NCBI RefSeq assembly: GCF_015711645.1
Contig: NZ_JABTEX010000001.1
Span: 1,984,001 to 2,048,000 of the forward strand
Direction of reading: 5' to 3'
Source of the DNA: Planomonospora sp. ID82291
GTDB taxonomy: Bacteria; Actinomycetota; Actinomycetes; Streptosporangiales; Streptosporangiaceae
Length of the DNA stretch: 64,000 bases
The notes under the pieces are model-generated. The model saw nothing but the letters and a program-made list of their open reading frames with translations. It had not been told where the DNA came from and made no database searches. Of this stretch, positions 1 to 64,000 are shown piece after piece. Each line of letters opens with the position of its first letter. Position 1 is the first letter of the stretch. The position numbers and the translations under genes were made by a program.

Positions 1-22
1 CGGACGAGGCCGAATGAAGATC

Positions 23-60
23 AAAGCCCAGGTGAGGCGACCATGCCTGACCTGGGCTTT
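23..60. terminator. Bidirectional hairpin terminator next to tRNA-Ala
   Basis: A 16-bp inverted repeat with one mismatch (arms AAAGCCCAGGTGAGGC and GCCTGACCTGGGCTTT) is followed on the plus strand by a run of five T. On the minus strand it ends in TTT and lies 15 bp past the tRNA-Ala 3' end. It can therefore end the tRNA transcript and any plus-strand transcript entering from outside the window. Confidence 0.75.
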
Positions 61-75
61 TTCATGTCGTGGAGG

Positions 76-151
76 TGGTGGAGCCTAGGAGATTCGAACT
101 CCTGACATCCTGCTTGCAAAGCAGGCGCTCTGCCAACTGAGCTAAGGCCCC
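76..151 (-). tRNA. tRNA-Ala(TGC)
   Basis: The minus strand folds as a complete class I tRNA. The acceptor 5' GGGGCCT pairs with AGGCTCC, the anticodon loop TTTGCAA carries TGC, the T loop is TTCGAAT, the discriminator is A, and CCA is encoded (76-78). The third acceptor pair is G:U, the alanine identity element. tRNA-Ile and tRNA-Ala commonly sit close together after gyrA in actinomycetes; here about 37 kb separates them. An AT-rich stretch near 221-230 could be the -10 of its promoter. Confidence 0.97.
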
Positions 152-234
152 TCTGCGGGTGACGTGACCTGCGGAAGCGCCGCGAACGGCGAGTCCGTGC
201 TCATCGCACACCGCCAGGACAGCATATAACGCTC

Positions 235-546
235 CTACTGGCCTGGGCGCCGATCCACGGCATGATCATGATCTCTCTCAGCGGCACCGGCAGAGGGAGC
301 GCTCCCCCGGTAGCACCGGTTCAGGTGAGACCGAGTGCCTGGTCCCAGGCAGGTCCTGCGGGACGCGGCCGGCCGTTCGCACAACCGGACCGCGCCCCGG
401 GCGTGCAACGTCCGCCCGCATCGACGGTCCAGGACCGCGCACGAACCGGTGGCGTACCAGATGCCGCCGCGCCGCCGGATCGTCCAGCCGGGCCAGGCAC
501 GCCGGAGGTGTCCGATGACCGCCGCCTGCTCCTCGTCGAAGGTCAT
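235..546 (-). CDS. Small hypothetical protein (103 aa)
   Basis: No recognised family. The ATG at 546 was chosen because the protein then begins MTFDEEQAAVIGHLRRAWPG, a well-formed amphipathic start followed by a W-rich stretch (WTIRRRGGIWYATG). The longer upstream frame is low-complexity and overlaps the preceding gene. The C-terminal half is Arg/Cys-rich and looks less protein-like, so a frameshift near residue 45 is possible. It starts 22 bp after the stop of the 219-aa gene, so the two probably form an operon divergent from the GntR regulator at 1509. Confidence 0.45.
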   Translation of the reverse strand: MTFDEEQAAVIGHLRRAWPGWTIRRRGGIWYATGSCAVLDRRCGRTLHARGAVRLCERPAASRRTCLGPGTRSHLNRCYRGSAPSAGAAERDHDHAVDRRPGQ

Positions 547-568
547 GGGAACGATGCCTCCCGTCGCG

Positions 569-1228
569 TCACGCGGCCGTCTCCACAGGTGTGGGCGTCC
601 GCCGCCGGGCTGAGCCGGGTGAGTACGGCGACCGGGAGGCCGTGTGGTGTACGGCGAGCTCACCGGGCCTCGACCGGACCGCCGCCCCGGGTGGCGGCCC
701 GCCGGGAACCAGGTGGCCGATGCCGGTCGTCGAACGCGGCAGCCGTTCACGGGCGGCCACGGCGCGGGCCCGCCGCAGCACGAGCGGTTCCCGGGCGAGC
801 GACAGCCGGAGGGTGCGCGTCTCCCGGGCCTCCACCGGCCGGTCCGCCGTACGGCGCATCTCTGCAGGCACGATCGGCCAGGACGATCCGAGGGCGGGAA
901 GGGCCTTGCCCGGCACGGGCTCGACCGTTCGGGGCGCAGGTACAGCCGGTGTCCGCTCGGCCGGCTGACCGGTGGTGACGTACCGCCGCTCGATGAACGG
1001 CCCTGCGGGAACGGACTCCCGTCCGGTGGGCCGCGGGGCGAGGGCGGGCAGGCACTCGGCCGGGCGGACCCAGTCCCGTGCGGGCATCCTCAGCTCGTCC
1101 AGCCGGGCGGCCCGGATCAGCTCCCAGCGGGCGGCCACCTGCTCGGCGGAGGGTACCCGGTAGGCGTGCGCCTCGGCGTGCAGGCACCCGTGGTCGTACG
1201 GCGGGTGCCCGCAGACGGCGCAGCCCAT
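569..1228 (-). CDS. Hypothetical protein with N-terminal CxxC motif (219 aa)
   Basis: The N-terminus MGCAVCGHPPYDHGCLHAEA carries a CAVC pair plus nearby His and Cys residues that could bind zinc. Residues 25-60 look like an ordered helical segment. The rest is Pro/Arg-rich and low in complexity. I do not recognise the family. It reads toward the 103-aa gene (22-bp gap) and is divergent from the GntR regulator, with a 280-bp gap between them that holds possible operators. No strong ribosome-binding site is visible, so the start is uncertain. Confidence 0.45.
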   Translation of the reverse strand: MGCAVCGHPPYDHGCLHAEAHAYRVPSAEQVAARWELIRAARLDELRMPARDWVRPAECLPALAPRPTGRESVPAGPFIERRYVTTGQPAERTPAVPAPRTVEPVPGKALPALGSSWPIVPAEMRRTADRPVEARETRTLRLSLAREPLVLRRARAVAARERLPRSTTGIGHLVPGGPPPGAAVRSRPGELAVHHTASRSPYSPGSARRRTPTPVETAA

Positions 1229-1436
1229 CGGCAGCGGTGCCGTTCAGCGGAGAAGCACGGGCCGCAGACGGGCTCGTTGCAAGCCGCGAGAGGGCGGGTT
1301 GACGGTCTAAAGTTGTCCACGGGTCGGACCTCCTACGTCCGATCGAGGGCCCGGTACGGCGTTCGCGCGCCTGCCGGGCCCGTCCGCTGTCAGGCGTATC
1401 AAGCAGAAACGTTACCTCAACATACCTAGTCATTCA

Positions 1437-1475
1437 CATGGGTACTCATGGGTATCCATTGGAGACCATGGTATT
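1437..1475. promoter_or_regulatory. Direct-repeat operator candidate upstream of GntR gene
   Basis: CATGGGTAC (1437), CATGGGTAT (1447) and CATGGTATT (1467) are direct repeats spaced by exact multiples of 10 bp, so they lie on one face of the helix. They sit 34-72 bp before the GntR start codon and in front of the divergent 219-aa gene. Autoregulation by the adjacent GntR protein is inference. Confidence 0.4.
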
Positions 1476-1508
1476 CGCAGGGCTGGCGAAGTTTTCTAGC
1501 CTTGCCGA

Positions 1509-1769
1509 GTGATCGAATTTCGCCCGGACGAGCTCAAGTGGCAGGCCATCCTCAACGAGATACGGCGGCGCATCCGTGAAGGTCAGTACCAGCCGGGTCA
1601 TCCCATCCCGGGGGAACCGCGTCTCGCCGAGGAGTTCGGAGTAGCTCGCGGCACGGCACGACGGGTGATCAATGAACTGCTGGAGTCGGGCGAGGTCTAC
1701 AGCATCCACGGCAAGGGGACCTTCGTCGCCGTCCTCAAGGACGATGAGAGGCAGGCGGGGAAGCAATAG
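1509..1769 (+). CDS. GntR-family winged-helix regulator, DNA-binding domain only
   Basis: An 86-residue protein that is almost entirely a GntR winged helix-turn-helix. IREGQYQPGHPIPGEPRLAE followed by FGVARGTARRVINELLESG is the family signature, and the wing ends in GKGTFVA. There is no C-terminal effector-binding domain, as in the short single-domain GntR proteins common in actinomycetes and on integrative elements. Translation starts with GTG. A -10-like TCTAG about 10 nt upstream suggests a short or leaderless transcript. It is divergent from the two hypothetical genes on its left. Confidence 0.85.
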   Translation: MIEFRPDELKWQAILNEIRRRIREGQYQPGHPIPGEPRLAEEFGVARGTARRVINELLESGEVYSIHGKGTFVAVLKDDERQAGKQ

Positions 1770-1914
1770 GCCGGTTCCCGCCGAACCGCCACACGGCAGA
1801 TGCGGCGAACAGGTCAGCCCCTGAGTCGGCCACGGATACGTTTCCGCCCGCCGTACGGCTCTCCCCGCTGGAGACCGGTCTGGCGGGCGATGACCCTCGG
1901 AGCCGGCAGCGCCG

Positions 1915-2634
1915 TCAGCGCACGGAGGCGGGGGTGCGGTGCTCAGCCAGGGCGTCGTCGAGGACGAGGCCGGGGAAGTCGGCGACGGAGTCCAGGACAT
2001 GGGTGGCGCCGCCCTTGACGAGCCGGTCCCTGCTGTGGCTCCCGGTCAGGACACCGGCGACCACCGAAGCGCCCGCCCGGCGTCCGCAGAGCATGTCGCT
2101 CTCCGAGTCGCCCACGACCGCGACCTCGCGGACGTCCTCGACGCCGAGGCGCAGCAGCGCGGTGAGCACCATGTCGGGCCTCGGACGGCCCCGGCCGCCG
2201 ACGTCCTCCGGGCTCAGCGCCAGGTCGATCCGGTCGGACCAGGTCAGCGCGGCCAGCACATGGTCGAGGGTCGACCGGCTGAAGCCGGTGATCAGGCAGA
2301 CCTTGACCCCGGATCCCTGGAGCTTCTCCAGCGCCTCGACGGTTCCCGGGACCGGGGCGAGCCCGGAACGGTCGACCGCGCCCTGATAGGAGCGCTCGAA
2401 GGTCAGGTTGGCCGCCTGTGCCTGGGCCTCGTTGTCAGGGAAGATGCCCCGGAACACATCGATCTTGGGGCAACCCCGGGACCGGTGCACATGCACCATG
2501 GCACGCGCGTACGCACCGGTCCCGGGCACGATGCCCTGCGTGGCGATCGCCTCGGCGAACGCCCGTTCGACCATGGCGACATCACCGATCGTGGTGCCTG
2601 CCAGATCCAGACAGGCAAGCTTGATGGGTGCCAT
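1915..2634 (-). CDS. PhnX-like HAD-superfamily phosphatase
   Basis: A cytosolic HAD hydrolase of 239 aa. Motif I is CLDLAGTT with the nucleophile at Asp10; Ala replaces the usual second Asp, as in phosphonoacetaldehyde hydrolase-like enzymes. Motif II lies around ITGFSR, and the C-terminal motif VVGDSESDM holds the Mg-binding acids. An alpha-helical cap occupies roughly residues 20-95. The ATG at 2634 puts motif I at the N-terminus; the frame extends 28 codons further but adds nothing conserved. The natural substrate cannot be read from sequence, and no phosphonate genes are nearby. The DLW-39 gene lies 53 bp upstream on the same strand. Confidence 0.85.
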   Translation of the reverse strand: MAPIKLACLDLAGTTIGDVAMVERAFAEAIATQGIVPGTGAYARAMVHVHRSRGCPKIDVFRGIFPDNEAQAQAANLTFERSYQGAVDRSGLAPVPGTVEALEKLQGSGVKVCLITGFSRSTLDHVLAALTWSDRIDLALSPEDVGGRGRPRPDMVLTALLRLGVEDVREVAVVGDSESDMLCGRRAGASVVAGVLTGSHSRDRLVKGGATHVLDSVADFPGLVLDDALAEHRTPASVR

Positions 2635-2687
2635 TCCCCCAACCTTGCTCAGGACCGTGGACACACCTCGATCGGCAGCCGCTTCGG

Positions 2688-2807
2688 TCAGTTCTCGCTG
2701 CCGGTCGCCTCGGTCCACAGATCGAGCTCGGCGCGGTCAGCCTGCACCTTACGCCAGACCAGCAGCCCCCCAAGGGCGACGAGCGCCAGAACGAGCAGCT
2801 TCTTCAC
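2688..2807 (-). CDS. DLW-39 family small membrane peptide
   Basis: A 39-residue protein from GTG 2807: KK, then a hydrophobic helix LLVLALVALGGLLVW, then a charged tail with the family-defining DLW (AELDLW) near the end. DLW-39 peptides are conserved actinobacterial proteins of unknown function often annotated close to the gyrA/tRNA-Ile/tRNA-Ala region, which agrees with tRNA-Ala downstream on the same strand. A dyad and a Crp-type site lie 60-160 bp upstream. Confidence 0.8.
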   Translation of the reverse strand: MKKLLVLALVALGGLLVWRKVQADRAELDLWTEATGSEN

Positions 2808-2868
2808 GGTGTGACCCCACTTCTCGACGGTCTCACCTGCCGGGGTGAGACGACGCCCGGTTCCAAAC

Positions 2869-2894
2869 GGTTCCTTGCAGCCTAGCAAGGAACC
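2869..2894. promoter_or_regulatory. 26-bp perfect dyad upstream of DLW-39 gene
   Basis: GGTTCCTTGC and its exact reverse complement flank a 6-nt centre; a weaker outer pair (CCCGG/CCGGG) extends it. It lies 62 bp upstream of the DLW-39 start, so it could be an operator or a hairpin in the 5' leader. There is no T-run, so it is not a terminator. Confidence 0.45.
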
Positions 2895-2947
2895 GAAGCC
2901 GGGCCAGGAAGGCTGTTGATCCCAGAGCGGCGAATCTGCGCGCACTA

Positions 2948-2963
2948 CGTGATTTTCATCACG
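2948..2963. promoter_or_regulatory. Crp/GlxR-type binding site candidate
   Basis: CGTGATTTTCATCACG is a perfect-arm palindrome that fits the GTGA-N6-TCAC half-site spacing of Crp/Fnr-family regulators. It lies about 140 bp upstream of the DLW-39 gene, inside the otherwise featureless 341-bp gap 2808-3148. Regulation is inferred from the motif alone. Confidence 0.4.
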
Positions 2964-3148
2964 ATTCCCTACGGTGAGCGTCGGGACGATCACGATCCGC
3001 CACGAGCCGCATCCCTGTTTCCGCTCCTCGTCCGTCCTCGTCCGTCCTCGTTCTCCGGCCGTTTCCCACCGGTGTCTCCCCGTCCGGGCACGGGTGCCGG
3101 TCGGCGGATCCGGAGACCGGCTGACCGGGCCCCGGATCCGCCCGGCGG

Positions 3149-3433
3149 TCACACGTCCGCGACGAGTTCGGCGTAGGTGGGGTGCCGGTCGATCCAGTTC
3201 TTCACGAACGAGCAGCGGGGCCGTACCCGCGCGCCCTCGGCGCGCGCCGCGTCCAGGGCCGCACGGGCGAGCGCGCCGCCCACACCCCGGCCCTCGAACG
3301 CGGGATCCACTTCGGTGTGGGTGTAGACGATCACGTCGTCCCTGCGGGTGAACTCCAGCCGCCCCGCGTGCTCACCGTCCACCTTGGCCTCGAAGAGGTC
3401 CTTCTCCGGCACGAACGCGATGCTGACGGTCAT
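3149..3433 (-). CDS. Small GNAT-fold N-acetyltransferase (YjdJ/NATD1-like)
   Basis: A 94-residue protein matching the minimal Gcn5-related acetyltransferases of the YjdJ/NATD1 type. It has a beta-rich N-terminus, the acidic HTEVDPAFEGRGVGGALARA stretch with the acetyl-CoA-binding loop (residues ~39-58), and a C-terminal RPRCSFVKNWIDRHPTYAEL motif typical of this subgroup. The start at 3433 follows a GGAGACTGTG stretch. Downstream on the minus strand is the DLW-39 leader. The acceptor substrate is unknown. Confidence 0.88.
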   Translation of the reverse strand: MTVSIAFVPEKDLFEAKVDGEHAGRLEFTRRDDVIVYTHTEVDPAFEGRGVGGALARAALDAARAEGARVRPRCSFVKNWIDRHPTYAELVADV

Positions 3434-3544
3434 CACAGTCTCCTCGGTCTCTCCTGATGTCAGGGCCAGCCGGTTCCGTCCGGCTTTCATTCCCCGGCCG
3501 AACGGACCCGGGCCGACCCTCCCCCTGCCACCGCACTCCCCGTT

Positions 3545-3595
3545 CATGTACGGCGCGTCCATGTACGGCGCCCATGTACGGCGCCCATGTACGGG
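3545..3595. repeat. Short tandem repeat, four copies of CATGTACGGCGC
   Basis: Four near-identical 12-mers spaced by 1-3 nt in the gap between the GNAT gene and nadK (3434-3764). No function can be assigned. Confidence 0.7.
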
Positions 3596-3663
3596 GAGTG
3601 CGGTGGCACGCCCTGCCGCCGCCCCGGCCCCGATCACGGCCACGGCCGCCGCCGCCCCGGCCC

Positions 3664-3712
3664 CGGCCACGGCCACGGCCACGGCCACGGCCACGGCCAC
3701 GGCCACGGCCCG
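3664..3712. repeat. Hexanucleotide microsatellite (GGCCAC)n upstream of nadK
   Basis: About seven tandem GGCCAC units end some 50 bp before the nadK start. Together with the preceding 12-mer repeat it fills much of the 331-bp gap 3434-3764, which has no gene. Copy-number change could alter nadK promoter spacing; that is speculation. Confidence 0.8.
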
Positions 3713-3764
3713 GAAGCGTCGTTCCGCCCTCCGGTGTTCCTCCGGGCGGTCGTACGGTGGCCCC

Positions 3765-4640
3765 ATGGGCATGGTTGAGACAGTGGGGCTCGTACTGCAC
3801 CCACGACGCGACTCGAAGACGGCCATCGACACGATCATCGAATGGGCCCGTACCCGGAACGTCGCGGTCCTCGGGTCGCCCGAGGAGGTGGGACGCATCG
3901 ACTGCAGCGCGATCGCGGTCGACGGCGCCGCCCTGATCGACCGCGCCGACCTGCTCGTCAGCCTGGGCGGCGACGGGACGATGCTGCGCACCATGCGACT
4001 CATCGCCGGACGACCGACCCCCGTGCTCGGCGTGAACCTCGGGCGGCTCGGCTTCCTGGCCGAGATCGACGTGGACGAGCTGCCGGCCGCGCTGTCGGCG
4101 ATCGACGGCAACCAGTACACCGTCGAGTCCCGCATGGCGGTGCGGACGACCCTGCCGGAGGGGGCGACGGTGACCGCGTTCAACGACATCGCCCTGGTGC
4201 GCACCCCCGGCCACGGGCTGTCCGAGGTGGCGGTCTCCGTGCAGGGACACCCTTTCGTCCGGTACGCCTCCGACGCCGTCATCGTGGCGACCTCCACGGG
4301 GTCGACGGCCTACAGCTTCTCCGCCGGCGGCCCCATCGTCTCCCCGACCGTCGAGGGCTTCCTCGTCGTGCCCGCCGCGGCCCACTCGACGTTCAACAGG
4401 GCCATCGTGCTCTCCGCCGACGAGGAGGTCACCCTCGACGTCCTTCCCACGAGCGGGCGGCTGGCCGTGGAGGTGGACGGCGCGGTCGTCGGGCACCTGC
4501 CGCCGGGGCACCGGCTCACCGTCACCGCGCTGCGCGCCGCCGCCCGCGTCGTCCGGCTGGGGACGACGACCTTCTACGAGCGCGCCCGCCGCAAGCTCCG
4601 CGTCGGCGGCAGCGCCGAAGTCGACTGGGAACCGCCCTGA
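3765..4640 (+). CDS. nadK: NAD kinase
   Basis: Phosphorylates NAD to NADP in the cytosol. The 291-aa protein has the family hallmarks: SLGGDGTMLR with the catalytic GGDG (residues ~67-71), LGVNLGRLGFLAE, FNDIAL (the NE/ND motif) and the Gly-rich TGSTAYSFSAGGP. Its length is normal for bacterial NadK. The ATG at 3765 is used; another ATG two codons later is equally possible. In many actinomycetes nadK is followed by recN, but here a 600-bp gap and an opposing histidine kinase follow. Confidence 0.96.
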   Translation: MGMVETVGLVLHPRRDSKTAIDTIIEWARTRNVAVLGSPEEVGRIDCSAIAVDGAALIDRADLLVSLGGDGTMLRTMRLIAGRPTPVLGVNLGRLGFLAEIDVDELPAALSAIDGNQYTVESRMAVRTTLPEGATVTAFNDIALVRTPGHGLSEVAVSVQGHPFVRYASDAVIVATSTGSTAYSFSAGGPIVSPTVEGFLVVPAAAHSTFNRAIVLSADEEVTLDVLPTSGRLAVEVDGAVVGHLPPGHRLTVTALRAAARVVRLGTTTFYERARRKLRVGGSAEVDWEPP

Positions 4641-4728
4641 TCCGCGCCCTTCCGAGCCTCGGACCCCTTCCGCCCTCGATGCCGTCCCGGCGTCGCCGGA
4701 CACCAACGAAAATCTACATCGGCCGACG

Positions 4729-4756
4729 TGACATCCGCTGTCAGCGTGATTAGCGT
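4729..4756 (+). promoter_or_regulatory. Promoter candidate before a short ORF
   Basis: TGACAT (-35) and TAGCGT (-10) separated by 16 bp, about 30 bp before a GGGGA ribosome-binding site and an ATG at 4785. By-eye match only. Confidence 0.3.
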
Positions 4757-4784
4757 TTGTTGTGACACAGGGGAAACACCGCCT

Positions 4785-4886
4785 ATGCGGCAGATGTCGA
4801 TGGCCCTTGTGAGATGGCCGTCGGCCGTGCGGGATCCGCCGCCGACGTGCCGGGCGGCAGCCGAGCCGCCTGCGAGAACGAAGTGA
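4785..4886 (+). CDS. Possible small ORF (33 aa)
   Basis: Begins MRQMSMALVRWPSAV, then Pro/Arg/Ala-rich, and stops at TGA. GGGGA lies 10 nt upstream and a promoter-like pair about 30 nt upstream. No family is recognised. It could be a leader peptide. A purine-rich GGAAAGGAG follows the stop, but no ordinary start codon stands after it. Confidence 0.25.
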   Translation: MRQMSMALVRWPSAVRDPPPTCRAAAEPPARTK

Positions 4887-5235
4887 TGCCGGCTGTAAGG
4901 GAAAGGAGAGTCTGACGCCATCGGAAGCGCCCGCGGACCGACTTCCGCCCTGCGGGCGCCGGCGGTTCCGAACGAACGGGAGGTGGTTTCCGGTCACGCC
5001 TGAGCGATTCCCGCATCCCGCCCCTTTCGATGAGGTGGCCGTGCGGATGAGGAAACCGACACGACAGTCGGAAGAATGGTGTTGAACTCCTGGGTCCCGG
5101 CGCTGCCAGAGGCACCGGGGCCCTGTCATGTCCCTGCCGGTGCCCTACCGACGCCCTGCCGGCGCCGCCGTGGGCCCGGTCCGTAGAGCCGCCGTGGGCC
5201 CCGGTCCGTAGAAGGGCCGGTCCGTAGGAGGGCCG
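4887..5235. other. Intergenic stretch without identified gene
   Basis: This follows the possible short ORF and ends at the stop codon of the opposing histidine kinase gene. An open frame of about 57 codons follows the GGAAAGGAG at ~4900 but would need CTG as its start. I see no convincing gene or RNA. Confidence 0.4.
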
Positions 5236-8200
5236 TCATCGCTCGGCGGGCAGGCAGAGGGTGAAGACCGTGCCCGTGTCCTCTCTCGGAGAGGCGACGA
5301 TGGTGCCGCCGTGCGCCTCGACGATCGCCCGGGTGATCGCCAGTCCCAGGCCGGTCCCCTTGATCCCCGACTCCACCGCGGTCGACGCCCGGAAGAACCG
5401 GCCGAACAACCGCGGGTACTGCTCGGCCGGGATGCCGATGCCGGTGTCCGCGACCGTGACCACGGCCGTGCCGCCTGCGCCGCCCCCATCCCCGTCTCCG
5501 TACCCGTCGCCGTACCCGTTCCCGTCGCCCGGACGCGCGGTGACGGTGACCTCGCCTCCGTCCGGCGTGTACTTGACCGCGTTGGACAGCAGGTTGTCCA
5601 GCACCTGGCGCAGCCGTACCGGATCGGCCCGCACCCGCAATCCGCCGGTCGCCTCCACCGTCACCGCCAGCCGCTTGGCGTCCGCCGCCGGCCGGTGATC
5701 GTCGACCGCCTGGCGCACCAGTCCGTCCAGCGCCACCGGCCGCGGATCGAGCACGATCTGCCCGGCGTCCAGGCGCGCCAGGTCCCGCAGATCGTCGACC
5801 AGCCGCTGCAGGTGCCCGCTCTTGCGGTCGATCACGTCCGCGAAGGCACGCTGCTCGTCGTTCAATTCCGGATCGTCCCGCAGCAGTACGGCGAGATCGC
5901 GGATGGCGCCGATCGGCGAGCGCAGCTCGTGGCCGACCAGTGCCACCAGCTCGTCCTTCATCCGGTCCAGCTCCCGCAGGCGGCGCACCTGCTCCTGCCG
6001 GCGGGCCAGCAGGAGCTCGCGCTGCTCGGCCAGGCGATGGCGCTCGGTCACGTCACTGGTGATCCCGTCGACCAGCAGCCGATGGTCTTCGCGGCGCGGC
6101 CGGGCCCGGACCCACACCCAGCGGGTCACCCCGTCCAGCCCGATGATGCGGCACTCCAGCTCGGCGGGCCTCGCACGGGTGATGGCGGCGTGGAAGGCGG
6201 CGAAGGACTCCTGGTCGTCGGAGTGGACCAGCTCGGCCATGACCTCGGCGGCGTCGGCGTCGGCGGGCAGCCGGCCGCCGAACACGGCGCTGCTGTCGGA
6301 GTGCAGCCGGACCGGGCGGATCACACCGCCGTCGGTGACCTCGACCGTCCACACGTAGTCGTCGATCTGGGAGATGATGTGATCCAGGTGGCGGCGATCG
6401 GCGTCCAGGGCCAGCGCCAGTTCCTCGGCGCGGCGGCGTTCCAGATAGCGGCCCATGTGGGCGCAGATGCCGTCCAGCATGGCCGTCAGGTCCTCGTCGG
6501 CCTCCTGGACGGTGTCGGTGAAGAAGGTCAGCACTCCCCGCACCCGCCGGCCGCTGCGCACCGGCAGGCCCATCGCGGCGCGCAGCCCGACGCGCAGCGC
6601 CGCCGCCTTCCGGGTGAAGCCGCGCGTGTCGAGGGCCAGGTCGGGGATCCACATCCGGCGGGCGCTCGCCCACACCGTTCCGGCCAGGCCCTCTCCGCGG
6701 GGGAACACATCGGGTTCGCCGCGGGTCAGCGCGTCCAGGTCCCGTCCGGGACGGGACCACAGGCCCAGCCGCCGGATCACGGTCTCGTCGGGGTCCACCT
6801 GCCAGTACTCGCCACAGGTCCAGCCCAGGGTGTCGGTGACCGCGGCGGTGACGCCGGCGGCGGCCTGCCCGCTGGAGGCGGCCTCGGCCAGTACCTGGGC
6901 CACCGTCTCCTGCGCGGTGCGCAGCAGCCCGGCCCGGTAGCGCTCGGTGATGTCGTGGACGGCGGTCACCGCGCCCAGCCTGCGCCCGTCAGCGGTCTCG
7001 ATCGGCCGGGCGTTGACCAGGTAGCGGCGCAGACCCGTTCCGGCTCCGGCTCCGGCCCGGCGGGCCATCACCTCGAAACCGTCGATCCGCTCCCCTCGCA
7101 ACGCCCGTGCCAGCGGCATCTCCTCCGGCCGCAGCGGGGTCCGCCCGTCAGGCTCGTACAGCTCGTAGAGGGCGTTCCAGTCGCCCTTCCGCATCTCCTC
7201 CGGGGAGGGCGGCTCGGCGCCCGATCGCGAAGCCGGTTCGATCTCGCGCAACATCCGGTTGACCAGCACCACCTCGCCGTCGCCGTCGCAGGCGACCACC
7301 CCGACGTCCAGGCTGTCCATCAGCCCCGCCATGAACCGGCGCTCCTGCTCCAGCCGGCGCCGGGCCGCCACCCGGTGGCCGATGTCGTACAGGAACGCGT
7401 GGAGGACCGGCTCACCCCGCTCGGTGCGGGCGTGCAGCACCATCTCCACCGGCAGCTCCCGCCCGGTCCTGTCGAGCGCGGTCAGCTCGACCCGGTGCTC
7501 CGCCGGGTACGACGGAGCCGCCCGCCGTACCCGGTCCAGTTCCTCGCGCAGCCACGGCCGGGTCCGCCGCGGGACGATCAGCTCGTCCGCCGGCCGTCCC
7601 ACGGCCTCGCTCGCCGGTCGGCCGAACAGCCGCTCGGCGGCGGGGTTCCACGCCGTCACGGTTCCGGCGGCGTCGACGGACACGAACGCGTCCTGCGCCC
7701 GTTCCAGGACCGCGCTCATCCGTGCCGCCGACAGCCGCGCCCGCCCTTCGTCCAGCCGCACCGCGAGCTGCGCCTCCACCGAGGAGGCCACCTCCTCCGC
7801 CAGGCGCAGCCCGCGCGGGTCCCAGCGCCGGGGCCGTACGTCCAGCGCGCACAGCGTGCCCAGGACCGTACCGTCGGGAGCGCGCAGCGGGAAGGACGCA
7901 CAGGCCCGCGGCTCCGGCCCGTCGACGGCGGGCGAGCCGCCCAGCCGGGCGTCGGCCCGGACGTCGGTCACGGTCAGTGGTGCGTCCGCGGCCAGGATCC
8001 ACCGGAACAGCGGGTACGGGGCGAGGTCGCGGCCCGTCCAGCGGTCGGCCGGGCCCGTCGCGCCGAGGCACGTCCACCGGTCGCCGTCGGCCAGCGCCAC
8101 CAGGGCGGCGGGCGCGTCGAGCAGCCGGGCCGCCAGTACGGCCGGCCTGCTCAGCGCGGGCGCGCCGGGTGCGTCGAACAGACCGGCGACCCGCAGCGCC

Positions 8201-8244
8201 TGCGACCACCGCGACTCCCGAACCGCATCAACCGTCCTGGTCAC
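5236..8244 (-). CDS. Multi-sensor histidine kinase (GAF-PAS-PAS-GAF-PAS-HisKA-HATPase)
   Basis: A soluble hybrid-sensor type kinase of 1002 aa with no transmembrane segment. It has an N-terminal GAF domain (~25-165), two PAS domains (~185-300 and ~312-435), a second GAF (~445-600), a third PAS (~620-735), a HisKA domain with phospho-acceptor His772 in LVGHELRSP, and a C-terminal HATPase domain with DTGIGIP and GTGLGLAI. A GYGDG-type repeat is inserted in the HATPase domain. The GTG at 8244 follows GGGGGAT; the open frame further upstream is repeat-derived. No response regulator gene is adjacent, so the partner is unknown. Confidence 0.9.
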   Translation of the reverse strand: MTRTVDAVRESRWSQALRVAGLFDAPGAPALSRPAVLAARLLDAPAALVALADGDRWTCLGATGPADRWTGRDLAPYPLFRWILAADAPLTVTDVRADARLGGSPAVDGPEPRACASFPLRAPDGTVLGTLCALDVRPRRWDPRGLRLAEEVASSVEAQLAVRLDEGRARLSAARMSAVLERAQDAFVSVDAAGTVTAWNPAAERLFGRPASEAVGRPADELIVPRRTRPWLREELDRVRRAAPSYPAEHRVELTALDRTGRELPVEMVLHARTERGEPVLHAFLYDIGHRVAARRRLEQERRFMAGLMDSLDVGVVACDGDGEVVLVNRMLREIEPASRSGAEPPSPEEMRKGDWNALYELYEPDGRTPLRPEEMPLARALRGERIDGFEVMARRAGAGAGTGLRRYLVNARPIETADGRRLGAVTAVHDITERYRAGLLRTAQETVAQVLAEAASSGQAAAGVTAAVTDTLGWTCGEYWQVDPDETVIRRLGLWSRPGRDLDALTRGEPDVFPRGEGLAGTVWASARRMWIPDLALDTRGFTRKAAALRVGLRAAMGLPVRSGRRVRGVLTFFTDTVQEADEDLTAMLDGICAHMGRYLERRRAEELALALDADRRHLDHIISQIDDYVWTVEVTDGGVIRPVRLHSDSSAVFGGRLPADADAAEVMAELVHSDDQESFAAFHAAITRARPAELECRIIGLDGVTRWVWVRARPRREDHRLLVDGITSDVTERHRLAEQRELLLARRQEQVRRLRELDRMKDELVALVGHELRSPIGAIRDLAVLLRDDPELNDEQRAFADVIDRKSGHLQRLVDDLRDLARLDAGQIVLDPRPVALDGLVRQAVDDHRPAADAKRLAVTVEATGGLRVRADPVRLRQVLDNLLSNAVKYTPDGGEVTVTARPGDGNGYGDGYGDGDGGGAGGTAVVTVADTGIGIPAEQYPRLFGRFFRASTAVESGIKGTGLGLAITRAIVEAHGGTIVASPREDTGTVFTLCLPAER

Positions 8245-8406
8245 GCCATATCCCCCGGACTCACTCTTACCCGGTGGATCCGGGCCGTCACCATGCCGGG
8301 CACCCGAAGGAGGGCGGCACCCCGTCGGACGCACGAAGGAGGGCGGCACCCCGCCGTATGCCACGGCGAGCGGTCCGGCCGGCGCATCCGCCACCGTCCG
8401 GGCGGG

Positions 8407-8470
8407 GGCACGGACGGAGGCACGGACGGAGGCACGGACGGAGGCACGGACGGAGGCACGGACGGAGGCA
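8407..8470. repeat. 12-bp minisatellite (GGCACGGACGGA)n
   Basis: Five-plus perfect tandem copies lie between the kinase start and the MFS stop codon. The flanks 8300-8345 and 8470-8515 hold further degenerate repeats. There is no gene in this 277-bp gap. Confidence 0.9.
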
Positions 8471-8521
8471 CCAGGCGAAGGCACCGGAGAGGCACCGGAT
8501 GGAGGCACCGGGCGGCGCGGG

Positions 8522-9916
8522 TCAGCGGGACGGGGCCGCTCCGGCGTCGACGGCGGCGGCGGTGCCGGCGTCGGCGTCGGCGTCGGCGGCACCGGTGCCG
8601 GTGCCGGTGCCGGTGCCGGTGCCGGCGGCGGCGGCGGCGGCGGGATCAGCGGCGGGATCCGCGGTCGCGTCGGCGGTCGCGTCGGCGGCGGGCTCCGGGG
8701 CGCGCAGCCCGCGCACGCCGGGGGAGAGCAGCGCCGCGGTGGCGGACAGCGTGACGATCGCGGCGCAGCCGAGCAGCGCGGGCTCCGGACCGATCAGGGC
8801 GGCGACCGGTCCGGCCACCAGCAGACCGATCGGACCGAACATCAGCGACCCCAGGGCGTCGTAGGAGCTGACCCGCGACAGGGACTCGGCCGGGATCTCC
8901 CGCTGCATGGTGGTGCTCCACAGCACGCCGAAGACGTCGAAGCAGACGCCCATGACGACCGCCCCGGCGACGATCGTCCACAGCGGGGCGCCCAGCCCGA
9001 GCAGGAGGTACGGCAGGCCCGTGGGCGCGGTCAGCAGCGTCGCCACCAGGATGGGACGGCGGGGCCGCAGCCGCATCGCGATGAAGACGCCACCGATCAT
9101 GCCGACCGCCTCGCCCGCCAGGATCATCGACCAGGCGAACGGACCGCCGAGGCGTTCGTCGGCCACCAGCGGCCCGAGCACGCCGTGCGCGGCCTGCACG
9201 GCCATGACCAGCACGGAGAACTGGGCGACGACCACCCAGAGCCACTGCCGGGAGACGAACTCCCGCCAGCCGTCGCGCAGGTCGGCGATGACCGAGTGCC
9301 CCTCGCCCGCCGTACGCTCCACCGGGGTCAGGCGCAGCGCCGCGATCAGGACCGCCGCCGTCGCGAACATGGCGGCGCTGACCGCCAGCGCCCAGCCGCC
9401 GCCGATCAGGACCACCGTGGCGCCGCTCAGCACGAGACCGGCGACGCGCGAGCTGTTGGCACCCAGCCCGAGCAGCGCGTTGGCGGTCTGCAACCGGTCG
9501 GCCGGGACGACGTCGGGGATGATCCCGGTCAGGGCCGGGAAGAGGACCGCCATGGCGACGCCGCTGCACGCCGACGCCGCCACCAGCGCGGGAAGCGGGG
9601 TCCAGCCGGTGAGCAGCATCACGGCGAGACAGGCGAACGCCGCCGCGTTGAGCGCCTCACCGGCCATCATCACCCGGTGTCGGGGAAGACGGTCCGCGAT
9701 CACACCGCCGACGAGCATGAACGCCACCATCGGCAGCGCCTCGGCGGCGAGGACCACCGACAGCGTCGTGGCCGTCGCACCGGGCAGGGCCAGGACGCCG
9801 AAGGCGAGGGCGACGGGGGCGAACGAACTGCCCAGGACGGAGATGGTCCGCGCGGCGAGCAGCAGGCTGAAACGCCGGTCGCGAAGCATGTCGATGTCGC
9901 GACGGTAGGTGGTCAC
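8522..9916 (-). CDS. MFS transporter (exporter-like)
   Basis: An integral membrane protein of 464 aa with about 12 hydrophobic segments and the MFS loop motif GGVIADRLPRHRVMM between helices 2 and 3. The layout resembles the drug/siderophore exporter group (MFS_3-like). The start is GTG 9916, preceded by GAGGAG at 7-nt spacing. The last ~45 residues are a low-complexity GTGTGT/ADADAD tail encoded by a GCCGGT microsatellite, unlike any MFS core. The substrate is unknown. The histidine kinase follows downstream on the same strand. Confidence 0.88.
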   Translation of the reverse strand: MTTYRRDIDMLRDRRFSLLLAARTISVLGSSFAPVALAFGVLALPGATATTLSVVLAAEALPMVAFMLVGGVIADRLPRHRVMMAGEALNAAAFACLAVMLLTGWTPLPALVAASACSGVAMAVLFPALTGIIPDVVPADRLQTANALLGLGANSSRVAGLVLSGATVVLIGGGWALAVSAAMFATAAVLIAALRLTPVERTAGEGHSVIADLRDGWREFVSRQWLWVVVAQFSVLVMAVQAAHGVLGPLVADERLGGPFAWSMILAGEAVGMIGGVFIAMRLRPRRPILVATLLTAPTGLPYLLLGLGAPLWTIVAGAVVMGVCFDVFGVLWSTTMQREIPAESLSRVSSYDALGSLMFGPIGLLVAGPVAALIGPEPALLGCAAIVTLSATAALLSPGVRGLRAPEPAADATADATADPAADPAAAAAAGTGTGTGTGTGAADADADAGTAAAVDAGAAPSR

Positions 9917-10474
9917 TGACTGCTCCTCACAGAATCCCGAAGAGGAACCATCCTGTCGTCTTCCTCGCGTGATGTCGCATCGATAAATCCGCGCCACCAG
10001 GACGGCGGACCGTGCCGCGGGCAGACGGCGGACCGGGACCGCGATGGGATACCGGACCGGGACCGCGACCGGGAGGAAAATCTCAATCCCGGACGGATGC
10101 CTCAGACTGCCGGGTGGAAGCGGTGTGAGAGAGAGCATTCACACCCCGTGTTCGCACATTCACCTGATGTGATCGACCGATTACTGATAGACACATCCGT
10201 GGCGGGTGAGGTTATCGAAGGGGGAAGCCGCGCTCGCGTCGGGGGAGGGCGCCTTTGGTCACCGGGGCACGATGACCAGAGGCGCCCACACCCCCGGAGG
10301 AAGCCCCGGGGGAGCGCCTTCCGCCTTCCTGCGCGGCGGGACGTCCTCCTTCGCCCCCGCCCCGCAAACGGCCGCCGGTTCACCTCTCACGGATTCACCG
10401 ACTCACCCGGTTCGCCGTTTCACGGGGTCATCGACTCACCCGGTCCACCGTTTCACGGCGTCACCGGGCAGGTC
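9917..10474. other. 558-bp intergenic region with hairpin and tandem repeat
   Basis: Lies between the MFS start and the GGDEF-EAL stop codon. It contains a 41-bp hairpin (10247-10287) and, at about 10390-10465, two copies of a ~33-bp unit around ACCCGGT..CCGTTTCACGG. The MFS promoter should be in its left part. No gene is seen. Confidence 0.6.
10247..10287. terminator. Hairpin, possible terminator of the GGDEF-EAL gene
   Basis: A 15-bp stem with one mismatch (arms GGGCGCCTTTGGTCA and TGACCAGAGGCGCCC) and an 11-nt loop, about 190 bp past the stop codon of the minus-strand gene. There is no T-run, so intrinsic termination is uncertain. Confidence 0.4.
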
Positions 10475-13474
10475 TCAGCCGGCCAGGGCCGGCGGGTCGA
10501 GCGGGTCGGAGCCGAGGCGCACCGCGCGGACGGCCAGCAGCCGGCCGATCTCCTCCCCGGACAGCGGCGGCGCGAAGTGGAAACCCTGAGCCAGTCGGTA
10601 CCCCAGCTGGTACAGCCTCCTGGCCTGCGCCTCGGTCTCCACGCCCTCGGCCACGGCCTGCAGTCGCAGCGCATGGGCGATCTGCACCAGCGAGGTGGCG
10701 ATCACCGAGCTCTCGACGGTGCCCGTCACCCCGTCGACGAACAGTTTGTCCACCTTGAGCACGTCGACGGGGCAGGTGCGCAGCAACCCGAGCGAGGAGT
10801 GTCCGGTACCGAAGTCGTCGAGGGCGAACCCGACCCCGAGCGCGTGCAGGGCTCGCACCGTCTCCAGCGCGGGCCCGCCGTCGAACACGGCCGTCTCGGT
10901 GATCTCCAGCAGGAGGTCCTGCGGCCGGAGCCCGGTCTCCCGCAGCACATCCGTGACGGCCTGCACGAACGACGGTTCCCGGAGCTGCCGGGGCGAGACG
11001 TTCACCCCCATCCGCAGAGGGGCGGCGGCGCCGTACCGCCTCCGCCACCCGGCCATCTGGCGGCACGCCTCCCGGAGCACCCAGGCGCCGATCTGGACGA
11101 TCATCCCGTTGCGCTCCGCGACCGGGACGAACTCCGCCGGGGAGACCAGTCCGCGCTCCGGGTGGCGCCAGCGCACCAGCGCCTCCACGCTGGAGATCTC
11201 TCCTTCGGGCAGGATCACCACGGGCTGGTACAGCAGGAACAGCCCGCCGGAGGCCAGGGCGTGCTGCAGTTCGGCGCCCAGCCGGGCATGCTCGACGGTC
11301 CGGGCGTCCATCTCCTCGGTGTACCGGACGTGACGGCTCTTTCCCTGCTCCTTGGCCGCGTACATGGCCACGTCGGCCCGGCGCAGCAGCTCGCTGGCGT
11401 CCATGCCCGGCCCGCCCGCGACCAGGCCGATGCTGGCCTGCACCAGCAGGTCGTGGTCCGCGGCCCGGGCGGGGGTGCCGAGCGCCACGATGACACGTTC
11501 GGCGATGCGGTCGGCCTCCTCCGCCGAGACGTCCAGCAGCAGGACGGCGAACTCGTCCCCGCCCAGCCGCGCAACCGTGTCATGGGGTCCGACGCATTCG
11601 CGGAGCCGGTCGGCGACGACCACCAGGAGGGCGTCGCCGACCGCGTGCCCCAGCCGATCGTTGATCGTCTTGAAGTCGTCGAGGTCGACCAGGGCGAGCG
11701 CGACCCCCCGGGTCCCGGCGCCCGCACCGGTCCCGGCGTCGTTCCCCGGCCCGGCCCCGGCCTTGATCCCGGCCCCGGCCTTGATCCCGGTCTCGGTACC
11801 GGCCCCGGTCTTGATCCCGGCCCCGGTACCGGTACTTGTCTCGGTACCGGTGCGGGCGAGCACGAGGGCGCTCGCCGCCCGCTCGGTGAACAGCGCCCGG
11901 TTGGCGAGCCCGGTCAGCGCGTCGTGGGTGGCCTGGTGCGCCAGCTGGTCCTGTACGCGCCTGGTCTCGGTGATGTCGCGGGCGTTGCTCACGATGCCGC
12001 GGATCCCGGGATCGTCGATCCGGTTCGTGCCGACGATCTCCAGCCATCGCCAGTCCCCGTCCGCGTGCCGCATGCGGACCTGGCAGGTGGCGGTGGCGCC
12101 GGGATCCCGCTTGAGCCTCCGGCCCATCTCCCTCAGGAGTCGTACGTCGTCCGGGTGGGTGCAGTGGGCCACGGGCCGGCCGAGCCAGTGGTCGGGCGGC
12201 ACGCCGAGGATGCGCCCGACGCTCGAACTGAGGTAGGCGAGGGTCCCGTCGTCGGCGGTGACGGCGATGATGTCGGAGGAGTTCTGCACGAGTGAACGCG
12301 ACCGCTGATCGTGCCTGCGCAGTTCCAGCATGCTGGCGTCGAGCCGGGCGAGCAGGTCGGCGTTGTCGTAGAAGGCCAGGATCTGGCGTCCCACCACCAA
12401 CCAGGTGATGACGGTCGCACCCGCGGCGATCATCTGGGTCTCCAGGCCCGCCGTACGCGTCGACACCAGCAGCAGCCCGCCGGTCGCCGCGATCGCGGCG
12501 TACGGCAGCAGGCTGAAGGGCCTGCGCCGCTCCGGAGCGCGACGGACGGCCTCCTTCCCCGCCTCCCGCTGCCGGTCGGCCGCGAGCGCCAGGAGGAGGC
12601 AGGCGATCGGGATCGTGACGTGGGCGACGTTGAGGTCCGGCCTGGACTGGATCAACGGCATGAGCGCCCCGCCGGTCGCCCCCACGAGGACCGCCGTCCC
12701 CAGGATGGACAGCGCCTTCCGGTTCAGCGAGCCGACACCGGCCAGCGCCAGCTTGACGGCGGTGAGCACCGCGACGAAACCCACCACGATGGTGACCAGT
12801 CCCGGCAGGGACGAGCCGGTGGCGGCGGCCAGTTCCGGTGAACCGTGCACCGCGAAGGTCCAGGCGAACAGACCGGCGGCCAGCATGATGACGCCCGTGT
12901 CCAGCCACAGGGTGAGCCGCTCCCTGCGCGAGCGCCGTACGGCGGGCAGCCGCAGCAGCCCCCAGAGAGCGGCCAGCACGCCCCCGAAGTACCACGCCAT
13001 GGTCATCGGACCGGGCTGCTGCGTCGGCGCGCCGGGCCCGGCGACCGCGTCGTACGCGTTGCAGGCCCCGCCGACCCCGATGAGGAGCACCGCCGTGCCG
13101 AACCACCGCCAGAACAGCCGCGCCTGCGGGTTCAAGGAGGGGGAGGCCGCCGTGCGTCCGCACGCGACCACGCCGAGAACCGCGCTGAGGACCACCGGAA
13201 CCCAGGCCACGACGGGTGCGTCCAGGTGCCGCACGAAATCGAGGAGGAACCACCCCACGCCGAAGACGGCGAGCAGGCCCAGGGCGGCCGTCAACGACGA
13301 GGACCGCGCCCGGGCCAGGGCGCCGACCGGCGGGATTCCAGCCGGAGCACCGGACGGAGCACCGGACGGAGCACGGGTCGGGGCACCGGACGGAGAACGG
13401 GTCGGGAGCCGTGTCAGGAGACGAGCTGAAAGCGCACCGCACGGCATGGCGCGCTCACGTCGGCATGCCCGCAT
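10475..13474 (-). CDS. Membrane PAS-GGDEF-EAL cyclic-di-GMP enzyme
   Basis: A 999-aa protein. The N-terminal ~365 residues carry roughly nine hydrophobic helices. A PAS domain (~395-500), a GGDEF domain with intact GGDEF at 638-642, and an EAL domain with EAL at 764-766 and the DDFGTGHSSL and KVDKLFV motifs follow. Both synthesis and hydrolysis of c-di-GMP are plausible, as in Streptomyces composite proteins such as RmdA and RmdB. A low-complexity insert of about 50 residues (Gly/Thr/Ala/Lys, ~539-590) splits the GGDEF domain before the metal-binding DLDDFK. The ATG at 13474 follows GGGGGGAT. Confidence 0.92.
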   Translation of the reverse strand: MRACRRERAMPCGALSARLLTRLPTRSPSGAPTRAPSGAPSGAPAGIPPVGALARARSSSLTAALGLLAVFGVGWFLLDFVRHLDAPVVAWVPVVLSAVLGVVACGRTAASPSLNPQARLFWRWFGTAVLLIGVGGACNAYDAVAGPGAPTQQPGPMTMAWYFGGVLAALWGLLRLPAVRRSRRERLTLWLDTGVIMLAAGLFAWTFAVHGSPELAAATGSSLPGLVTIVVGFVAVLTAVKLALAGVGSLNRKALSILGTAVLVGATGGALMPLIQSRPDLNVAHVTIPIACLLLALAADRQREAGKEAVRRAPERRRPFSLLPYAAIAATGGLLLVSTRTAGLETQMIAAGATVITWLVVGRQILAFYDNADLLARLDASMLELRRHDQRSRSLVQNSSDIIAVTADDGTLAYLSSSVGRILGVPPDHWLGRPVAHCTHPDDVRLLREMGRRLKRDPGATATCQVRMRHADGDWRWLEIVGTNRIDDPGIRGIVSNARDITETRRVQDQLAHQATHDALTGLANRALFTERAASALVLARTGTETSTGTGAGIKTGAGTETGIKAGAGIKAGAGPGNDAGTGAGAGTRGVALALVDLDDFKTINDRLGHAVGDALLVVVADRLRECVGPHDTVARLGGDEFAVLLLDVSAEEADRIAERVIVALGTPARAADHDLLVQASIGLVAGGPGMDASELLRRADVAMYAAKEQGKSRHVRYTEEMDARTVEHARLGAELQHALASGGLFLLYQPVVILPEGEISSVEALVRWRHPERGLVSPAEFVPVAERNGMIVQIGAWVLREACRQMAGWRRRYGAAAPLRMGVNVSPRQLREPSFVQAVTDVLRETGLRPQDLLLEITETAVFDGGPALETVRALHALGVGFALDDFGTGHSSLGLLRTCPVDVLKVDKLFVDGVTGTVESSVIATSLVQIAHALRLQAVAEGVETEAQARRLYQLGYRLAQGFHFAPPLSGEEIGRLLAVRAVRLGSDPLDPPALAG
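11735..11860. repeat. In-frame 18-bp-type tandem repeat inside the GGDEF coding region
   Basis: Units resembling GGCCCCGGCCTTGATCCC and GGTACCGGTCTC repeat through this stretch and encode the (A/T)G(A/T)GIK-type insert of the GGDEF domain. The reading frame stays open throughout. Confidence 0.8.
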
Positions 13475-13677
13475 ACCCCGATCCCCCTACGACGACTCCG
13501 GATCTCCTTGCGGGAGCCCATCGGCGCAGGAGGGCCGGACCTGAGGGTTTTCCCACGTGCGGACCGCCCGGTCCCGGTCAGGGGACGCGCCGCGAACCGT
13601 GACGGCTCACGGAATCCGCCCCGTCCCGGATTCGGAAAGCCGGGAAGCCGGGAAGCCGGGAATCTCGAAAAAATCAT

Positions 13678-13706
13678 TTGGCATTCCGTACGGGGAAATC
13701 TAGTCT
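13678..13706 (+). promoter_or_regulatory. Sigma-70-type promoter candidate
   Basis: TTGGCA and TAGTCT separated by exactly 17 bp in a locally AT-rich island, followed about 30 bp later by GGAAAGGA and a GTG start. It could also read into the tRNA cluster some 490 bp downstream. Confidence 0.45.
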
Positions 13707-13745
13707 TCGAACACAGGGATCGACCGAGAGACGGAAAGGACGGCC

Positions 13746-13841
13746 GTGAACACATACGATGCCATCGCGCGGCAGTGGCGCGCCCCTCGCGTGCGAGCCG
13801 CCCTCGGCGGCCGACTGCCGTCCCCCGGGACCACCGTGTAG
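13746..13841 (+). CDS. Possible small ORF (31 aa) with good expression signals
   Basis: GTG start, begins MNTYDAIARQWRAPRVRAAL and ends GRLPSPGTTV. It has a GGAAAGGA ribosome-binding site 8 nt upstream and the promoter candidate at 13678-13706 just before that. No family is recognised. It could be a small protein, a leader peptide or chance. Confidence 0.3.
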   Translation: MNTYDAIARQWRAPRVRAALGGRLPSPGTTV

Positions 13842-14197
13842 ACCTTCACCTGCACGGATGCCGCCCCGGGAGACATCACCCGACGGGCGGTTCCTTCATG
13901 TGGGGGACGCATCCGTACGGGAGAGATACCGGCGGGGAGGACCGGAACGGCGCGTTCCTGGCCGCCCCGGGACGAAAAACCACCCGATGCACATCGCGCG
14001 TCCCGCGCAGGCGCGTTTCCCCGGCCGAATGAACAACGGCCGGCGACGCGCTCCCGACAATTCCACAGAGGAATGCAATTCTTCGTCGAAACCGTCGTCT
14101 CCACCGTTTCCGCCGCCGACGCGGCGGCCGACCGCGGGGCCACGGCAGGGTCCGCAGGCCGCGCTCCCCGCGGCGCGGGCCACGACGAACGGTTCCC
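13842..14197 (+). other. Gap between the small ORF and the tRNA cluster
   Basis: I see no convincing gene here. Open frames are long only because the DNA is GC-rich. The segment may be the 5' leader of a tRNA transcript. Confidence 0.4.
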
Positions 14198-14268
14198 GGG
14201 CCGATGGTGAAGCGGGATCACGCCTGCCTTGCACGCAGGAGTCCAGGGTTCGACTCCCTGCCGGTCCA
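14198..14268 (+). tRNA. Atypical tRNA-Ala(TGC)
   Basis: 71 nt. The acceptor GGGCCGA pairs with CCGGTCC with one mismatch at 7:66, and the alanine identity pair G3:U70 is present. The D stem is GTGA/TCAC, the anticodon stem CCTGC/GCAGG has loop CTTGCAC, the T arm is CAGGG-TTCGACT-CCCTG, and the discriminator is A. CCA is not encoded. The sequence differs widely from the housekeeping tRNA-Ala(TGC) at 76-151, which points to separate ancestry. First gene of a four-tRNA cluster. Confidence 0.7.
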
Positions 14269-14270
14269 CG

Positions 14271-14294
14271 GGTGCCCTGAAAGGAGAGGGCACC
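14271..14294. other. 8-bp perfect hairpin between tRNA genes
   Basis: GGTGCCCT and AGGGCACC with an 8-nt loop lie directly after the tRNA-Ala-like gene. With no T-run it may be a processing hairpin. The rest of the spacer to 14417 contains two GGTTCAC T-loop-like fragments but no foldable tRNA. Confidence 0.4.
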
Positions 14295-14417
14295 GGGTCG
14301 AGTGCTCGGCGGCGGGATTGGCGACCCCCGCCCGGTTCACGACCCACCCGCGTCCGGCCCGGTTCACGCCGCCCGGATCGGACGCGCGGCTCGCCCGCCC
14401 GGCGCGAGCCCGCGTGA

Positions 14418-14492
14418 TGCCGGATCGTCCAATCGGCAGGACACCCGACTCTGGATCGGGGAACGGAGGTTCGACCCCTCCTCCGGCAGCCA
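14418..14492 (+). tRNA. tRNA-Gln(CTG)
   Basis: 75 nt including encoded CCA (14490-14492). The acceptor TGCCGGA pairs with TCCGGCA, the anticodon loop CTCTGGA carries CTG between CCCGA and TCGGG, the T arm is GGAGG-TTCGACC-CCTCC, and the discriminator is G. This is the most normal-looking tRNA of the cluster. Confidence 0.9.
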
Positions 14493-14499
14493 CGCACCC

Positions 14500-14571
14500 G
14501 TGGGTGAGGTGTCAGCGGAAGCACACGGCCGTGCCGAGGCCGCAGGACGGGTTCGAGTCCCGTCACCCACT
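14500..14571 (+). tRNA. tRNA-Gly(GCC)
   Basis: 72 nt. The acceptor GTGGGTG pairs fully with CACCCAC. The anticodon stem CGGCC/GGCCG encloses GTGCCGA (anticodon GCC), the T arm is ACGGG-TTCGAGT-CCCGT, and the discriminator U is normal for tRNA-Gly. No encoded CCA. It starts 8 nt after the tRNA-Gln CCA end. Confidence 0.8.
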
Positions 14572-14572
14572 C

Positions 14573-14646
14573 GCCGCCCTGGCCCAACCGGCAGAGGCGC
14601 CGCGCTCAGGTCGCGGAGGATCCGGGTTCGAATCCCGGGGGCGGCA
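14573..14646 (+). tRNA. tRNA with CAG (Leu) anticodon but class I short variable loop
   Basis: 74 nt. The acceptor GCCGCCC pairs with GGGCGGC, the anticodon stem CCGCG/CGCGG has loop CTCAGGT (anticodon CAG), the variable loop AGGAT is only about five nt, and the T arm is CCGGG-TTCGAAT-CCCGG with discriminator A. Bacterial tRNA-Leu is class II with a long variable arm, so the charging identity is doubtful. It starts one nt after the tRNA-Gly. Confidence 0.75.
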
Positions 14647-14673
14647 CGACGACCCCGTATCCCGGGTCCCCGC

Positions 14674-14720
14674 GAATCCGGGATCCGGGATCCGGGATCC
14701 GGGATCCGGGATCCGGGGAT
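14674..14720. repeat. Heptanucleotide repeat (GGGATCC)n after the tRNA cluster
   Basis: About six tandem GGGATCC units, followed by degenerate copies to 14740. This occupies most of the gap between the last tRNA and the serine hydrolase stop codon. Confidence 0.85.
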
Positions 14721-14772
14721 GTTGGGGATCCGGGGGATGCGGACGCTCGACGAGGCGGGCGGCCGACGCCGC

Positions 14773-16203
14773 CTACGCGACGTCGGGCCGGGTCATCAGC
14801 GGCGACCGCAGATGCACCACCAGATCGGGGCCGGTCAGGGGCACGGTGTTCCACGTCGCGACCGCCGTGCCCGCGGCGGCGTCGAGCGTCAGCCGGACCC
14901 GGTGCGGGGTGGTGATGACGTAGAGGTCGGCGGTGAACGTATCCCCCCGCCAGGCGCCGGCCGCGACGACCGGACGGCCGAGTGGCGAGCTCTCCCGCCA
15001 GCCGCCATGGCCGGCCTCGACGTCGAAGGACGACCCGAACCGCAGGAGCCATCCGCCGTCCACGGGATCGACGGTCACCGTGGTCCCGTCGGGCAGCGCC
15101 GCGTCCTCGGCGGAGGCGTCGAGCCGCGCCTTGGCCGAACGCTCCGGGGCGGCCGAACCCGGAACCGGCGCGAGGGACAGCCGCCGCAGCCGACCGGCGA
15201 GGAGCTCGTCGTCGCGGGCGCTCCCCGCCCGGTCCAGACCGGGCAGCAGGCATTCCCACAGAGGACTGAGCACTTCCTCGATCTGCGTCACCGCACCGGT
15301 CACGGCGACCACGAGATCGTGCGACGGGACGACCGCGCACAGCTGGCCGAAGGCGCCTTGGCCGTGGTAACCGTGACGCGACATCCAGAACTGGTAGCCG
15401 TATCCGCACAGCGCGTCGGGGTTCTCCGACCAGCCCTCGATCTGCGGGGTGTCGATGTGCCGTCGGGTCGCGAGCTCCACCCATTCGCGCGGGACGAGCT
15501 CGCGGCCGTCCCAGAGGCCCCCGCGCAGCAGCAGTTCGCCGAAGGCGGCGACGGCCTCGGTCGTGAGGTGCAGCCCGTGGAAGCCGAAGGCGGCGCCGCT
15601 CGCCACCCGGTCCCACTCGGCGTGGTCGACGCCCATCGGCCGGAAGAGGCGCTCGTCGAGCAGCTCCGGCAGCCCGCGGCCGGTGACCCGCTCCACCATC
15701 CGGGCCAGGACGAAGGTGGTCGCGTTGTCGTAGGCGTGCCGGGTCCCCTCAGGCGCGGGGAACGGTACGCGCAGGAAGCCCTTGACCAGATCGCCCGGTT
15801 CCAGCCGCCAGGCCTCGTCGAGGCTGTCCGTGCCGTGCCCGGCCGTCATGGACAGCAGGTGGTGCACGGTCAGGCGGCGTCCCTGCTCGGAGACGTCGGC
15901 CGGAACGTGGTCGGGCAGCACGTCCACCACCCGGTCGTCCAGCGAGAGCAGCCCGTCAGCGATCGCGAGCCCCACGGCGACCGAGGTGAACGACTTGGTC
16001 AGCGAGTAGAGCAGGTGCGGGCGTCCGGCCGAGTACGGAGCCCACCAGCCTTCGGCGACGACGTGACCGCGGCGCACGATCATGATCGAGTGGAGCTCGA
16101 CGGACCGCTCTTCGAACCGGTCCAGCAGCGCGGCGATCGAGCGGGACGAGATCCCCGCGGACGCCGGTGTCGAGCGCGGCAGCAGGGCACGCGGAGAGGG
16201 CAT
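14773..16203 (-). CDS. Serine hydrolase of the beta-lactamase/penicillin-binding-protein-like family
   Basis: A 476-aa class C beta-lactamase-fold hydrolase. Ser67-L-T-Lys70 is the SxxK motif, YDN near residue 160 is the YxN motif, and GYGYQFWMSRHGYHGQGAFG near ~295-315 supplies the third motif region. A beta-rich C-terminal domain follows. No signal peptide is visible, so it is probably cytosolic. Members include esterases, D-amino-acid amidases and peptidases; the substrate cannot be told. It lies 212 bp downstream of the NRPS/PLP operon on the same strand, so a maturation or self-protection role is possible but unproven. Confidence 0.85.
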   Translation of the reverse strand: MPSPRALLPRSTPASAGISSRSIAALLDRFEERSVELHSIMIVRRGHVVAEGWWAPYSAGRPHLLYSLTKSFTSVAVGLAIADGLLSLDDRVVDVLPDHVPADVSEQGRRLTVHHLLSMTAGHGTDSLDEAWRLEPGDLVKGFLRVPFPAPEGTRHAYDNATTFVLARMVERVTGRGLPELLDERLFRPMGVDHAEWDRVASGAAFGFHGLHLTTEAVAAFGELLLRGGLWDGRELVPREWVELATRRHIDTPQIEGWSENPDALCGYGYQFWMSRHGYHGQGAFGQLCAVVPSHDLVVAVTGAVTQIEEVLSPLWECLLPGLDRAGSARDDELLAGRLRRLSLAPVPGSAAPERSAKARLDASAEDAALPDGTTVTVDPVDGGWLLRFGSSFDVEAGHGGWRESSPLGRPVVAAGAWRGDTFTADLYVITTPHRVRLTLDAAAGTAVATWNTVPLTGPDLVVHLRSPLMTRPDVA

Positions 16204-16340
16204 GCGGGCACATTAACGAATCCGGCCGATACGCCCCATCGATTTACGAGGCGCGGCTCGGGGCCCGCTCATCCGCCCCTGCCGCCCACCCCGCCCTGCC
16301 CTCCGCCCCGCCCCGCCACCCGCCCGTCCCGCTCACCCGG

Positions 16341-16420
16341 CCCTGTCACGACCCTGTCACCCGGCCCTGTCACGGCCCTGTCACGGCCCTGTCACCCGGC
16401 CCTGTCACGGCCCTGTCACG
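16341..16420. repeat. Tandem CCCTGTCAC repeat at the 3' end of the PLP enzyme gene
   Basis: About seven units of CCCTGTCAC separated by GG or CCGG, reaching into the stop codon of the PLP enzyme gene. It occupies part of the gap before the serine hydrolase; the rest of that gap (16204-16340) would hold a separate promoter for it. Confidence 0.85.
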
Positions 16421-17480
16421 GCCCTCCGATCAGTGAGCACTCCCGCACCTCGCCGGCGTCCGGGCGGACCGCCACGTTGCCGCCGGAGAGGACGGCCGCC
16501 ACGGGCCCGGCGGGCAGCGCGGCCCGGTGGGCGAAGTAGGCCGCGGCGGCCACCGCGCCGCTGGGCTCGGCGCGTTCCCCCAGGTCCCGCCAGAGGACGT
16601 CGGCGGCGGCCTCGATGCCGTCCTCGCTCACGGTCACCATGTCGTCCACGTACCGGCTGATGTGCTCCCAGGCCAGAGCGCCCAGGACCGGGGCGCGCAG
16701 GCCGTCGGCCCGGGTGCGGTAGGTCTGCTGCACCGGCCACGCGGTGCGCCGGCCCGAGCGGAAGCTGGCCGCGCCGTCGGCGGCCAGCTCGGGCTCGACG
16801 CCGATCACCCGGACCGCCGGGGCGACGGCCTTGGCCGCGACCGCGATCCCGGCCAGCAGGCCGCCGTTGCAGACCGGCACCAGGATCGTGCCGACGCCGG
16901 ACAGGTCCAGGCCGATCTCGGCCCCGGCGCTGCCGTGCCCGGCGATGACGTCGAAATCGTCGGAGCGGACCACCGTCGCCGCGAGCCGGTCGGCCAGGGC
17001 CAGGCAGGTGACCTCCCGCAGCGCCGGTGGCACGATCACCACCTCGGCACCGAGCCCGCGGGCGGCCGCCACCTTCAGTTCCGGCGCGGTGTCGGGCAGG
17101 ACCACGGTCGCCCGCAGGCCGTACCGTCCGGCGGCGTACGCGACGGCCTGGGCGTGGTTCCCGGAGGACTGGGCGATGACGTGCCCGACGCCCCGCTCGG
17201 CCAGCCGCCCCACGGCGTTCAGCGCGCCCCGCACCTTGAACGAGCGGGTGGGCTGCCGGTTCTCGGGCTTGATCCAGAGCCGTTCGCCCGGCAGGCGCAG
17301 CAACGGCGTGCGCCGTACGAACGGCGCGATCCGGATCGCGGCGGCGGTCACGTCGGCCGCCGCCACCAGGCCCGTCTCCCCGTCCAGCAGGCTCGCCTCT
17401 CCCGCCACCAGGCTCATCTCCCCGTCCAGCAGGCTCGCCTCTCCCGCCACCAGGCCCGTCTCCCCGTCCAGCGGCCTCAT
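16416..17480 (-). CDS. Fold-type-II PLP enzyme (serine/threonine dehydratase, hydroxyaspartate lyase or racemase family)
   Basis: A 354-aa protein. PLP-binding Lys82 lies in RSFKVRGALNA, followed by the substrate-loop SSGNHAQAVA and the glycine phosphate-cup around CNGGLLAG. The family includes threonine dehydratase, threo-3-hydroxyaspartate ammonia-lyase and serine/aspartate racemases; no ACT domain is present, which argues against biosynthetic IlvA. The ATG overlaps the NRPS-B stop codon (ATGA), giving translational coupling and tying it to the peptide pathway. The first ~40 residues are a tandem duplication of (E)ASLLDGE(T/M)(G/S)LVAG-type units absent from normal family members. Confidence 0.88.
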   Translation of the reverse strand: MRPLDGETGLVAGEASLLDGEMSLVAGEASLLDGETGLVAAADVTAAAIRIAPFVRRTPLLRLPGERLWIKPENRQPTRSFKVRGALNAVGRLAERGVGHVIAQSSGNHAQAVAYAAGRYGLRATVVLPDTAPELKVAAARGLGAEVVIVPPALREVTCLALADRLAATVVRSDDFDVIAGHGSAGAEIGLDLSGVGTILVPVCNGGLLAGIAVAAKAVAPAVRVIGVEPELAADGAASFRSGRRTAWPVQQTYRTRADGLRAPVLGALAWEHISRYVDDMVTVSEDGIEAAADVLWRDLGERAEPSGAVAAAAYFAHRAALPAGPVAAVLSGGNVAVRPDAGEVRECSLIGGP

Positions 17481-20400
17481 CTCTCCAGCACCTCGGCCTG
17501 GATGGCGTCCAGATCCGCCGCGGCCTCGGGCGGCGGGGCGGCGTCGGGGACCAGGTCCTCCAGGCGGTGCAGCGGGCGGTACCGCAGCCCGAGCAGCCCC
17601 CAGGCCACCAGGAACACGCCGCTGACCAGCAGTACCGCCGCCGCGCCCCGGCCCGGTCCGGAGACGTGCTGCTGGGCCCAGTCGGCCAGCGGGCCCGCGG
17701 CCAGGAAGCCCAGCGGCTGCATGGCCGTGGCCAGCATGACGTTGACGGCCAGCACCCGGCCCTGCAGTTCCGGCCCCACCTTCACCTGGATGATGGACAG
17801 CCAGTGCGCGTTGCCGATGCTCATGCAGGCCAGCCGGAGGAACAGACCGGCCGCGATCAGCCACACCGCCGGCCAGGCGCCCATCAGCACCACGCCGACG
17901 CCGGATCCGATCACGAAGCCGACCATGCCGGTGGCGCGGCGCCGGGTCCCGCCCCAGACCAGCACCACCCCGGTGCCCACGGCCGCGCCGAGGCCGCCGA
18001 CCGCGGTCACCGTCCCCAGGGCGGCCGGAGAGCCGATGGCCAGCACGACCGGGGTGATCAGCACCCACATCAGCGCGGTGCAGAAGTTGACCACCGCGAA
18101 GTAGAACGCCATCACCAGCAGCGGCCGGCGCCGGTTCAGGAACCTCCAGCCGCCGGTCAGCGCCGCGCGGAACGTCTCCTCCTGCCGGTGGAACAGCCGG
18201 TCGGGGAAGCGGACCGCCAGCAGCGTCACCACGCCCACCCCGAACGAGACCACGTCGATGGCCACCACTGCCGAGAGCCCGAACACGCCGATCAGCGCGC
18301 CGCCGGCGAGCGGCGCCACCACGTTGCCGATCCCGAAGCCCAGGTTGGCCAGGGCGTTGGCCTGCGGGAGGTACGGCTTGGGCACCAGCTGTGCGATCGC
18401 GGCCAGGTAGGCGGGTTGCTGGAACGCGGTGACCATCGAGGTGACGCCGACGATGGCGCACACGCTCCACAACTCCAGCCGTCCGGTGACCAGCAGCAGC
18501 ACCAGCGCCGCCGTGACCAGTCCGGAGACCGCGTCGCAGGCCAGCATGACCCGCCGCCGGTCCACCCGGTCGGCCAGCGCGCCGCCCAGCGGCGTGAGGA
18601 TCACCGCCGGGATCTGGGAGAGCATCACGATCAGGGCCAGGTCCAGGATCCGGCCGCTGAGCTGGTAGGCCCAGACACCGAGGGCGAACGAACTCAGCGC
18701 CGTGCCCACCGCCGACACGAACTGCCCGCCCGCCACGGTGTAGAAGGGGCGCAGGCCGGTCCGCTCGGGTGGACGCACCGGGTCGGGCAGCCGTCCCGAC
18801 GACCAGCGCAGCAGGTGCTCGACCACCAGGGCGGCCAGCGGTTCGGCCTGGTGCCGCAGGAAGTAGTGGCCGGCGCGGGGCAGCACGGCCGGTTCCACCC
18901 GGGGCGCGAAGACCGCCCACTCGGCGTACCGCTCCTCGTGCAGCTCGGTGGCCCGGTCCCGTTCCCCCACCACGCACAGGATCGGGGCGCGCAGCGGCGC
19001 CCCGCCCCCGGTCAGCTCGCGGCCGAACCACTCCCGCGCCTCGGTCGCGTCGTGGCGCATCGCCCGCACCGCGGCGCGCACCGCGGCCTCGTCCATGTCG
19101 TCCTGCAACCCGCCCGTGGCCCGCAGCGCGTCCCGGTACATCCGGTCGGAGACCCAGCGGTCGCCGCGGAAGAACCGCCGGGTCAGGCCGGGCAGCCGCT
19201 CGGCGGCGGGGAAGCTGCCGCCCGCGATCACCCCCAGGACGGGGACCCCGTCCGCCTCCAGCCTGCGAGCCAGGGCCACCGCGAGCGCGGAGCCCACGCA
19301 GTGGCCGTAGACCGCGATCGGCCGGGACGCCGTACCGGACACCTCGGCGGCCAGGATCTCCACCAGCCGCTCCAGCGGCAGCGGCGCCTCGTCCGGCCGG
19401 GCCGGATCGTGTCCGGGCAGCTCCGCCGCGAGCACCTCCACCCGGTCGCCCAGCGCCCGGGCCAGCGGCTGGTACACCGCCGCCGACCCGCCGCCGTACG
19501 GCACGCACACCAGGGTGAACTCGCTGGTACGGCCCCCGCCCAGACGGTGCAGGAGCCCGCCCCCGTCCTCGTCCCCGAGGAAGGCCGCCAGCTCCGCGAC
19601 CGTGGGCCGGGTGAACAGGTCGATCACCCGCAGCCCGCCGCCGATCTCCTTGACCGCGCGCACCGCGGCGAAGGAGTCCCCGCCCAGGGCGAAGAAGTCG
19701 TCGTGCGCCCCGACCTCGGCCACGCCGAGCACCCGGGCCCACACCCGGGCGACCAGTTCCTCGGCGGCGGTGGACGGCGGCACGAACGCGACGGTCTCCG
19801 GTTGCGGCTCGGGCAGGGCCGCCCGGTCGATCTTCCCGTTCGGGTTGAGGGGGAGCCGGTCGAGTACGACGAACTGGGTGGGCACCATGTAGTCGGGCAG
19901 CCGCTCCCGCAGCGCGGACCGGACCGCCGCCGTGTCCACGACGCCCCGGAGATCCCGGACGTCTCCGGCGTCGCCGATCGCTCCGGCGTCCCCGGCCTGC
20001 CCGGCGTCCCCGCCGACGTCCTCAGCGCTCCCGGCGCTCCCGGCGCTCCCGGCGCTTCCGGCGTCCCCAGCACTTCCGACACTTCCGGTGCTCTCGGTGC
20101 TCCCGGTGCTCCCGGTGCTCCCGGCACTTCCGGCCGACGGGGTCACCCAGGCGGCGAGCTGCCGGGCCCTGCCCTCGCCCACCGGCAGCACCACGGCCTC
20201 GGCGATCTGGGGCAGGGCCCGCAGCGCGGTGACGACCTCGCCCAGCTCGACCCGGTACCCGCGCACCTTGACCTGGTCGTCCACCCGGCCGCGGAACTCC
20301 ACCTGCCCGTCGGCCGTGACCCGCAGCAGGTCGCCGCTGCGGTAGCAGCGCCCCCGCCCGGTCAGCGGGTCGGGCACGAACCGCTCCGCGGTCAGCTCGG

Positions 20401-23400
20401 GCAGGCCGATGTAGCCGCGGGTGACCCCCGGGCCGCCGACCACCAGCTCCCCCGGCACACCGGGCGGCACCGGCCGCAGCCTCGCGTCCACCAGGTGCCC
20501 GTACACCCCCGGCAGCGGCCGGCCCAGCGGGACGATCCCGGCCCGGCGCGCGGGCTCGATCTCCTCGGTCTCGCAGACCAGGCAGATCATCGTGGACTCG
20601 GTGTGCCCGTAGTGGCTCTGGATCCGCAGCCCGGGCCGCGCGGCCCGGGCCCGTTCCACCAGGTCCCACGGGCAGGCCTCCCCGGCCAGGATCAGCAGCT
20701 TCTCCGGCAGCACCGCGGCCAGGTCGCCGCCCGAGGCCAGCAGCTCCAGGTGGCTGGGCACGCATTTGACCACGTCGACGCGGTGCGCGCTCAGATATCC
20801 GGCGAACGCGTCGGGGTCCATCGCGGTCTCCCGCGGCACCAGGTGCACCGTACCGCCCGTGGTCAGCGCACCGAACACGCAGGTGAGCCCGAAGTCGGCG
20901 GCGGGTGTGGAGACCACCGCGTACGAGCCGCCCGGCACCCCGATCCGCGGCAGCATGCCGCTCAGGTAGCTCGTCACGCCCGCGTGCTCGACGGCCACGG
21001 CCTTGGGCGTGCCGGTGGACCCGGAGGTGAAGATCACGTGGTGCAGGTGCTCGGGCCGCACGTCGGTCTCCGGCCGGGTCTCCGGCAGGGACGGCAGGCG
21101 GTCCAGTTCCAGCACCCGGCGGCCCGGCCCGATCAGACCGGCGAACCCGGCCGTGGTGATCACGGCCCGCACCCCGGCGGCGTCGAGCATGGCGGCGATC
21201 CTCGCGGCCGGATAGGCCGGGTCCATCGGCAGGTAGCCGCCGCCCGACTTCTGGATCCCGAACAGGGCGCAGGCCAGGCCCGCCCCCGGTTCCAGCAGCA
21301 CGCCGACCGGCTCGTCGGCGCCCACCCCGGCGGCCAGCAGCCAGTGGGCGATCCGGTTGGCCGCCGCCTCCAGCTCCGCGTAGGTCAGGCTGCGGTCCGC
21401 GCCCACCACGGCCGGCGCGTCGGGGGAGGCGTCCACCCAGCGTTCGATCAGCCGGTGCACCGGGACGCCCGTCGCGGTCGGCGGCCGTCCCGCCACCCCG
21501 CCGGACACCGTCGGAGCACCGGACACCGTCGGAGCACCGGACACCGTCGGAGCGTCCGCCGCATCCGGCAGCAGGTCCCCGGCGATGACCGGGCCCGTCA
21601 CCGGCTCCAGCGGCTGCGCGCCCACGGGGGCGTCCAGATCGGCCAGCATCCCGTCCAGCAGCGCCAGGTACCACCGGGTGAGGCGGGCCGCCGTGGCCGC
21701 GTCGAACAGGTCGGTGCGGTAGCCGAGCCCGCCGCGCAGCGGCCGGTCGGGCCCGTCGTCGACCACGTACCAGTTCAGGTCGAACTTCGCCGTCCGCTCG
21801 GGCGGCTCGATCCCGGTCGCCTCCAGACCGGGCAGCTCCGGCCGTCCCGCGCCGGGGACGTAGTTCAGCATCACCTGGAACAGCGGGGTCGCCGACAGGT
21901 TCCGCTCCGGCCGCAGCCGGTCCACCACCCGGTCGAACGGCGCGCTCGCGTGGGCGAAGGCGCCCAGCGCGGACTCCCGGACCCGGGCCAGCAGCTCCCG
22001 GCCGGTCGGGTCGCCGCCCACGTCGGTGCGGACCACCACCGTGTTGAGGAAGCACCCCACCACGCCCTCGGTGGCGGGGTGGTCCCGGCCGGCGACCGGC
22101 ACGCCGACCGCGATGTCGTCACCCGCCGCCAGCCGGGACAGCAGGGCCTGCAGGGCGGCCAGCAGCACGATGAACGGCGTCGCCCGGCAGGCGGCGGCCA
22201 CCGCCCGGACCCGCTCGCTCAACTCCGCCGGCAGCTCCAGGTCCACCGAGGCGCCGCCCGGATCGGCCACCGCGGGGCGCGGCCGATCGGTGGGCAGGTC
22301 CAGCACCGGCGGCAGGCCGCGCAGCCGCTCGGCCCACCAGTCCAGTTCGGCCAGGTCGGGGACCGGTGCCACCTCGGCGTACTGGGCCGGCGGCGGCTCC
22401 GGCGGCGGGCGCAGCCCGAGCCGGGCGGCGTACAGCGCGGCCAGCTCGGACAGCAGCAGCCCGCGGGTCCAGGCGTCGGTGGCGATGTGGTGGAAGGTGA
22501 GCGAGAGCACGTGCTCGGTGTCGCCGATCTTGAGCAGCACCGCCCGCATCGGCGGTTCGCGGTCCAGCGCGAACGGCGTGGCCAGGTGCGCGGCCACGGC
22601 GTCCTCGACGTCCTCGGCGCGCTCGACGTCCTCGGCGTCCTCGACGTCCTCGGCGCGCTCGCCCTCCGGTCGGCCGACCCGGACCGTGGACACCGGCACG
22701 TCCTCGGCCGGCCGTACCACCAGGACCGGTTCGGCGCCGGAGTCGTCGATCACGCTGCGCAGCACGTGGTGCCGCTCGGCCAGGTCCCGCACCGCGCCCA
22801 GCAGCGCCTCCGCCTGGAGCGGCCCGCGCAGCCGCAGCGCCACCGGCACGTTGTAGGCCGCGCTCTCCGGCTCCAACTGGGCCAGGAACCAGAGCCTGGC
22901 CTGCACCCCGGACAGCGGGACCGGCCCGTCCGCCCGCTCCCGGCGTACGGCGGGCGCCGCGACCGGGTGGGGCAGGGCGGCGGCCAGATCGGCGAGCACC
23001 GGGTGCTCGAACAGCAGCCGCACCGCCACCGGCGCGCCCAGGCGCTCCCGCAGCCTGCCGACCACCCGGGTCGCGGCGAAGGAGTGCCCGCCCAGGGCGA
23101 AGAAGTCGTCGTCCGCCCACACCTGCGGCAGGTCCAGCACCTCGGCCCAGACCTCGGCGACCAGGCGCTCCCGCGGCGTGCCCGGCGGCACCCGCACCGC
23201 CGGAGCGGTCTCGGGGACCGGCAGCGCCGCCCGGTCCACCTTGCCGTTCGGGGTGAGCGGCAGCGCGTCCAGCACGCCGATCGCGGACGGCACCATGTAG
23301 TCGGGCAACCGCTCGCGCAGCGCGGCCCGGACCGCCGCGACGTCCACGCCGTCCACGCCGTCCGCGACGCCCGCCGCGCTCTCCGCGTCGCCGGCGTCCC

Positions 23401-26182
23401 CGGCGACCCCGGCGACCCCGGCGACCCCGGCGACCCCGGCGACCCTGACATCCCCGGCGTCCCCGCGGAAGGGAGTCACCCAGGCCGCCAGGCGGCGCCG
23501 CGCCCCGGAGCCGACCGGCTGCACGAAGGCCTCCGCCACCTGCGGCAGGGACCGCAGCGCGGCGGTGACCTCACCGAGCTCCACCCGGAACCCGCGCACC
23601 TTCACCTGGTCGTCCGTCCGGCCCAGGAACTCCACCAGCCCGGCCGGGTTCACCCGCACCAGGTCCCCGGTGCGGTACCAGCCGTCCGTGAACCGCTGCG
23701 CCGTCAGGTCGGGCCGTCCCAGGTAGCCGCGGGCCACCCCGGGGCCGCCGATCCGCAGCTCCCCCGGCACGCCGTACGGCAGCGGCCGCCCGGCGGGGTC
23801 CGTCACCCGGCACCGCACGCCGGGCAGCGGCCGGCCCAGCGGCGCCGCGCCGGATGCCGTCTCGGCCCCGTCGCAGCCCAGTGCCGACACCGTGGTCTCG
23901 GTGGGCCCGTAGTGGATCTGCACCTCCAGGGACGGCCGCGCCGCCCGCACCTGCTCCACCAGGTCCCGCGGCACGGCCTCGCCCGCCAGGATCAGCAGCC
24001 GCTCCGGCAGCACCGCGGCCAGGTCGCCGCCCGAGGCGAGCAGCTCCAGCTGGCTGGGCACCATCTTGACCACGTCCACCGGGTGCGCGGCCAGGTGGGC
24101 GGCGTACGCGGCCGGGTCGGTGGCCGTCTCGTGGTCGACGAGGTGCAGGGCGGCGCCCGAGGTCAGCGCGCACAGCACGTTGGTCAGCCCCAGGTCGGCC
24201 GCGGCGGTGGACACCAGCGCGAAGGAGGCGGCCCCCTCGGGCAGGCGCCCGGCCACCGCGTCCAGGTAGTGGGTGATCTGCCGGTGCTCGACCGCGACGC
24301 CCTTCGGCTCCCCGGTGGAGCCCGACGTGGAGATCACGTACGCCAGGTGGTCCGGCGGCACGGCCACCTCCGGGCGGTGCGCGGGCCCGTCCGCGGCGTC
24401 GGCGAGCCCGGCCTCGGTGAGCACCGTCCGGACGCCGGCGGCGGCCAGGACGGCCTCGGTCCGCCGCGCCGGGTAGACCGGGTCCAGCGGCAGGTAGGCC
24501 GCACCGGCCTTGAGCACGCCCAGCAGGGCGACCGCCAGCTCCGGCCGCCGCTCCATCAGCACTCCGACCGGCTCCTGGGGCCGCACGCCGCGGGCCAGCA
24601 GCCAGTGCGCCACCTGGTTGGCCCGCCGCTCCAGCTCTGCGTAGCGGATCGGCGCGCGGCCGGGCGACACGACCGCGACCGCGTCGGGGGAGGCGTCGGC
24701 CGCCCGCTCGATCAGCGCGTGCAGCGGCGCGCCCGCCGGCGGGCGCGCGGCCGGGCCGTGCAGGTCGGGGTCGGCGGGCAGCAGGACCGGCGCGTCCGGG
24801 TCCGTGAGCATCCCGTCCAGCAGCGTCAGGTACCAGTCCACCAGCCGCCGGACGGTCGCCTCGTCGAACAGGTCGGTCCGGTAGCGCAGCTCTCCGGCGA
24901 ACCGGTCCCCCTCGTCGCCGAGCGTCAGGTTCAGGTCGAACTTGGCCGTCGGCACGGCCGGCGGCTCCGGCCGGACCTCCACGCCGGGCAGGGCCGGCGG
25001 CGCGCCCGCGTCGTACACGTTGAGCATCACCTGGAACAGCGGGGTGACCGACAGGTTCCGCTCCGGCCGCAGCCGCTCCACGATCCGCTCGAACGGCGTG
25101 CGGGCGTGCGCGAACGCGTCCAGCGCGGCCGCGCGGGCCCGGTCCAGCAGTTCGGCGCCGGTGGGGTCGCCGGAGGTGTCGGTCCGCACCACCAGGGTGT
25201 TGATGAAGCAGCCCACCACGCCCTCGGTGTCCGGGTGGCGGCGGCCGGCGTCCGGCACCCCGACGGCGATGTCGTCGCCGCCGGACAGCCGGGACAGCAG
25301 CGCCTGCAGACCGGCCAGGAACACCATGAACGGCGTGGTGCCCGCCACCGCGCGCACCTTGGCGGACAGCGGGCCGGGCACCGCGAACGCGACCGCGGCC
25401 CCCTCCCAGGTGGGGACGGCCGGGCGGGGCCGGGCGACGGGCAGCTCCAGCACCGGCGGCAGACCGGCCAGGCGCCGCGTCCACCAGTCCAGGTCCTCCT
25501 CGGACGGCCCGGCCGCGGCCTCCCACGCGGCCACGTCGGCGTACTGCAGGGCCGGGGGCTCCGGCTGCGGCGCCAGGCCGAGCCGGGCGGCGTAGAGCGC
25601 CGCGAGGTCCTGCAGCAGCAGCCGTTCCGACCAGGCGTCGGTGGCGATGTGGTGGAAGGTGAGCGAGAGCACGCACTCGTCCCCGCCGAGCCGGAACACC
25701 GCCGCCCGCATGGGGGGTTCGGCGTCCAGCCGGAACGGGCGCCAGGCGTGGCCGGCCAGCTCCCGCTCCAGCGCCGCGGGCTCCACGTCGACCACGGAGA
25801 CGGGCACGCCGCCGACCGGCCGGATCCGCGTCCCGTCGACGACGCCGCGCAGGATCCAGTGCCGCTCGGCCAGGTCGGCCACCGCGGCGGTGAGGGCCGC
25901 GACGTCCACCGGCCCGCTCAGCCGCAGCACCAGCGGCACGTTGTAGGCGGGGGTGTCCGGCTCCAGCTGGGCCAGGAACCACAGCCTCTCCTGGGCCGGG
26001 GACAGCGGCATGTCCGCCGCCGACAGCGCCGGGATGCCCGCGGCGCCGGGGTATCCGGTGCCCTCCGGAGTCCCGGGGGTGCCGGGGGTCCCGGGGGTGC
26101 CGGGGGTCTCTGCGGCGGCGCGGGCCGCGGCGAACCGGGACCGGACCGCGTCGGCGATCCGGTCCTGAGTGACCTCGGTCAT
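17477..26182 (-). CDS. NRPS-B: C-A-T-C-A-T-TE fused to an MFS transporter
   Basis: 2901 aa. The order is C1 (HHIATDAW near 175-180), A1 (STSGSTGEPKG near 615), T1 (GGHS near 1032), C2 (HHIATDAW near 1230), A2 (FTSGSTGTPK near 1717), T2 (GGDS near 2167), thioesterase (YGHCVGS with Cys2295 where Ser is usual), then ~420 residues with about 12 membrane helices and the MFS motif GGALADRVDRRRVM. NRPS-MFS fusions are known in actinomycetes; the Cys nucleophile is uncommon. Stachelhaus-type readout by eye gives D-L-T-K-I-A-H-V-S-K and D-F-T-K-I-A-H-M-I-K, closest to aspartate codes. Linkers carry simple-sequence repeats. The start overlaps the NRPS-A stop by ATGA. Confidence 0.95.
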   Translation of the reverse strand: MTEVTQDRIADAVRSRFAAARAAAETPGTPGTPGTPGTPEGTGYPGAAGIPALSAADMPLSPAQERLWFLAQLEPDTPAYNVPLVLRLSGPVDVAALTAAVADLAERHWILRGVVDGTRIRPVGGVPVSVVDVEPAALERELAGHAWRPFRLDAEPPMRAAVFRLGGDECVLSLTFHHIATDAWSERLLLQDLAALYAARLGLAPQPEPPALQYADVAAWEAAAGPSEEDLDWWTRRLAGLPPVLELPVARPRPAVPTWEGAAVAFAVPGPLSAKVRAVAGTTPFMVFLAGLQALLSRLSGGDDIAVGVPDAGRRHPDTEGVVGCFINTLVVRTDTSGDPTGAELLDRARAAALDAFAHARTPFERIVERLRPERNLSVTPLFQVMLNVYDAGAPPALPGVEVRPEPPAVPTAKFDLNLTLGDEGDRFAGELRYRTDLFDEATVRRLVDWYLTLLDGMLTDPDAPVLLPADPDLHGPAARPPAGAPLHALIERAADASPDAVAVVSPGRAPIRYAELERRANQVAHWLLARGVRPQEPVGVLMERRPELAVALLGVLKAGAAYLPLDPVYPARRTEAVLAAAGVRTVLTEAGLADAADGPAHRPEVAVPPDHLAYVISTSGSTGEPKGVAVEHRQITHYLDAVAGRLPEGAASFALVSTAAADLGLTNVLCALTSGAALHLVDHETATDPAAYAAHLAAHPVDVVKMVPSQLELLASGGDLAAVLPERLLILAGEAVPRDLVEQVRAARPSLEVQIHYGPTETTVSALGCDGAETASGAAPLGRPLPGVRCRVTDPAGRPLPYGVPGELRIGGPGVARGYLGRPDLTAQRFTDGWYRTGDLVRVNPAGLVEFLGRTDDQVKVRGFRVELGEVTAALRSLPQVAEAFVQPVGSGARRRLAAWVTPFRGDAGDVRVAGVAGVAGVAGVAGDAGDAESAAGVADGVDGVDVAAVRAALRERLPDYMVPSAIGVLDALPLTPNGKVDRAALPVPETAPAVRVPPGTPRERLVAEVWAEVLDLPQVWADDDFFALGGHSFAATRVVGRLRERLGAPVAVRLLFEHPVLADLAAALPHPVAAPAVRRERADGPVPLSGVQARLWFLAQLEPESAAYNVPVALRLRGPLQAEALLGAVRDLAERHHVLRSVIDDSGAEPVLVVRPAEDVPVSTVRVGRPEGERAEDVEDAEDVERAEDVEDAVAAHLATPFALDREPPMRAVLLKIGDTEHVLSLTFHHIATDAWTRGLLLSELAALYAARLGLRPPPEPPPAQYAEVAPVPDLAELDWWAERLRGLPPVLDLPTDRPRPAVADPGGASVDLELPAELSERVRAVAAACRATPFIVLLAALQALLSRLAAGDDIAVGVPVAGRDHPATEGVVGCFLNTVVVRTDVGGDPTGRELLARVRESALGAFAHASAPFDRVVDRLRPERNLSATPLFQVMLNYVPGAGRPELPGLEATGIEPPERTAKFDLNWYVVDDGPDRPLRGGLGYRTDLFDAATAARLTRWYLALLDGMLADLDAPVGAQPLEPVTGPVIAGDLLPDAADAPTVSGAPTVSGAPTVSGGVAGRPPTATGVPVHRLIERWVDASPDAPAVVGADRSLTYAELEAAANRIAHWLLAAGVGADEPVGVLLEPGAGLACALFGIQKSGGGYLPMDPAYPAARIAAMLDAAGVRAVITTAGFAGLIGPGRRVLELDRLPSLPETRPETDVRPEHLHHVIFTSGSTGTPKAVAVEHAGVTSYLSGMLPRIGVPGGSYAVVSTPAADFGLTCVFGALTTGGTVHLVPRETAMDPDAFAGYLSAHRVDVVKCVPSHLELLASGGDLAAVLPEKLLILAGEACPWDLVERARAARPGLRIQSHYGHTESTMICLVCETEEIEPARRAGIVPLGRPLPGVYGHLVDARLRPVPPGVPGELVVGGPGVTRGYIGLPELTAERFVPDPLTGRGRCYRSGDLLRVTADGQVEFRGRVDDQVKVRGYRVELGEVVTALRALPQIAEAVVLPVGEGRARQLAAWVTPSAGSAGSTGSTGSTESTGSVGSAGDAGSAGSAGSAGSAEDVGGDAGQAGDAGAIGDAGDVRDLRGVVDTAAVRSALRERLPDYMVPTQFVVLDRLPLNPNGKIDRAALPEPQPETVAFVPPSTAAEELVARVWARVLGVAEVGAHDDFFALGGDSFAAVRAVKEIGGGLRVIDLFTRPTVAELAAFLGDEDGGGLLHRLGGGRTSEFTLVCVPYGGGSAAVYQPLARALGDRVEVLAAELPGHDPARPDEAPLPLERLVEILAAEVSGTASRPIAVYGHCVGSALAVALARRLEADGVPVLGVIAGGSFPAAERLPGLTRRFFRGDRWVSDRMYRDALRATGGLQDDMDEAAVRAAVRAMRHDATEAREWFGRELTGGGAPLRAPILCVVGERDRATELHEERYAEWAVFAPRVEPAVLPRAGHYFLRHQAEPLAALVVEHLLRWSSGRLPDPVRPPERTGLRPFYTVAGGQFVSAVGTALSSFALGVWAYQLSGRILDLALIVMLSQIPAVILTPLGGALADRVDRRRVMLACDAVSGLVTAALVLLLVTGRLELWSVCAIVGVTSMVTAFQQPAYLAAIAQLVPKPYLPQANALANLGFGIGNVVAPLAGGALIGVFGLSAVVAIDVVSFGVGVVTLLAVRFPDRLFHRQEETFRAALTGGWRFLNRRRPLLVMAFYFAVVNFCTALMWVLITPVVLAIGSPAALGTVTAVGGLGAAVGTGVVLVWGGTRRRATGMVGFVIGSGVGVVLMGAWPAVWLIAAGLFLRLACMSIGNAHWLSIIQVKVGPELQGRVLAVNVMLATAMQPLGFLAAGPLADWAQQHVSGPGRGAAAVLLVSGVFLVAWGLLGLRYRPLHRLEDLVPDAAPPPEAAADLDAIQAEVLER

Positions 26183-29100
26183 GCGTCGCTCCCGTTCGTC
26201 AGTTCAGCGAAGATCAGTTCTTCCAGCGCGGCGGCGAAGTCGGCGAGCACCGGCCGCTCGAACAGCAGCCGCACCGGAACGGTCACCAGCAACGTCTCGC
26301 GGAGCCGGCCGACCACCCGGGTCGCGGCGAAGGAGTGCCCGCCCAGGGCGAAGAAGTCGTCGTCGGCCCAGATCGGGGAGCGCTCCAGCACGGCGCTCCA
26401 GACGGCGGCCACCAGGCGTTCGGGGTCGGTGCCGGGTGCGACGCGCCCGGCACCGGGGTCGTCGGCCGGGTCGGGCAGGGCCCGCCGGTCCACCTTGCCG
26501 TTGGGCAGGGTGGGCAGGGCCGGCAGCGTCACCCACCGCCGGGGCACCATGTGGCCGGGCAGCCGCGACCGCAGATGCCGCTCGGCCGCGGCCGGGTCGG
26601 CCGTCTCCGGCGCGAGGTAGCCGACCAGGTGGGCCTGCGCGTCCGCACCGGCCACGGCCACCGTCCCGTCGGCCACCTCGCGCAGCACCGCCTCGATCTC
26701 GCCCAGCTCGATCCGGTACCCGCGCACCTTCACCTGGTGGTCCCTGCGGCCGTGGAACTCCAGCGTCCCGTCCGGCCGCCGGCGCACCAGGTCGCCGGTC
26801 CGGTAGCACCGGCCGCCGGGGGTGAACGGGTCGTCGACGAACGCGGCCCCGGTCAGGTCGGCCCGCCCCCGGTAGCCCCGGGTCACCCCGGCGCCGCCCA
26901 GCAGCAGCTCGCCCACCGCGCCCGGCGGCACCAACCGCAGCGCGGAGTCGACCACGTAGGCCCGTTCCCCGGGCATCGGCAGCCCGATCGGCACCGGGCC
27001 CGGCTCGTGCGGGCGGACCCGGTGCTGGATCGAGGCGACGGTGGCCTCGGTGGGGCCGTAGGTGTTCCACAGCTCCCGGACCCGGGGCAGGATCCGCCCG
27101 GCCAGGGCCGGATCGAGGGTCTCCCCGCCCGCGATGGCCAGCAGCCCCGGGTCTCCCGCCCAGCCCGCGGCCAGCAGCATCCGGTAGGCGGTGGGCACCA
27201 GGTCGACCACCGTGGCCCCGCACTCCGCGATCCGCCCGGCCAGCGCGTGCCCGTCCACCGCCGTGGCCCGGTCCACCACCACGCAGGTGCCACCGACGCT
27301 CAGCATGCTCCACAGCTCGGACGCGGAGGTATCGAAGGTCAGGGGCGCCACGACCGGCTGGACGTCCCCGGGTCCCAGTCCCAGTTCGGACGTCAGTCCC
27401 GCCACGTAGGCGGCCAGGTTGCCGTGGGTGACCTCCACGCCCTTGGGCGTCCCGGTGGAGCCGGAGGTGTACAGCACGTAGGCCAGGTCCCCGGCCCGCA
27501 CCTCCGGCAGCTCCGCCGACCCGCCGCGGGCGGCCAGGTCGTCCGCGTCCAGCACGATGAGACCGGGCGCGGCCGCCGCGTCCGGCACGCTGACGCCGGG
27601 TACGGCCGCCGCGTCCGGCACGCTGACGCCGGGTACGGCCGCCGCGTCCGGCACGCTGAGACCGGGTACGGCCGCCGCGTCCCGCACCTTGACGCCGGGT
27701 ACGGCCGCCGCCGCCCCGCCCCGGGTGAGCACCACGCGCGCCCCGGCGTCCTCGGCCAGCAGGCGCAGCCGCTCGGCCGGATGCTCCGGATCCAGCGGCA
27801 GGTACGCCGCGCCCGCCCGCCAGACCGCCAGCAGCGCCGCCGGCATCAGGTGGTCCCGGGGCAGGCAGACGCCCACCACCTCGCCCGGCGCCACGCCGTA
27901 CTCCAGCAGCGCCGCCGCCACCCGGCCCGACCACTCGTGCAGTTCCGGATAGCCGATCGAAGCGCCGTCCGGCCCGACCACGGCGGTCCCGCCGGTATGG
28001 GCGGCCAGCGCGTGCGGCACCGTCTCGGGGAACTCCGGCACCGCCGGTCCGGCCGCGGTGGCCAGCAGGGCGGCGCGTTCGTCCGGCGTGACGAGTTCGA
28101 AGGCCGACAGCGGCCGGTCCGGGTCGGCCGGCGCGCACCGCAGCAGCCACATCAGCCGGTCCAGGTACGCCTCGGCCCGCACCGGGTCGAGGCGGGCCAG
28201 GGCGTACTCCAGCTGCAGCTCGGCGCCGTCCGCCGTCCGGTTGACCAGGACGGCGAGCTCGTGGCCGGTGGCGCCCGACCCCAGGTCGGTGAGGAGTTCC
28301 AGGCCGCCCAGGCGCACCGGCACCTCGGCGTGCTGCACCGCCAGCAGCACCGGCGCGCGGGGCAGGTCCTCGACGGGGACCTCCTGGTGGACCAGCGCCC
28401 GCGTGGCCGCGTCGGCGGCCTGCCGGACCAGGTCCCGGAAGGTCGGCGCGCCGGCCGGCCGCACCCGCACCGGCAGCGTGTCCACCAGCGGGCCGATGAC
28501 CCCGGTCAGCTCCGGCCGGGCCCGCCGCGCCGCGACCACCCCGACCAGCGTGTCGGGCTCGCCGCCGGCCAGGGCCAGCCCGGCCAGGTACACCGCGAAC
28601 GGCGTGACCCCGCACTCCCGGGCCAGCGCGTCCACGCCCGCCTCGAACTCCCCGGACAGCGGCCGGATCACCCGGCCGGCCGTCAGGTCCGCCGGCGCCG
28701 GGTCCGCCACCGGCGCCCCGGCCAGCTCCTCCCGCCAGAACTCCCGCAGCCGCACCGGGTCCGGCCGCTCCTGCTCCTGCACGGCCACGTCGCCGAACTG
28801 GACGGCCGGCCCGGGGACCGGCTCGCCGGCCAGCTCGGCGGCCAGCTCGCCCATCAGCACCGCGACCGAGCCGCCGTCGAAGGCGAGGTGGTCCACCACG
28901 ACCACCAGCTCGGCCTCCGCCGCGCCCAGCCAGCACAGCTCGGCCCGGAGCAGCGGCACCTCGCCCGTCAGGTCGAACACGTGCGCCGCGGCGGTCCTGG
29001 CCACCTTCTCCGGGTCCTCGCCCACGGGGTGCTCGACCAGCGGCACGGCCACCAGCGGGCGCACCACGGCGTACGGCACGCCGTCCGCGTCGACGGCGAT

Positions 29101-31089
29101 CGTGCTGCGCAGCACCTCGTGCCGGCGCACGACCGCGTCCAGGGCCGCCCTCAGCGGCGCGGCCTCCCGCAGACCGCGCACGCGCAGCCGGATCGCCAGC
29201 GTGGTGACCGGGCTGTGCGGGTGGAGCCGGCTCAGGGTCCAGAACTGGCGCTGCATGCCGGTGAGCGGATACCGGGTCCGGCCGCTCCGCCGTACCGCCT
29301 CCGGACCGGCCCGGTCCAGCGCCGCGGCCAGACCGGCCGCGGTGGGGGCGGCCAGGAAGTCCGCCAGGGGCACGGTCCGCCCCAGCCTGCGGGACAGCTC
29401 GGTGACCACTCTGGCCGCGGCCAGGGAGTGGCCGCCCAGGTCGGTGAACCGGTCGTGCACGCCGACCCGGGGCAGGCCGAGCACGCCGGCGACCACCTCC
29501 GCCACCAGCCGCTCGTCCTCGGTGCGGGGCGCGACCGGCGCCGCGCCGGCCGGCCGGGCGGCGCCCAGCGCGGGCAGGGCCGCCCGGTCCACCTTGCCGT
29601 TGGGGGCGAGCGGGAGCTCCTCGGCCACGCCGATCCGGGTCGGTACCAGGTGGTCGGGCAGCCGGGCGCGCAGCCAGTCCCGCAGCTCCGGCTCGCCCAC
29701 CCCGGAGGCCGCGACGTGACCGGCCAGGTAGGCGGTCCCGTCGTCGTCCGCGGCGGCCAGCACGACGGCCCGGCGCACCGCGGGGTGGCGGCCCAGCACG
29801 GCCTCCACCTCGCCCGGCTCCACCCGGTAGCCGCGGATCTTGACCTGGTCGTCGGCCCGGCCCGCGTAGTGCAGCGCGCCGTCCACCCGGCGGACCAGGT
29901 CGCCGCTGCGGTAGACCCGGGCGCCGTCCGGCCCGGTGCGGAAGGCCGGCGACTCGCGCCCGAGGTAGCCGCGGGTCACCCCGGGCCCGCCGATCCACAG
30001 CTCACCCAGCTCGCCGTCCGGGACGGGGTTCCCGTCCGCGTCGCGCACCGAGAGCACCGCACCGGCCATCGGCGCGCCGAGCGGCGGGTCGCCCTCGTGG
30101 TCCCGGCCCACCTCCGCGACGGTGCAGGAGGTGGTGCACTCGGTCGGGCCGTACAGGTTCAGCACCCGGCGCACCCCCGGGTTGGCGTAGATCCGCCGGA
30201 CCAGGGCGCCGGTCAGCCGCTCGCCACCGGAGAAGACCGCGCGCACCCCGCTCGGCAGCGGCTCGCGCAGCAGCACCGCCAGCGCGGAGGGGACCCCGTA
30301 GACCGTGGTCACCTCCTCCCTCGCCGGCAGGGTCGGCAGCGCCAGCACGTTGTCGGCCAGGATCACCGTCCCACCGGTGATCAAGGGCAGGAAGAGCTGG
30401 GTGATCGACGCGTCGAAGCAGACGGAGGCGCCGGCCAGCATGCCGCGCAGCTCCTCGGCGGTGTACGCCGACGCCTCCCAGTTCAGCAGGTTCATGGTGT
30501 TGCGGTGCTCCACCACCACGCCCTTGGGCGTCCCGGTGGAGCCGGAGGTGTAGATGACGTACGCCGCGTCCCCCGGGTCCCCCGGGTCCCCCGCCACCCG
30601 GAAAGCCCCCCCGCCCGGCTCCACGTCGTCGACGAGTACGGCCTCGGCCCCGGTCAGGGCGGCGGTACGGCGCAGCGCGGCCGAGGTGACCACCGCGGCC
30701 ACCGCGGCGTCCTCGGCCATGAACCGCAACCGCTCGGCCGGGTAGGCGGGGTCCAGCGGCACGTAGGCCGCGCCCGACTTCCACACGCCCACCAGCGCCG
30801 GGACCAGCCACGCGTCGCGTTCCAGGCAGACGCCGACCAGGTCGCCGCGCCCGATGCCGCGCCCGGCCAGGGTGCGTGCGACGTCGTCGGCCCTGCGGTC
30901 CAGTTCGGCGTAGCCGAGGCGGTCGGTGCCCGCCACGACGGCGACGCGCTCCGGAGTGCGCCGGGCCTGCGCCTCTATCGCCTCGTGGACGCGACCCGGC
31001 GCTCCGGTCCCCGCGGTCCCCGCGGCCCCCCCGGCCTCCGCCGGGGCGGGACGGCCCGCCGCGTCGATGCGTTCCCTGTCAACGGTCAC
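26179..31089 (-). CDS. NRPS-A: A-T-C-A-T initiation and first elongation modules
   Basis: 1636 aa from GTG 31089, chosen for GGAGAAGAGG just upstream; an in-frame ATG at 31176 would add 29 residues. A1 (YTSGSTGTPKG near 181) has no preceding C domain, so this is the loading module. T1 (GGHS near 551), a C domain with DHLAFDG in place of HHxxxDG (catalytic second His kept, near 733), A2 (YTSGSTGTPKG near 1208) and T2 (GGHS near 1584) follow. Pocket readouts (D-A-T-Y-F-G-L-T-S-K and D-T-S-D-I-G-T-V-A-K) match nothing I trust. A2 carries an 11-residue tandem insert between its early core motifs. No MbtH gene is in the window. Confidence 0.94.
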   Translation of the reverse strand: MTVDRERIDAAGRPAPAEAGGAAGTAGTGAPGRVHEAIEAQARRTPERVAVVAGTDRLGYAELDRRADDVARTLAGRGIGRGDLVGVCLERDAWLVPALVGVWKSGAAYVPLDPAYPAERLRFMAEDAAVAAVVTSAALRRTAALTGAEAVLVDDVEPGGGAFRVAGDPGDPGDAAYVIYTSGSTGTPKGVVVEHRNTMNLLNWEASAYTAEELRGMLAGASVCFDASITQLFLPLITGGTVILADNVLALPTLPAREEVTTVYGVPSALAVLLREPLPSGVRAVFSGGERLTGALVRRIYANPGVRRVLNLYGPTECTTSCTVAEVGRDHEGDPPLGAPMAGAVLSVRDADGNPVPDGELGELWIGGPGVTRGYLGRESPAFRTGPDGARVYRSGDLVRRVDGALHYAGRADDQVKIRGYRVEPGEVEAVLGRHPAVRRAVVLAAADDDGTAYLAGHVAASGVGEPELRDWLRARLPDHLVPTRIGVAEELPLAPNGKVDRAALPALGAARPAGAAPVAPRTEDERLVAEVVAGVLGLPRVGVHDRFTDLGGHSLAAARVVTELSRRLGRTVPLADFLAAPTAAGLAAALDRAGPEAVRRSGRTRYPLTGMQRQFWTLSRLHPHSPVTTLAIRLRVRGLREAAPLRAALDAVVRRHEVLRSTIAVDADGVPYAVVRPLVAVPLVEHPVGEDPEKVARTAAAHVFDLTGEVPLLRAELCWLGAAEAELVVVVDHLAFDGGSVAVLMGELAAELAGEPVPGPAVQFGDVAVQEQERPDPVRLREFWREELAGAPVADPAPADLTAGRVIRPLSGEFEAGVDALARECGVTPFAVYLAGLALAGGEPDTLVGVVAARRARPELTGVIGPLVDTLPVRVRPAGAPTFRDLVRQAADAATRALVHQEVPVEDLPRAPVLLAVQHAEVPVRLGGLELLTDLGSGATGHELAVLVNRTADGAELQLEYALARLDPVRAEAYLDRLMWLLRCAPADPDRPLSAFELVTPDERAALLATAAGPAVPEFPETVPHALAAHTGGTAVVGPDGASIGYPELHEWSGRVAAALLEYGVAPGEVVGVCLPRDHLMPAALLAVWRAGAAYLPLDPEHPAERLRLLAEDAGARVVLTRGGAAAAVPGVKVRDAAAVPGLSVPDAAAVPGVSVPDAAAVPGVSVPDAAAAPGLIVLDADDLAARGGSAELPEVRAGDLAYVLYTSGSTGTPKGVEVTHGNLAAYVAGLTSELGLGPGDVQPVVAPLTFDTSASELWSMLSVGGTCVVVDRATAVDGHALAGRIAECGATVVDLVPTAYRMLLAAGWAGDPGLLAIAGGETLDPALAGRILPRVRELWNTYGPTEATVASIQHRVRPHEPGPVPIGLPMPGERAYVVDSALRLVPPGAVGELLLGGAGVTRGYRGRADLTGAAFVDDPFTPGGRCYRTGDLVRRRPDGTLEFHGRRDHQVKVRGYRIELGEIEAVLREVADGTVAVAGADAQAHLVGYLAPETADPAAAERHLRSRLPGHMVPRRWVTLPALPTLPNGKVDRRALPDPADDPGAGRVAPGTDPERLVAAVWSAVLERSPIWADDDFFALGGHSFAATRVVGRLRETLLVTVPVRLLFERPVLADFAAALEELIFAELTNGSDA
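27571..27710. repeat. 33-bp tandem repeat inside the NRPS-A A2 domain
   Basis: About four copies of a 33-bp unit encode DAAAVPG(V/L)(S/K)V(P/R) repeats and keep the NRPS reading frame. It lies between core motifs A2 and A3, a surface region in known A-domain structures. Confidence 0.9.
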
Positions 31090-31766
31090 TTCGTCCTCTT
31101 CTCCAGCCGAGATCACACCCGGTGATGAGAAATCTCTGGAATCGTCTGATCGATCGGCGCCTATGGCCGAGAGCATGATTCAGCCGACTTGCGGCCGTCT
31201 TGCGATCGACTTGGGTTCGCGCCCACGGAGGCGGATATTCGTGTTTTCCCAGATGAACGCATCAGGGACCGTGGGAATGACGGATTCATCCGGCGCGGGA
31301 CCCGCGCCGACAAGTGTCCATAATATGAGAATCCGGGTTCCGGCGCGATCTCCTCCGCCCCCGTCCGCCACCGGGAGACGGGCGCGCGCGGCAGGTGCCC
31401 TCCGTCCAGAACCCCTTGTTCTCCGGGGTTCCAGCGGATGAGGGCCCCGGACGCCGCCCGGCCGCGCGGTCGCACCCGAGGGCCGCCACCCGGGTCCGGC
31501 GACCGGGCGGAGGGAAGCGGCATCCGTATCGAGAATGCGGCGTTCACCGCGGCGCCGGTCGTCTCCGGAACGGCGGAAACGACGGTCGGGTGGATGCGTC
31601 GATTCCATGGACGACAGCGGGAAAAGGGCGCCCGACAACGGCGGATAATCCGCGCGGACGATTTCGGCCAGCCGCACACGATGACGCTGCGGAATCCATC
31701 CCGTACTCGGCGTGGGCCTTCGCGAAAGGCGGATCTACGAGATCGCGGCCGAGCGGGCGGGGGCGG
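31090..31766 (-). other. Leader/promoter region of the NRPS operon
   Basis: No gene recognised in these 677 bp. On the minus strand TATTAT (31325-31320) is a good -10 hexamer about 230 nt before the NRPS-A start, but no clear -35 stands 16-18 bp upstream. The 5' leader would be unusually long. The left part is more AT-rich than the surroundings. Confidence 0.4.
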
Positions 31767-32096
31767 TCACCGCACCCGGCTCTCCTCGAACGGTTCCGCA
31801 CTCCAGCGGAACCACGCCTCGTCCTCCTCGATGTGCAGGAGGAACTCCGCGACGGGACCGGACGGCGCCGCCATGGAGACGGCCTTCCGGATCTCTTCGT
31901 ACACCTCCTCCCATTCGTCCCACCTCCCCTCCTCCATCAGTTCGAGATCGCGATCGAACAGCGGCTTCACCTCGGCGAACGCCGGACCGGGAGTGAAGTG
32001 CCCGCCCAGCCACGGGAAGTCGGCGTCCTCAATGGTGATCTCCCCGACGAGCTCCCGCCCGCGCAGCACCCGCCAGATCCCGCCCACGAATCCCAT
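31767..32096 (-). CDS. Conserved-looking hypothetical protein (109 aa)
   Basis: An acidic, Trp-rich soluble protein. It starts MGFVGGIWRVLRGRELVGEI, has a DWxEWEEVYEEIRKAV-like acidic helix in the middle and ends LLHIEEDEAWFRWSAEPF. The ATG at 32096 has GGAGGG 7 nt upstream. Codon use is typical of the chromosome and the protein looks well folded, but I do not recognise the family. It stands alone upstream of the NRPS leader. Confidence 0.75.
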   Translation of the reverse strand: MGFVGGIWRVLRGRELVGEITIEDADFPWLGGHFTPGPAFAEVKPLFDRDLELMEEGRWDEWEEVYEEIRKAVSMAAPSGPVAEFLLHIEEDEAWFRWSAEPFEESRVR

Positions 32097-32428
32097 GCCC
32101 GCCCTCCATTGCAGCCGATCGGGGCCGTCACGGCTCAGCGTCCCAGACGTCTACGACAGCCGAGCGCGCCGATCGGCCCGCCTGGCCGTACCGCCGACCG
32201 TTCCCGTTCACGCGATCGACAGCGACGCGATCACGGGCGTCGAACCACCGGCGCCCCAGGTCAGAGTGATGCCTGCCGACGTATGACCAGCTGGTGCGGC
32301 TCGTGCGCAGAGGATCGGCTGGGTGCAGGTGAGGACGTTGTACGACGTACGACCAGAGCGCGACTCCAGCCTGTGAACAGCCATGTTTTCGTTCACGAGA
32401 TCCCGCCGGAGATCCGCGTCCCAGTACG
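32097..32428. other. Intergenic region before the darT fragment
   Basis: 332 bp with no gene. A GTACGACGTACGAC repeat near 32340 is the only structure noted. Confidence 0.4.
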
Positions 32429-32923
32429 ATGACGAATCCGATGTTGAACCTGCAGGATCCCTGGTCGTACCACTTCACCCATGTGGACAACCTGCCGGGA
32501 ATCACGGCCGAGGGGTTGCTGGCGGATGGCCGCAACCCCCACGTGTCAGTCGAATGCGCCGAGCCGGGAATCAAGGAACGCCGCAGGTTGAACCGTGTGC
32601 CGATCGGGCCCGGTGGCGTGGTCGCCGACTACGTCCCTTTCTACTTCGCACCTCGGTCTCCGATGCTGTACCGCATCCACAAGGGTGGCGTGAGCGGATA
32701 CCAGCGGAGCCAGGACGAGCTGATCTACCTCGTGACCCGGCTCTCCCGAGTCCAGGCGTACAACCTGAGCTGGGTGGCCAGTGATCTCAACGCCGCGCTG
32801 GCCACGGCCACGTTCACCGATCAGGTCGCCGGACTCGAGACTCACCTCGACCGCGAAGTCCTGGAGGCCAGGCTATGGGCCAACACACCAGAGGACGGTT
32901 CGCGGATACTGAGCCGATCGTAA
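32429..32923 (+). pseudogene. 5' fragment of DarT-type DNA ADP-ribosyltransferase toxin (DUF4433)
   Basis: The translation begins with the DarT hallmark YHFTHVDNLPGI (NAD-binding His), followed by ADYVPFYFAPRSPMLY and the helical RLWANTPEDGSR segment. DarT modifies thymidines in single-stranded DNA and is normally ~210 aa, paired with the antitoxin DarG. Here true sequence stops after about residue 160. The last four codons (LSRS) and the stop come from the IS630 terminal repeat, so the C-terminal region with the catalytic Glu is gone. No darG is present. The fragment should be inactive. Confidence 0.85.
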
Positions 32924-34030
32924 GTTCTGATACTTGGCCGGGGGCGGCGGGAGATCGGATCCCGGCGGGGGCATGCTGGAAGTATGGCCAGGAAAGGTCG
33001 CAGAGCGACGTTCGAGGAGAAGGTCTTCGCCCTCCGGCTGTTGAAGCAGGGAATGTCGCCGGATCGGGTGGCCGACGCGCTGGACGTGGGTCGCGAATCG
33101 GTGTTCCGGTGGAAACGCCAGGCGCGGACGGGCGGCACTGAGGCGCTGCGGATCAAGAAGGCGCCGGGTCGGCCGCGGAAGCTGAGGCCCGGCCAGGAAC
33201 AGAGCGTCCAGGCGGTGGTGCGCGATGCCACGCCCCGCCAGGTGCTGGGCACGGCGGTGGTGCTGTGGACACGGGCACTGGTGGCGATGGTGATCGCGGC
33301 CTGGTTCGGCATCGGGATGTCGGTGGCGGCGGCCGGGCGACTGCTGCACGATCTGGGCCTGTCGGTGCAGCGTCCGGTCTACCGGTCGCCGCGGCGTGAT
33401 GAGGCGGCCGTCACTTCCTGGGTGAGCACACTCTTCCCGCGGGTCCGCCGCAACGCGCAGCGGCGCGGGGCGGTGGTGCTGTTCGCTGATGAGATGAGCA
33501 TGCGCGTCGATCACCGTTCGGGCACGACGTGGGGGTTGGTCGGGCGGACCCCGATCGTGCAGGCGGGGGCGGGCCGCCGGTCGGTGAAGATGTTCTCGGC
33601 CATCGGCGTCGATGGCACCCTGCGTTATCGGTTGGCGCACGGGTCAATGGATCGGTGGGCGTTCCTGGGTTTCTGCGCGCAGTTGCTGCGCACCATCCGT
33701 CGGCCGATCGTCCTGATCGTCGACGGCTCCTCCATCCACACCGCCCGAGCGGTGCGCGATTTCGTCGCGCGGACCGGCGGTCGGCTGCGGCTGTTCTTCC
33801 TGCCGGCGTACGCGCCGGATCTCAACCCCGATGAGTGGGTCAATCAGAACGTCAAGGCCCGGGCGGCTCGTGAGGCGGTGGCCGATGAGCATGAACTGGC
33901 CGCGGCTATGCATTCCAGCCTGCGCCGGCTGCAAAAGTGCCCGGGCATCGTCCGGGCCTTCTTCGCCGACCCGCATCTGTCCTACATCAGGCCGTAGCGC
34001 TGATAGTCCCAGAACTTACGATCAGCTCAG
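32909..34030 (+). mobile_element. Complete IS630-family insertion sequence (1122 bp)
   Basis: Terminal inverted repeats of 21 bp with one mismatch lie at 32909-32929 (CTGAGCCGATCG...) and 34010-34030, directly flanked on both sides by TA (32907-32908 and 34031-34032), the target duplication of IS630/Tc1-mariner elements. One transposase gene lies between. The left end sits in the darT fragment, and the right end abuts the tRNA-Ile-derived repeat. Confidence 0.95.
32984..33997 (+). CDS. IS630-family transposase
   Basis: A 337-aa transposase. The N-terminal helix-turn-helix reads RRATFEEKVFALRLLKQG followed by DRVADALDVGRESVFRWKR. The DDE catalytic core shows LFADEMSMRVDH (first D), LIVDGSSIHTAR (second D) and LPAYAPDLNPDEWVNQNVK (E). 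It is full length with no frameshift, so it is probably active. The ATG start (MARKGRRATFEEK) gives the normal N-terminus. Confidence 0.95.
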   Translation: MARKGRRATFEEKVFALRLLKQGMSPDRVADALDVGRESVFRWKRQARTGGTEALRIKKAPGRPRKLRPGQEQSVQAVVRDATPRQVLGTAVVLWTRALVAMVIAAWFGIGMSVAAAGRLLHDLGLSVQRPVYRSPRRDEAAVTSWVSTLFPRVRRNAQRRGAVVLFADEMSMRVDHRSGTTWGLVGRTPIVQAGAGRRSVKMFSAIGVDGTLRYRLAHGSMDRWAFLGFCAQLLRTIRRPIVLIVDGSSIHTARAVRDFVARTGGRLRLFFLPAYAPDLNPDEWVNQNVKARAAREAVADEHELAAAMHSSLRRLQKCPGIVRAFFADPHLSYIRP

Positions 34031-34067
34031 TACCAGGACTTGAACCTGGGACCTCTTCCTTATCAGG
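34031..34067 (-). repeat. 37-bp duplicate of the tRNA-Ile 3' part (att-like site)
   Basis: Identical over 37 bp to 37214-37250, covering the anticodon loop to the acceptor of tRNA-Ile(GAT), in direct orientation. It lacks the 5' half, so it is not a tRNA gene. Such duplications mark the ends of elements that integrate site-specifically into tRNA genes; actinomycete elements such as pMEA300 use tRNA-Ile. Confidence 0.85.
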
Positions 34068-34207
34068 CAAGGCCGGTGGGAGCGGGACCATGGATCACAC
34101 CCGCTCCCACCTGCGCGTACGGTCCACGGTGATCCACCGCCGTCCGGCAATGTCCAGGACGGTTGTCACTCAGTTCGTCACCCAGTGACCATCATTCGGC
34201 AGGCTCG

Positions 34208-34753
34208 TCAGAAGCCCGTCTCCGACCGCTCGGCATGGTCCATCTCGTACAAGGTCTTCTCGATGCGATACACGGACCAGCCGTTTCCCGCCCGCTCCAC
34301 ACCCTGTTCGGCGTAGTCGTCCACATCCCACCCGTCCAGGTCGAACAATGTGTTCATCGCCCCTTCGGGAGAGTCGGTGTGGTCCACCGCCTGTTGCTCG
34401 TCCCAGTCGTTCTCGATCAGACGCTGACAGACGTAACGCATCAGGGCGTCGGGGTTCTCCACCACGAAGTCCCATCGCGCTTCCAGGCTCACCCTCAGCG
34501 CGGCTTCAGGGGCGGTAAACGTCTCCTCACTCTCATCGTCATCTTCGTCTTCATCCTTGTAGATGTCGGCGAAGACGTTGCCCCACCCTGTGGAATCGAA
34601 GATCGCGTCCGTGTACGAGCGTGCGGCTGATCTGACCTCTTGGATGGCGGAGGCCACCGTCGCCGATGAGGCGTCGCTCTGGGACAGCACGGCAGCATGA
34701 TCACGAAGCGCCTTCACGAGTTGCTCGCAGGCAGGGTCGATATCGGTGGACAC
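34208..34753 (-). CDS. Acidic hypothetical protein (181 aa)
   Basis: No family recognised. The N-terminal ~55 residues are helical and Ala/Ser-rich, residues ~64-78 are almost all Asp/Glu (DEDEDDDESEE), and the C-terminal part looks globular, with FDLDGWDVDDYAEQGVERAG. It lies 43 bp after the HTH-TPR gene on the same strand, so co-transcription is likely. GC content is lower than in the neighbouring core genes, in keeping with acquired DNA. Confidence 0.65.
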   Translation of the reverse strand: MSTDIDPACEQLVKALRDHAAVLSQSDASSATVASAIQEVRSAARSYTDAIFDSTGWGNVFADIYKDEDEDDDESEETFTAPEAALRVSLEARWDFVVENPDALMRYVCQRLIENDWDEQQAVDHTDSPEGAMNTLFDLDGWDVDDYAEQGVERAGNGWSVYRIEKTLYEMDHAERSETGF

Positions 34754-34796
34754 GACCAGAACCTATCGAAGATCAGGACTCCCTCAGAAGCAATCA

Positions 34797-36074
34797 TCAT
34801 TCGCCTGTACGGCCGGCAGCCGCGATCGCCTCCTGCAAGAGGATCGCCTGGGATGACTTCCGCTGCTTGAGAAGGGCTGCGACGTCGATCAGTTCCTTAC
34901 GAGCGTGGCGGTTCAGCTCGACGGCGTCAACCACGACGGGCAGGCTCACCGCCACGGCCGCCGCCGCGTCGCCGGCCTCGGCGTGGGCCTTGGCCAGGCA
35001 GGAGCCGTACCAGGCGCGGTCGCGCTTGTAGCTCTCCGGCAGGCCGGACAGCCCTTCCGTCAGCAGGTCGATCGCCTTGGGCCAGTTGCCGAGTTGCAGT
35101 TCGGTCATGCCGCGCTGGAGGCGGAACCACGTCTCGTCGTAGAAGTACATCCACGCGGGCTCGTCGTCGGCGTGTTCGGCGGCCCGGCGGATCAGGGCCT
35201 CGGCCTCGGCCAGAAGGGTGCGGGCGGGCCGGGCGTCGCCGGCGAGCGCGTGCCCCCGGGCGGCCATCTGCGCGGCCATCCCCCTCACCCCCGGGGTGAC
35301 CCGGCCGTCGTGCCAGCGGGCCGCGTCGGCGAGCCGTACGCACCTGCGGGCGTTGCCCGCGCTCCACGCCTGGTGGGCCTTCATGCTGAGCGTGGTGGTG
35401 GCCATGTTCACATCACCGATCTCCAGCGCCCAGTCGTGCGCGCGGTCGTACCAGGCGAGTGCGGCGGCCTGGTCGTCGACGTCCAGCGACATCCACGCGA
35501 CGAACTGGGCGTACTGCGCGGCCAGGTCCACCACCGCGTCGGCGAGCGGGCCACGGGCGTGCTGGGCCAGCTCGACCACCACGCCGAGCTGCCGGCGCAC
35601 GATCCCGAGCAGCGGGCGGGCACCGATGGTGTCCTCGACCTTGCGGTGTTCGGCCAGGCAGGTCTCCAGCCACGCCACGGTTTGCCGGTCGACCCGGCCG
35701 GGGTGCTCGACGGTGCGGGTGATCCGCTCGAACAAGTCCGCGTCGGGCGCGATGGTCGGCAGCGGCAGCGCGGGGACCGGCACGCTCAACGTCTCGGTGA
35801 CCGTACGGTCCCGCACCGTCCGGCGATCGCCGAACAACTCGGCCTCGTCGGTGCCGAACACGCGGCAGTACAGGACGCGGTAGGGGTCTTTGGGCTGGTG
35901 CCTGCCCGCTTCCCAGTCCTTGATCATGCGGACCAGGGACTCGCGTTCGGGCAGGCGGTCACGGGTGCGTGCGTCGGCGGCCTCGGCGAGGTGCTTGGCC
36001 ATGTCCCGCTGCGTCCACAGCCGTTGCCGTCGCTCGTCGCGCAGCCGTACGGCCCAGCCCGGAAGATCGCGCAT
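34797..36074 (-). CDS. XRE-type helix-turn-helix regulator with TPR-like repeats
   Basis: 425 aa. An N-terminal HTH (about residues 5-65; LRDERRQRLWTQRDMAKHLAEA, then ERESLVRMIKDWEAGRHQPK) is followed by a long all-helical region of Ala/Leu-rich repeats with TPR character (such as ALAWYDRAHDWALEIGDVN and AEAEALIRRAAEHADDEPAW). This layout is common in actinomycete regulators and often sits next to small genes of unknown function. The ATG at 36074 is preceded by GAGG at 8 nt; a GTG three codons upstream overlaps that site. It is divergent from the two small genes at 36249. Confidence 0.85.
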   Translation of the reverse strand: MRDLPGWAVRLRDERRQRLWTQRDMAKHLAEAADARTRDRLPERESLVRMIKDWEAGRHQPKDPYRVLYCRVFGTDEAELFGDRRTVRDRTVTETLSVPVPALPLPTIAPDADLFERITRTVEHPGRVDRQTVAWLETCLAEHRKVEDTIGARPLLGIVRRQLGVVVELAQHARGPLADAVVDLAAQYAQFVAWMSLDVDDQAAALAWYDRAHDWALEIGDVNMATTTLSMKAHQAWSAGNARRCVRLADAARWHDGRVTPGVRGMAAQMAARGHALAGDARPARTLLAEAEALIRRAAEHADDEPAWMYFYDETWFRLQRGMTELQLGNWPKAIDLLTEGLSGLPESYKRDRAWYGSCLAKAHAEAGDAAAAVAVSLPVVVDAVELNRHARKELIDVAALLKQRKSSQAILLQEAIAAAGRTGE

Positions 36075-36248
36075 CGCGTACACCTCGGGGGAGAGTGGGG
36101 GATCCGCTCGTCTCTCCCCCAGTCTCCCTTACTCGCACTGTCAGCGGGCGTGTCTGCGGCGATGTGATGGAAGGACCGCGAAAAGCGGGACCCGCAGGCG
36201 ATCTCAGCGCCGTACGGGTCCCTTGATCGCACACTGGAGGTGCGACCC

Positions 36249-36635
36249 ATGGACAACTGTAGAGCCGCCCCGTCCGTCGTGGACGAGACCACCGCAGAGC
36301 ACCAGGACAAGGCCCTGGCCGTGGTGCAACGGCTGCTGAAAGAGCGAGGCATCCGCACCCGGTGCCACCACAGGATCAGCCTCGGCTTGTTCGCCGACCG
36401 CGCGGCCGACCACTCCTGGCCGGACAAACCGATGCGGCGCTACTGGATGGACCGCTACCCGCCGGAACTGACCGTGCTCGACCCCGAAGGCCGGTGCGAT
36501 GCCACCGTGACCGTGGATTCCTGCTCCGGTTACCTGGTGTGGCTGCGTACGGCTTCCGGTCTCCAGCCGTTCCGCAACGATGACCCGTACCTGGTGGTGA
36601 ACCTGATCGCGGCCCTGTGGCCGGAGCAGCGGTGA
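36249..36635 (+). CDS. Hypothetical protein (128 aa)
   Basis: Start ATG 36249 with GGAGGTG 8 nt upstream. A small soluble protein: helical N-terminus (AVVQRLLKERGI), a central RYWMDRYPPELTVLDPEG segment, and a beta-rich C-terminus ending NLIAALWPEQ. No family recognised. It overlaps the next gene by four bases (GTGA), so the two are translationally coupled. It is divergent from the HTH-TPR regulator, a plausible controller. Confidence 0.75.
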   Translation: MDNCRAAPSVVDETTAEHQDKALAVVQRLLKERGIRTRCHHRISLGLFADRAADHSWPDKPMRRYWMDRYPPELTVLDPEGRCDATVTVDSCSGYLVWLRTASGLQPFRNDDPYLVVNLIAALWPEQR

Positions 36636-36871
36636 CGCCGGAGGAACTGAGACGGCGCTACGGACAGATGTGGATCATCTCCCCGGCCGTGGTCGGCGGC
36701 TGGTACGCCGTGCGGCGGACCTCCCTGTCGGTGTACGCGCAGGAGCACGGCCTGTCCGAGATCCGCTGCGGAACGAGTCCGACCGAACTGGCGCGTCGTC
36801 TGGAGGAGGAGACCCGGCTGGAACAGCGGCCCTGGCAGCGCATCGCGACGAGCCGGGATCGCGCCTCGTAG
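36632..36871 (+). CDS. Small hypothetical protein (79 aa)
   Basis: GTG 36632 overlaps the preceding stop codon and has GGAG 8 nt upstream. It starts with TPEELRRRYGQMWIISPAV, continues GGWYAVRRT and ends in a charged helix ELARRLEEETRLEQRPW. No family recognised. Similar pairs of small genes next to an HTH-TPR regulator occur widely in actinomycetes. The hairpin at 36875 follows directly. Confidence 0.7.
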   Translation: MTPEELRRRYGQMWIISPAVVGGWYAVRRTSLSVYAQEHGLSEIRCGTSPTELARRLEEETRLEQRPWQRIATSRDRAS

Positions 36872-36874
36872 GCG

Positions 36875-36915
36875 GGCGTGGCGGCGTGGATCTGGAGGGA
36901 CGGCGCCGCCACGCC
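36875..36915 (+). terminator. Hairpin terminator of the small-gene pair
   Basis: A perfect 12-bp stem (GGCGTGGCGGCG / CGCCGCCACGCC) with a 17-nt loop starts 4 bp after the stop codon. It lacks a T-run. The remaining gap to the tRNA-Ile terminator (36916-37164) shows no gene. Confidence 0.55.
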
Positions 36916-37164
36916 TCTACGCACATCACCCGGCTTCGTTCCGGATGCCTCCCCGGCCGGCCGCGTCATCCAATGGCAACCCGACCCGGAGCGCAAGCCC
37001 GCCAGGGCTGAGCACCGGAAGCGGGGCGGCAGGCGGCGGCGCGCACCACGTGGGGTGAGTTCGTTCGGTACAGCGGATTTTCAGAGCGGCGGGCGGCGGG
37101 CTTACCCCATCTTTCCCCATGGCAGCGGGGGAGCGTAGTCATTCGGTCAGTCACCCAAGAGATC

Positions 37165-37197
37165 AAAAAGGCCACTTCCCGTCGCGGGAAATGGCCT
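37165..37197 (-). terminator. Intrinsic terminator of tRNA-Ile
   Basis: On the minus strand AGGCCATTTCCCG-CGAC-GGGAAGTGGCCT forms a 12-13-bp stem with one mismatch, ending in TTTTT, 11 bp beyond the tRNA 3' end. Confidence 0.9.
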
Positions 37198-37207
37198 GTG
37201 AACTGTG

Positions 37208-37281
37208 TGGGGCTACCAGGACTTGAACCTGGGACCTCTTCCTTATCAGGGAAGCGCTCTAACCGTCTGAGCTATAGCCCC
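37208..37281 (-). tRNA. tRNA-Ile(GAT)
   Basis: 74 nt. The acceptor GGGGCTA pairs with TAGCCCC, the anticodon stem CTTCC/GGAAG encloses CTGATAA (anticodon GAT), the T arm is CCAGG-TTCAAGT-CCTGG, and the discriminator is A. CCA is not encoded. It lies downstream of gyrA/DUF3566 as in most actinomycetes. Its 3' part is duplicated at 34031-34067. Confidence 0.98.
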
Positions 37282-37368
37282 TCGTCGTGCGGAAACCGTA
37301 CCGCATCCCCGGGGGGAAGGCGAATCCGGCCGCTCGAACAGGGAAAAGCCTACCGTGTTCCGGGACCT

Positions 37369-37414
37369 GCTCGTGCCACGTCCCCGCATTCCCGCCCGGG
37401 GACGTGGCACGAGC
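37369..37414 (-). terminator. Terminator hairpin after the gyrB-gyrA-DUF3566 operon
   Basis: A perfect 17-bp stem (GCTCGTGCCACGTCCCC and its complement) with a 12-nt loop begins 3 bp past the DUF3566 stop codon. No T-run follows directly. Confidence 0.7.
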
Positions 37415-37416
37415 GG

Positions 37417-38397
37417 TTACTCGGCCTCGCTGAAGGTCACCTCGACGCCGCCCACGAGGTCGGAGGCGACGTTGTAGATGACCGCGCCCAAGGTGGACAG
37501 GGCGGTGATGAGCACCACGTTCACCGCGCCGATCAGCGCGGTGTAGCCGAGGATCCGGACCGGCTCGAACCAGGGGGAGATGTCGAAGCTGGTCTCGGAG
37601 GCCTTGCCGTCCGGGACGGTGAACTGGTTCACGATCTGGATGATCGAGTCGAAGACGCCGAGCGCGTTCAGCACCATGTAGAGCACCGCGACCGCGACGA
37701 ACAGCACCACGAAGCAGACCAGGGAGACCACGAAGCTGAACTTCATGGCCGACCACGGCTCGATCCTGCGCAGGACCAGGTGCGCCTTGCGGGGCGTCCT
37801 GGGCGCGGAGGAGTCCGAGGACTTCCTCCCGTCCATCCGCAGCGGGGAGGCCGAGCCCGGGGCCTTCCCGTCGACCGTGCTCACAGGGCTCGCCGCGTTC
37901 CCGGCGGTCCCGGTGTTCCTCACGTTCCCGGTGTTCCCGGCGTTCGGCGAGGAGGCGCCGTTGCCGGCCCGGGGAGCCGCTCCCGGGCGGGGAGCGGCGC
38001 TCGGGCCCGGAACCGTACCGGCCGGGGCCGCGCCCGCCGCCGGGCCGCCGGAGGCCGGGCCTGCCGGACCGGCCGGGTTCCGCGGCGGGGACGGCGGCGA
38101 CCCCGCGGCCCCGGGCGACCAGGACGGGCCAGCGTCGGCGGAGGCCGGGCGGATCCGCACCGTGGAGTCGGCCGGCTTCTCGTCGTCGTTCGCCTTGGTC
38201 ATACCGGACCTGCCCTCGGTGGTCTCGTCGGTCGCCGAACCGCCGGTCTCCGGCGCGGAGGCCCGGCCGTCGGCCGGGGACTCGACCACCTCCACGACAT
38301 CCGCTTCAGTGGCCTTGTCCATCTTCTCCGTCACCTGCTCGCGTTTCGGTCGGGAAGGCGAGGACGGCCGTCGACCCGAACTGGCCTGAGCGCTCAC
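37417..38397 (-). CDS. DUF3566 transmembrane protein
   Basis: 326 aa. Residues 1-~205 are disordered, Pro/Ala/Gly/Ser-rich and charged. The C-terminal ~115 residues form the DUF3566 domain with two hydrophobic helices (FSFVVSLVCFVVLFVAVAVL and a segment near ALIGAVNVVLITALSTLGA) and end with VEVTFSEAE. DUF3566 proteins are conserved directly downstream of gyrA in actinobacteria; their function is unknown. The gene starts 3 bp after the gyrA stop, so they share a transcript. Confidence 0.93.
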   Translation of the reverse strand: MSAQASSGRRPSSPSRPKREQVTEKMDKATEADVVEVVESPADGRASAPETGGSATDETTEGRSGMTKANDDEKPADSTVRIRPASADAGPSWSPGAAGSPPSPPRNPAGPAGPASGGPAAGAAPAGTVPGPSAAPRPGAAPRAGNGASSPNAGNTGNVRNTGTAGNAASPVSTVDGKAPGSASPLRMDGRKSSDSSAPRTPRKAHLVLRRIEPWSAMKFSFVVSLVCFVVLFVAVAVLYMVLNALGVFDSIIQIVNQFTVPDGKASETSFDISPWFEPVRILGYTALIGAVNVVLITALSTLGAVIYNVASDLVGGVEVTFSEAE

Positions 38398-38400
38398 CGG

Positions 38401-40911
<2,511 letters not shown>

Positions 40912-40959
40912 GGGTGGTGGATCCTTTTCGGGAGTCGGAGAGGGTCGGTACGGCTGCCG

Positions 40960-42990
<2,031 letters not shown>

Positions 42991-43037
42991 TCACCCGAGG
43001 GAATCGGCGCTCCTGCCGGGGCGACGCGCAAACGGAC

Positions 43038-43076
43038 GTGTCCGGAATCCTGTTTCATTCTAGCGGCTCCGGACAC
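43038..43076 (-). promoter_or_regulatory. gyrB promoter -10 flanked by an inverted repeat
   Basis: TAGAAT on the minus strand (43062-43057) lies between GTGTCCGGA (43038-43046) and TCCGGACAC (43068-43076), a perfect 9-bp inverted repeat. The -35 is poor, which suits a regulated promoter. The gap 42907-43296 has no gene. Confidence 0.45.
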
Positions 43077-43224
43077 ATCGTGCGGCATTGACGGGGCCTG
43101 AAAGCCTCCCAGACGAGTCGATCACCGTTTCGAGCATCCCCCTACGGGGATGGAAGTCGGCGCTCCAGAGGGCCGCTGATCCGTTTCGGCCCGGTCGAGC
43201 AGGGGAGGGGAGCCCGATCCGCAT

Positions 43225-43308
43225 GCCGTCCGTCCGCGGGCGTCCCGCCGACGGTCACCCGTAGGTGCCGTCCGTCCGCGGGCGTCCCGCCGACGGTCAC
43301 CCGTAGGT
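43225..43308. repeat. 42-bp direct tandem duplication at the dciA-like gene 3' end
   Basis: Two identical 42-bp copies (starting GCCGTCCGTCCGCGGGCGTC). The second covers the last codons of the DciA-like gene, so the duplication copied its stop region. Confidence 0.9.
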
Positions 43309-43911
43309 GTCGCCCGGCCCCCGGCTCCCGGTCACCCGCAGGCCCCCGGTGTGCCGCGGGGCGTTCTGCGGCCCCTGCACGTTGATGCGCCGTACGGTCC
43401 CGTCCCCGAGTTCCTCGTTCAGCCGCCTGACCACCTGCCCGGCCAGCCACCGCACCTGCGAGGCCCAGGCGGTGGAGTCGGCGACCACCAGGACCTCGCC
43501 GTCGTCGAAGCCCTCCGGCGTGGTGTGCGCGGCCATCTCCGGGCCGACGATCTCGTGCCAGCGCCCGAAGACCCCGCCGACCGCCACCGGCTCCTTCCAG
43601 CCCCGGTCGGCGAGCAGGTCGGTGATGGCCTGTCCGAAGAGCTGCGGGTCCCCCGACGCCCGGCGCGGTCCCGCGGCCTTGCGCCGGGGCTCGCGCGGCA
43701 GCTGACCGCGCTTGGCCGCGTCGGCCTTCGCCTGGGCCAGTTTCTCCCTGGCCAGCGCCGCTCCCCTGGCTGCGGCGTTCCTCGCGGTCCCCCCGCCGGA
43801 GCCCGGCGCGGCTCCCGGCGCGGCTCCCGGCGCGGTGCCGGAGCCCGGCGCGGAGGCCTCCCCGTCTCCGGCCGGCGCCGTCTCCGGCTCGGGCGCCCGC
43901 TCAGCGGACAC
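43297..43911 (-). CDS. DciA-like protein (DUF721)
   Basis: 204 aa. The C-terminal domain (about 85-190) shows [30 protein letters not shown] and the hydrophobic core [20 protein letters not shown] typical of DUF721/DciA, which in other bacteria assists loading of the replicative helicase. The first ~80 residues are a disordered Ala/Gly/Glu-rich extension. It overlaps the recF stop by 11 bp. Confidence 0.88.
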
Positions 43912-45187
43912 GGGTCACGCTCCCCTCCGCCACGTCGAACCGGGCTCCGGCCAGCTCCGCGGGCACGTCGTCGGGGACCGCGGCGGTGATCAGCACCTGT
44001 TCGGCGGGGGCGACGAGCTCGGCCAGCCGACGGCGGCGCTGCGCGTCCAGCTCGGCGAAGACGTCGTCGAGGATCAGCACCGGGTCGCCGCCGTCGGCCC
44101 GGAGCAGGTCGTAGGCGGCCAGCCGGAGGGCCAGGGCGAACGACCAGGACTCTCCGTGGCTGGCGTAGCCGCGCGCGGGCAGCTCCCCCAGGCCGAGGAA
44201 GAGGTCGTCGCGGTGCGGCCCGACGAGGGTGACCCCGCGTTCCAGCTCGGCGGCGCGGACCTCCAGCAGCCCGGCCCGGAGCCCCTCCTCCAGCGCGGCC
44301 CGGTCGGGCGCGTGCACGGCCGCGGGCGCTGCGGGTTCCGCGGGCGCTGCGGGTCCCGCGGGCGCTGCGGGTCCCGCGGGTCCCGCCGACTCTGCGGATC
44401 CTCCAGATCCCGCGGACCCGGTGGACAGGGTGCCGCGGTACTCCAGGTCCACCGGTACGGAGCCGGGCGCCAGTGCGGCGTAGGAGGCGGCCACCAGCGG
44501 GCGCAGCGCCTCGACGAGCTCCAGCCGGGCCGCCAGCAGTTCGGCTCCGTGCCGGGCCAGGTGCGCGTCCCAGACCTCCAGCGTGCTCAGCACGTCACCG
44601 GCCCCGGCCGCCGCGAACGCGGCCTCGCTCTCGGCCCGCCGGCCGCTGCGCGCGGGGCTCCGGCCGCCGCGCCTGGCCTGGGCGGCGGTGCGCAGCAGGG
44701 CCCCGCGCTGCTTGAGCACCCGGTCGTAGTCGGCGCGGACCCCGGCGAACCGCGGGGCCCTGGCCACCAGCAGGTCGTCCAGGAACCGGCGGCGCTCGGC
44801 GGGGTCGCCCTTGACCAGGGCCAGGTCCTCCGGGGCGAACAGCACCGTGCGCAGCAGCCCGATGACGTCGCGCGGACGGGACACGGGGGAACGGTTCAGC
44901 CGGGCCCGGTTGGCCCTGCCGGGATTGATCTCCAGCTCGACCAGCGCCCGTCGGTCGTCGCGCACGACCACCGACCGCACGACGGCCCGCGCCGCCCCCT
45001 GCCGGACCAGCGGCCCGTCGGTGGCGACCCGGTGGCTCGACTGCGTGGCCACGTAGCCCAGCGCCTCGACCAGGTTGGTCTTGCCCTGTCCGTTCGGCCC
45101 CACGAAGGCCGCGGCGCCCGGCTCCAGGGCGAGTTCCACGGCGTCGTAGGACCGGAAGTCGGTCAGCGAGAGGTGGGCTACGTGCAC
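43901..45187 (-). CDS. recF: DNA repair/recombination protein RecF
   Basis: 428 aa. Walker [17 protein letters not shown] near the N-terminus, the signature helix region [17 protein letters not shown], and Walker [15 protein letters not shown] near the C-terminus mark an ABC/SMC-type ATPase that acts with RecOR at gaps. It is longer than the usual ~375 aa because a ~40-residue (G/A)SAGPAAPAG-type insert lies after YRGTLST. It ends overlapping the DciA-like gene. Confidence 0.97.
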
Positions 45188-45320
45188 GCCGTTACGTTAG
45201 TGCCTTCCCGTTCCTGCGGTGGCTGGAGGCTCCCGGCCGTACCGAAGGGGCATGAGCGACACAGCCGACACCGCCGACACCGTCGGCGCGGGCGGGTGCA
45301 TCCGGCGGCGGGGATGCCGC

Positions 45321-45450
45321 GGTCCACGACCTGTGGACGGAGGGGGCCGCGGTCCACCGCCTGTGGACGGAGGGGGCCGCGGTCCACCGCCTGTGGACGG
45401 ACGCGGGACGGGCGCGCCGCCGCGCCGTACCCGTCCACAGGCGGTGGACC
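45321..45450. repeat. DnaA-box-containing iterons between recF and gnd
   Basis: Three 30-bp direct copies (45321, 45351, 45381) start GGTCCACCGCCTGTGGACGG. A fourth 20-bp copy lies inverted at 45431-45450. Each carries CTGTGGAC, a DnaA-box core, on one strand. The third copy and the inverted copy form a 20-bp hairpin just past the gnd stop codon, so it may also act as a terminator. No gene lies in 45188-45460. Confidence 0.8.
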
Positions 45451-45460
45451 GGAGCGGGAC

Positions 45461-46405
45461 CTAGCCCTGGGCCTCGACCGGGGGGACGACGTCGGCGCCG
45501 GGGGCGTCGGCGCCCTTGGCGACCTCGCCCTCCTTGGCGGTGACGGCGTGCCCGCCGAACTGGTTGCGCAGGGCCGCGACCATCTTCATGGCGGGGGAGT
45601 CGTCCTGGCGGGAGGCGAACCGCGCGTACAGCGCGGCGGTGATGACGGGCAGCGGGACCGCGTGGTCCACCGCCGCCTGGACCGTCCACCGGCCCTCGCC
45701 GGAGTCCTGGGCGTAACCCCGCAGACCCGACAGGTCGGCGTCCTCGTCCAGCGCGCGGACCAGCAGGTCGAGCAGCCACGAGCGGATGACCGTGCCCTGC
45801 CGCCAGCTCTTGAAGGCGCCCGGCACGTCCGTCACGATGTCGGCGGCCTCCAGCAGCTCCCAGCCCTCGGCGAAGGCCTGCATCATGCCGTACTCGATGC
45901 CGTTGTGGACCATCTTCGCGAAGTGGCCGGCGCCGATCCGGCCCGCGTGGACGAAGCCGTCCTCGCCCTCGGGCTTGAGGGTCTCGAAGACCGGCCGGAG
46001 CCGCTCGATGTCCGCCTCGGCGCCGCCGACCATCAGCGCGTAGCCGTTCTCCAGGCCCCAGACGCCGCCGCTCACGCCGCAGTCGACGAAGCCGATCCCG
46101 CGGGCCGCCAGCTCGGCGCCGTGCTTCTGGTCGTCCACGTAGTGCGAGTTGCCGCCGTCGACGACGACGTCCCCGGCCGACAGCAGCTTGCCGAGATCCT
46201 CGACCGTCGCCTGGGTCGGGGCCCCGGCCGGGACCATGACCCACACCGTGCGCGGCGTCTGCAACCGGTCCACCAGCTCCTGCAGGCTGCCGACGTCGCT
46301 GACGCCCGGATCCCGGTCGTAGCCGACGACCTCGTGGCCGCCGCGGCGCAGCCGCTCGGCCATGTTGCCGCCCATCTTGCCCAGTCCGATCATGCCGATC
46401 TGCAT
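45461..46405 (-). CDS. gnd: 6-phosphogluconate dehydrogenase, decarboxylating (short form)
   Basis: 314 aa. An N-terminal Rossmann domain (MIGLGKMGGNMAERLRRGGH), the catalytic-domain motif CGVSGGVWGLENGYALMVGG, and HNGIEYGMMQAFAEGWELL identify the short (YqeC-like) 6PGDH, which oxidises 6-phosphogluconate to ribulose-5-phosphate. It sits between dnaN and recF, a conserved actinobacterial position. The C-terminal ~20 residues are Pro/Ala-rich. Confidence 0.96.
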   Translation of the reverse strand: MQIGMIGLGKMGGNMAERLRRGGHEVVGYDRDPGVSDVGSLQELVDRLQTPRTVWVMVPAGAPTQATVEDLGKLLSAGDVVVDGGNSHYVDDQKHGAELAARGIGFVDCGVSGGVWGLENGYALMVGGAEADIERLRPVFETLKPEGEDGFVHAGRIGAGHFAKMVHNGIEYGMMQAFAEGWELLEAADIVTDVPGAFKSWRQGTVIRSWLLDLLVRALDEDADLSGLRGYAQDSGEGRWTVQAAVDHAVPLPVITAALYARFASRQDDSPAMKMVAALRNQFGGHAVTAKEGEVAKGADAPGADVVPPVEAQG

Positions 46406-46652
46406 GTGCCGTCCCCTTCAGGGTCGCCCAAAACCGTCCGTACCGCTGTGCCCTACGAGCATCCCCTTCCCGGGATCCCCTCATCCACCCGGGTCCGGAC
46501 GGGCGGGAGCGAACGGCCCGGCACGCCGTGGAAGCCCGCACCGGAGGCGCTGAGCGGCTCCCTGCCCGCCCGGCGGACCTGCGGCGGGTTCCCCCCGCCC
46601 TCACCCGTCCCGCCCGCCCCAGCGGCGCGCTGGACGGCCTGCCGTCCCCGCG

Positions 46653-47792
46653 TCAGCTCGACAGCCGGATCGGCATGATCAGGTAACGGTAGGCGGAGGC
46701 GCTCTCGTCGTCCACAGGCTTGCCCGGGGTGAGGATGGCGGGCTTGGTGGAGGTGGTCATCTGCAACCGGGCCACGTCGGAGTCGATCGCGTGCAGACCC
46801 TCCAGCAGGAACTGGTGGTTGAAGGCGATGTTGATGTCGTCGCCCTCGAAGTCCACCGGCAGGACCTCCACCGCCTGCGCCTCGTCGCCGCTGCCCGCCT
46901 CCAGCACCACCTCGCCGCCGCGGAAGGCCATCCGGACCGGGGTGTTGCGCTCGGCGACCAGCGCCACGCGCTTGACGGCCTCGACGAACGAGGCCGTGGA
47001 CAGGTCCGCGCGGGCGGAGAACTCGGTCGGCAGCAGCGAGCGGTACTTGGGGAACTCCGGGTCGAGCAGCCGGGTGGTGGTGCGCCGTCCGGCGCTGGAG
47101 AAGCCGATCATGCCCTCTCCGGTGCCGCCGACGGAGCTCATCGCGATCTCGACCTGCGCACCGGTCGACCCGAGCGCCTTGGCGGTGTCGGCGAGGGTCT
47201 TGCCGGGGATCATCGCGATCGCCGAGATGTCGGCCTGCTCCGGCTGCCACTTCAGCTCGCGCACGGCCAGGCGGTAGCGGTCGGTGGCGGCCAGGGTGAC
47301 GGTCTCGCCCTCGATCTCCACCCGCACGCCGGTCAGCATCGGCAGCGTGTCGTCCTTGCCCGCGGCCACCGCGACCTGGCCGACCGCGGAGGCGAACACG
47401 TCGCTGCCGACGCGCCCGGCCGCCGGCGGCATGGCCGGCAGGGAGGGGTAGTCCTCCACAGGCATGGTGAGCAGGGTGAACCGGGCGCTGCCGCAGGTGA
47501 CGACGGCCTTGGCCCCCTCCACCACGAAATCCACAGGCTGTGCGGGGAGCGCGCGGGTGATCTCGGCGAGGAGCCTGCCGGAGACGAGCACCACTCCGGC
47601 CTCGCCCGTCTGCAGTTCGAGGGTCACCTCCGCGGAGACCTCGTAGTCGAAGCCGGAGAGCTTGAGCTGACCGCCCTCCGTGACCTCGAGGCGCATGCCG
47701 GCCAGCACCGGCACGGAGGGACGCGCCGGAAGGCTGCGTGCCGTCCATGCGACCGCCTCTGCGAGCACGTCTCGGTCGACCCGGAACATCAC
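46653..47792 (-). CDS. dnaN: DNA polymerase III beta sliding clamp
   Basis: 379 aa with the three-domain clamp sequence (start MMFRVDRDVLAEAVAWTARS; end YRYLIMPIRLSS). GTG 47792 is preferred over the following ATG because AGGAGG lies 9 nt upstream. It lies downstream of oriC and dnaA on the same strand. Confidence 0.98.
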   Translation of the reverse strand: MMFRVDRDVLAEAVAWTARSLPARPSVPVLAGMRLEVTEGGQLKLSGFDYEVSAEVTLELQTGEAGVVLVSGRLLAEITRALPAQPVDFVVEGAKAVVTCGSARFTLLTMPVEDYPSLPAMPPAAGRVGSDVFASAVGQVAVAAGKDDTLPMLTGVRVEIEGETVTLAATDRYRLAVRELKWQPEQADISAIAMIPGKTLADTAKALGSTGAQVEIAMSSVGGTGEGMIGFSSAGRRTTTRLLDPEFPKYRSLLPTEFSARADLSTASFVEAVKRVALVAERNTPVRMAFRGGEVVLEAGSGDEAQAVEVLPVDFEGDDINIAFNHQFLLEGLHAIDSDVARLQMTTSTKPAILTPGKPVDDESASAYRYLIMPIRLSS

Positions 47793-48379
47793 GTGGATCT
47801 GCCTCCTGTGTATCGAGCGCTGTCCGCTCGGTGCCGTGGGGGTTCAAGTGTTCACTGTCGCGCGCCTGCGCTGGCCCGGAACCCCTCTATGGGTCTTGAG
47901 TTTCTTCTTGAGAGATAAGAGAGGTCGTCACAGTAGGGGGTGTGGAAACTGTGGACGGACCTCGTTTTCGCAGCTCACACCCTGTTTTTTCATCCACCGG
48001 GGGTGTGGGCGACGCCTGTGGGAAACCGGCCGTCCTGTGGACAGTCGAACTTTACCCACAGGCCATCCCCAGATCAGGGGTCTCCCGTCCACCGGTAAAC
48101 GATGGTTATCCACGAGGTTTCCACAGGTTGTCCACGGGGTAGGAGACCGTTTTGTCCTTGGGGATAACTCCGTACACAGGGCGTCCACAGAGCGTCCACA
48201 GGTTGTCAACAAGTTCTCCCCAGGTTCTCCCCAGAGTTGTCCCCAGGTGGGGAATAAGGTGAGGCTGACTCATCATCGGCTCGGCTGTACGAATTTTCCT
48301 GATCGCCCGGGTTTCTGCAGACAGGAGCGCTGATCCACAAGGTTTTCCACAGGCTGTGCATCATCTGTGGGTGAATCCT
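47793..48379. other. oriC: Chromosomal origin oriC (dnaN-dnaA intergenic)
   Basis: No gene in 587 bp. At least ten DnaA-box-like 9-mers cluster at about 47940-48351. Examples are TTATCCACG 48106, TTGTCCACG 48128, two GCGTCCACA near 48181-48200, TTGTCAACA 48203, TGATCCACA 48331 and TTTTCCACA 48343, with inverted ones at 47949 and 48036. A relatively AT-rich patch (about 47895-47925) could be the unwinding element. The position between dnaA and dnaN is the standard actinobacterial origin. Confidence 0.95.
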
Positions 48380-50212
48380 TCACCCATTGCGGGACTGCTG
48401 CTTGATCCTCGTGGTGAGCTCGTTGACCTGGTTGTAGATCGAACGCCGCTCCGCCATGAGCGAGCGGATCTTCCGGTCGGCGTGCATGACCGTGGTGTGG
48501 TCCCGGCCGCCGAACTGCTGGCCGATCTTCGGCAGCGACATGTCGGTGAGCTCCCGGCACAGGTACATGGCGATCTGCCGGGCGGTCACCAGGACCCGCG
48601 AGCGCGAGCCGCCGCACAGGTCGTCGATCGACAGGCCGAAGTAGGTGGCGGTCGAGGCCATGATCGTGGCGATGGTGATCTCGGAGTCGGCGTCCTCGGT
48701 GATCAGGTCCTTGAGCACGACCTCGGTGAGCTGCAGGTCCACCGACTGCCGGTTGAGGCTGGCGAACGCGGTCACCCGGATCAGCGCGCCCTCCAGCTCG
48801 CGGATGTTGGTGGAGATGCGGCTGGCGATGTACTCCAGCACCTCCGGCGGGGCGGCCAGCCCCTCCTGGATCGCCTTCTTGCGCAGGATCGCGATGCGGG
48901 TCTCCAGCTCGGGCGGCTGCACGTCGGTGATCAGCCCCCACTCGAACCGGTTGCGCAGCCGGTCCTCCAGGGTGATCAGCTGCTTGGGCGCCCGGTCGCT
49001 GGAGATGACGATCTGCTTGTTGGCGTTGTGCAGGGTGTTGAAGGTGTGGAAGAACTCCTCCTGCGTCTGCTCCTTGCCCTCCAGGAACTGGATGTCGTCC
49101 ACCAGCAGGATGTCCACGGCCCGGTACCGGCCGCGGAAGTTGTCGGCCTTGTGGTCGCGGATGGAGTTGATGAAGTCGTTGGTGAACTCCTCCGAGCTGA
49201 CGTACCGCACCCGCGCGCCGTCGTAGAGGCTCTGCGCGTAGTGGCCGATCGCGTGCAGCAGGTGGGTCTTGCCCAGACCGGAGTCGCCGTAGATGAACAG
49301 CGGGTTGTACGCCTTGGCCGGCGCCTCGGCCACCGCGACCGCTGCGGCGTGCGCGAAGCGGTTGCTGGAGCCGATGACGAAGGTCTCGAAGGTGTACTTG
49401 GGGTTCAGCCGGGCCGGCTCCCCGGGCGTGCGTCCGCCGCGGGCGTCCCACCTGTTCTGGGCGGGAGCGGGGACGGGACCGGGCGCCGGGCGCTCGAAGG
49501 CGCCGGACTCGGCGCGGGGCGGAGCCGGCTGCGGGGGGTAGCCCCGCCCGCCGTACCCCTGGCCGCGGTCCTGCTCCGCGGGCGGCGGCGCGGGAGCGGG
49601 GGGCGCCGGACGGTACGGCCGCGCGTTCTCCTCCCGCGGGGGATAGTCGCCCTCGCCCTGCGGATAGGGGAAGGAGAACCCCTGGCCCTGTGGCCGGGCC
49701 TGTGGATAGTCGGTGGACGGCGGTGCGGCCGGGTGCGGTGCGGGATAGGGGTGCTGCTGGCCGGAACCCCCGTGGTGCTGGGCGTTCCCGTCCTGTGCAT
49801 AACCCTGCTGCGCACCGTTGCCCTGGGGATAACCCGTTTTGGCGTCCTGTGGATAACCCGTCCCGGCGTCCTGGGGATACGGCTCCCGCGGGCGGGAGGC
49901 GCCGCCGGTCCGCCCGGCGCCGCCGGCGCCCGGGCCCGGATTCGCGTTCGCGCTCGCGGCGGGGTCCACCATGACCGCGAACCGCATCGGGCGGCCCATC
50001 TCCTGGGAGAGGGCCTGGGTGACCAGGGGCCGGAGCTTGTTCTCCAGCACGTCCCGGGCGAAGTCGGTGGGCGCGGCGAGCACCACGGTGTCGTTCATGA
50101 GCCCGAAGGGCACGGTCTGACCCAGCCACGCCCGGTGGATGGGCGGGACGTCCTCGTGGAGGGAACTCGCCAGTACCCGCGCCCACACCGCGCCGAGTTC
50201 CATTTCGTCCAT
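48380..50212 (-). CDS. dnaA: Chromosomal replication initiator DnaA
   Basis: 610 aa. Domain I (~1-85), a long Pro/Gly/Gln-rich linker (~90-260), the AAA+ domain with Walker [12 protein letters not shown] and Walker [13 protein letters not shown], and the domain IV DNA-binding signature [15 protein letters not shown]. The extended linker is typical of actinomycetes. The linker DNA carries several DnaA-box matches. The ATG at 50212 follows GGAGGGGAG. It is divergent from rpmH. Confidence 0.99.
49701..49880. promoter_or_regulatory. DnaA boxes embedded in the dnaA linker coding region
   Basis: Reverse-strand boxes: TGTGGATAG 49701, TGTGCATAA 49794, TGGGGATAA 49824, TGTGGATAA 49848 (the perfect TTATCCACA complement) and TGGGGATAC 49872. 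In protein they encode the repeated G-Y-(P/A)-Q-(D/G) residues. Spacing is 24-30 bp, that is whole codon repeats. DnaA binding here is inference. Confidence 0.5.
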
Positions 50213-50614
50213 GGCCCGGCTCCCCTCCTTGACGCGGTCCCCGTGAGCTCACCGCGAATCCGCTCTTCGTCCACACCGATGGCCGCCGAGCGCCTCGGAT
50301 CTCCCGTTGTCCACACGCCGTCCACACGCCGGCGGCCGTGCGGCCCGTCGTGGTCCCGTCTCGAAATCCACATGGAATCCACAGCGGATCCACAAGCCGT
50401 GCACAACCCCGCGCATACGGCAAGGCCGTGTTCTCCAGCGGGAAGATGGTCCGGAGGGGCCGACAGTAGTCCGTGTCCACAGGGTGTTCAAGACGTTGTC
50501 CACAGCCTAGTGGCTGTGCGGAGGGGGCTGGGTGCACATCCTGTGGATAAAGAAACACCCGTGGAAAGGACGCCGGTGAGGCTGTGGACAACCGCGTCGG
50601 CGAAGGCGCCCGGT
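50213..50614. other. dnaA-rpmH intergenic region with DnaA-box-like motifs
   Basis: No gene. Motifs include CGTCCACAC ~50268, TTGTCCACA ~50308, TTGTCCACA ~50495, TGTGGATAA ~50542 and TGTGGACAA ~50584. The dnaA promoter must lie here on the minus strand, so DnaA autoregulation is plausible. Confidence 0.6.
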
Positions 50615-50644
50615 TTGACCTGGGACGCATCCGCCCCGTAACGT
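50615..50644 (+). promoter_or_regulatory. rpmH promoter
   Basis: TTGACC and TAACGT with an 18-bp spacer, about 110 bp before rpmH. Strong ribosomal-protein promoters stand at this place in most actinomycetes. Confidence 0.6.
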
Positions 50645-50756
50645 ACGACGGTCGGCTTGCCATGCGGCGGCTATTTCGCATGCCCCGCTTCCGGCAGGCC
50701 AGCCATGTCGAACATCCCCATGTGCTGGGGATGCGCCTCAAGCCTGGAGCCCACTC

Positions 50757-50894
50757 GTGAGCAAGCGTACTTTCCAGCCGAACAACCGCCGTCGCGCGAA
50801 GACCCACGGCTTCCGGCTGCGCATGCGCACCCGCGCCGGTCGCGCGATCCTGGCCGCCCGCCGTCGCAAGGGCCGCGCCGAGCTCTCCGCCTGA
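50757..50894 (+). CDS. rpmH: Large ribosomal subunit protein bL34
   Basis: 45 aa, GTG start. It reads [19 protein letters not shown] with a basic remainder ending GRAELSA, the invariant bL34 sequence. First gene of the rpmH-rnpA-yidD-yidC-jag-rsmG run. It is divergent from dnaA. Confidence 0.99.
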
Positions 50895-51008
50895 CGCGCG
50901 TCCGCCGTGCCCGGTCCGCCGGGCCGGGCAGTGAGCGTCCTGTCGCCCGCCGACCGTGAGGCCCGGCGGGCGACAGCCGTACCTGCCCAGGGTTGAGAAG
51001 GTCCTCTC

Positions 51009-51389
51009 GTGCTGCCGTCCAGCTCCCGCATGCGCCGGGGCGAGGAGTTCAACAGCGCGGTCAGGAAGGGCGGCCGCTCGGGCCGTCCCACGCTGGTCGC
51101 GCATCTCGGCATGCGCGCCCCCGACCGCCGGGCCGCCGAACCGCCCCTGGTGGGATTCGTGGTGAGCCGCGCCGTCGGCGGCGCGGTCGTCCGCAACCGG
51201 GTCAAGCGCCGGCTGAGACACCTCATGCGCGACCGGCTCGGCCGTCTCCCGCGAGGTAGCCTGCTGGTTGTACGCGCCAATCCACCGGCCGCGTCCGCGC
51301 GGAGCGAGCGCCTAGCCGCCGAACTCGACGCCGCGCTCGATCGTTTACTCAGGCGGCGAGAGTCCTCCACGACTCGCCTGGAGGGATGA
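51009..51389 (+). CDS. rnpA: Ribonuclease P protein component
   Basis: 126 aa. The RNA-binding signature is [25 protein letters not shown]. It assists the catalytic RNA in trimming tRNA 5' ends. GTG 51009 is chosen because [14 protein letters not shown] is the normal N-terminus. Its stop overlaps the yidD start (ATGA). Confidence 0.97.
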
Positions 51390-51670
51390 CGATGACGGCG
51401 CAGCAGACCGCCGGGGCCTCCCCGGCCGCCCGGACCCTGATGGCTCCGATCCGGTTCTACCGGGCCTTCGTGAGCCCGCTGCTGGGTCCCCGCTGCCGGT
51501 TCCATCCCTCGTGCAGCGCCTACGGCCTCGAGGCGATCGCCGTTCACGGCGCGTTGCGCGGCACATGGTTGACGATCCGGAGAATCGGGCGTTGCCACCC
51601 ATTCCATCCCGGAGGTTTAGACCCGGTGCCCCCACGCCCGGTCCGGTCCCACGAAACGCAAGGGAGCTAG
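51386..51670 (+). CDS. yidD: Membrane protein insertion efficiency factor YidD
   Basis: 94 aa. Contains [20 protein letters not shown] and [20 protein letters not shown], with the conserved [18 protein letters not shown]-terminal motif. It is overlapped with rnpA by 4 bp and followed 4 bp later by yidC, so all are translationally linked. Confidence 0.96.
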
Positions 51671-51674
51671 CTCG

Positions 51675-52622
51675 GTGGAGCTGTCCTGGCTCAACTGGCT
51701 GTACACAGCCGTCGCCCAAGTCATCACCTGGATTCACCAGGGCTACAGCACCTTCATCCCGAAGGACAACGGGCTCAACTGGGCGCTGACCATCATCACG
51801 CTGACCGTGCTGATGCGGCTGCTGATCTTCCCGCTCTTCCTCAAGCAGATGCGCTCGTCGAAGAAGATGCAGGAGCTCGCGCCCAAGGTCCAGGAGCTGC
51901 GCAAGCGCTACAAGAACGACAAGCAGCGCATGAACCAGGAGGTCATGGCGCTGTACCAGGGAGCGGGAGCCAACCCGCTCGGCGGCTGCCTGCCGATCCT
52001 GGCGCAGTTCCCCATCTTCATCTCGATGTTCACCGTGCTGCAGGCGATGGCGGCGGGCCAGCCGAAGTTCGGCATGACGCAGGAGCTGGTGAACGACGCC
52101 CGGGCGGCGCACATCTTCGGCGCCCCGCTCCCGGCCACCTTCTTCTGGGACGCCAAGGAGGTCACCGCCCTCGGCGCCGACCCGGTCGTCGCCAAGGTGG
52201 TGCTCGCGGTCTTCGTGGCGATCAGCTCGCTGACCACGTTCCTCACCGTCCGGCAGAGCGTGACCCGCTCGATGGCGCAGATGCCGGACAACCCCATGGC
52301 GCAGCAGCAGAAGATCCTGATGTACATCTCGCCGATGTTCGCGATCTTCTCCCTGAACTTCCCCCTCGGCCTGATCCTCTACTGGGTCACCACCAACCTG
52401 TGGACGCTCGGCCAGCAGCACTGGTACTACAGCCGGCACCCCATGCCGGTGCTCGACGCCAAGGGCAACATGGTGACGCCCGCCCCGAAGCCGGGCCTGC
52501 TGAGCAAGGTGCGCAAGACCGCACCCGAGCCCGAGGCCCCGCCCGCGCCGCCGGCCCCCAAGGTCACCCGCCAGCAGCCGACCCGCCAGCCCCGCAGCAA
52601 GCGGACGGGCGGTAAGAAGTAG
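51675..52622 (+). CDS. yidC: Membrane protein insertase YidC/OxaA
   Basis: 315 aa, GTG start. Five hydrophobic segments are visible, with the cytoplasmic hairpin MRSSKKMQELAPKVQELRKR and the conserved NPLGGCLPILAQFPIFISMF. A basic Pro/Ala-rich C-terminal tail ends in KRTGGKK and may contact the ribosome. It inserts small membrane proteins with or without SecYEG. Confidence 0.97.
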   Translation: MELSWLNWLYTAVAQVITWIHQGYSTFIPKDNGLNWALTIITLTVLMRLLIFPLFLKQMRSSKKMQELAPKVQELRKRYKNDKQRMNQEVMALYQGAGANPLGGCLPILAQFPIFISMFTVLQAMAAGQPKFGMTQELVNDARAAHIFGAPLPATFFWDAKEVTALGADPVVAKVVLAVFVAISSLTTFLTVRQSVTRSMAQMPDNPMAQQQKILMYISPMFAIFSLNFPLGLILYWVTTNLWTLGQQHWYYSRHPMPVLDAKGNMVTPAPKPGLLSKVRKTAPEPEAPPAPPAPKVTRQQPTRQPRSKRTGGKK

Positions 52623-52698
52623 TCCCGGCGGATGGCGTGGGTCCCCGGATCCACGGCGCTCCCCGACCCATCCCGACAGCACGAAGGAGTGGCTGGAC

Positions 52699-53199
52699 GT
52701 GACTGAGGCCCAGCAGGAGACCGCGGCCAAGGCGGCTCCCGATCTCGCAGCCCTGGAGCAGGAGGGCGAGATCGCGGCCGACTATCTCGAAGGGCTGCTC
52801 GACATCGCCGACATCGACGGTGACATCGACATGGACGTCGAGGGCGACCGTGCCGTCGTCTCCGTCGTGGACGTCAAGGGCGGCGACCTGGTGGGTCCCA
52901 ACGGCGAGGTCCTGGAGGCGCTCCAGGAGCTCACCCGGCTGGCGGTCCACCGGCAGACGGGGGAGCGCTCGCGCCTGATGCTCGACATCGGCGGGTACCG
53001 CGACCGCCGCCGGACCGAGCTCCGCGAACTCGGCACCAAGGTCGCCGGGGACGTCAAGCGCTCCGGCGAGCCGAAGTCCCTCCAGCCGATGACGCCGTTC
53101 GAGCGCAAGATCGTGCACGACGCCGTGGCCGCCGCGGGCCTGCGCAGCGAGTCCGAGGGCGAGGAGCCGCGCCGCTTCGTGGTGGTCCTCCCCGTGTGA
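52699..53199 (+). CDS. Jag/KhpB-type KH-R3H RNA-binding protein
   Basis: 166 aa, GTG start. The KH domain has VGPNGEVLEALQELTRLAVH, and the R3H region has PMTPFERKIVHDAVA and GEEPRRFVVVLP. The N-terminal Jag domain is reduced to an acidic helix. Orthologues always follow yidC. Its role is RNA binding linked to cell-envelope control in other bacteria. Confidence 0.95.
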   Translation: MTEAQQETAAKAAPDLAALEQEGEIAADYLEGLLDIADIDGDIDMDVEGDRAVVSVVDVKGGDLVGPNGEVLEALQELTRLAVHRQTGERSRLMLDIGGYRDRRRTELRELGTKVAGDVKRSGEPKSLQPMTPFERKIVHDAVAAAGLRSESEGEEPRRFVVVLPV

Positions 53200-53223
53200 C
53201 CCCGCTCCGGCGGGCGGACGACC

Positions 53224-53263
53224 GGCCGCCGTCCCTGGCACGCCAGGGACGGCGGCCTTTTTC
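53224..53263 (+). terminator. Strong intrinsic terminator after jag
   Basis: A perfect 16-bp stem GGCCGCCGTCCCTGGC and its complement, followed by TTTTT. It separates the rpmH-jag transcript from rsmG. Confidence 0.95.
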
Positions 53264-53387
53264 GTCCCTCTCATCGGCACGGCGGATCCCTCCGGGCGTC
53301 GGCTAACGTTGGGTCGCACAGCGCATGTCGGCAACGGCTCACCCCCCGGGAGTGGCCCGCTGATTCTGAGGAGAGAGTGATCATCCA

Positions 53388-54098
53388 GTGAGCGACCAGT
53401 TGCCCGAACCGCCCGAGGTGGCCCGTGAGGTGTTCACCGGCGAGGCCTGGTCCCGAGCGGAGGCGTTCGCGGAGCTGCTGGCCGGTCCTGGAGTGGTGCG
53501 CGGGCTGCTCGGTCCCCGCGAGGTGCCCCGGATCTGGGATCGCCACCTGCTCAACTGCGCGGTGGTCGCCGAGGCCGTCCCCCAGAACGTGCGGCTGGTG
53601 GACATCGGCTCCGGTGCGGGACTGCCCGGCCTGGTGCTCGCCATCGTCCGGCCCGACGTCTCGGTCACGCTCCTCGAACCGCTCCTGCGCCGGACGGTCT
53701 TCCTCCAGGAGTGCGTCGACTCGCTGAAGCTGGAGAACGTCGAGGTGCTGCGCGGCCGGGCCGAGGAGTTCGCCGGCAAGCGCGAGTTCGACGTGGCCTC
53801 CGCGCGGGCGGTGGCGCCGCTCGGCCGGTTGCTCTCCTGGGCGCTGCCGCTGCTCCGCGAAGGCGGAGAGCTGCTCGCGATGAAGGGGGAGCGCGCCGCG
53901 GAGGAGCTCGCGGAGGCCGAGGCGCAATTGCGATCCAGCGGAGTGCCGACCGCCGAGCTCGTCTCCGTCGGGCACGGTAAGGTCGAGCCGCATGCAACGC
54001 TCATTCGGGTGGTCGCCGGCCGGGCCCCCGAGAGAGCCCGGCAGGCCTCTCGCCGAAAGGATCGCGCTCCGCGCCCCCAACGGGCGCGAGGCCAGTAG
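53388..54098 (+). CDS. rsmG: 16S rRNA (guanine-N7) methyltransferase RsmG
   Basis: 236 aa. The SAM-binding motif is LVDIGSGAGLPGLVLAI, followed by VTLLEPLLRRTVFLQE and the ASARAVAPL motif. It methylates the 530-loop G527 of 16S rRNA (E. coli numbering); loss gives low-level streptomycin resistance in other bacteria. GTG start. A basic tail extends the usual length by ~20 residues. It lies 38 bp before parA. Confidence 0.97.
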   Translation: MSDQLPEPPEVAREVFTGEAWSRAEAFAELLAGPGVVRGLLGPREVPRIWDRHLLNCAVVAEAVPQNVRLVDIGSGAGLPGLVLAIVRPDVSVTLLEPLLRRTVFLQECVDSLKLENVEVLRGRAEEFAGKREFDVASARAVAPLGRLLSWALPLLREGGELLAMKGERAAEELAEAEAQLRSSGVPTAELVSVGHGKVEPHATLIRVVAGRAPERARQASRRKDRAPRPQRARGQ

Positions 54099-54136
54099 AC
54101 GGACCGGAGAAGCGAGTGCGAGGCCAAGGAGATCCG

Positions 54137-55258
54137 GTGAGTCGAACGCCCCCCGGTGCGAGCGCCGGCTCCTCCGCGCCGGGCGACCGCGGACGCGCGA
54201 TCACCGGCACGGCGGACGGTCTCGGCTGGCCGGAGAGGCCCCTCTCCGCTCCGCTCGGCAGCCCTTCCGGCCTGGGATGGCCGGCCTCGGCTCCCCCCGC
54301 CGGGGCCCGGCCGGTGGAAAGGAAGACGTCCGTGACCCCCAACTCCCTTAATCCCGGCGACTCGCCGCTGGTACGAGAGGCACTCAGCTCAGTGGTTTCA
54401 CGTGAAACATCGCCCCAGCAGGCCGCGGTCGCTTCCGGGAGCTCCTCGGCGACCCGGGACGGCGACTGGCCCCGGCCGCCCAAGACCCGGATCTTCACCG
54501 TCGCGAACCAGAAGGGCGGGGTGGGAAAGACCACCACCTCGGTCAACCTGGCGGCGGCCCTCTCCATGCACGGCCAGCGCGTTCTGGTGGTGGACCTCGA
54601 CCCGCAGGGCAACGCCTCGACGGCCCTGGCCATCGAGCACCGCGGTGACGTTCCGGACATGTACAAGGTCCTGGTGGAGGACATGCCGCTCGCCGAGGTG
54701 GTGAAGGAGGTCCCGGACATGCCCGGCCTCTACTGCGCCCCCGCCACCATCGACCTCGCGGGCGCGGAGATCGAGCTGGTCTCCATGGTGGCCCGGGAGG
54801 CCCGGCTGCAGCGGGCGCTGGCGGCCTACGACGTCATCGAGTTCGACTACATCCTCATCGACTGCCCGCCGTCGCTCGGTCTGCTGACCGTCAACGCGCT
54901 GATGGCCGCGAACGAGCTGCTGATCCCGATCCAGTGCGAGTACTACGCGCTGGAGGGCCTGGGCCAGCTGCTCCGGAACGTGGAACTGGTCCGCGCCCAT
55001 CTGAACCCCACGCTCGACCTGTCCACCATCCTCATGACGATGTACGACGGCCGTACCCGGCTCGCCTCGCAGGTCGCGGAAGAGGTACGGTCTCACTTCG
55101 GCGACACGGTGCTGAGCACGCTGATCCCGCGGAGCGTGCGCGTCTCCGAGGCGCCCAGTTACGGACAGTCGGTCATGACCTACGACCCGGGCTCCAGCGG
55201 TGCGATGGCCTACATGGACGCCGCCCGTGAGATCGCTTACCGCGGCGCGGCCGTGTGA
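54137..55258 (+). CDS. parA: Chromosome partitioning ATPase ParA (Soj)
   Basis: 373 aa from GTG 54137 (AAGGAG 5 nt upstream). The first ~115 residues are a disordered extension; the deviant Walker A KGGVGKTTTSVNLAAALS, Walker A' DLDPQGNASTAL and Walker B YILIDCPPSLGLLTVNAL follow. It moves parS-ParB complexes after origin duplication. A parS-like site lies inside the coding DNA (54395-54408). Confidence 0.97.
   Translation: MSRTPPGASAGSSAPGDRGRAITGTADGLGWPERPLSAPLGSPSGLGWPASAPPAGARPVERKTSVTPNSLNPGDSPLVREALSSVVSRETSPQQAAVASGSSSATRDGDWPRPPKTRIFTVANQKGGVGKTTTSVNLAAALSMHGQRVLVVDLDPQGNASTALAIEHRGDVPDMYKVLVEDMPLAEVVKEVPDMPGLYCAPATIDLAGAEIELVSMVAREARLQRALAAYDVIEFDYILIDCPPSLGLLTVNALMAANELLIPIQCEYYALEGLGQLLRNVELVRAHLNPTLDLSTILMTMYDGRTRLASQVAEEVRSHFGDTVLSTLIPRSVRVSEAPSYGQSVMTYDPGSSGAMAYMDAAREIAYRGAAV
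54394..54409. promoter_or_regulatory. parS site 1 (inside parA)
   Basis: GGTTTCACGTGAAACA contains the full 14-bp parS core GTTTCACGTGAAAC; only the first flanking base differs from the 16-bp consensus. It is translated within ParA as VSRET. Confidence 0.9.
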
Positions 55259-55331
55259 GCGGCCGGGAGGTCCTCGGCCGTGCCGTCGCGGACACTACTG
55301 AGGGCGGGACCTTGAGCCTTGGGGAGGGGCA

Positions 55332-56321
55332 GTGAGCAAGCAGGCGAGAGGACTGGGCAAAGGGTTGCTGGCGCTGATCCCCACGGCGCCCGCGCCCGCG
55401 AAGCCCGCCGTATCCGGCGCGACCGGCGCGACCGGCGCGACCGCGACCATGGTGGCCGCGGAGCCGGTCTCTCAGGAGCAGAGCCCCGAGCCGGTCGTGG
55501 GCGCCTACTTCCTGGAGATCCCGGTCGAGGCCATCGCGCCGAACCCCCGGCAGCCCCGGGAGGTCTTCGACGGCGGCGCCCTGGAGAACCTGGCCGCCTC
55601 GATCAGAGAGGTCGGCCTGCTCCAGCCCGTCGTGGTCCGGCGGGTCGAGGACGACCGGTACGAGCTCATCATGGGGGAGCGCCGTTGGCGGGCCTCCACG
55701 ATGGCCGGACTGGAGCTGATCCCGGCGATCGTGCGGGAGACCCAGGAGGACAAGCTCCTCCTGGACGCTCTGATCGAGAACCTCCAGCGCGAGCAGCTCA
55801 ACGCCCTGGAGGAGGCGGCGGCCTACCGCCAGCTCCTGGACGACTTCGGCGCCACCCACGAGCAGCTCGCTGCCCGCATCGGTCGCTCCCGCTCGCACGT
55901 GACGAACACCATCCGGCTCCTCAACCTCCCGCCCCGCGTCCAGAACCGGGTGGCGGCGGGCGTGCTCAGCGCCGGGCATGCGCGAGCGCTGCTGAGTCTG
56001 GACGACCCCGCCGCGCAGGAACGCCTCGCCGACCGGATCGTGGCCGAGCTGCTGTCGGTCCGCGCGGTCGAGGAGATCGTGGCGATGGGCGACGCCTCGG
56101 CGGCCCCCGCTCCGGAATCCCGTGCTCCGCGCGCCAAGCCGGAGGAGGATCCGTCCCTTCGCCGCCTGGCGGACCGGCTCTCGGACCACTTCGAGACCCG
56201 GGTGAAGGTGGACTTCGGCCGTCGCAAGGGACGCATCGTGGTGGAGTTCGCGACCATCGACGACCTGGAGCGCATCATCGCGACGATGGCTCCGGGGCCG
56301 GTGGAACCGCCGGAGGAGTAG
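55332..56321 (+). CDS. parB: Chromosome partitioning protein ParB
   Basis: 329 aa, GTG start with GGGAGG upstream. N-terminal [11 protein letters not shown] (ParA contact), the CTP-binding/arginine motif GERRWRAS, the helix-turn-helix [21 protein letters not shown] that reads parS, and a C-terminal dimer domain. It loads on the nearby parS sites and spreads. It lies 73 bp after parA. Confidence 0.98.
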
Positions 56322-56346
56322 TGGTTCTCCGCTGAGGCTGCATGCG

Positions 56347-56380
56347 CGGCCGTCGTGTTTCACGTGAAACACGACGGCCG
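56347..56380. promoter_or_regulatory. parS site 2 inside a 34-bp perfect palindrome (also parB terminator-like)
   Basis: A perfect consensus TGTTTCACGTGAAACA (56356-56371) extended by CGGCCGTCG/CGACGGCCG to a 34-bp exact palindrome, 25 bp after the parB stop. As RNA it would form a 17-bp stem with almost no loop, so it may double as a terminator. Confidence 0.95.
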
Positions 56381-56416
56381 TTCTCATGTCGGGGGCGGTT
56401 CCTTGTGCGGTGGCCG

Positions 56417-56845
56417 TGCGGTGTCCGGGGGCGGGTCGCGTGGTGGCCGGGGTGGCGCGTACGTGGTGGTTGGAGGGGTACGCGCGCCGTTGGGTGGTCG
56501 GGGTGGGCGCGTACGTGGTGGTTAAGGAGTACGCACGCCGTTGGGTGGTCGGGGTGGGGGTGCGCGGAGGCGGGCCGGTGGTCCTGCCGGCCGTCGCAGT
56601 CGGGCTCTGGTGGTTCCGGCCTCCGGCCGGGGTCGGGCGCGCGGGGTTCGGTGCTTTATACGCCGGCAGGACCACCGGCCCGCCTCCGCGCCTGTCTGGC
56701 CCGCCGTACTGATGCGGGCCGTAGCGTCTCGCTTTCCGGCCGCCCGGCGGCCTCGCCGGCGCTGAAGCGATCCGTGCGGTCCGGTCCATGGTGCTCGCCG
56801 TGGCTGAAGCCATCCTGGCGGAAAGGAGCGCAGGGCCGGGCACCG
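56417..56845 (+). repeat. Long inverted repeat, left copy (~430 bp)
   Basis: Nearly identical, in reverse orientation, to 58292-58703, with scattered substitutions and small indels in the outer ~120 bp. It holds a nested element with 29-bp perfect inverted ends (56562-56590 and 56663-56691; GCGCGGAGGCGGGCCGGTGG...) around ~72 bp, and a ~60-bp tandem unit in its outer part. No credible gene. Confidence 0.95.
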
Positions 56846-56852
56846 CAGGGTG

Positions 56853-56967
56853 TCATACGGCATCCAGGCCGGCCTGCGTGAAGGCGCGCAGATCGGCGTT
56901 CTCGACCGGGTACCGGCGCAGCAGCCGGTTGGTGCTCCCGTTGGCACCCCGCTGCCAGGGGTCGTGG
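56853..56967 (-). pseudogene. 3' fragment of an IS30-family transposase
   Basis: About 37 codons on the minus strand read DPWQRGANGSTNRLLRRYP followed by VENADLRAFTQAGLDAV and a stop. PWQRG-N-TN-LLR-Y is the conserved C-terminal block of IS30 transposases (last catalytic region). The rest of the gene is missing. It abuts the WD40 stop codon. Confidence 0.7.
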
Positions 56968-56969
56968 CC

Positions 56970-58262
56970 TCAGCGCGGATCCAGGACTGCGATGTCGGAA
57001 CCGAAACCGACCGCCAGGGAGCCTGACACCGTGGCGGCCAGAGTCGCGATCCGCGCCGGGAACACCAGCGCCGGGCCCGTCTGCCGACCGGTCTCCAGAT
57101 CCCACACCCGTACTCTCCCGTGCCCGTCCCACCATTCTCCGCAGGCGGCGACGGCCCTCCCATGCACGGTGGAGGTGACCAGCGCATGGGCCCTGACGTC
57201 GTCGGCCACCGGTGCGCCGGTCTGCCGGCCGGTCAGCGGATCCCAGATGCGCACCGTGTGGTCCCAACCCTTGGTGACGACCACCAGACGCTCCCCGACC
57301 GACGCCACCGCGGCCAAGGACACCTCGCACCCATCACCGAACGGCACCCCGATCCGTCGCCCGGTGCCCGCCTCCCAGACGTGCACCGTCCCGTAGTCGT
57401 TGTCCCCGTCAGGGTCGGTCACGGTGACGGCCACCGTCCGATCATGGAACGACGCCGCAGCCGCCGACAGCAGACGGCACTCCTCGACGAGCGGGGACCC
57501 GAGCGCCTGTCCGGTGGTCGGATCCCACAGCCGCACCGTGTCGTCCAGGCAGCCGGCGATCACCACCGGGCGGCCGTCGAGTGTCGCGGTGGCCAGAGCG
57601 GGGGCGTATCCCGCGTCGGTGAGCACCTCACCGGTTCGCCGGCCGGTGACGGGATCCCACATCCGCACGGTTCCCTCCTCACCGCTACCGGTGATCACCA
57701 GCGGGCGGTCATCGATGACCACCACGGCCACCTGGCCGACGCCACCGCCGTCATGGACGGGTCCGCCGATTCGCTGCCCGGTCGCCAGATCATGCAGCTG
57801 TACCTCGCCCCCGCTGTCGGCGGAGACGAGGTACCGGCCGTCCGCCGTCACAGCAACCGCGCGTACCTCGGCGCTGTGGCTCGCACGGGCATGCGGAAGC
57901 GCATCGGCCAAGCCGGACCCGGTGGCCCAGATCGGACCCCACTGTGCGGCGGGATGAGCGTCCAGTCGTGCCGCGACGATCCGGGCGGCCAGCTCGGAGT
58001 CACCCAACCGTGCCGCGTCCAGTGCGAGCACCTGCCGCCGGACGGCGTCGGATGCTCCGCGATGGAAGTCGGCAGAGGTGCGGTACACCGCCGCCAGATG
58101 CGCCCGTGCGCCGACGGCCGGTTCCAGCACCGCCTCGACCTCCTCGGGTGCTGCTGTGACGAGAAAACGCAGATCGGTCGGCAGCTCGTCTGCTGCCTCC
58201 GGATCGGAGGACGACCACTGACCAGGCATGCCCGGCAGAGTACCCGAACCGATCAAGTGCAC
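56970..58262 (-). CDS. WD40-repeat protein between long inverted repeats
   Basis: 430 aa from GTG 58262; ATG 58229 (MPGQWSSSDPEAADELP) is an equally good start. Residues ~28-135 resemble the helical part preceding WD40 propellers in actinobacterial STAND/AAA-type proteins. About six WD40-like blades follow (for example GTVRMWDPVTGRRTGEV, DTVRLWDPTTGQALGSP, HTVRIWDPLTGRQTGAP, GRVRVWDLETGRQTGPA). No NTPase or protease domain is present, so it may be the detached 3' part of a larger gene. Its setting between 400-bp inverted repeats beside parB is unusual. Confidence 0.75.
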   Translation of the reverse strand: MHLIGSGTLPGMPGQWSSSDPEAADELPTDLRFLVTAAPEEVEAVLEPAVGARAHLAAVYRTSADFHRGASDAVRRQVLALDAARLGDSELAARIVAARLDAHPAAQWGPIWATGSGLADALPHARASHSAEVRAVAVTADGRYLVSADSGGEVQLHDLATGQRIGGPVHDGGGVGQVAVVVIDDRPLVITGSGEEGTVRMWDPVTGRRTGEVLTDAGYAPALATATLDGRPVVIAGCLDDTVRLWDPTTGQALGSPLVEECRLLSAAAASFHDRTVAVTVTDPDGDNDYGTVHVWEAGTGRRIGVPFGDGCEVSLAAVASVGERLVVVTKGWDHTVRIWDPLTGRQTGAPVADDVRAHALVTSTVHGRAVAACGEWWDGHGRVRVWDLETGRQTGPALVFPARIATLAATVSGSLAVGFGSDIAVLDPR

Positions 58263-58291
58263 CGCAGGCCCGTCGACCGATCATGACGCTA

Positions 58292-58703
58292 CGGTGCCCG
58301 GCCCTGCGCTCCTTTCCGCCAGGAGGGCTTCAGCCACGGCGAGCACCATGGACCGGACCGCACGGATCGCTTCAGCGCCGGCGAGGTCACCGGGCGGCCG
58401 GAAAGCGAGACGCTACGGCCCGCATCAGTACGGCGGGCCAGACAGGCGCGGAGGCGGGCCGGTGGTCCTGCCGGCGTATAAAGCACCGAACCCCGCGCGC
58501 CCGACCCCGGCCGGAGGCCGGAACCACCAGAGCCCGACTGCGACGGCCGGCAGGACCACCGGCCCGCCTCCGCGCACCCCCACCCCGACCACCCAACGGC
58601 GCGCGTACTCCTCGACCACCACGTACGCGCCCACCCCGGCCACCCAACGGCGTGCGTACTCCTCGACCACCACGCAACACGCGACCCGCCCCGACCGCCG
58701 CAC
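58292..58703 (-). repeat. Long inverted repeat, right copy (~410 bp)
   Basis: Reverse-complement partner of 56417-56845. The nested 29-bp inverted ends are at 58446-58474 and 58547-58575. The outer part has two copies of a ~62-bp unit containing CCCAACGGCG(C/T)GCGTACTCC. The spacer between the two long repeats carries the WD40 gene and the IS30 remnant. Confidence 0.95.
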
Positions 58704-58748
58704 GGGAAGGCGACATGAAGACGACTTCTCCGGGCAGACGAGAAGCCG

Positions 58749-58764
58749 TGTTTCACGTGAAACA
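58749..58764. promoter_or_regulatory. parS site 3
   Basis: Perfect 16-bp consensus TGTTTCACGTGAAACA in the gap between the right inverted repeat and the threonine aldolase gene. Confidence 0.93.
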
Positions 58765-58783
58765 CCACCCGCTGAGCCGGTCA

Positions 58784-58799
58784 GGTTTCACGTGAAACA
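58784..58799. promoter_or_regulatory. parS site 4
   Basis: GGTTTCACGTGAAACA, one flanking mismatch to consensus, 35 bp from site 3. Confidence 0.9.
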
Positions 58800-58848
58800 C
58801 CCGCCCGCAGTCGTGCGGCTTCCCCGGAAGACCGGATGGAGAGGGCCG

Positions 58849-58864
58849 GTGTTTCACGTGAAAC
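58849..58864. promoter_or_regulatory. parS site 5
   Basis: Perfect consensus TGTTTCACGTGAAACA, with the palindrome extended by CCGG on each side (offset by one base). Sites 3-5 lie within 116 bp. No gene is seen in 58704-58900. Confidence 0.93.
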
Positions 58865-58900
58865 AGCCGGGAGAGACGCCTCAGGAGCGGGAGAGACGCC

Positions 58901-59953
58901 TCAGGAGCCGGACCGGACGACGGCGCGGATGTCCGCGACGAAGGTGTCGACGTGCTCGGGGGTGGTGTCGAAGGCGGTCATCCAGCGGACCACGTTCTCC
59001 GAGGCGTCCCACGTGTGGAAGAGGTAGCGCTGCTGGAGCTCGGCGATCGCCTTCTCCGGCAGCGCGGGGAAGACGGCGTTGGACTGCACGGGATAGCGGA
59101 AGGAGACACCGGGAAGGTCGGCGACGCCGTCGGCGAGCCGATGGGCCATCGCGTTGGCGTGGGCGGCGTTCTCCCGCCAGAGGTCGTCGGTGAGCAGCGC
59201 GGTCAACTGGGCGGAGACGAAGCGCATCTTCGAGGCGAGCTGCATCCCCTGCTTGCGGAGGAACAGGGTCGGCGCGTCCAGCTCGGGACGGAGGACGACG
59301 AGGGCCTCGGCGCCCATGGCGCCGTTCTTGGTGCCCCCGAAGCTGAGCAGGTCCACTCCCACGTCGGTGGTGAGGGCGCGCATCGGGCAGCCGAGCTCGG
59401 CCGCGGCGTTGGCCAGGCGGGAGCCGTCCAGGTGCAGGAAGAGGCCGTGGGCGTGCGCGAACTCCGCGAGCTCCGCGAGCTCCGCGGCGGTGTAGACCGT
59501 GCCGCACTCGGTCACCTGGGAGACGGAGATGACGCGCGGCTGGGCGTACTGGGTGTTGCCGACGACGGACAGGTGCTCCCGGACGTCGTCCACGGTGATC
59601 TTGCCGTCGTCCGTCGGGAGGGGGATGAGCTTGGCGCCGAGGACCCGCTCGGCGGCGCCGCACTCGTGGGTGTTGATGTGCGCGGTGGCCGGGCAGAGCA
59701 CGGAGTCGTAGGGGCGCAGCACCAGGCCGAGCCCCACGACGTTGGCTCCGGTGCCGTTGAACATCGCGTACGCCCGCGCGTGCGTGCCGAACCGGCTCCG
59801 GAAGGCGTCTTCCATCGCCTGGGTCCAGGGATCGGCGCCGTAGGCGGGAGCGTCTCCGGCGTTGGCTTCCGCGATGGCCGCGAGCACCGCGGGATGCACG
59901 CCCGCGTGGTTGTCGCTGGCGAAGCTCTTCGGAAAGAGAGTGGAGGTCAGCAC
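58901..59953 (-). CDS. Threonine aldolase-family PLP enzyme
   Basis: 350 aa, fold-type I. The PLP-binding Lys209 lies in LLSFGGTKNGAMGAEAL, with FLHLDGSRLANAAAELG (Asp/Arg binding PLP and substrate) and ASDNHAGVHPAVLAAIAEA at the N-terminus. Such enzymes cleave L-threonine or allo-threonine to glycine and acetaldehyde; beta-hydroxy amino acid specificity varies. GTG start. Orthologues are often found in this origin-proximal stretch. Confidence 0.92.
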   Translation of the reverse strand: MLTSTLFPKSFASDNHAGVHPAVLAAIAEANAGDAPAYGADPWTQAMEDAFRSRFGTHARAYAMFNGTGANVVGLGLVLRPYDSVLCPATAHINTHECGAAERVLGAKLIPLPTDDGKITVDDVREHLSVVGNTQYAQPRVISVSQVTECGTVYTAAELAELAEFAHAHGLFLHLDGSRLANAAAELGCPMRALTTDVGVDLLSFGGTKNGAMGAEALVVLRPELDAPTLFLRKQGMQLASKMRFVSAQLTALLTDDLWRENAAHANAMAHRLADGVADLPGVSFRYPVQSNAVFPALPEKAIAELQQRYLFHTWDASENVVRWMTAFDTTPEHVDTFVADIRAVVRSGS

Positions 59954-60050
59954 AGGGCCAGCGTAGGGGAGCCGCGCTCCCCGCCGATCAGGCGGTGCTC
60001 CGGTCCGCCCGGAGGCGGGGGCCGGAGCGAGGGGCGGGGAGGCGCGGAAC

Positions 60051-61007
60051 TCAGGCCGCGCCGCGGGCGGCGGCCTGCTCCAGCAGCGAGCGGCAGAGGG
60101 AGCCGAGGTCGTCGTCGGCGGCCTCGACGGCCATGGGGAAGAGCGAGGTCTCGGTCATGCCGGGGGCGACGTTGACCTCCAGGAAGTGCGGCAGGCCGTC
60201 TCCGTCGACGATCAGGTCGGTCCGGGAGATGTCGCGCAGGCCCAGCGCGGTGTGCGCGGTCACGGCCATCTCGGCGCAGGCGGTCGCCAGTTCGGGGGAC
60301 AGGCGGGCCGGCGCGAAGAACTCCGTACGGCCCGCAGTGTAACGGGCCGCGTAGTCGTAGACGCCGTCGTCGGGGACGATCTCCACCGGCGGCAGGGCGA
60401 CGGGGCCCTCACCGAGGTCCACCACGGAGACGGCCACCTCGACGCCCTCGACGCAGCGCTCGATCAGGGCGGTGTCCCCGTAGGCGAAGCAGCCCACCAT
60501 CGCGGAGGGCAGGTCCTCGGCCGTGCGCACGACCGAGGAGCCGAGGGCGGATCCGCCCCGGGACGGCTTGACGAACAGCGGGAGTCCGAGGCGTTCGACG
60601 ATCCGGGCCAGCACGGCGGAGGCGCCCAGGTCGTGGAACGTCTCCTTGGGGAGCGTCACCGACCGGGGGGTGCGCACGCCGGCGGAGCGGACGACCGTCT
60701 TGGCGGTGGGCTTGTCGAAGGCGACCCGGCACGCCTCGGACCTGGCGCCCACGTAGGGGACGGAGAGCAGTTCCAGCACCGAGCGGATGGCGCCGTCCTC
60801 ACCGGCCCCGCCGTGCAGCGTCACGAAGACGGCGCTGGGCGGGTCGGCCAGCACCCGGGGGACGAGGGACGCGTCGATGTCGCGCGTCTCGACGGAGACG
60901 CCCGCCGCACGCAGTACCTCGCTCACCCGGCGCCCCGAGCGCAGCGAGACCTCCCGCTCGTAGGACAGCCCGCCTGCCAGGACGAGCACATGGCCGAGAT
61001 CACTCAT
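60051..61007 (-). CDS. D-alanine-D-alanine ligase family ATP-grasp protein
   Basis: 318 aa. LAGGLSYEREVSLRSG at the N-terminus, LHGGAGEDGAIRSVLELL, PLFVKPSRGGSALGSSVV (ATP-grasp) and DLIVDGDGLPHFLEVNVAPGMTETS (Mg ligands) match Ddl. It is shorter than typical Ddl (~350) and is a second-type homologue commonly found near parAB in actinomycetes, so it need not be the cell-wall ligase. ATG start with GGAG upstream. Confidence 0.88.
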   Translation of the reverse strand: MSDLGHVLVLAGGLSYEREVSLRSGRRVSEVLRAAGVSVETRDIDASLVPRVLADPPSAVFVTLHGGAGEDGAIRSVLELLSVPYVGARSEACRVAFDKPTAKTVVRSAGVRTPRSVTLPKETFHDLGASAVLARIVERLGLPLFVKPSRGGSALGSSVVRTAEDLPSAMVGCFAYGDTALIERCVEGVEVAVSVVDLGEGPVALPPVEIVPDDGVYDYAARYTAGRTEFFAPARLSPELATACAEMAVTAHTALGLRDISRTDLIVDGDGLPHFLEVNVAPGMTETSLFPMAVEAADDDLGSLCRSLLEQAAARGAA

Positions 61008-61240
61008 CCGAACACCTTCTCCTTAAGGCCCGCGACCGGGCCCGTCGAAACGCTCTTCTCGGTCGCCGGGCCGGCCGTCGGGCCGGTCGCAGGGCCGGGC
61101 TCCGGACCGATCACCGGACGACCGCGTCGGAAGTCACCGTACGGCACCGCCCCGGAGGCGGTCCCACGCGGTGGCCCGCCACGGGGGAACCGGCTCCGCG
61201 AGGGGCCGCCGCCCCCGGGGAAGAGGGCGGCGGCCCCGGG

Positions 61241-62566
61241 TCACGCGAGGTCGGGTCCCGGGGTGTCCACCCCGACGTGGTCGGGGAAGGCGCCGCCGCC
61301 GAACGTGTCGCGCAGCTGCAGTTCCTGCTCGATCACCCCGGCCAGCCGGCGCACGCCCTCGTGGATGCGCTCGGGCTCCGGGTAGCAGTAGGACAGCCGC
61401 ATGTGCCGGGCGCCGCTCCCGTCGGCGAAGAACCCGGTGCCCGGGACGAACGCCACCCGCTCGGCGACCGCCCGGGGCAGCAGCGCCTTGGAGTCCAGCC
61501 CTTCGGGGAGGGTGGCCCAGACGAAGAACCCGCCGCCCGGCCGCGTCCAGGAGCACTCGGCGGGCATCAGGGACTCCAGCGAGGAGAGCATGGTGTCCCG
61601 GCGCTCGCGGTAGAGCTCCCGGAAGGTCTTGATCTGCTCGCGCCAGGGCTGGGTGGCGAGGTACTCGCCCACGGCGAGCTGGGTGAAGGCGGAGTGCGAC
61701 AGCACGGCCGACTCCATCGCCAGCACCAGTTTGTCGCGGATGGCGTGCGGGGCGAGCGCCCAGCCCACCCGGAAGCCGGGCGCCAGCGTCTTGGAGAACG
61801 AGCCCAGGTAGACCACCCCGTCGGGGTTGTCGGCGCGCAGCGCCCGCATGGGCTCGCCGTCGAAGCCGAGCAGGCCGTACGGATTGTCCTCGACGATGAG
61901 CACGCCCGCCCGCTGGCAGATGTCCAGCACCTGCGCCCGGCGCGCGGCGTTGAGCGTCACCCCCGCCGGGTTCTGGAAGGTGGGGATCGTGTAGAGGAAC
62001 TTGATGCGGCTGCCCGCGGTCTGCAGCGCGTAGACGGTCTGCGCCAGCGACTCGGGGATGAGGCCCTCGTCGTCCATCGCCAGGTGCACGACCTTCGCCT
62101 GGTAGGCGGCGAAGGTGCCCAGCGCCCCCACGTAGGAGGGCCCCTCGGCGAGGATGACGTCGCCGGGGTCGATGAAGATGCGGGTGATGAGGTCGAGGGC
62201 CTGCTGTGAGCCGACGGTCACCACGACGTCGTCGGCGTGCCCCTCGATCCCCTCCAGGCGCATGACGTCGCAGATCTGCTCGCGCAGGTGCGGGTCGCCC
62301 TGGCCGGAGCCGTACTGGAGCGCGACCGGGCCGCGGCGGGCCACGAGGTCGGCGACGAGCTCTCCCACGACGTCCAGGGGGAGGGCGGTGACGTACGGCA
62401 TGCCGCCGGCCAGCGAGACCACCTCGGGCCTCGACGCGACGGCGAAGAGAGCTCGGACCTCGGAGGCGACCATCCCGGTAGCCCGTGCGGCGTACCGGTC
62501 GACGTAGGCATCGATGCGCGACCCGTGGGCCGCGACGGTCCGACCGTGATCCGAATCCTGGGGCAC
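61241..62566 (-). CDS. PLP-dependent aminotransferase, class I/II (2-aminoadipate/MocR-like domain)
   Basis: 441 aa. The Lys-PLP motif GSFSKTLAPGFRVGW, YTIPTFQNPAGVTLN and IVEDNPYGLL are diagnostic of the fold-type I subfamily that includes 2-aminoadipate and aromatic aminotransferases. No GntR domain is fused. GTG 62566 has GAGGAGG upstream. A 15-bp dyad lies just before it. The amino donor and acceptor are unknown. Confidence 0.93.
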   Translation of the reverse strand: MPQDSDHGRTVAAHGSRIDAYVDRYAARATGMVASEVRALFAVASRPEVVSLAGGMPYVTALPLDVVGELVADLVARRGPVALQYGSGQGDPHLREQICDVMRLEGIEGHADDVVVTVGSQQALDLITRIFIDPGDVILAEGPSYVGALGTFAAYQAKVVHLAMDDEGLIPESLAQTVYALQTAGSRIKFLYTIPTFQNPAGVTLNAARRAQVLDICQRAGVLIVEDNPYGLLGFDGEPMRALRADNPDGVVYLGSFSKTLAPGFRVGWALAPHAIRDKLVLAMESAVLSHSAFTQLAVGEYLATQPWREQIKTFRELYRERRDTMLSSLESLMPAECSWTRPGGGFFVWATLPEGLDSKALLPRAVAERVAFVPGTGFFADGSGARHMRLSYCYPEPERIHEGVRRLAGVIEQELQLRDTFGGGAFPDHVGVDTPGPDLA

Positions 62567-62588
62567 GGTCCACCTCCTCGTCGTAGGG

Positions 62589-62603
62589 GAGCACAACGTG
62601 CTC
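62589..62603. promoter_or_regulatory. Dyad GAGCAC-N3-GTGCTC before the aminotransferase gene
   Basis: A perfect 6-bp-arm palindrome 23-37 bp upstream of the GTG, in the divergent gap with the GNAT gene. Operator candidate only. Confidence 0.35.
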
Positions 62604-62779
62604 AAGTTAGATAAACCAGGGTACGTCAGCGGTCCCTGTACCCCCCGTGGGGGATCGGAGCCCTGAAACGATGACCTCCGCTGGGCTACGATGCCAGCTG
62701 GGGAAGCGGTTTTCGCGGGTTTTCCCACCGTGGCCAGGAAGGCCTGGGCACTCGTCTCGCACGCGATTGGGGCCAACAG

Positions 62780-63400
62780 GTGTCGCGTCGGTTGGTGAAC
62801 GTCACTCTCGACAACCTCGACGACCTGCCGCGCCGCTGCCGCCGGTGCATCTTCTGGGAGCTCGATCCGGTCAGCGGAGACCGGGCCCTGGAGGCCGGCG
62901 ACCCGGGGCTGGAGAAGGAGGCGTGGATCTCCTCCACCCTGCTGGAGTGGGGCGGCTGCGGGAAGATCGCCTATGTGGACGGCGCCGCGGCCGGCTTCGT
63001 GCTCTACGCGCCCCCGCTCTACGTGCCGCGCTCGGCGGCCTTCCCCACCTCGCCGGTCAGCGCCGACGCCGTGCTGCTCATGACCGCGCACATCGTCCCG
63101 GAGTTCTCCGGCGGCGGTCTGGGCCGGATGCTGGTCCAGGGCGTGGCCAAGGACCTGACCCGGCGCGGGGTGCGGGCGATCGAGGCGTTCGGGGACCTGA
63201 AGTGGGAGCAGCCGGGGGCGTGCGTCATGCCCGCCGACTACCTGCTGGCGGTCGGCTTCAAGACGGTCCGGCCGCACCTGCGCTTCCCCCGGCTCCGCCT
63301 GGAGCTCAAGACCGCCGTCTCGTGGCGCGAGGACGTCGAGGTGGCACTGGAGCGGCTCCTGGGGTCGATGAGCCCGGAGCGGGCCCTGCGGCCCGTCTGA
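62780..63400 (+). CDS. GNAT-family N-acetyltransferase
   Basis: 206 aa. An N-terminal CRRCIFWELD motif with a Cys pair is followed by a GNAT core: MTAHIVPEFSGGGLGRMLVQ (acetyl-CoA-binding) and CVMPADYLLAVGFKTVRPH. GTG start. Orthologues lie between parAB and trxA in many actinomycetes; the substrate is unknown. It is divergent from the aminotransferase and convergent with trxA. Confidence 0.9.
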   Translation: MSRRLVNVTLDNLDDLPRRCRRCIFWELDPVSGDRALEAGDPGLEKEAWISSTLLEWGGCGKIAYVDGAAAGFVLYAPPLYVPRSAAFPTSPVSADAVLLMTAHIVPEFSGGGLGRMLVQGVAKDLTRRGVRAIEAFGDLKWEQPGACVMPADYLLAVGFKTVRPHLRFPRLRLELKTAVSWREDVEVALERLLGSMSPERALRPV

Positions 63401-63459
63401 GATGAGCTGAACCCCCGCCCGGAAGGCCCGGAGATCCGACGCGGCGCCTCCGGACGCGC

Positions 63460-63488
63460 GAGAGCCCCCTCGGGGGGAGGGGGCTCTC
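63460..63488. terminator. Bidirectional terminator between GNAT gene and trxA
   Basis: A perfect 12-bp stem GAGAGCCCCCTC/GAGGGGGCTCTC with a 5-nt loop, between two convergent genes. There is no T-run on either strand. Confidence 0.75.
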
Positions 63489-63586
63489 ACTTGGGTGGGT
63501 GTGCCGCTCGGAAGCGGGTGGTACGGCCCGGCGTCGCCGTGGGGAGCGACCGGCCGCAGGGGGCGTTCCAGGGGTCCGGAGGCCGC

Positions 63587-63910
63587 CTAGATGATGCCCT
63601 CGAGCTCGCGGAGCAGCATGGCCTTCGGCTTGGCGCCGATGATCTGCTTCACGACCTCTCCGTTCTTATAGACGTTCATCGTCGGGATCTGGAGTACGCC
63701 GTACTTCTGGGCGATCGCCTGATTCTCGTCGACGTTGAGCTTGACGATGGTCAGCTTCTCGCCCTGCTCTCCGGCGATCTCCTCCAGGATCGGCGCGACC
63801 TGGCGGCACGGGCCGCACCACTCGGCCCAGAAGTCGACGAGGACGGGCTTGTCGCTCTTGAGCACGTCGGCCTCGAAGCTGGCCTCGGTCACGTTCTTGA
63901 TGGCGCCCAC
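63587..63910 (-). CDS. trxA: Thioredoxin
   Basis: 107 aa with the active site FWAEWCGPCRQVAP and the cis-Pro loop YGVLQIPTMNVYKNGE, the complete normal length. It reduces protein disulfides with thioredoxin reductase, whose gene usually lies immediately upstream and would be just outside the window. ATG 63910. Confidence 0.99.
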   Translation of the reverse strand: MGAIKNVTEASFEADVLKSDKPVLVDFWAEWCGPCRQVAPILEEIAGEQGEKLTIVKLNVDENQAIAQKYGVLQIPTMNVYKNGEVVKQIIGAKPKAMLLRELEGII

Positions 63911-64000
63911 TGTTTGCTCCCTGATGGTCCGGGTCTTGCGTCCCTGCCGACCGGCAGCCGACCGGCTGTCGGTTCGCTGTCGGTTCTGGTGGTCACTGCT

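Follow-up and report, generated by a model that had tools for sequence, protein, structure and literature searches.

The locus described here lies in a window of 64,000 nucleotides (the whole stretch of DNA that was analysed) and raises the question of what an NRPS might release when its terminal thioesterase (TE) carries a cysteine nucleophile and continues, within the same chain, into an MFS exporter. A preliminary description had taken this combination as a possible signal of an unusual product. Two genes are involved, the stop of NRPS2 and the start of NRPS1 overlapping by 4 bases, and their features are collected in Table 1. By Pfam, NRPS1 contains two Condensation, two AMP-binding and two PP-binding domains as well as Thioesterase, MFS_1 and MFS_3 matches, all over the cut-offs, and our own domain HMMs placed them in the order given in the table, in agreement with the initial account of a single 2901-aa protein in which the TE precedes the MFS domain. 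The minus frame was taken as coding because GC3 is 0.97 in the NRPS1 ORF compared with 0.81 in an overlapping plus-strand ORF of 3017 aa. We rejected an assembly artefact as the origin of the fusion, since TE-MFS fusions were also seen in numerous further genomes, the majority from the same family. We think it most likely that NRPS2 and NRPS1 together constitute a self-contained assembly line of two genes, with a predicted tetrapeptide as its product.

Table 1. Features of the NRPS2-NRPS1 locus, in window positions.
Feature	Position	Strand	Basis
NRPS1 gene (P0001), single ORF with ATG start, 2901 aa, C-A-T-C-A-T-TE-MFS	17477..26182	-	Pfam, own domain HMMs
NRPS2 gene, 1665 aa, A-T-C-A-T; start codon putative	26179..31176	-	Pfam, own domain HMMs
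NRPS1 first condensation domain, residues 57-466, motif HHIATDA	24785..26014	-	Pfam
NRPS1 first carrier (T) domain, residues 1007-1070	22973..23164	-	Pfam
NRPS1 last adenylation domain, residues 1580-1924 (Pfam AMP-binding limits), code DFTKIAHMI, Asp-like	20411..21445	-	
NRPS1 thioesterase domain, residues 2223-2429 (Pfam limits)	18896..19516	-	Pfam, Foldseek, structural alignment
Nucleophile Cys2295 in GHCVGS	19298..19300	-	Alignment with ObiF1
Gly2322, triad position I; aligns with ObiF1 Gly1173; Asp there in EntF-type TEs	19217..19219	-	
Asp2409, triad position II (after beta7); aligns with ObiF1 Asp1254	18956..18958	-	
Catalytic His2439 (by alignment); aligns with ObiF1 His1284	18866..18868	-	
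NRPS1 fused MFS exporter domain, residues 2484-2824, MFS motif A GGALADRVDRRR	17711..18733	-	Pfam MFS_1

The TE domain was recognised by Pfam with an E-value of 4.5e-20. Serine is the usual nucleophile at the position held here by Cys2295, and both translation and alignment bear out the GHCVGS motif, with cysteine in its place, that had been noted at the outset. The motif occurs in all seven members of the subclade of the window TE (the window TE and six others), and a cysteine is found in 119 of the 127 distinct fused TEs, on which grounds a sequencing error or chance was rejected. The triad was assigned by alignment rather than from a solved structure and combines a cysteine in GxCxG with an aspartate at position II and none at position I, as in ObiF1. 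Among NRPS TEs of known structure, a triad with the aspartate after beta7 is reported only for ObiF1 and SulM (PMC11298585). Judged by alignment, the window TE has this ObiF1/SulM triad layout.

ObiF1, the obafluorin synthetase of Burkholderia diffusa (PDB 6N8E; PMC6668435), is an in-cis NRPS TE as well and the nearest solved relative both by sequence (143 bits, the next best reaching 79 bits) and by fold (best Foldseek match, 3.4e-17; VIA Z of 27.4, compared with 26.0 for RifR and 24.3 for SulM). It differs from NRPS1 in that it ends in an MbtH-like domain instead of an MFS domain and loads a beta-hydroxy residue, whereas the window code is Asp-like. The TE of SulM (sulfazecin; PDB 8W2C/8W2D; PMC11298585) likewise has a cysteine nucleophile and an aspartate at position II, but its identity to the window TE is about 20% in structural alignments, and the Gln-Cys-Asn motif by which PMC11298585 defines its type is replaced by His-Cys-Val in the window TE, whose last code is Asp-like. 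A sulfotransferase, which would mark the SulM type, was not found when 20 ORFs of the window were compared with Pfam; 6 of these ORFs had no match to any family.

In a tree of 143 TEs, taken without EntF-type TEs and without SulM, the window TE grouped with ObiF1 and was split from the sampled type II enzymes with a support of 1.0, the phylogeny proposed in the preliminary description thus placing it apart from the latter. The fused TEs formed a clade (0.992) that was joined by the unfused relatives L128 and L129 (0.858) and then by the ObiF1 group (1.0); the ObiF1 subgroup itself had a support of 0.505, and the position within the ObiF1-side group is weaker (0.858) than the type II split (1.0). 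In the wider tree of PMC11298585, the ObiF1 and SulM TEs themselves cluster with type II TEs, near enzymes such as RifR and BorB. The latter share the fold and the position-II aspartate with the window TE, but they are stand-alone proteins with a serine nucleophile, whereas the window TE acts in cis, carries cysteine and lies across the 1.0-support split, and we therefore rejected its identity as a type II hydrolase. The cysteine is probably older than the TE-MFS fusion, an age that can only be inferred because two of seven stand-alone TEs outside the ObiF1-side group also have cysteine (L003, L008) and the nucleophile position is Ser in L130 and Gly in L132 within the ObiF1 group.

Given this kinship, a release similar to that of obafluorin has to be weighed, in which Cys2295 would close a beta-lactone on a beta-hydroxy-Asp supplied by a hydroxylase in trans, and the pump would remove the reactive product. 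The last adenylation code of NRPS1, DFTKIAHMI, is Asp-like rather than Ser/Thr-like and identical in all seven subclade members, which speaks against such a ring; the specificity positions (from GrsA) and the meanings of codes throughout this work are those that we take to apply, and DFTKIAHMI is presumably not a textbook code. The last residue would therefore be Asp-like and, unless hydroxylated in trans, have neither a beta-hydroxyl nor a beta-amine. Last codes were read in 126 of the 127 fused members (L082, with an incomplete A domain, was left out) and, as we take their meanings, are Asp-, Asn-, Ser-, Cys-, Gly- or basic (Arg)-like, the Gly-like and basic types being unable to close a four-membered ring. 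Ser-like codes, which could give a beta-lactone, are present in 24 of the 118 coded Cys members, and among the unfused Cys relatives the last code is presumably Thr-like in L128 and L129 and Ser-like in L127; both observations, together with the shared triad layout and the closeness of ObiF1, favour strained-ring release. The cysteine does not map onto one chemistry, because four Cys TEs (L069, L070, L071 and L114) follow last codes that are not Asp-, Asn-, Ser- or Cys-like. Nor is cysteine tied to a four-membered ring, because the TE of BulbE (bulbiferamides; PMC11536411), which also has a cysteine nucleophile at the NRPS terminus, yields a 15-atom macrolactam; it differs in having an aspartate at position I, and no MFS is mentioned for it in the available portion of that paper. 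The code P2_A1 is alignment-dependent (DATYFGLTS or DATYVGLTS), and the code strings searched had no match in PMC11253843.

The neighbourhood offers little to strained-ring release. Pfam detected no hydroxylase in NRPS1 or NRPS2, and none turned up in the scan of neighbouring ORFs. Across these ORFs and the orthologue flanks we likewise saw no tailoring gene of any kind, be it a hydroxylase or a sulfotransferase, that was conserved next to the NRPS pair. In the orthologues, compared over a few kb on each side (in L009 as far as 10 kb downstream), the NRPS2-NRPS1 pair is kept and the observed flanking genes differ. A beta-lactamase-like protein, a GGDEF-EAL protein, a histidine kinase and a second MFS were rejected as parts of the cluster, having no homologue in the examined orthologue flanks; the only matches of the second MFS, at 27%, were to the fused MFS domains. 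An iron-regulated siderophore locus was also considered and set aside, no IdeR/DmdR-like palindrome (up to 3 mismatches to the consensus as we take it) being present in the window, a finding that leaves room for a metallophore. A beta-lactone is not supported here because of the Asp-like last pocket and the varied last codes among relatives, and we regard strained-ring release as improbable. The comparison with ObiF and SulM drawn in the preliminary description found support in the triad and, for ObiF1, in the tree and the best match, while the cysteine did not hold up as an indicator of strained-ring formation in this product, given its clade-wide occurrence, the Asp-like code and the lack of a conserved tailoring gene beside the NRPS genes.

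How widely the architecture is shared was assessed in 100 genomes of one actinomycete family, in which a search at a threshold of 125 bits gave 102 TE matches, located in 36 of those genomes. As many as 99 share their ORF with an MFS domain (92 Cys, 7 Ser), and the other three comprise one ended by a contig edge and two unfused Cys TEs. Loci L009-L013 encode relatives according to in-frame alignment, with L009/L055 and L011/L054 being the same contigs entered twice, as judged from their lengths and identical matches. The plasmid records H1 and H4 had no annotation over the stretch concerned. Absence of the fusion outside the family is weak evidence, because the search of the phylum scored two candidates per genome. 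After removal of identical or contained sequences and of TEs below 180 aa, 127 distinct fused TEs remained, in whose alignment columns the nucleophile is Cys in 119 and Ser in 8, and the position-II Asp, the catalytic His and a Gly or Ala at position I are each present in 127 of 127. The fusion probably happened once, because the fused TEs form one clade, and TE and pump appear to have been inherited together as a unit since; TE and MFS distances correlate with r = 0.85 (8001 pairs from 127 proteins, shared ancestry uncontrolled). Read from these sequences, cysteine plus MFS is a trait of the clade and not a product signature.

A further alternative is ordinary hydrolysis to a linear tetrapeptide with a C-terminal Asp, the cysteine being an inherited neutral relic. 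The predicted last residue is Asp-like and offers no obvious group for ring closure, which fits this reading, as does the fact that the tree shows serine to be tolerated at that site twice, namely in seven GHSSVG tips (support 0.997) and in L089. One natural Ser member is a homologue in the same genome, at locus L052. Published C-to-S mutants turn ObiF1 and BulbE mainly to hydrolysis and SulM to hydrolysing the monobactam that it forms, and because of this the retention of cysteine in 119 of 127 suggests selection against hydrolysis. Moreover, both switches to serine coincide with a class of last-A code unlike that of the nearest Cys relatives. We consider plain hydrolysis less likely than release through a functional thioester, yet the strongest of the alternatives.

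The reading that we favour, and hold to be probable, is a two-gene tetrapeptide synthase with Cys-thioester release and export by its own fused pump, for which domain order, triad and MFS domain are evident from the sequence. The tetrapeptide would be handed from the last carrier to Cys2295, whose thioester would be more reactive than a Ser ester towards weak or constrained nucleophiles; either a group of the peptide itself or water would then resolve this thioester. Once free, the small peptide, for which two Asp-like residues are predicted at the end, may be pumped out by the fused MFS, which may also anchor the synthetase to the membrane.

The pump itself is in frame and full-length. MFS_1 matched with an E-value of 1.5e-30 and 106.8 bits (cut-off 33.4) over profile positions 2-345 of 347, and MFS_3 matched residues 2487-2860 (2.8e-21; 76 bits, cut-off 27), in accordance with the fused transporter first described. 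NRPS1 contains the sequence GGALADRVDRRR, which we take to be the motif A located between helices 2 and 3. Within the motif, all 127 fused proteins share one Gly as well as the Asp, and the residue that follows is Arg or Lys in every one of them. A twelve-helix transporter is a reasonable description on the strength of an AlphaFold TE-MFS model, in which twelve helices of at least 20 residues follow the TE at low confidence (mean pLDDT 64), while a plain hydropathy scan resolved only nine clear peaks. Stand-alone MFS_3 exporters, presumably of the EntS type, share the MFS_1 and MFS_3 matches and motif A, but are separate proteins, whereas the NRPS1 domain is covalently joined to its synthetase. 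It might alternatively serve mainly as a membrane anchor, other pumps carrying out transport. A precedent for a transporter that tethers a synthetase is the cereulide system (PMC7527721), where CesAB is held at the membrane by CesCD, although through protein-protein interaction with an ABC transporter and not through an MFS domain in a single chain. A conserved motif A and matches well over the cut-offs would be needless for an anchor, and this role alone seems doubtful to us. Coupling of release to predicted export in one chain, as proposed initially, is a fair reading.

Bolder, and rather unlikely when taken as a whole, is a 'make-activate-and-eject' family, in which an ObiF-type Cys TE would release small activated rings of the beta-lactone, thiolactone, succinimide or anhydride type, formed by a last-residue side-chain nucleophile (Ser, Cys, Asn or Asp) beside the thioester, the pump would eject the reactive product before it does harm, and the TE would revert to Ser when the class of the last residue changes.

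Our search of titles and abstracts of open-licence PMC papers returned no description of an NRPS TE-MFS fusion. Public databases may already list such proteins under a name like 'NRPS/MFS transporter'. The fused family represents a large set of NRPSs in which synthesis, release and predicted export reside in one polypeptide, with gene sets as small as two. It makes testable what a Cys thioesterase does where a four-membered ring is not expected, and whether a physical link between synthesis and export raises the yield or shields the producer, with the natural Cys-to-Ser switches and their accompanying change of last-A class providing a ready-made comparison.

The start of NRPS1 overlaps the last four bases of NRPS2, which encodes an A-T-C-A-T protein, so that the pair encodes a four-module line. 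In NRPS1, two condensation, two adenylation and two carrier domains are followed by a thioesterase (TE) and an MFS transporter, all Pfam matches lying above cut-off; TE-MFS forms the 3' end of this minus-strand gene, and the MFS domain is full-length and carries motif A. The preliminary description of an NRPS thioesterase with Cys in place of the usual Ser, followed by a fused MFS exporter, is thus borne out by GHCVGS with Cys2295 and the MFS match in the same ORF. An antisense open frame to the NRPS (window 17567-26620, plus strand, 3017 aa) has a GC3 of 0.81, versus 0.97 for the NRPS; it is therefore regarded as the shadow ORF of a GC-rich gene.

Features of the NRPS pair, its surroundings and a related locus
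Feature	Position	Strand	Remarks
Beta-lactamase-family serine hydrolase	14773-16203	minus	adjoins NRPS end; none beside orthologues in stretches compared
NRPS1 gene	17477-26182	minus	2901 aa; C-A-T-C-A-T-TE-MFS
Thioesterase domain of NRPS1	residues 2223-2429	minus	Pfam
MFS transporter domain of NRPS1	residues 2484-2824	minus	Pfam
Nucleophile Cys2295, motif GHCVGS	19300..19298	minus	sequence
NRPS2 gene	26179-31176	minus	1665 aa; A-T-C-A-T
IS630-family transposase	32984-33997	plus	upstream of NRPS pair
Tryptophan 2,3-dioxygenase / AsnC-type regulator genes	L058:1492-2926		beside four-module NRPS pair

The order NRPS2-NRPS1 is kept in five orthologous loci (L053-L057; main blocks 72-88% identical), of which L053, L055, L056 and L057 hold both genes and the L054 contig only the end of NRPS2. 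Outside the NRPS pair, a search of 16 window genes against these stretches gave no match beside the orthologues, the second MFS of the window matching only their fused MFS domains (27%), and the flanking ORFs of the orthologues compared had none in common. Given this lack of shared flanks, the serine hydrolase, a GGDEF-EAL protein, a histidine kinase and the second MFS probably do not belong to the system. A scan of 20 window ORFs, 6 of them without any family match, revealed neither a hydroxylase nor a sulfotransferase, and the six MbtH genes of the genome all lie off the NRPS contig. Some NRPS relatives may carry accessory genes: a related four-module pair occurs in four congeneric genomes and is flanked in L058 by tryptophan 2,3-dioxygenase and AsnC-type regulator genes (Pfam, L058 only) with homologues in L060, L061 and L062, while the flanks of L059, a relative from another genus, showed a homologue of neither; the two genes might indicate that a kynurenine-type unit is built in. 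The transposase could relate to the arrival of the NRPS pair. The window looks to extend into the replication-origin region, as DciA, a 6-phosphogluconate-dehydrogenase-like protein, YidC (60KD_IMP), ParA and ParB are encoded at 43-56 kb, together with what we take, from the first residues of the translations only, to be gyrA, gyrB, recF, dnaN and dnaA.

By sequence, the best solved relative of the TE is ObiF1 (143 bits; next 79 bits), the obafluorin beta-lactone synthetase (PMC6668435). With a structure model of the TE (mean pLDDT 78), Foldseek placed ObiF1 first (E 3.4e-17), followed by a bifunctional epimerising/cyclising TE and the SulM TE, and VIA-align again placed ObiF1 first (Z 27.4, rmsd 2.8 over 240 residues), with RifR (Z 26.0) so close behind, and SulM (Z 24.3) next, that fold alone cannot separate ObiF1 from type II enzymes. 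ObiF1 and SulM are reported to carry the catalytic Asp at position II, on the loop of a later strand, as in some type II enzymes, whereas other NRPS TEs of known structure differ (PMC6668435, PMC11298585). In the alignment, position II of the window TE is occupied by Asp2409 and position I by Gly2322, the same layout as in ObiF1 and SulM, and this adds to the case for ObiF1 kinship beyond fold alone.

The phylogeny proposed as a check separated the TE from the sampled type II enzymes: a FastTree of 143 TEs, built without an EntF-type TE and SulM, split at support 1.0 the fused TEs (TE and MFS in one ORF), ObiF1 and the TEs L127-L130 and L132 from RifR, BorB and seven others, these seven being TEs whose ORFs showed no NRPS domain. 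The placement of ObiF1 inside its group is weakly supported (0.505), and a wider published tree groups the ObiF1 and SulM TEs themselves with type II TEs (PMC11298585). The fused TEs form a single clade (0.992; L134 included) whose sisters are L128 and L129, both Cys TEs lacking the fusion (0.858). Cys also occurs in two of the seven outside TEs (L003, L008), which tempers the reading as an ObiF1 relative and makes the age of Cys less certain; within the ObiF1/fused group, L130 has Ser and L132 Gly. The simplest history would be an older Cys nucleophile, one later MFS fusion and two later Cys-to-Ser changes.

The combination of Cys and MFS, put forward as a possible signal of an unusual product, is real but proved to be a clade-wide trait. 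A TE-only search of 100 family genomes, own included, with matches of at least 125 bits kept and picked by hand, gave 102 matches over 36 genomes, all fetched and examined: 99 are fused (92 Cys, 7 Ser), one Cys TE (L134) meets its contig end just after the TE, and L128 and L129 are Cys TEs without MFS. The distinct fused TEs (n=127; 119 Cys, 8 Ser) all carry the position-II Asp and the catalytic His, with Gly (88) or Ala (39) at position I. Distances between the TEs are correlated with those between the MFS domains (r = 0.85, 8001 pairs, uncorrected for shared ancestry), as expected if both parts were inherited together. In a large share of the fused TEs the nucleophile elbow is longer by one residue (GHCGVG, GHCGLG, GHCGIG; e.g. 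L075, L080, L096).

The TE-MFS query matched 72/150 family genomes at E <= 1e-25, a count that includes MFS-only matches. Class-wide, TE matches at E <= 1e-28 occurred in 12/197 genomes, eight of them, own included, in the family; the others are one fused Cys TE (G688), one Cys TE running into the contig end (G675) and two without MFS in the TE ORF (G501, Cys; G518, Ser). A shallow first look at a phylum sample gave no TE match outside the own genome and MFS-only matches in 2/395 genomes. Relatives include Microtetraspora glauca, Streptosporangium minutum, Planomonospora parontospora and Amycolatopsis orientalis, and fused ones also lie on plasmid records of Embleya and Streptomyces clavuligerus. 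In the genomes sampled, the fusion occurs mostly within the Streptosporangiaceae.

Specificity codes were read from aligned A domains at the nine pocket positions of the GrsA scheme. The code of the window's last A domain, DFTKIAHMI, is shared by all seven members of the TE subclade to which the window belongs; its Lys at position 278 is characteristic of Asp/Asn-type pockets. Last codes were obtained for 126 fused proteins and classed by type: in the 118 Cys proteins, 88 have the 278 Lys, 24 are Ser-like, 2 are Cys-like and 4 fall outside these classes (DMGEIGAVD twice, DVRNTGIMD once and one Gly-like code), and in the 8 Ser proteins, 7 are DTEDIG-type (basic-like) and 1 is DAMSLGAVI. An Asp-, Asn-, Ser- or Cys-type last residue is thus predicted for 114/118 Cys versus 0/8 Ser enzymes, suggesting that Cys may go with such residues and Ser with others; as the Ser set represents only two tree events, the association is suggestive and no test, and the four other Cys members break a strict rule. 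In each natural Cys-to-Ser variant (L052, L092, L093, L097, L098, L125, L155, L089; GHSSVG, GHSGPG), the last code is of another class than in the nearest Cys members.

Strained-ring release, the chemistry suggested from the Cys nucleophile, retains the ObiF1-like TE and triad in its favour, but the last code DFTKIAHMI speaks against it, and obafluorin-style chemistry fits unfused relatives better. L128 (743-4714) and L129 (712-4785), single-module C-A-T-TE proteins without MFS (GQCAG, GHCAG), have the Thr-like codes DMYNIGLIH and DMYNFGLIH and appear better candidates for beta-lactone release; the Ser-like last code of the unfused L127 likewise seems a better fit.

Cys-to-Ser exchange is reported to lead mainly to hydrolysis in ObiF1 (PMC6668435) and BulbE (PMC11536411), and the SulM mutant hydrolysed the monobactam it had itself formed (PMC11298585). 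Together with these mutants, the strong retention of Cys in the fused TEs argues for, by analogy, a release step that would need a thioester; the Cys TE of BulbE, as described there, shows such release without a four-membered ring (PMC11536411). The last carrier would hand the tetrapeptide to Cys2295, ring closure or hydrolysis would release it, and the fused MFS, which may be pump, anchor or both, would export it. A description of an NRPS TE-MFS fusion or of its family was not found in the open-licence literature, judged by titles and abstracts; the component domains and the TE lineage are known. We consider it fairly probable that the pair constitutes a self-contained tetrapeptide synthase-exporter that releases its product from a Cys thioester.
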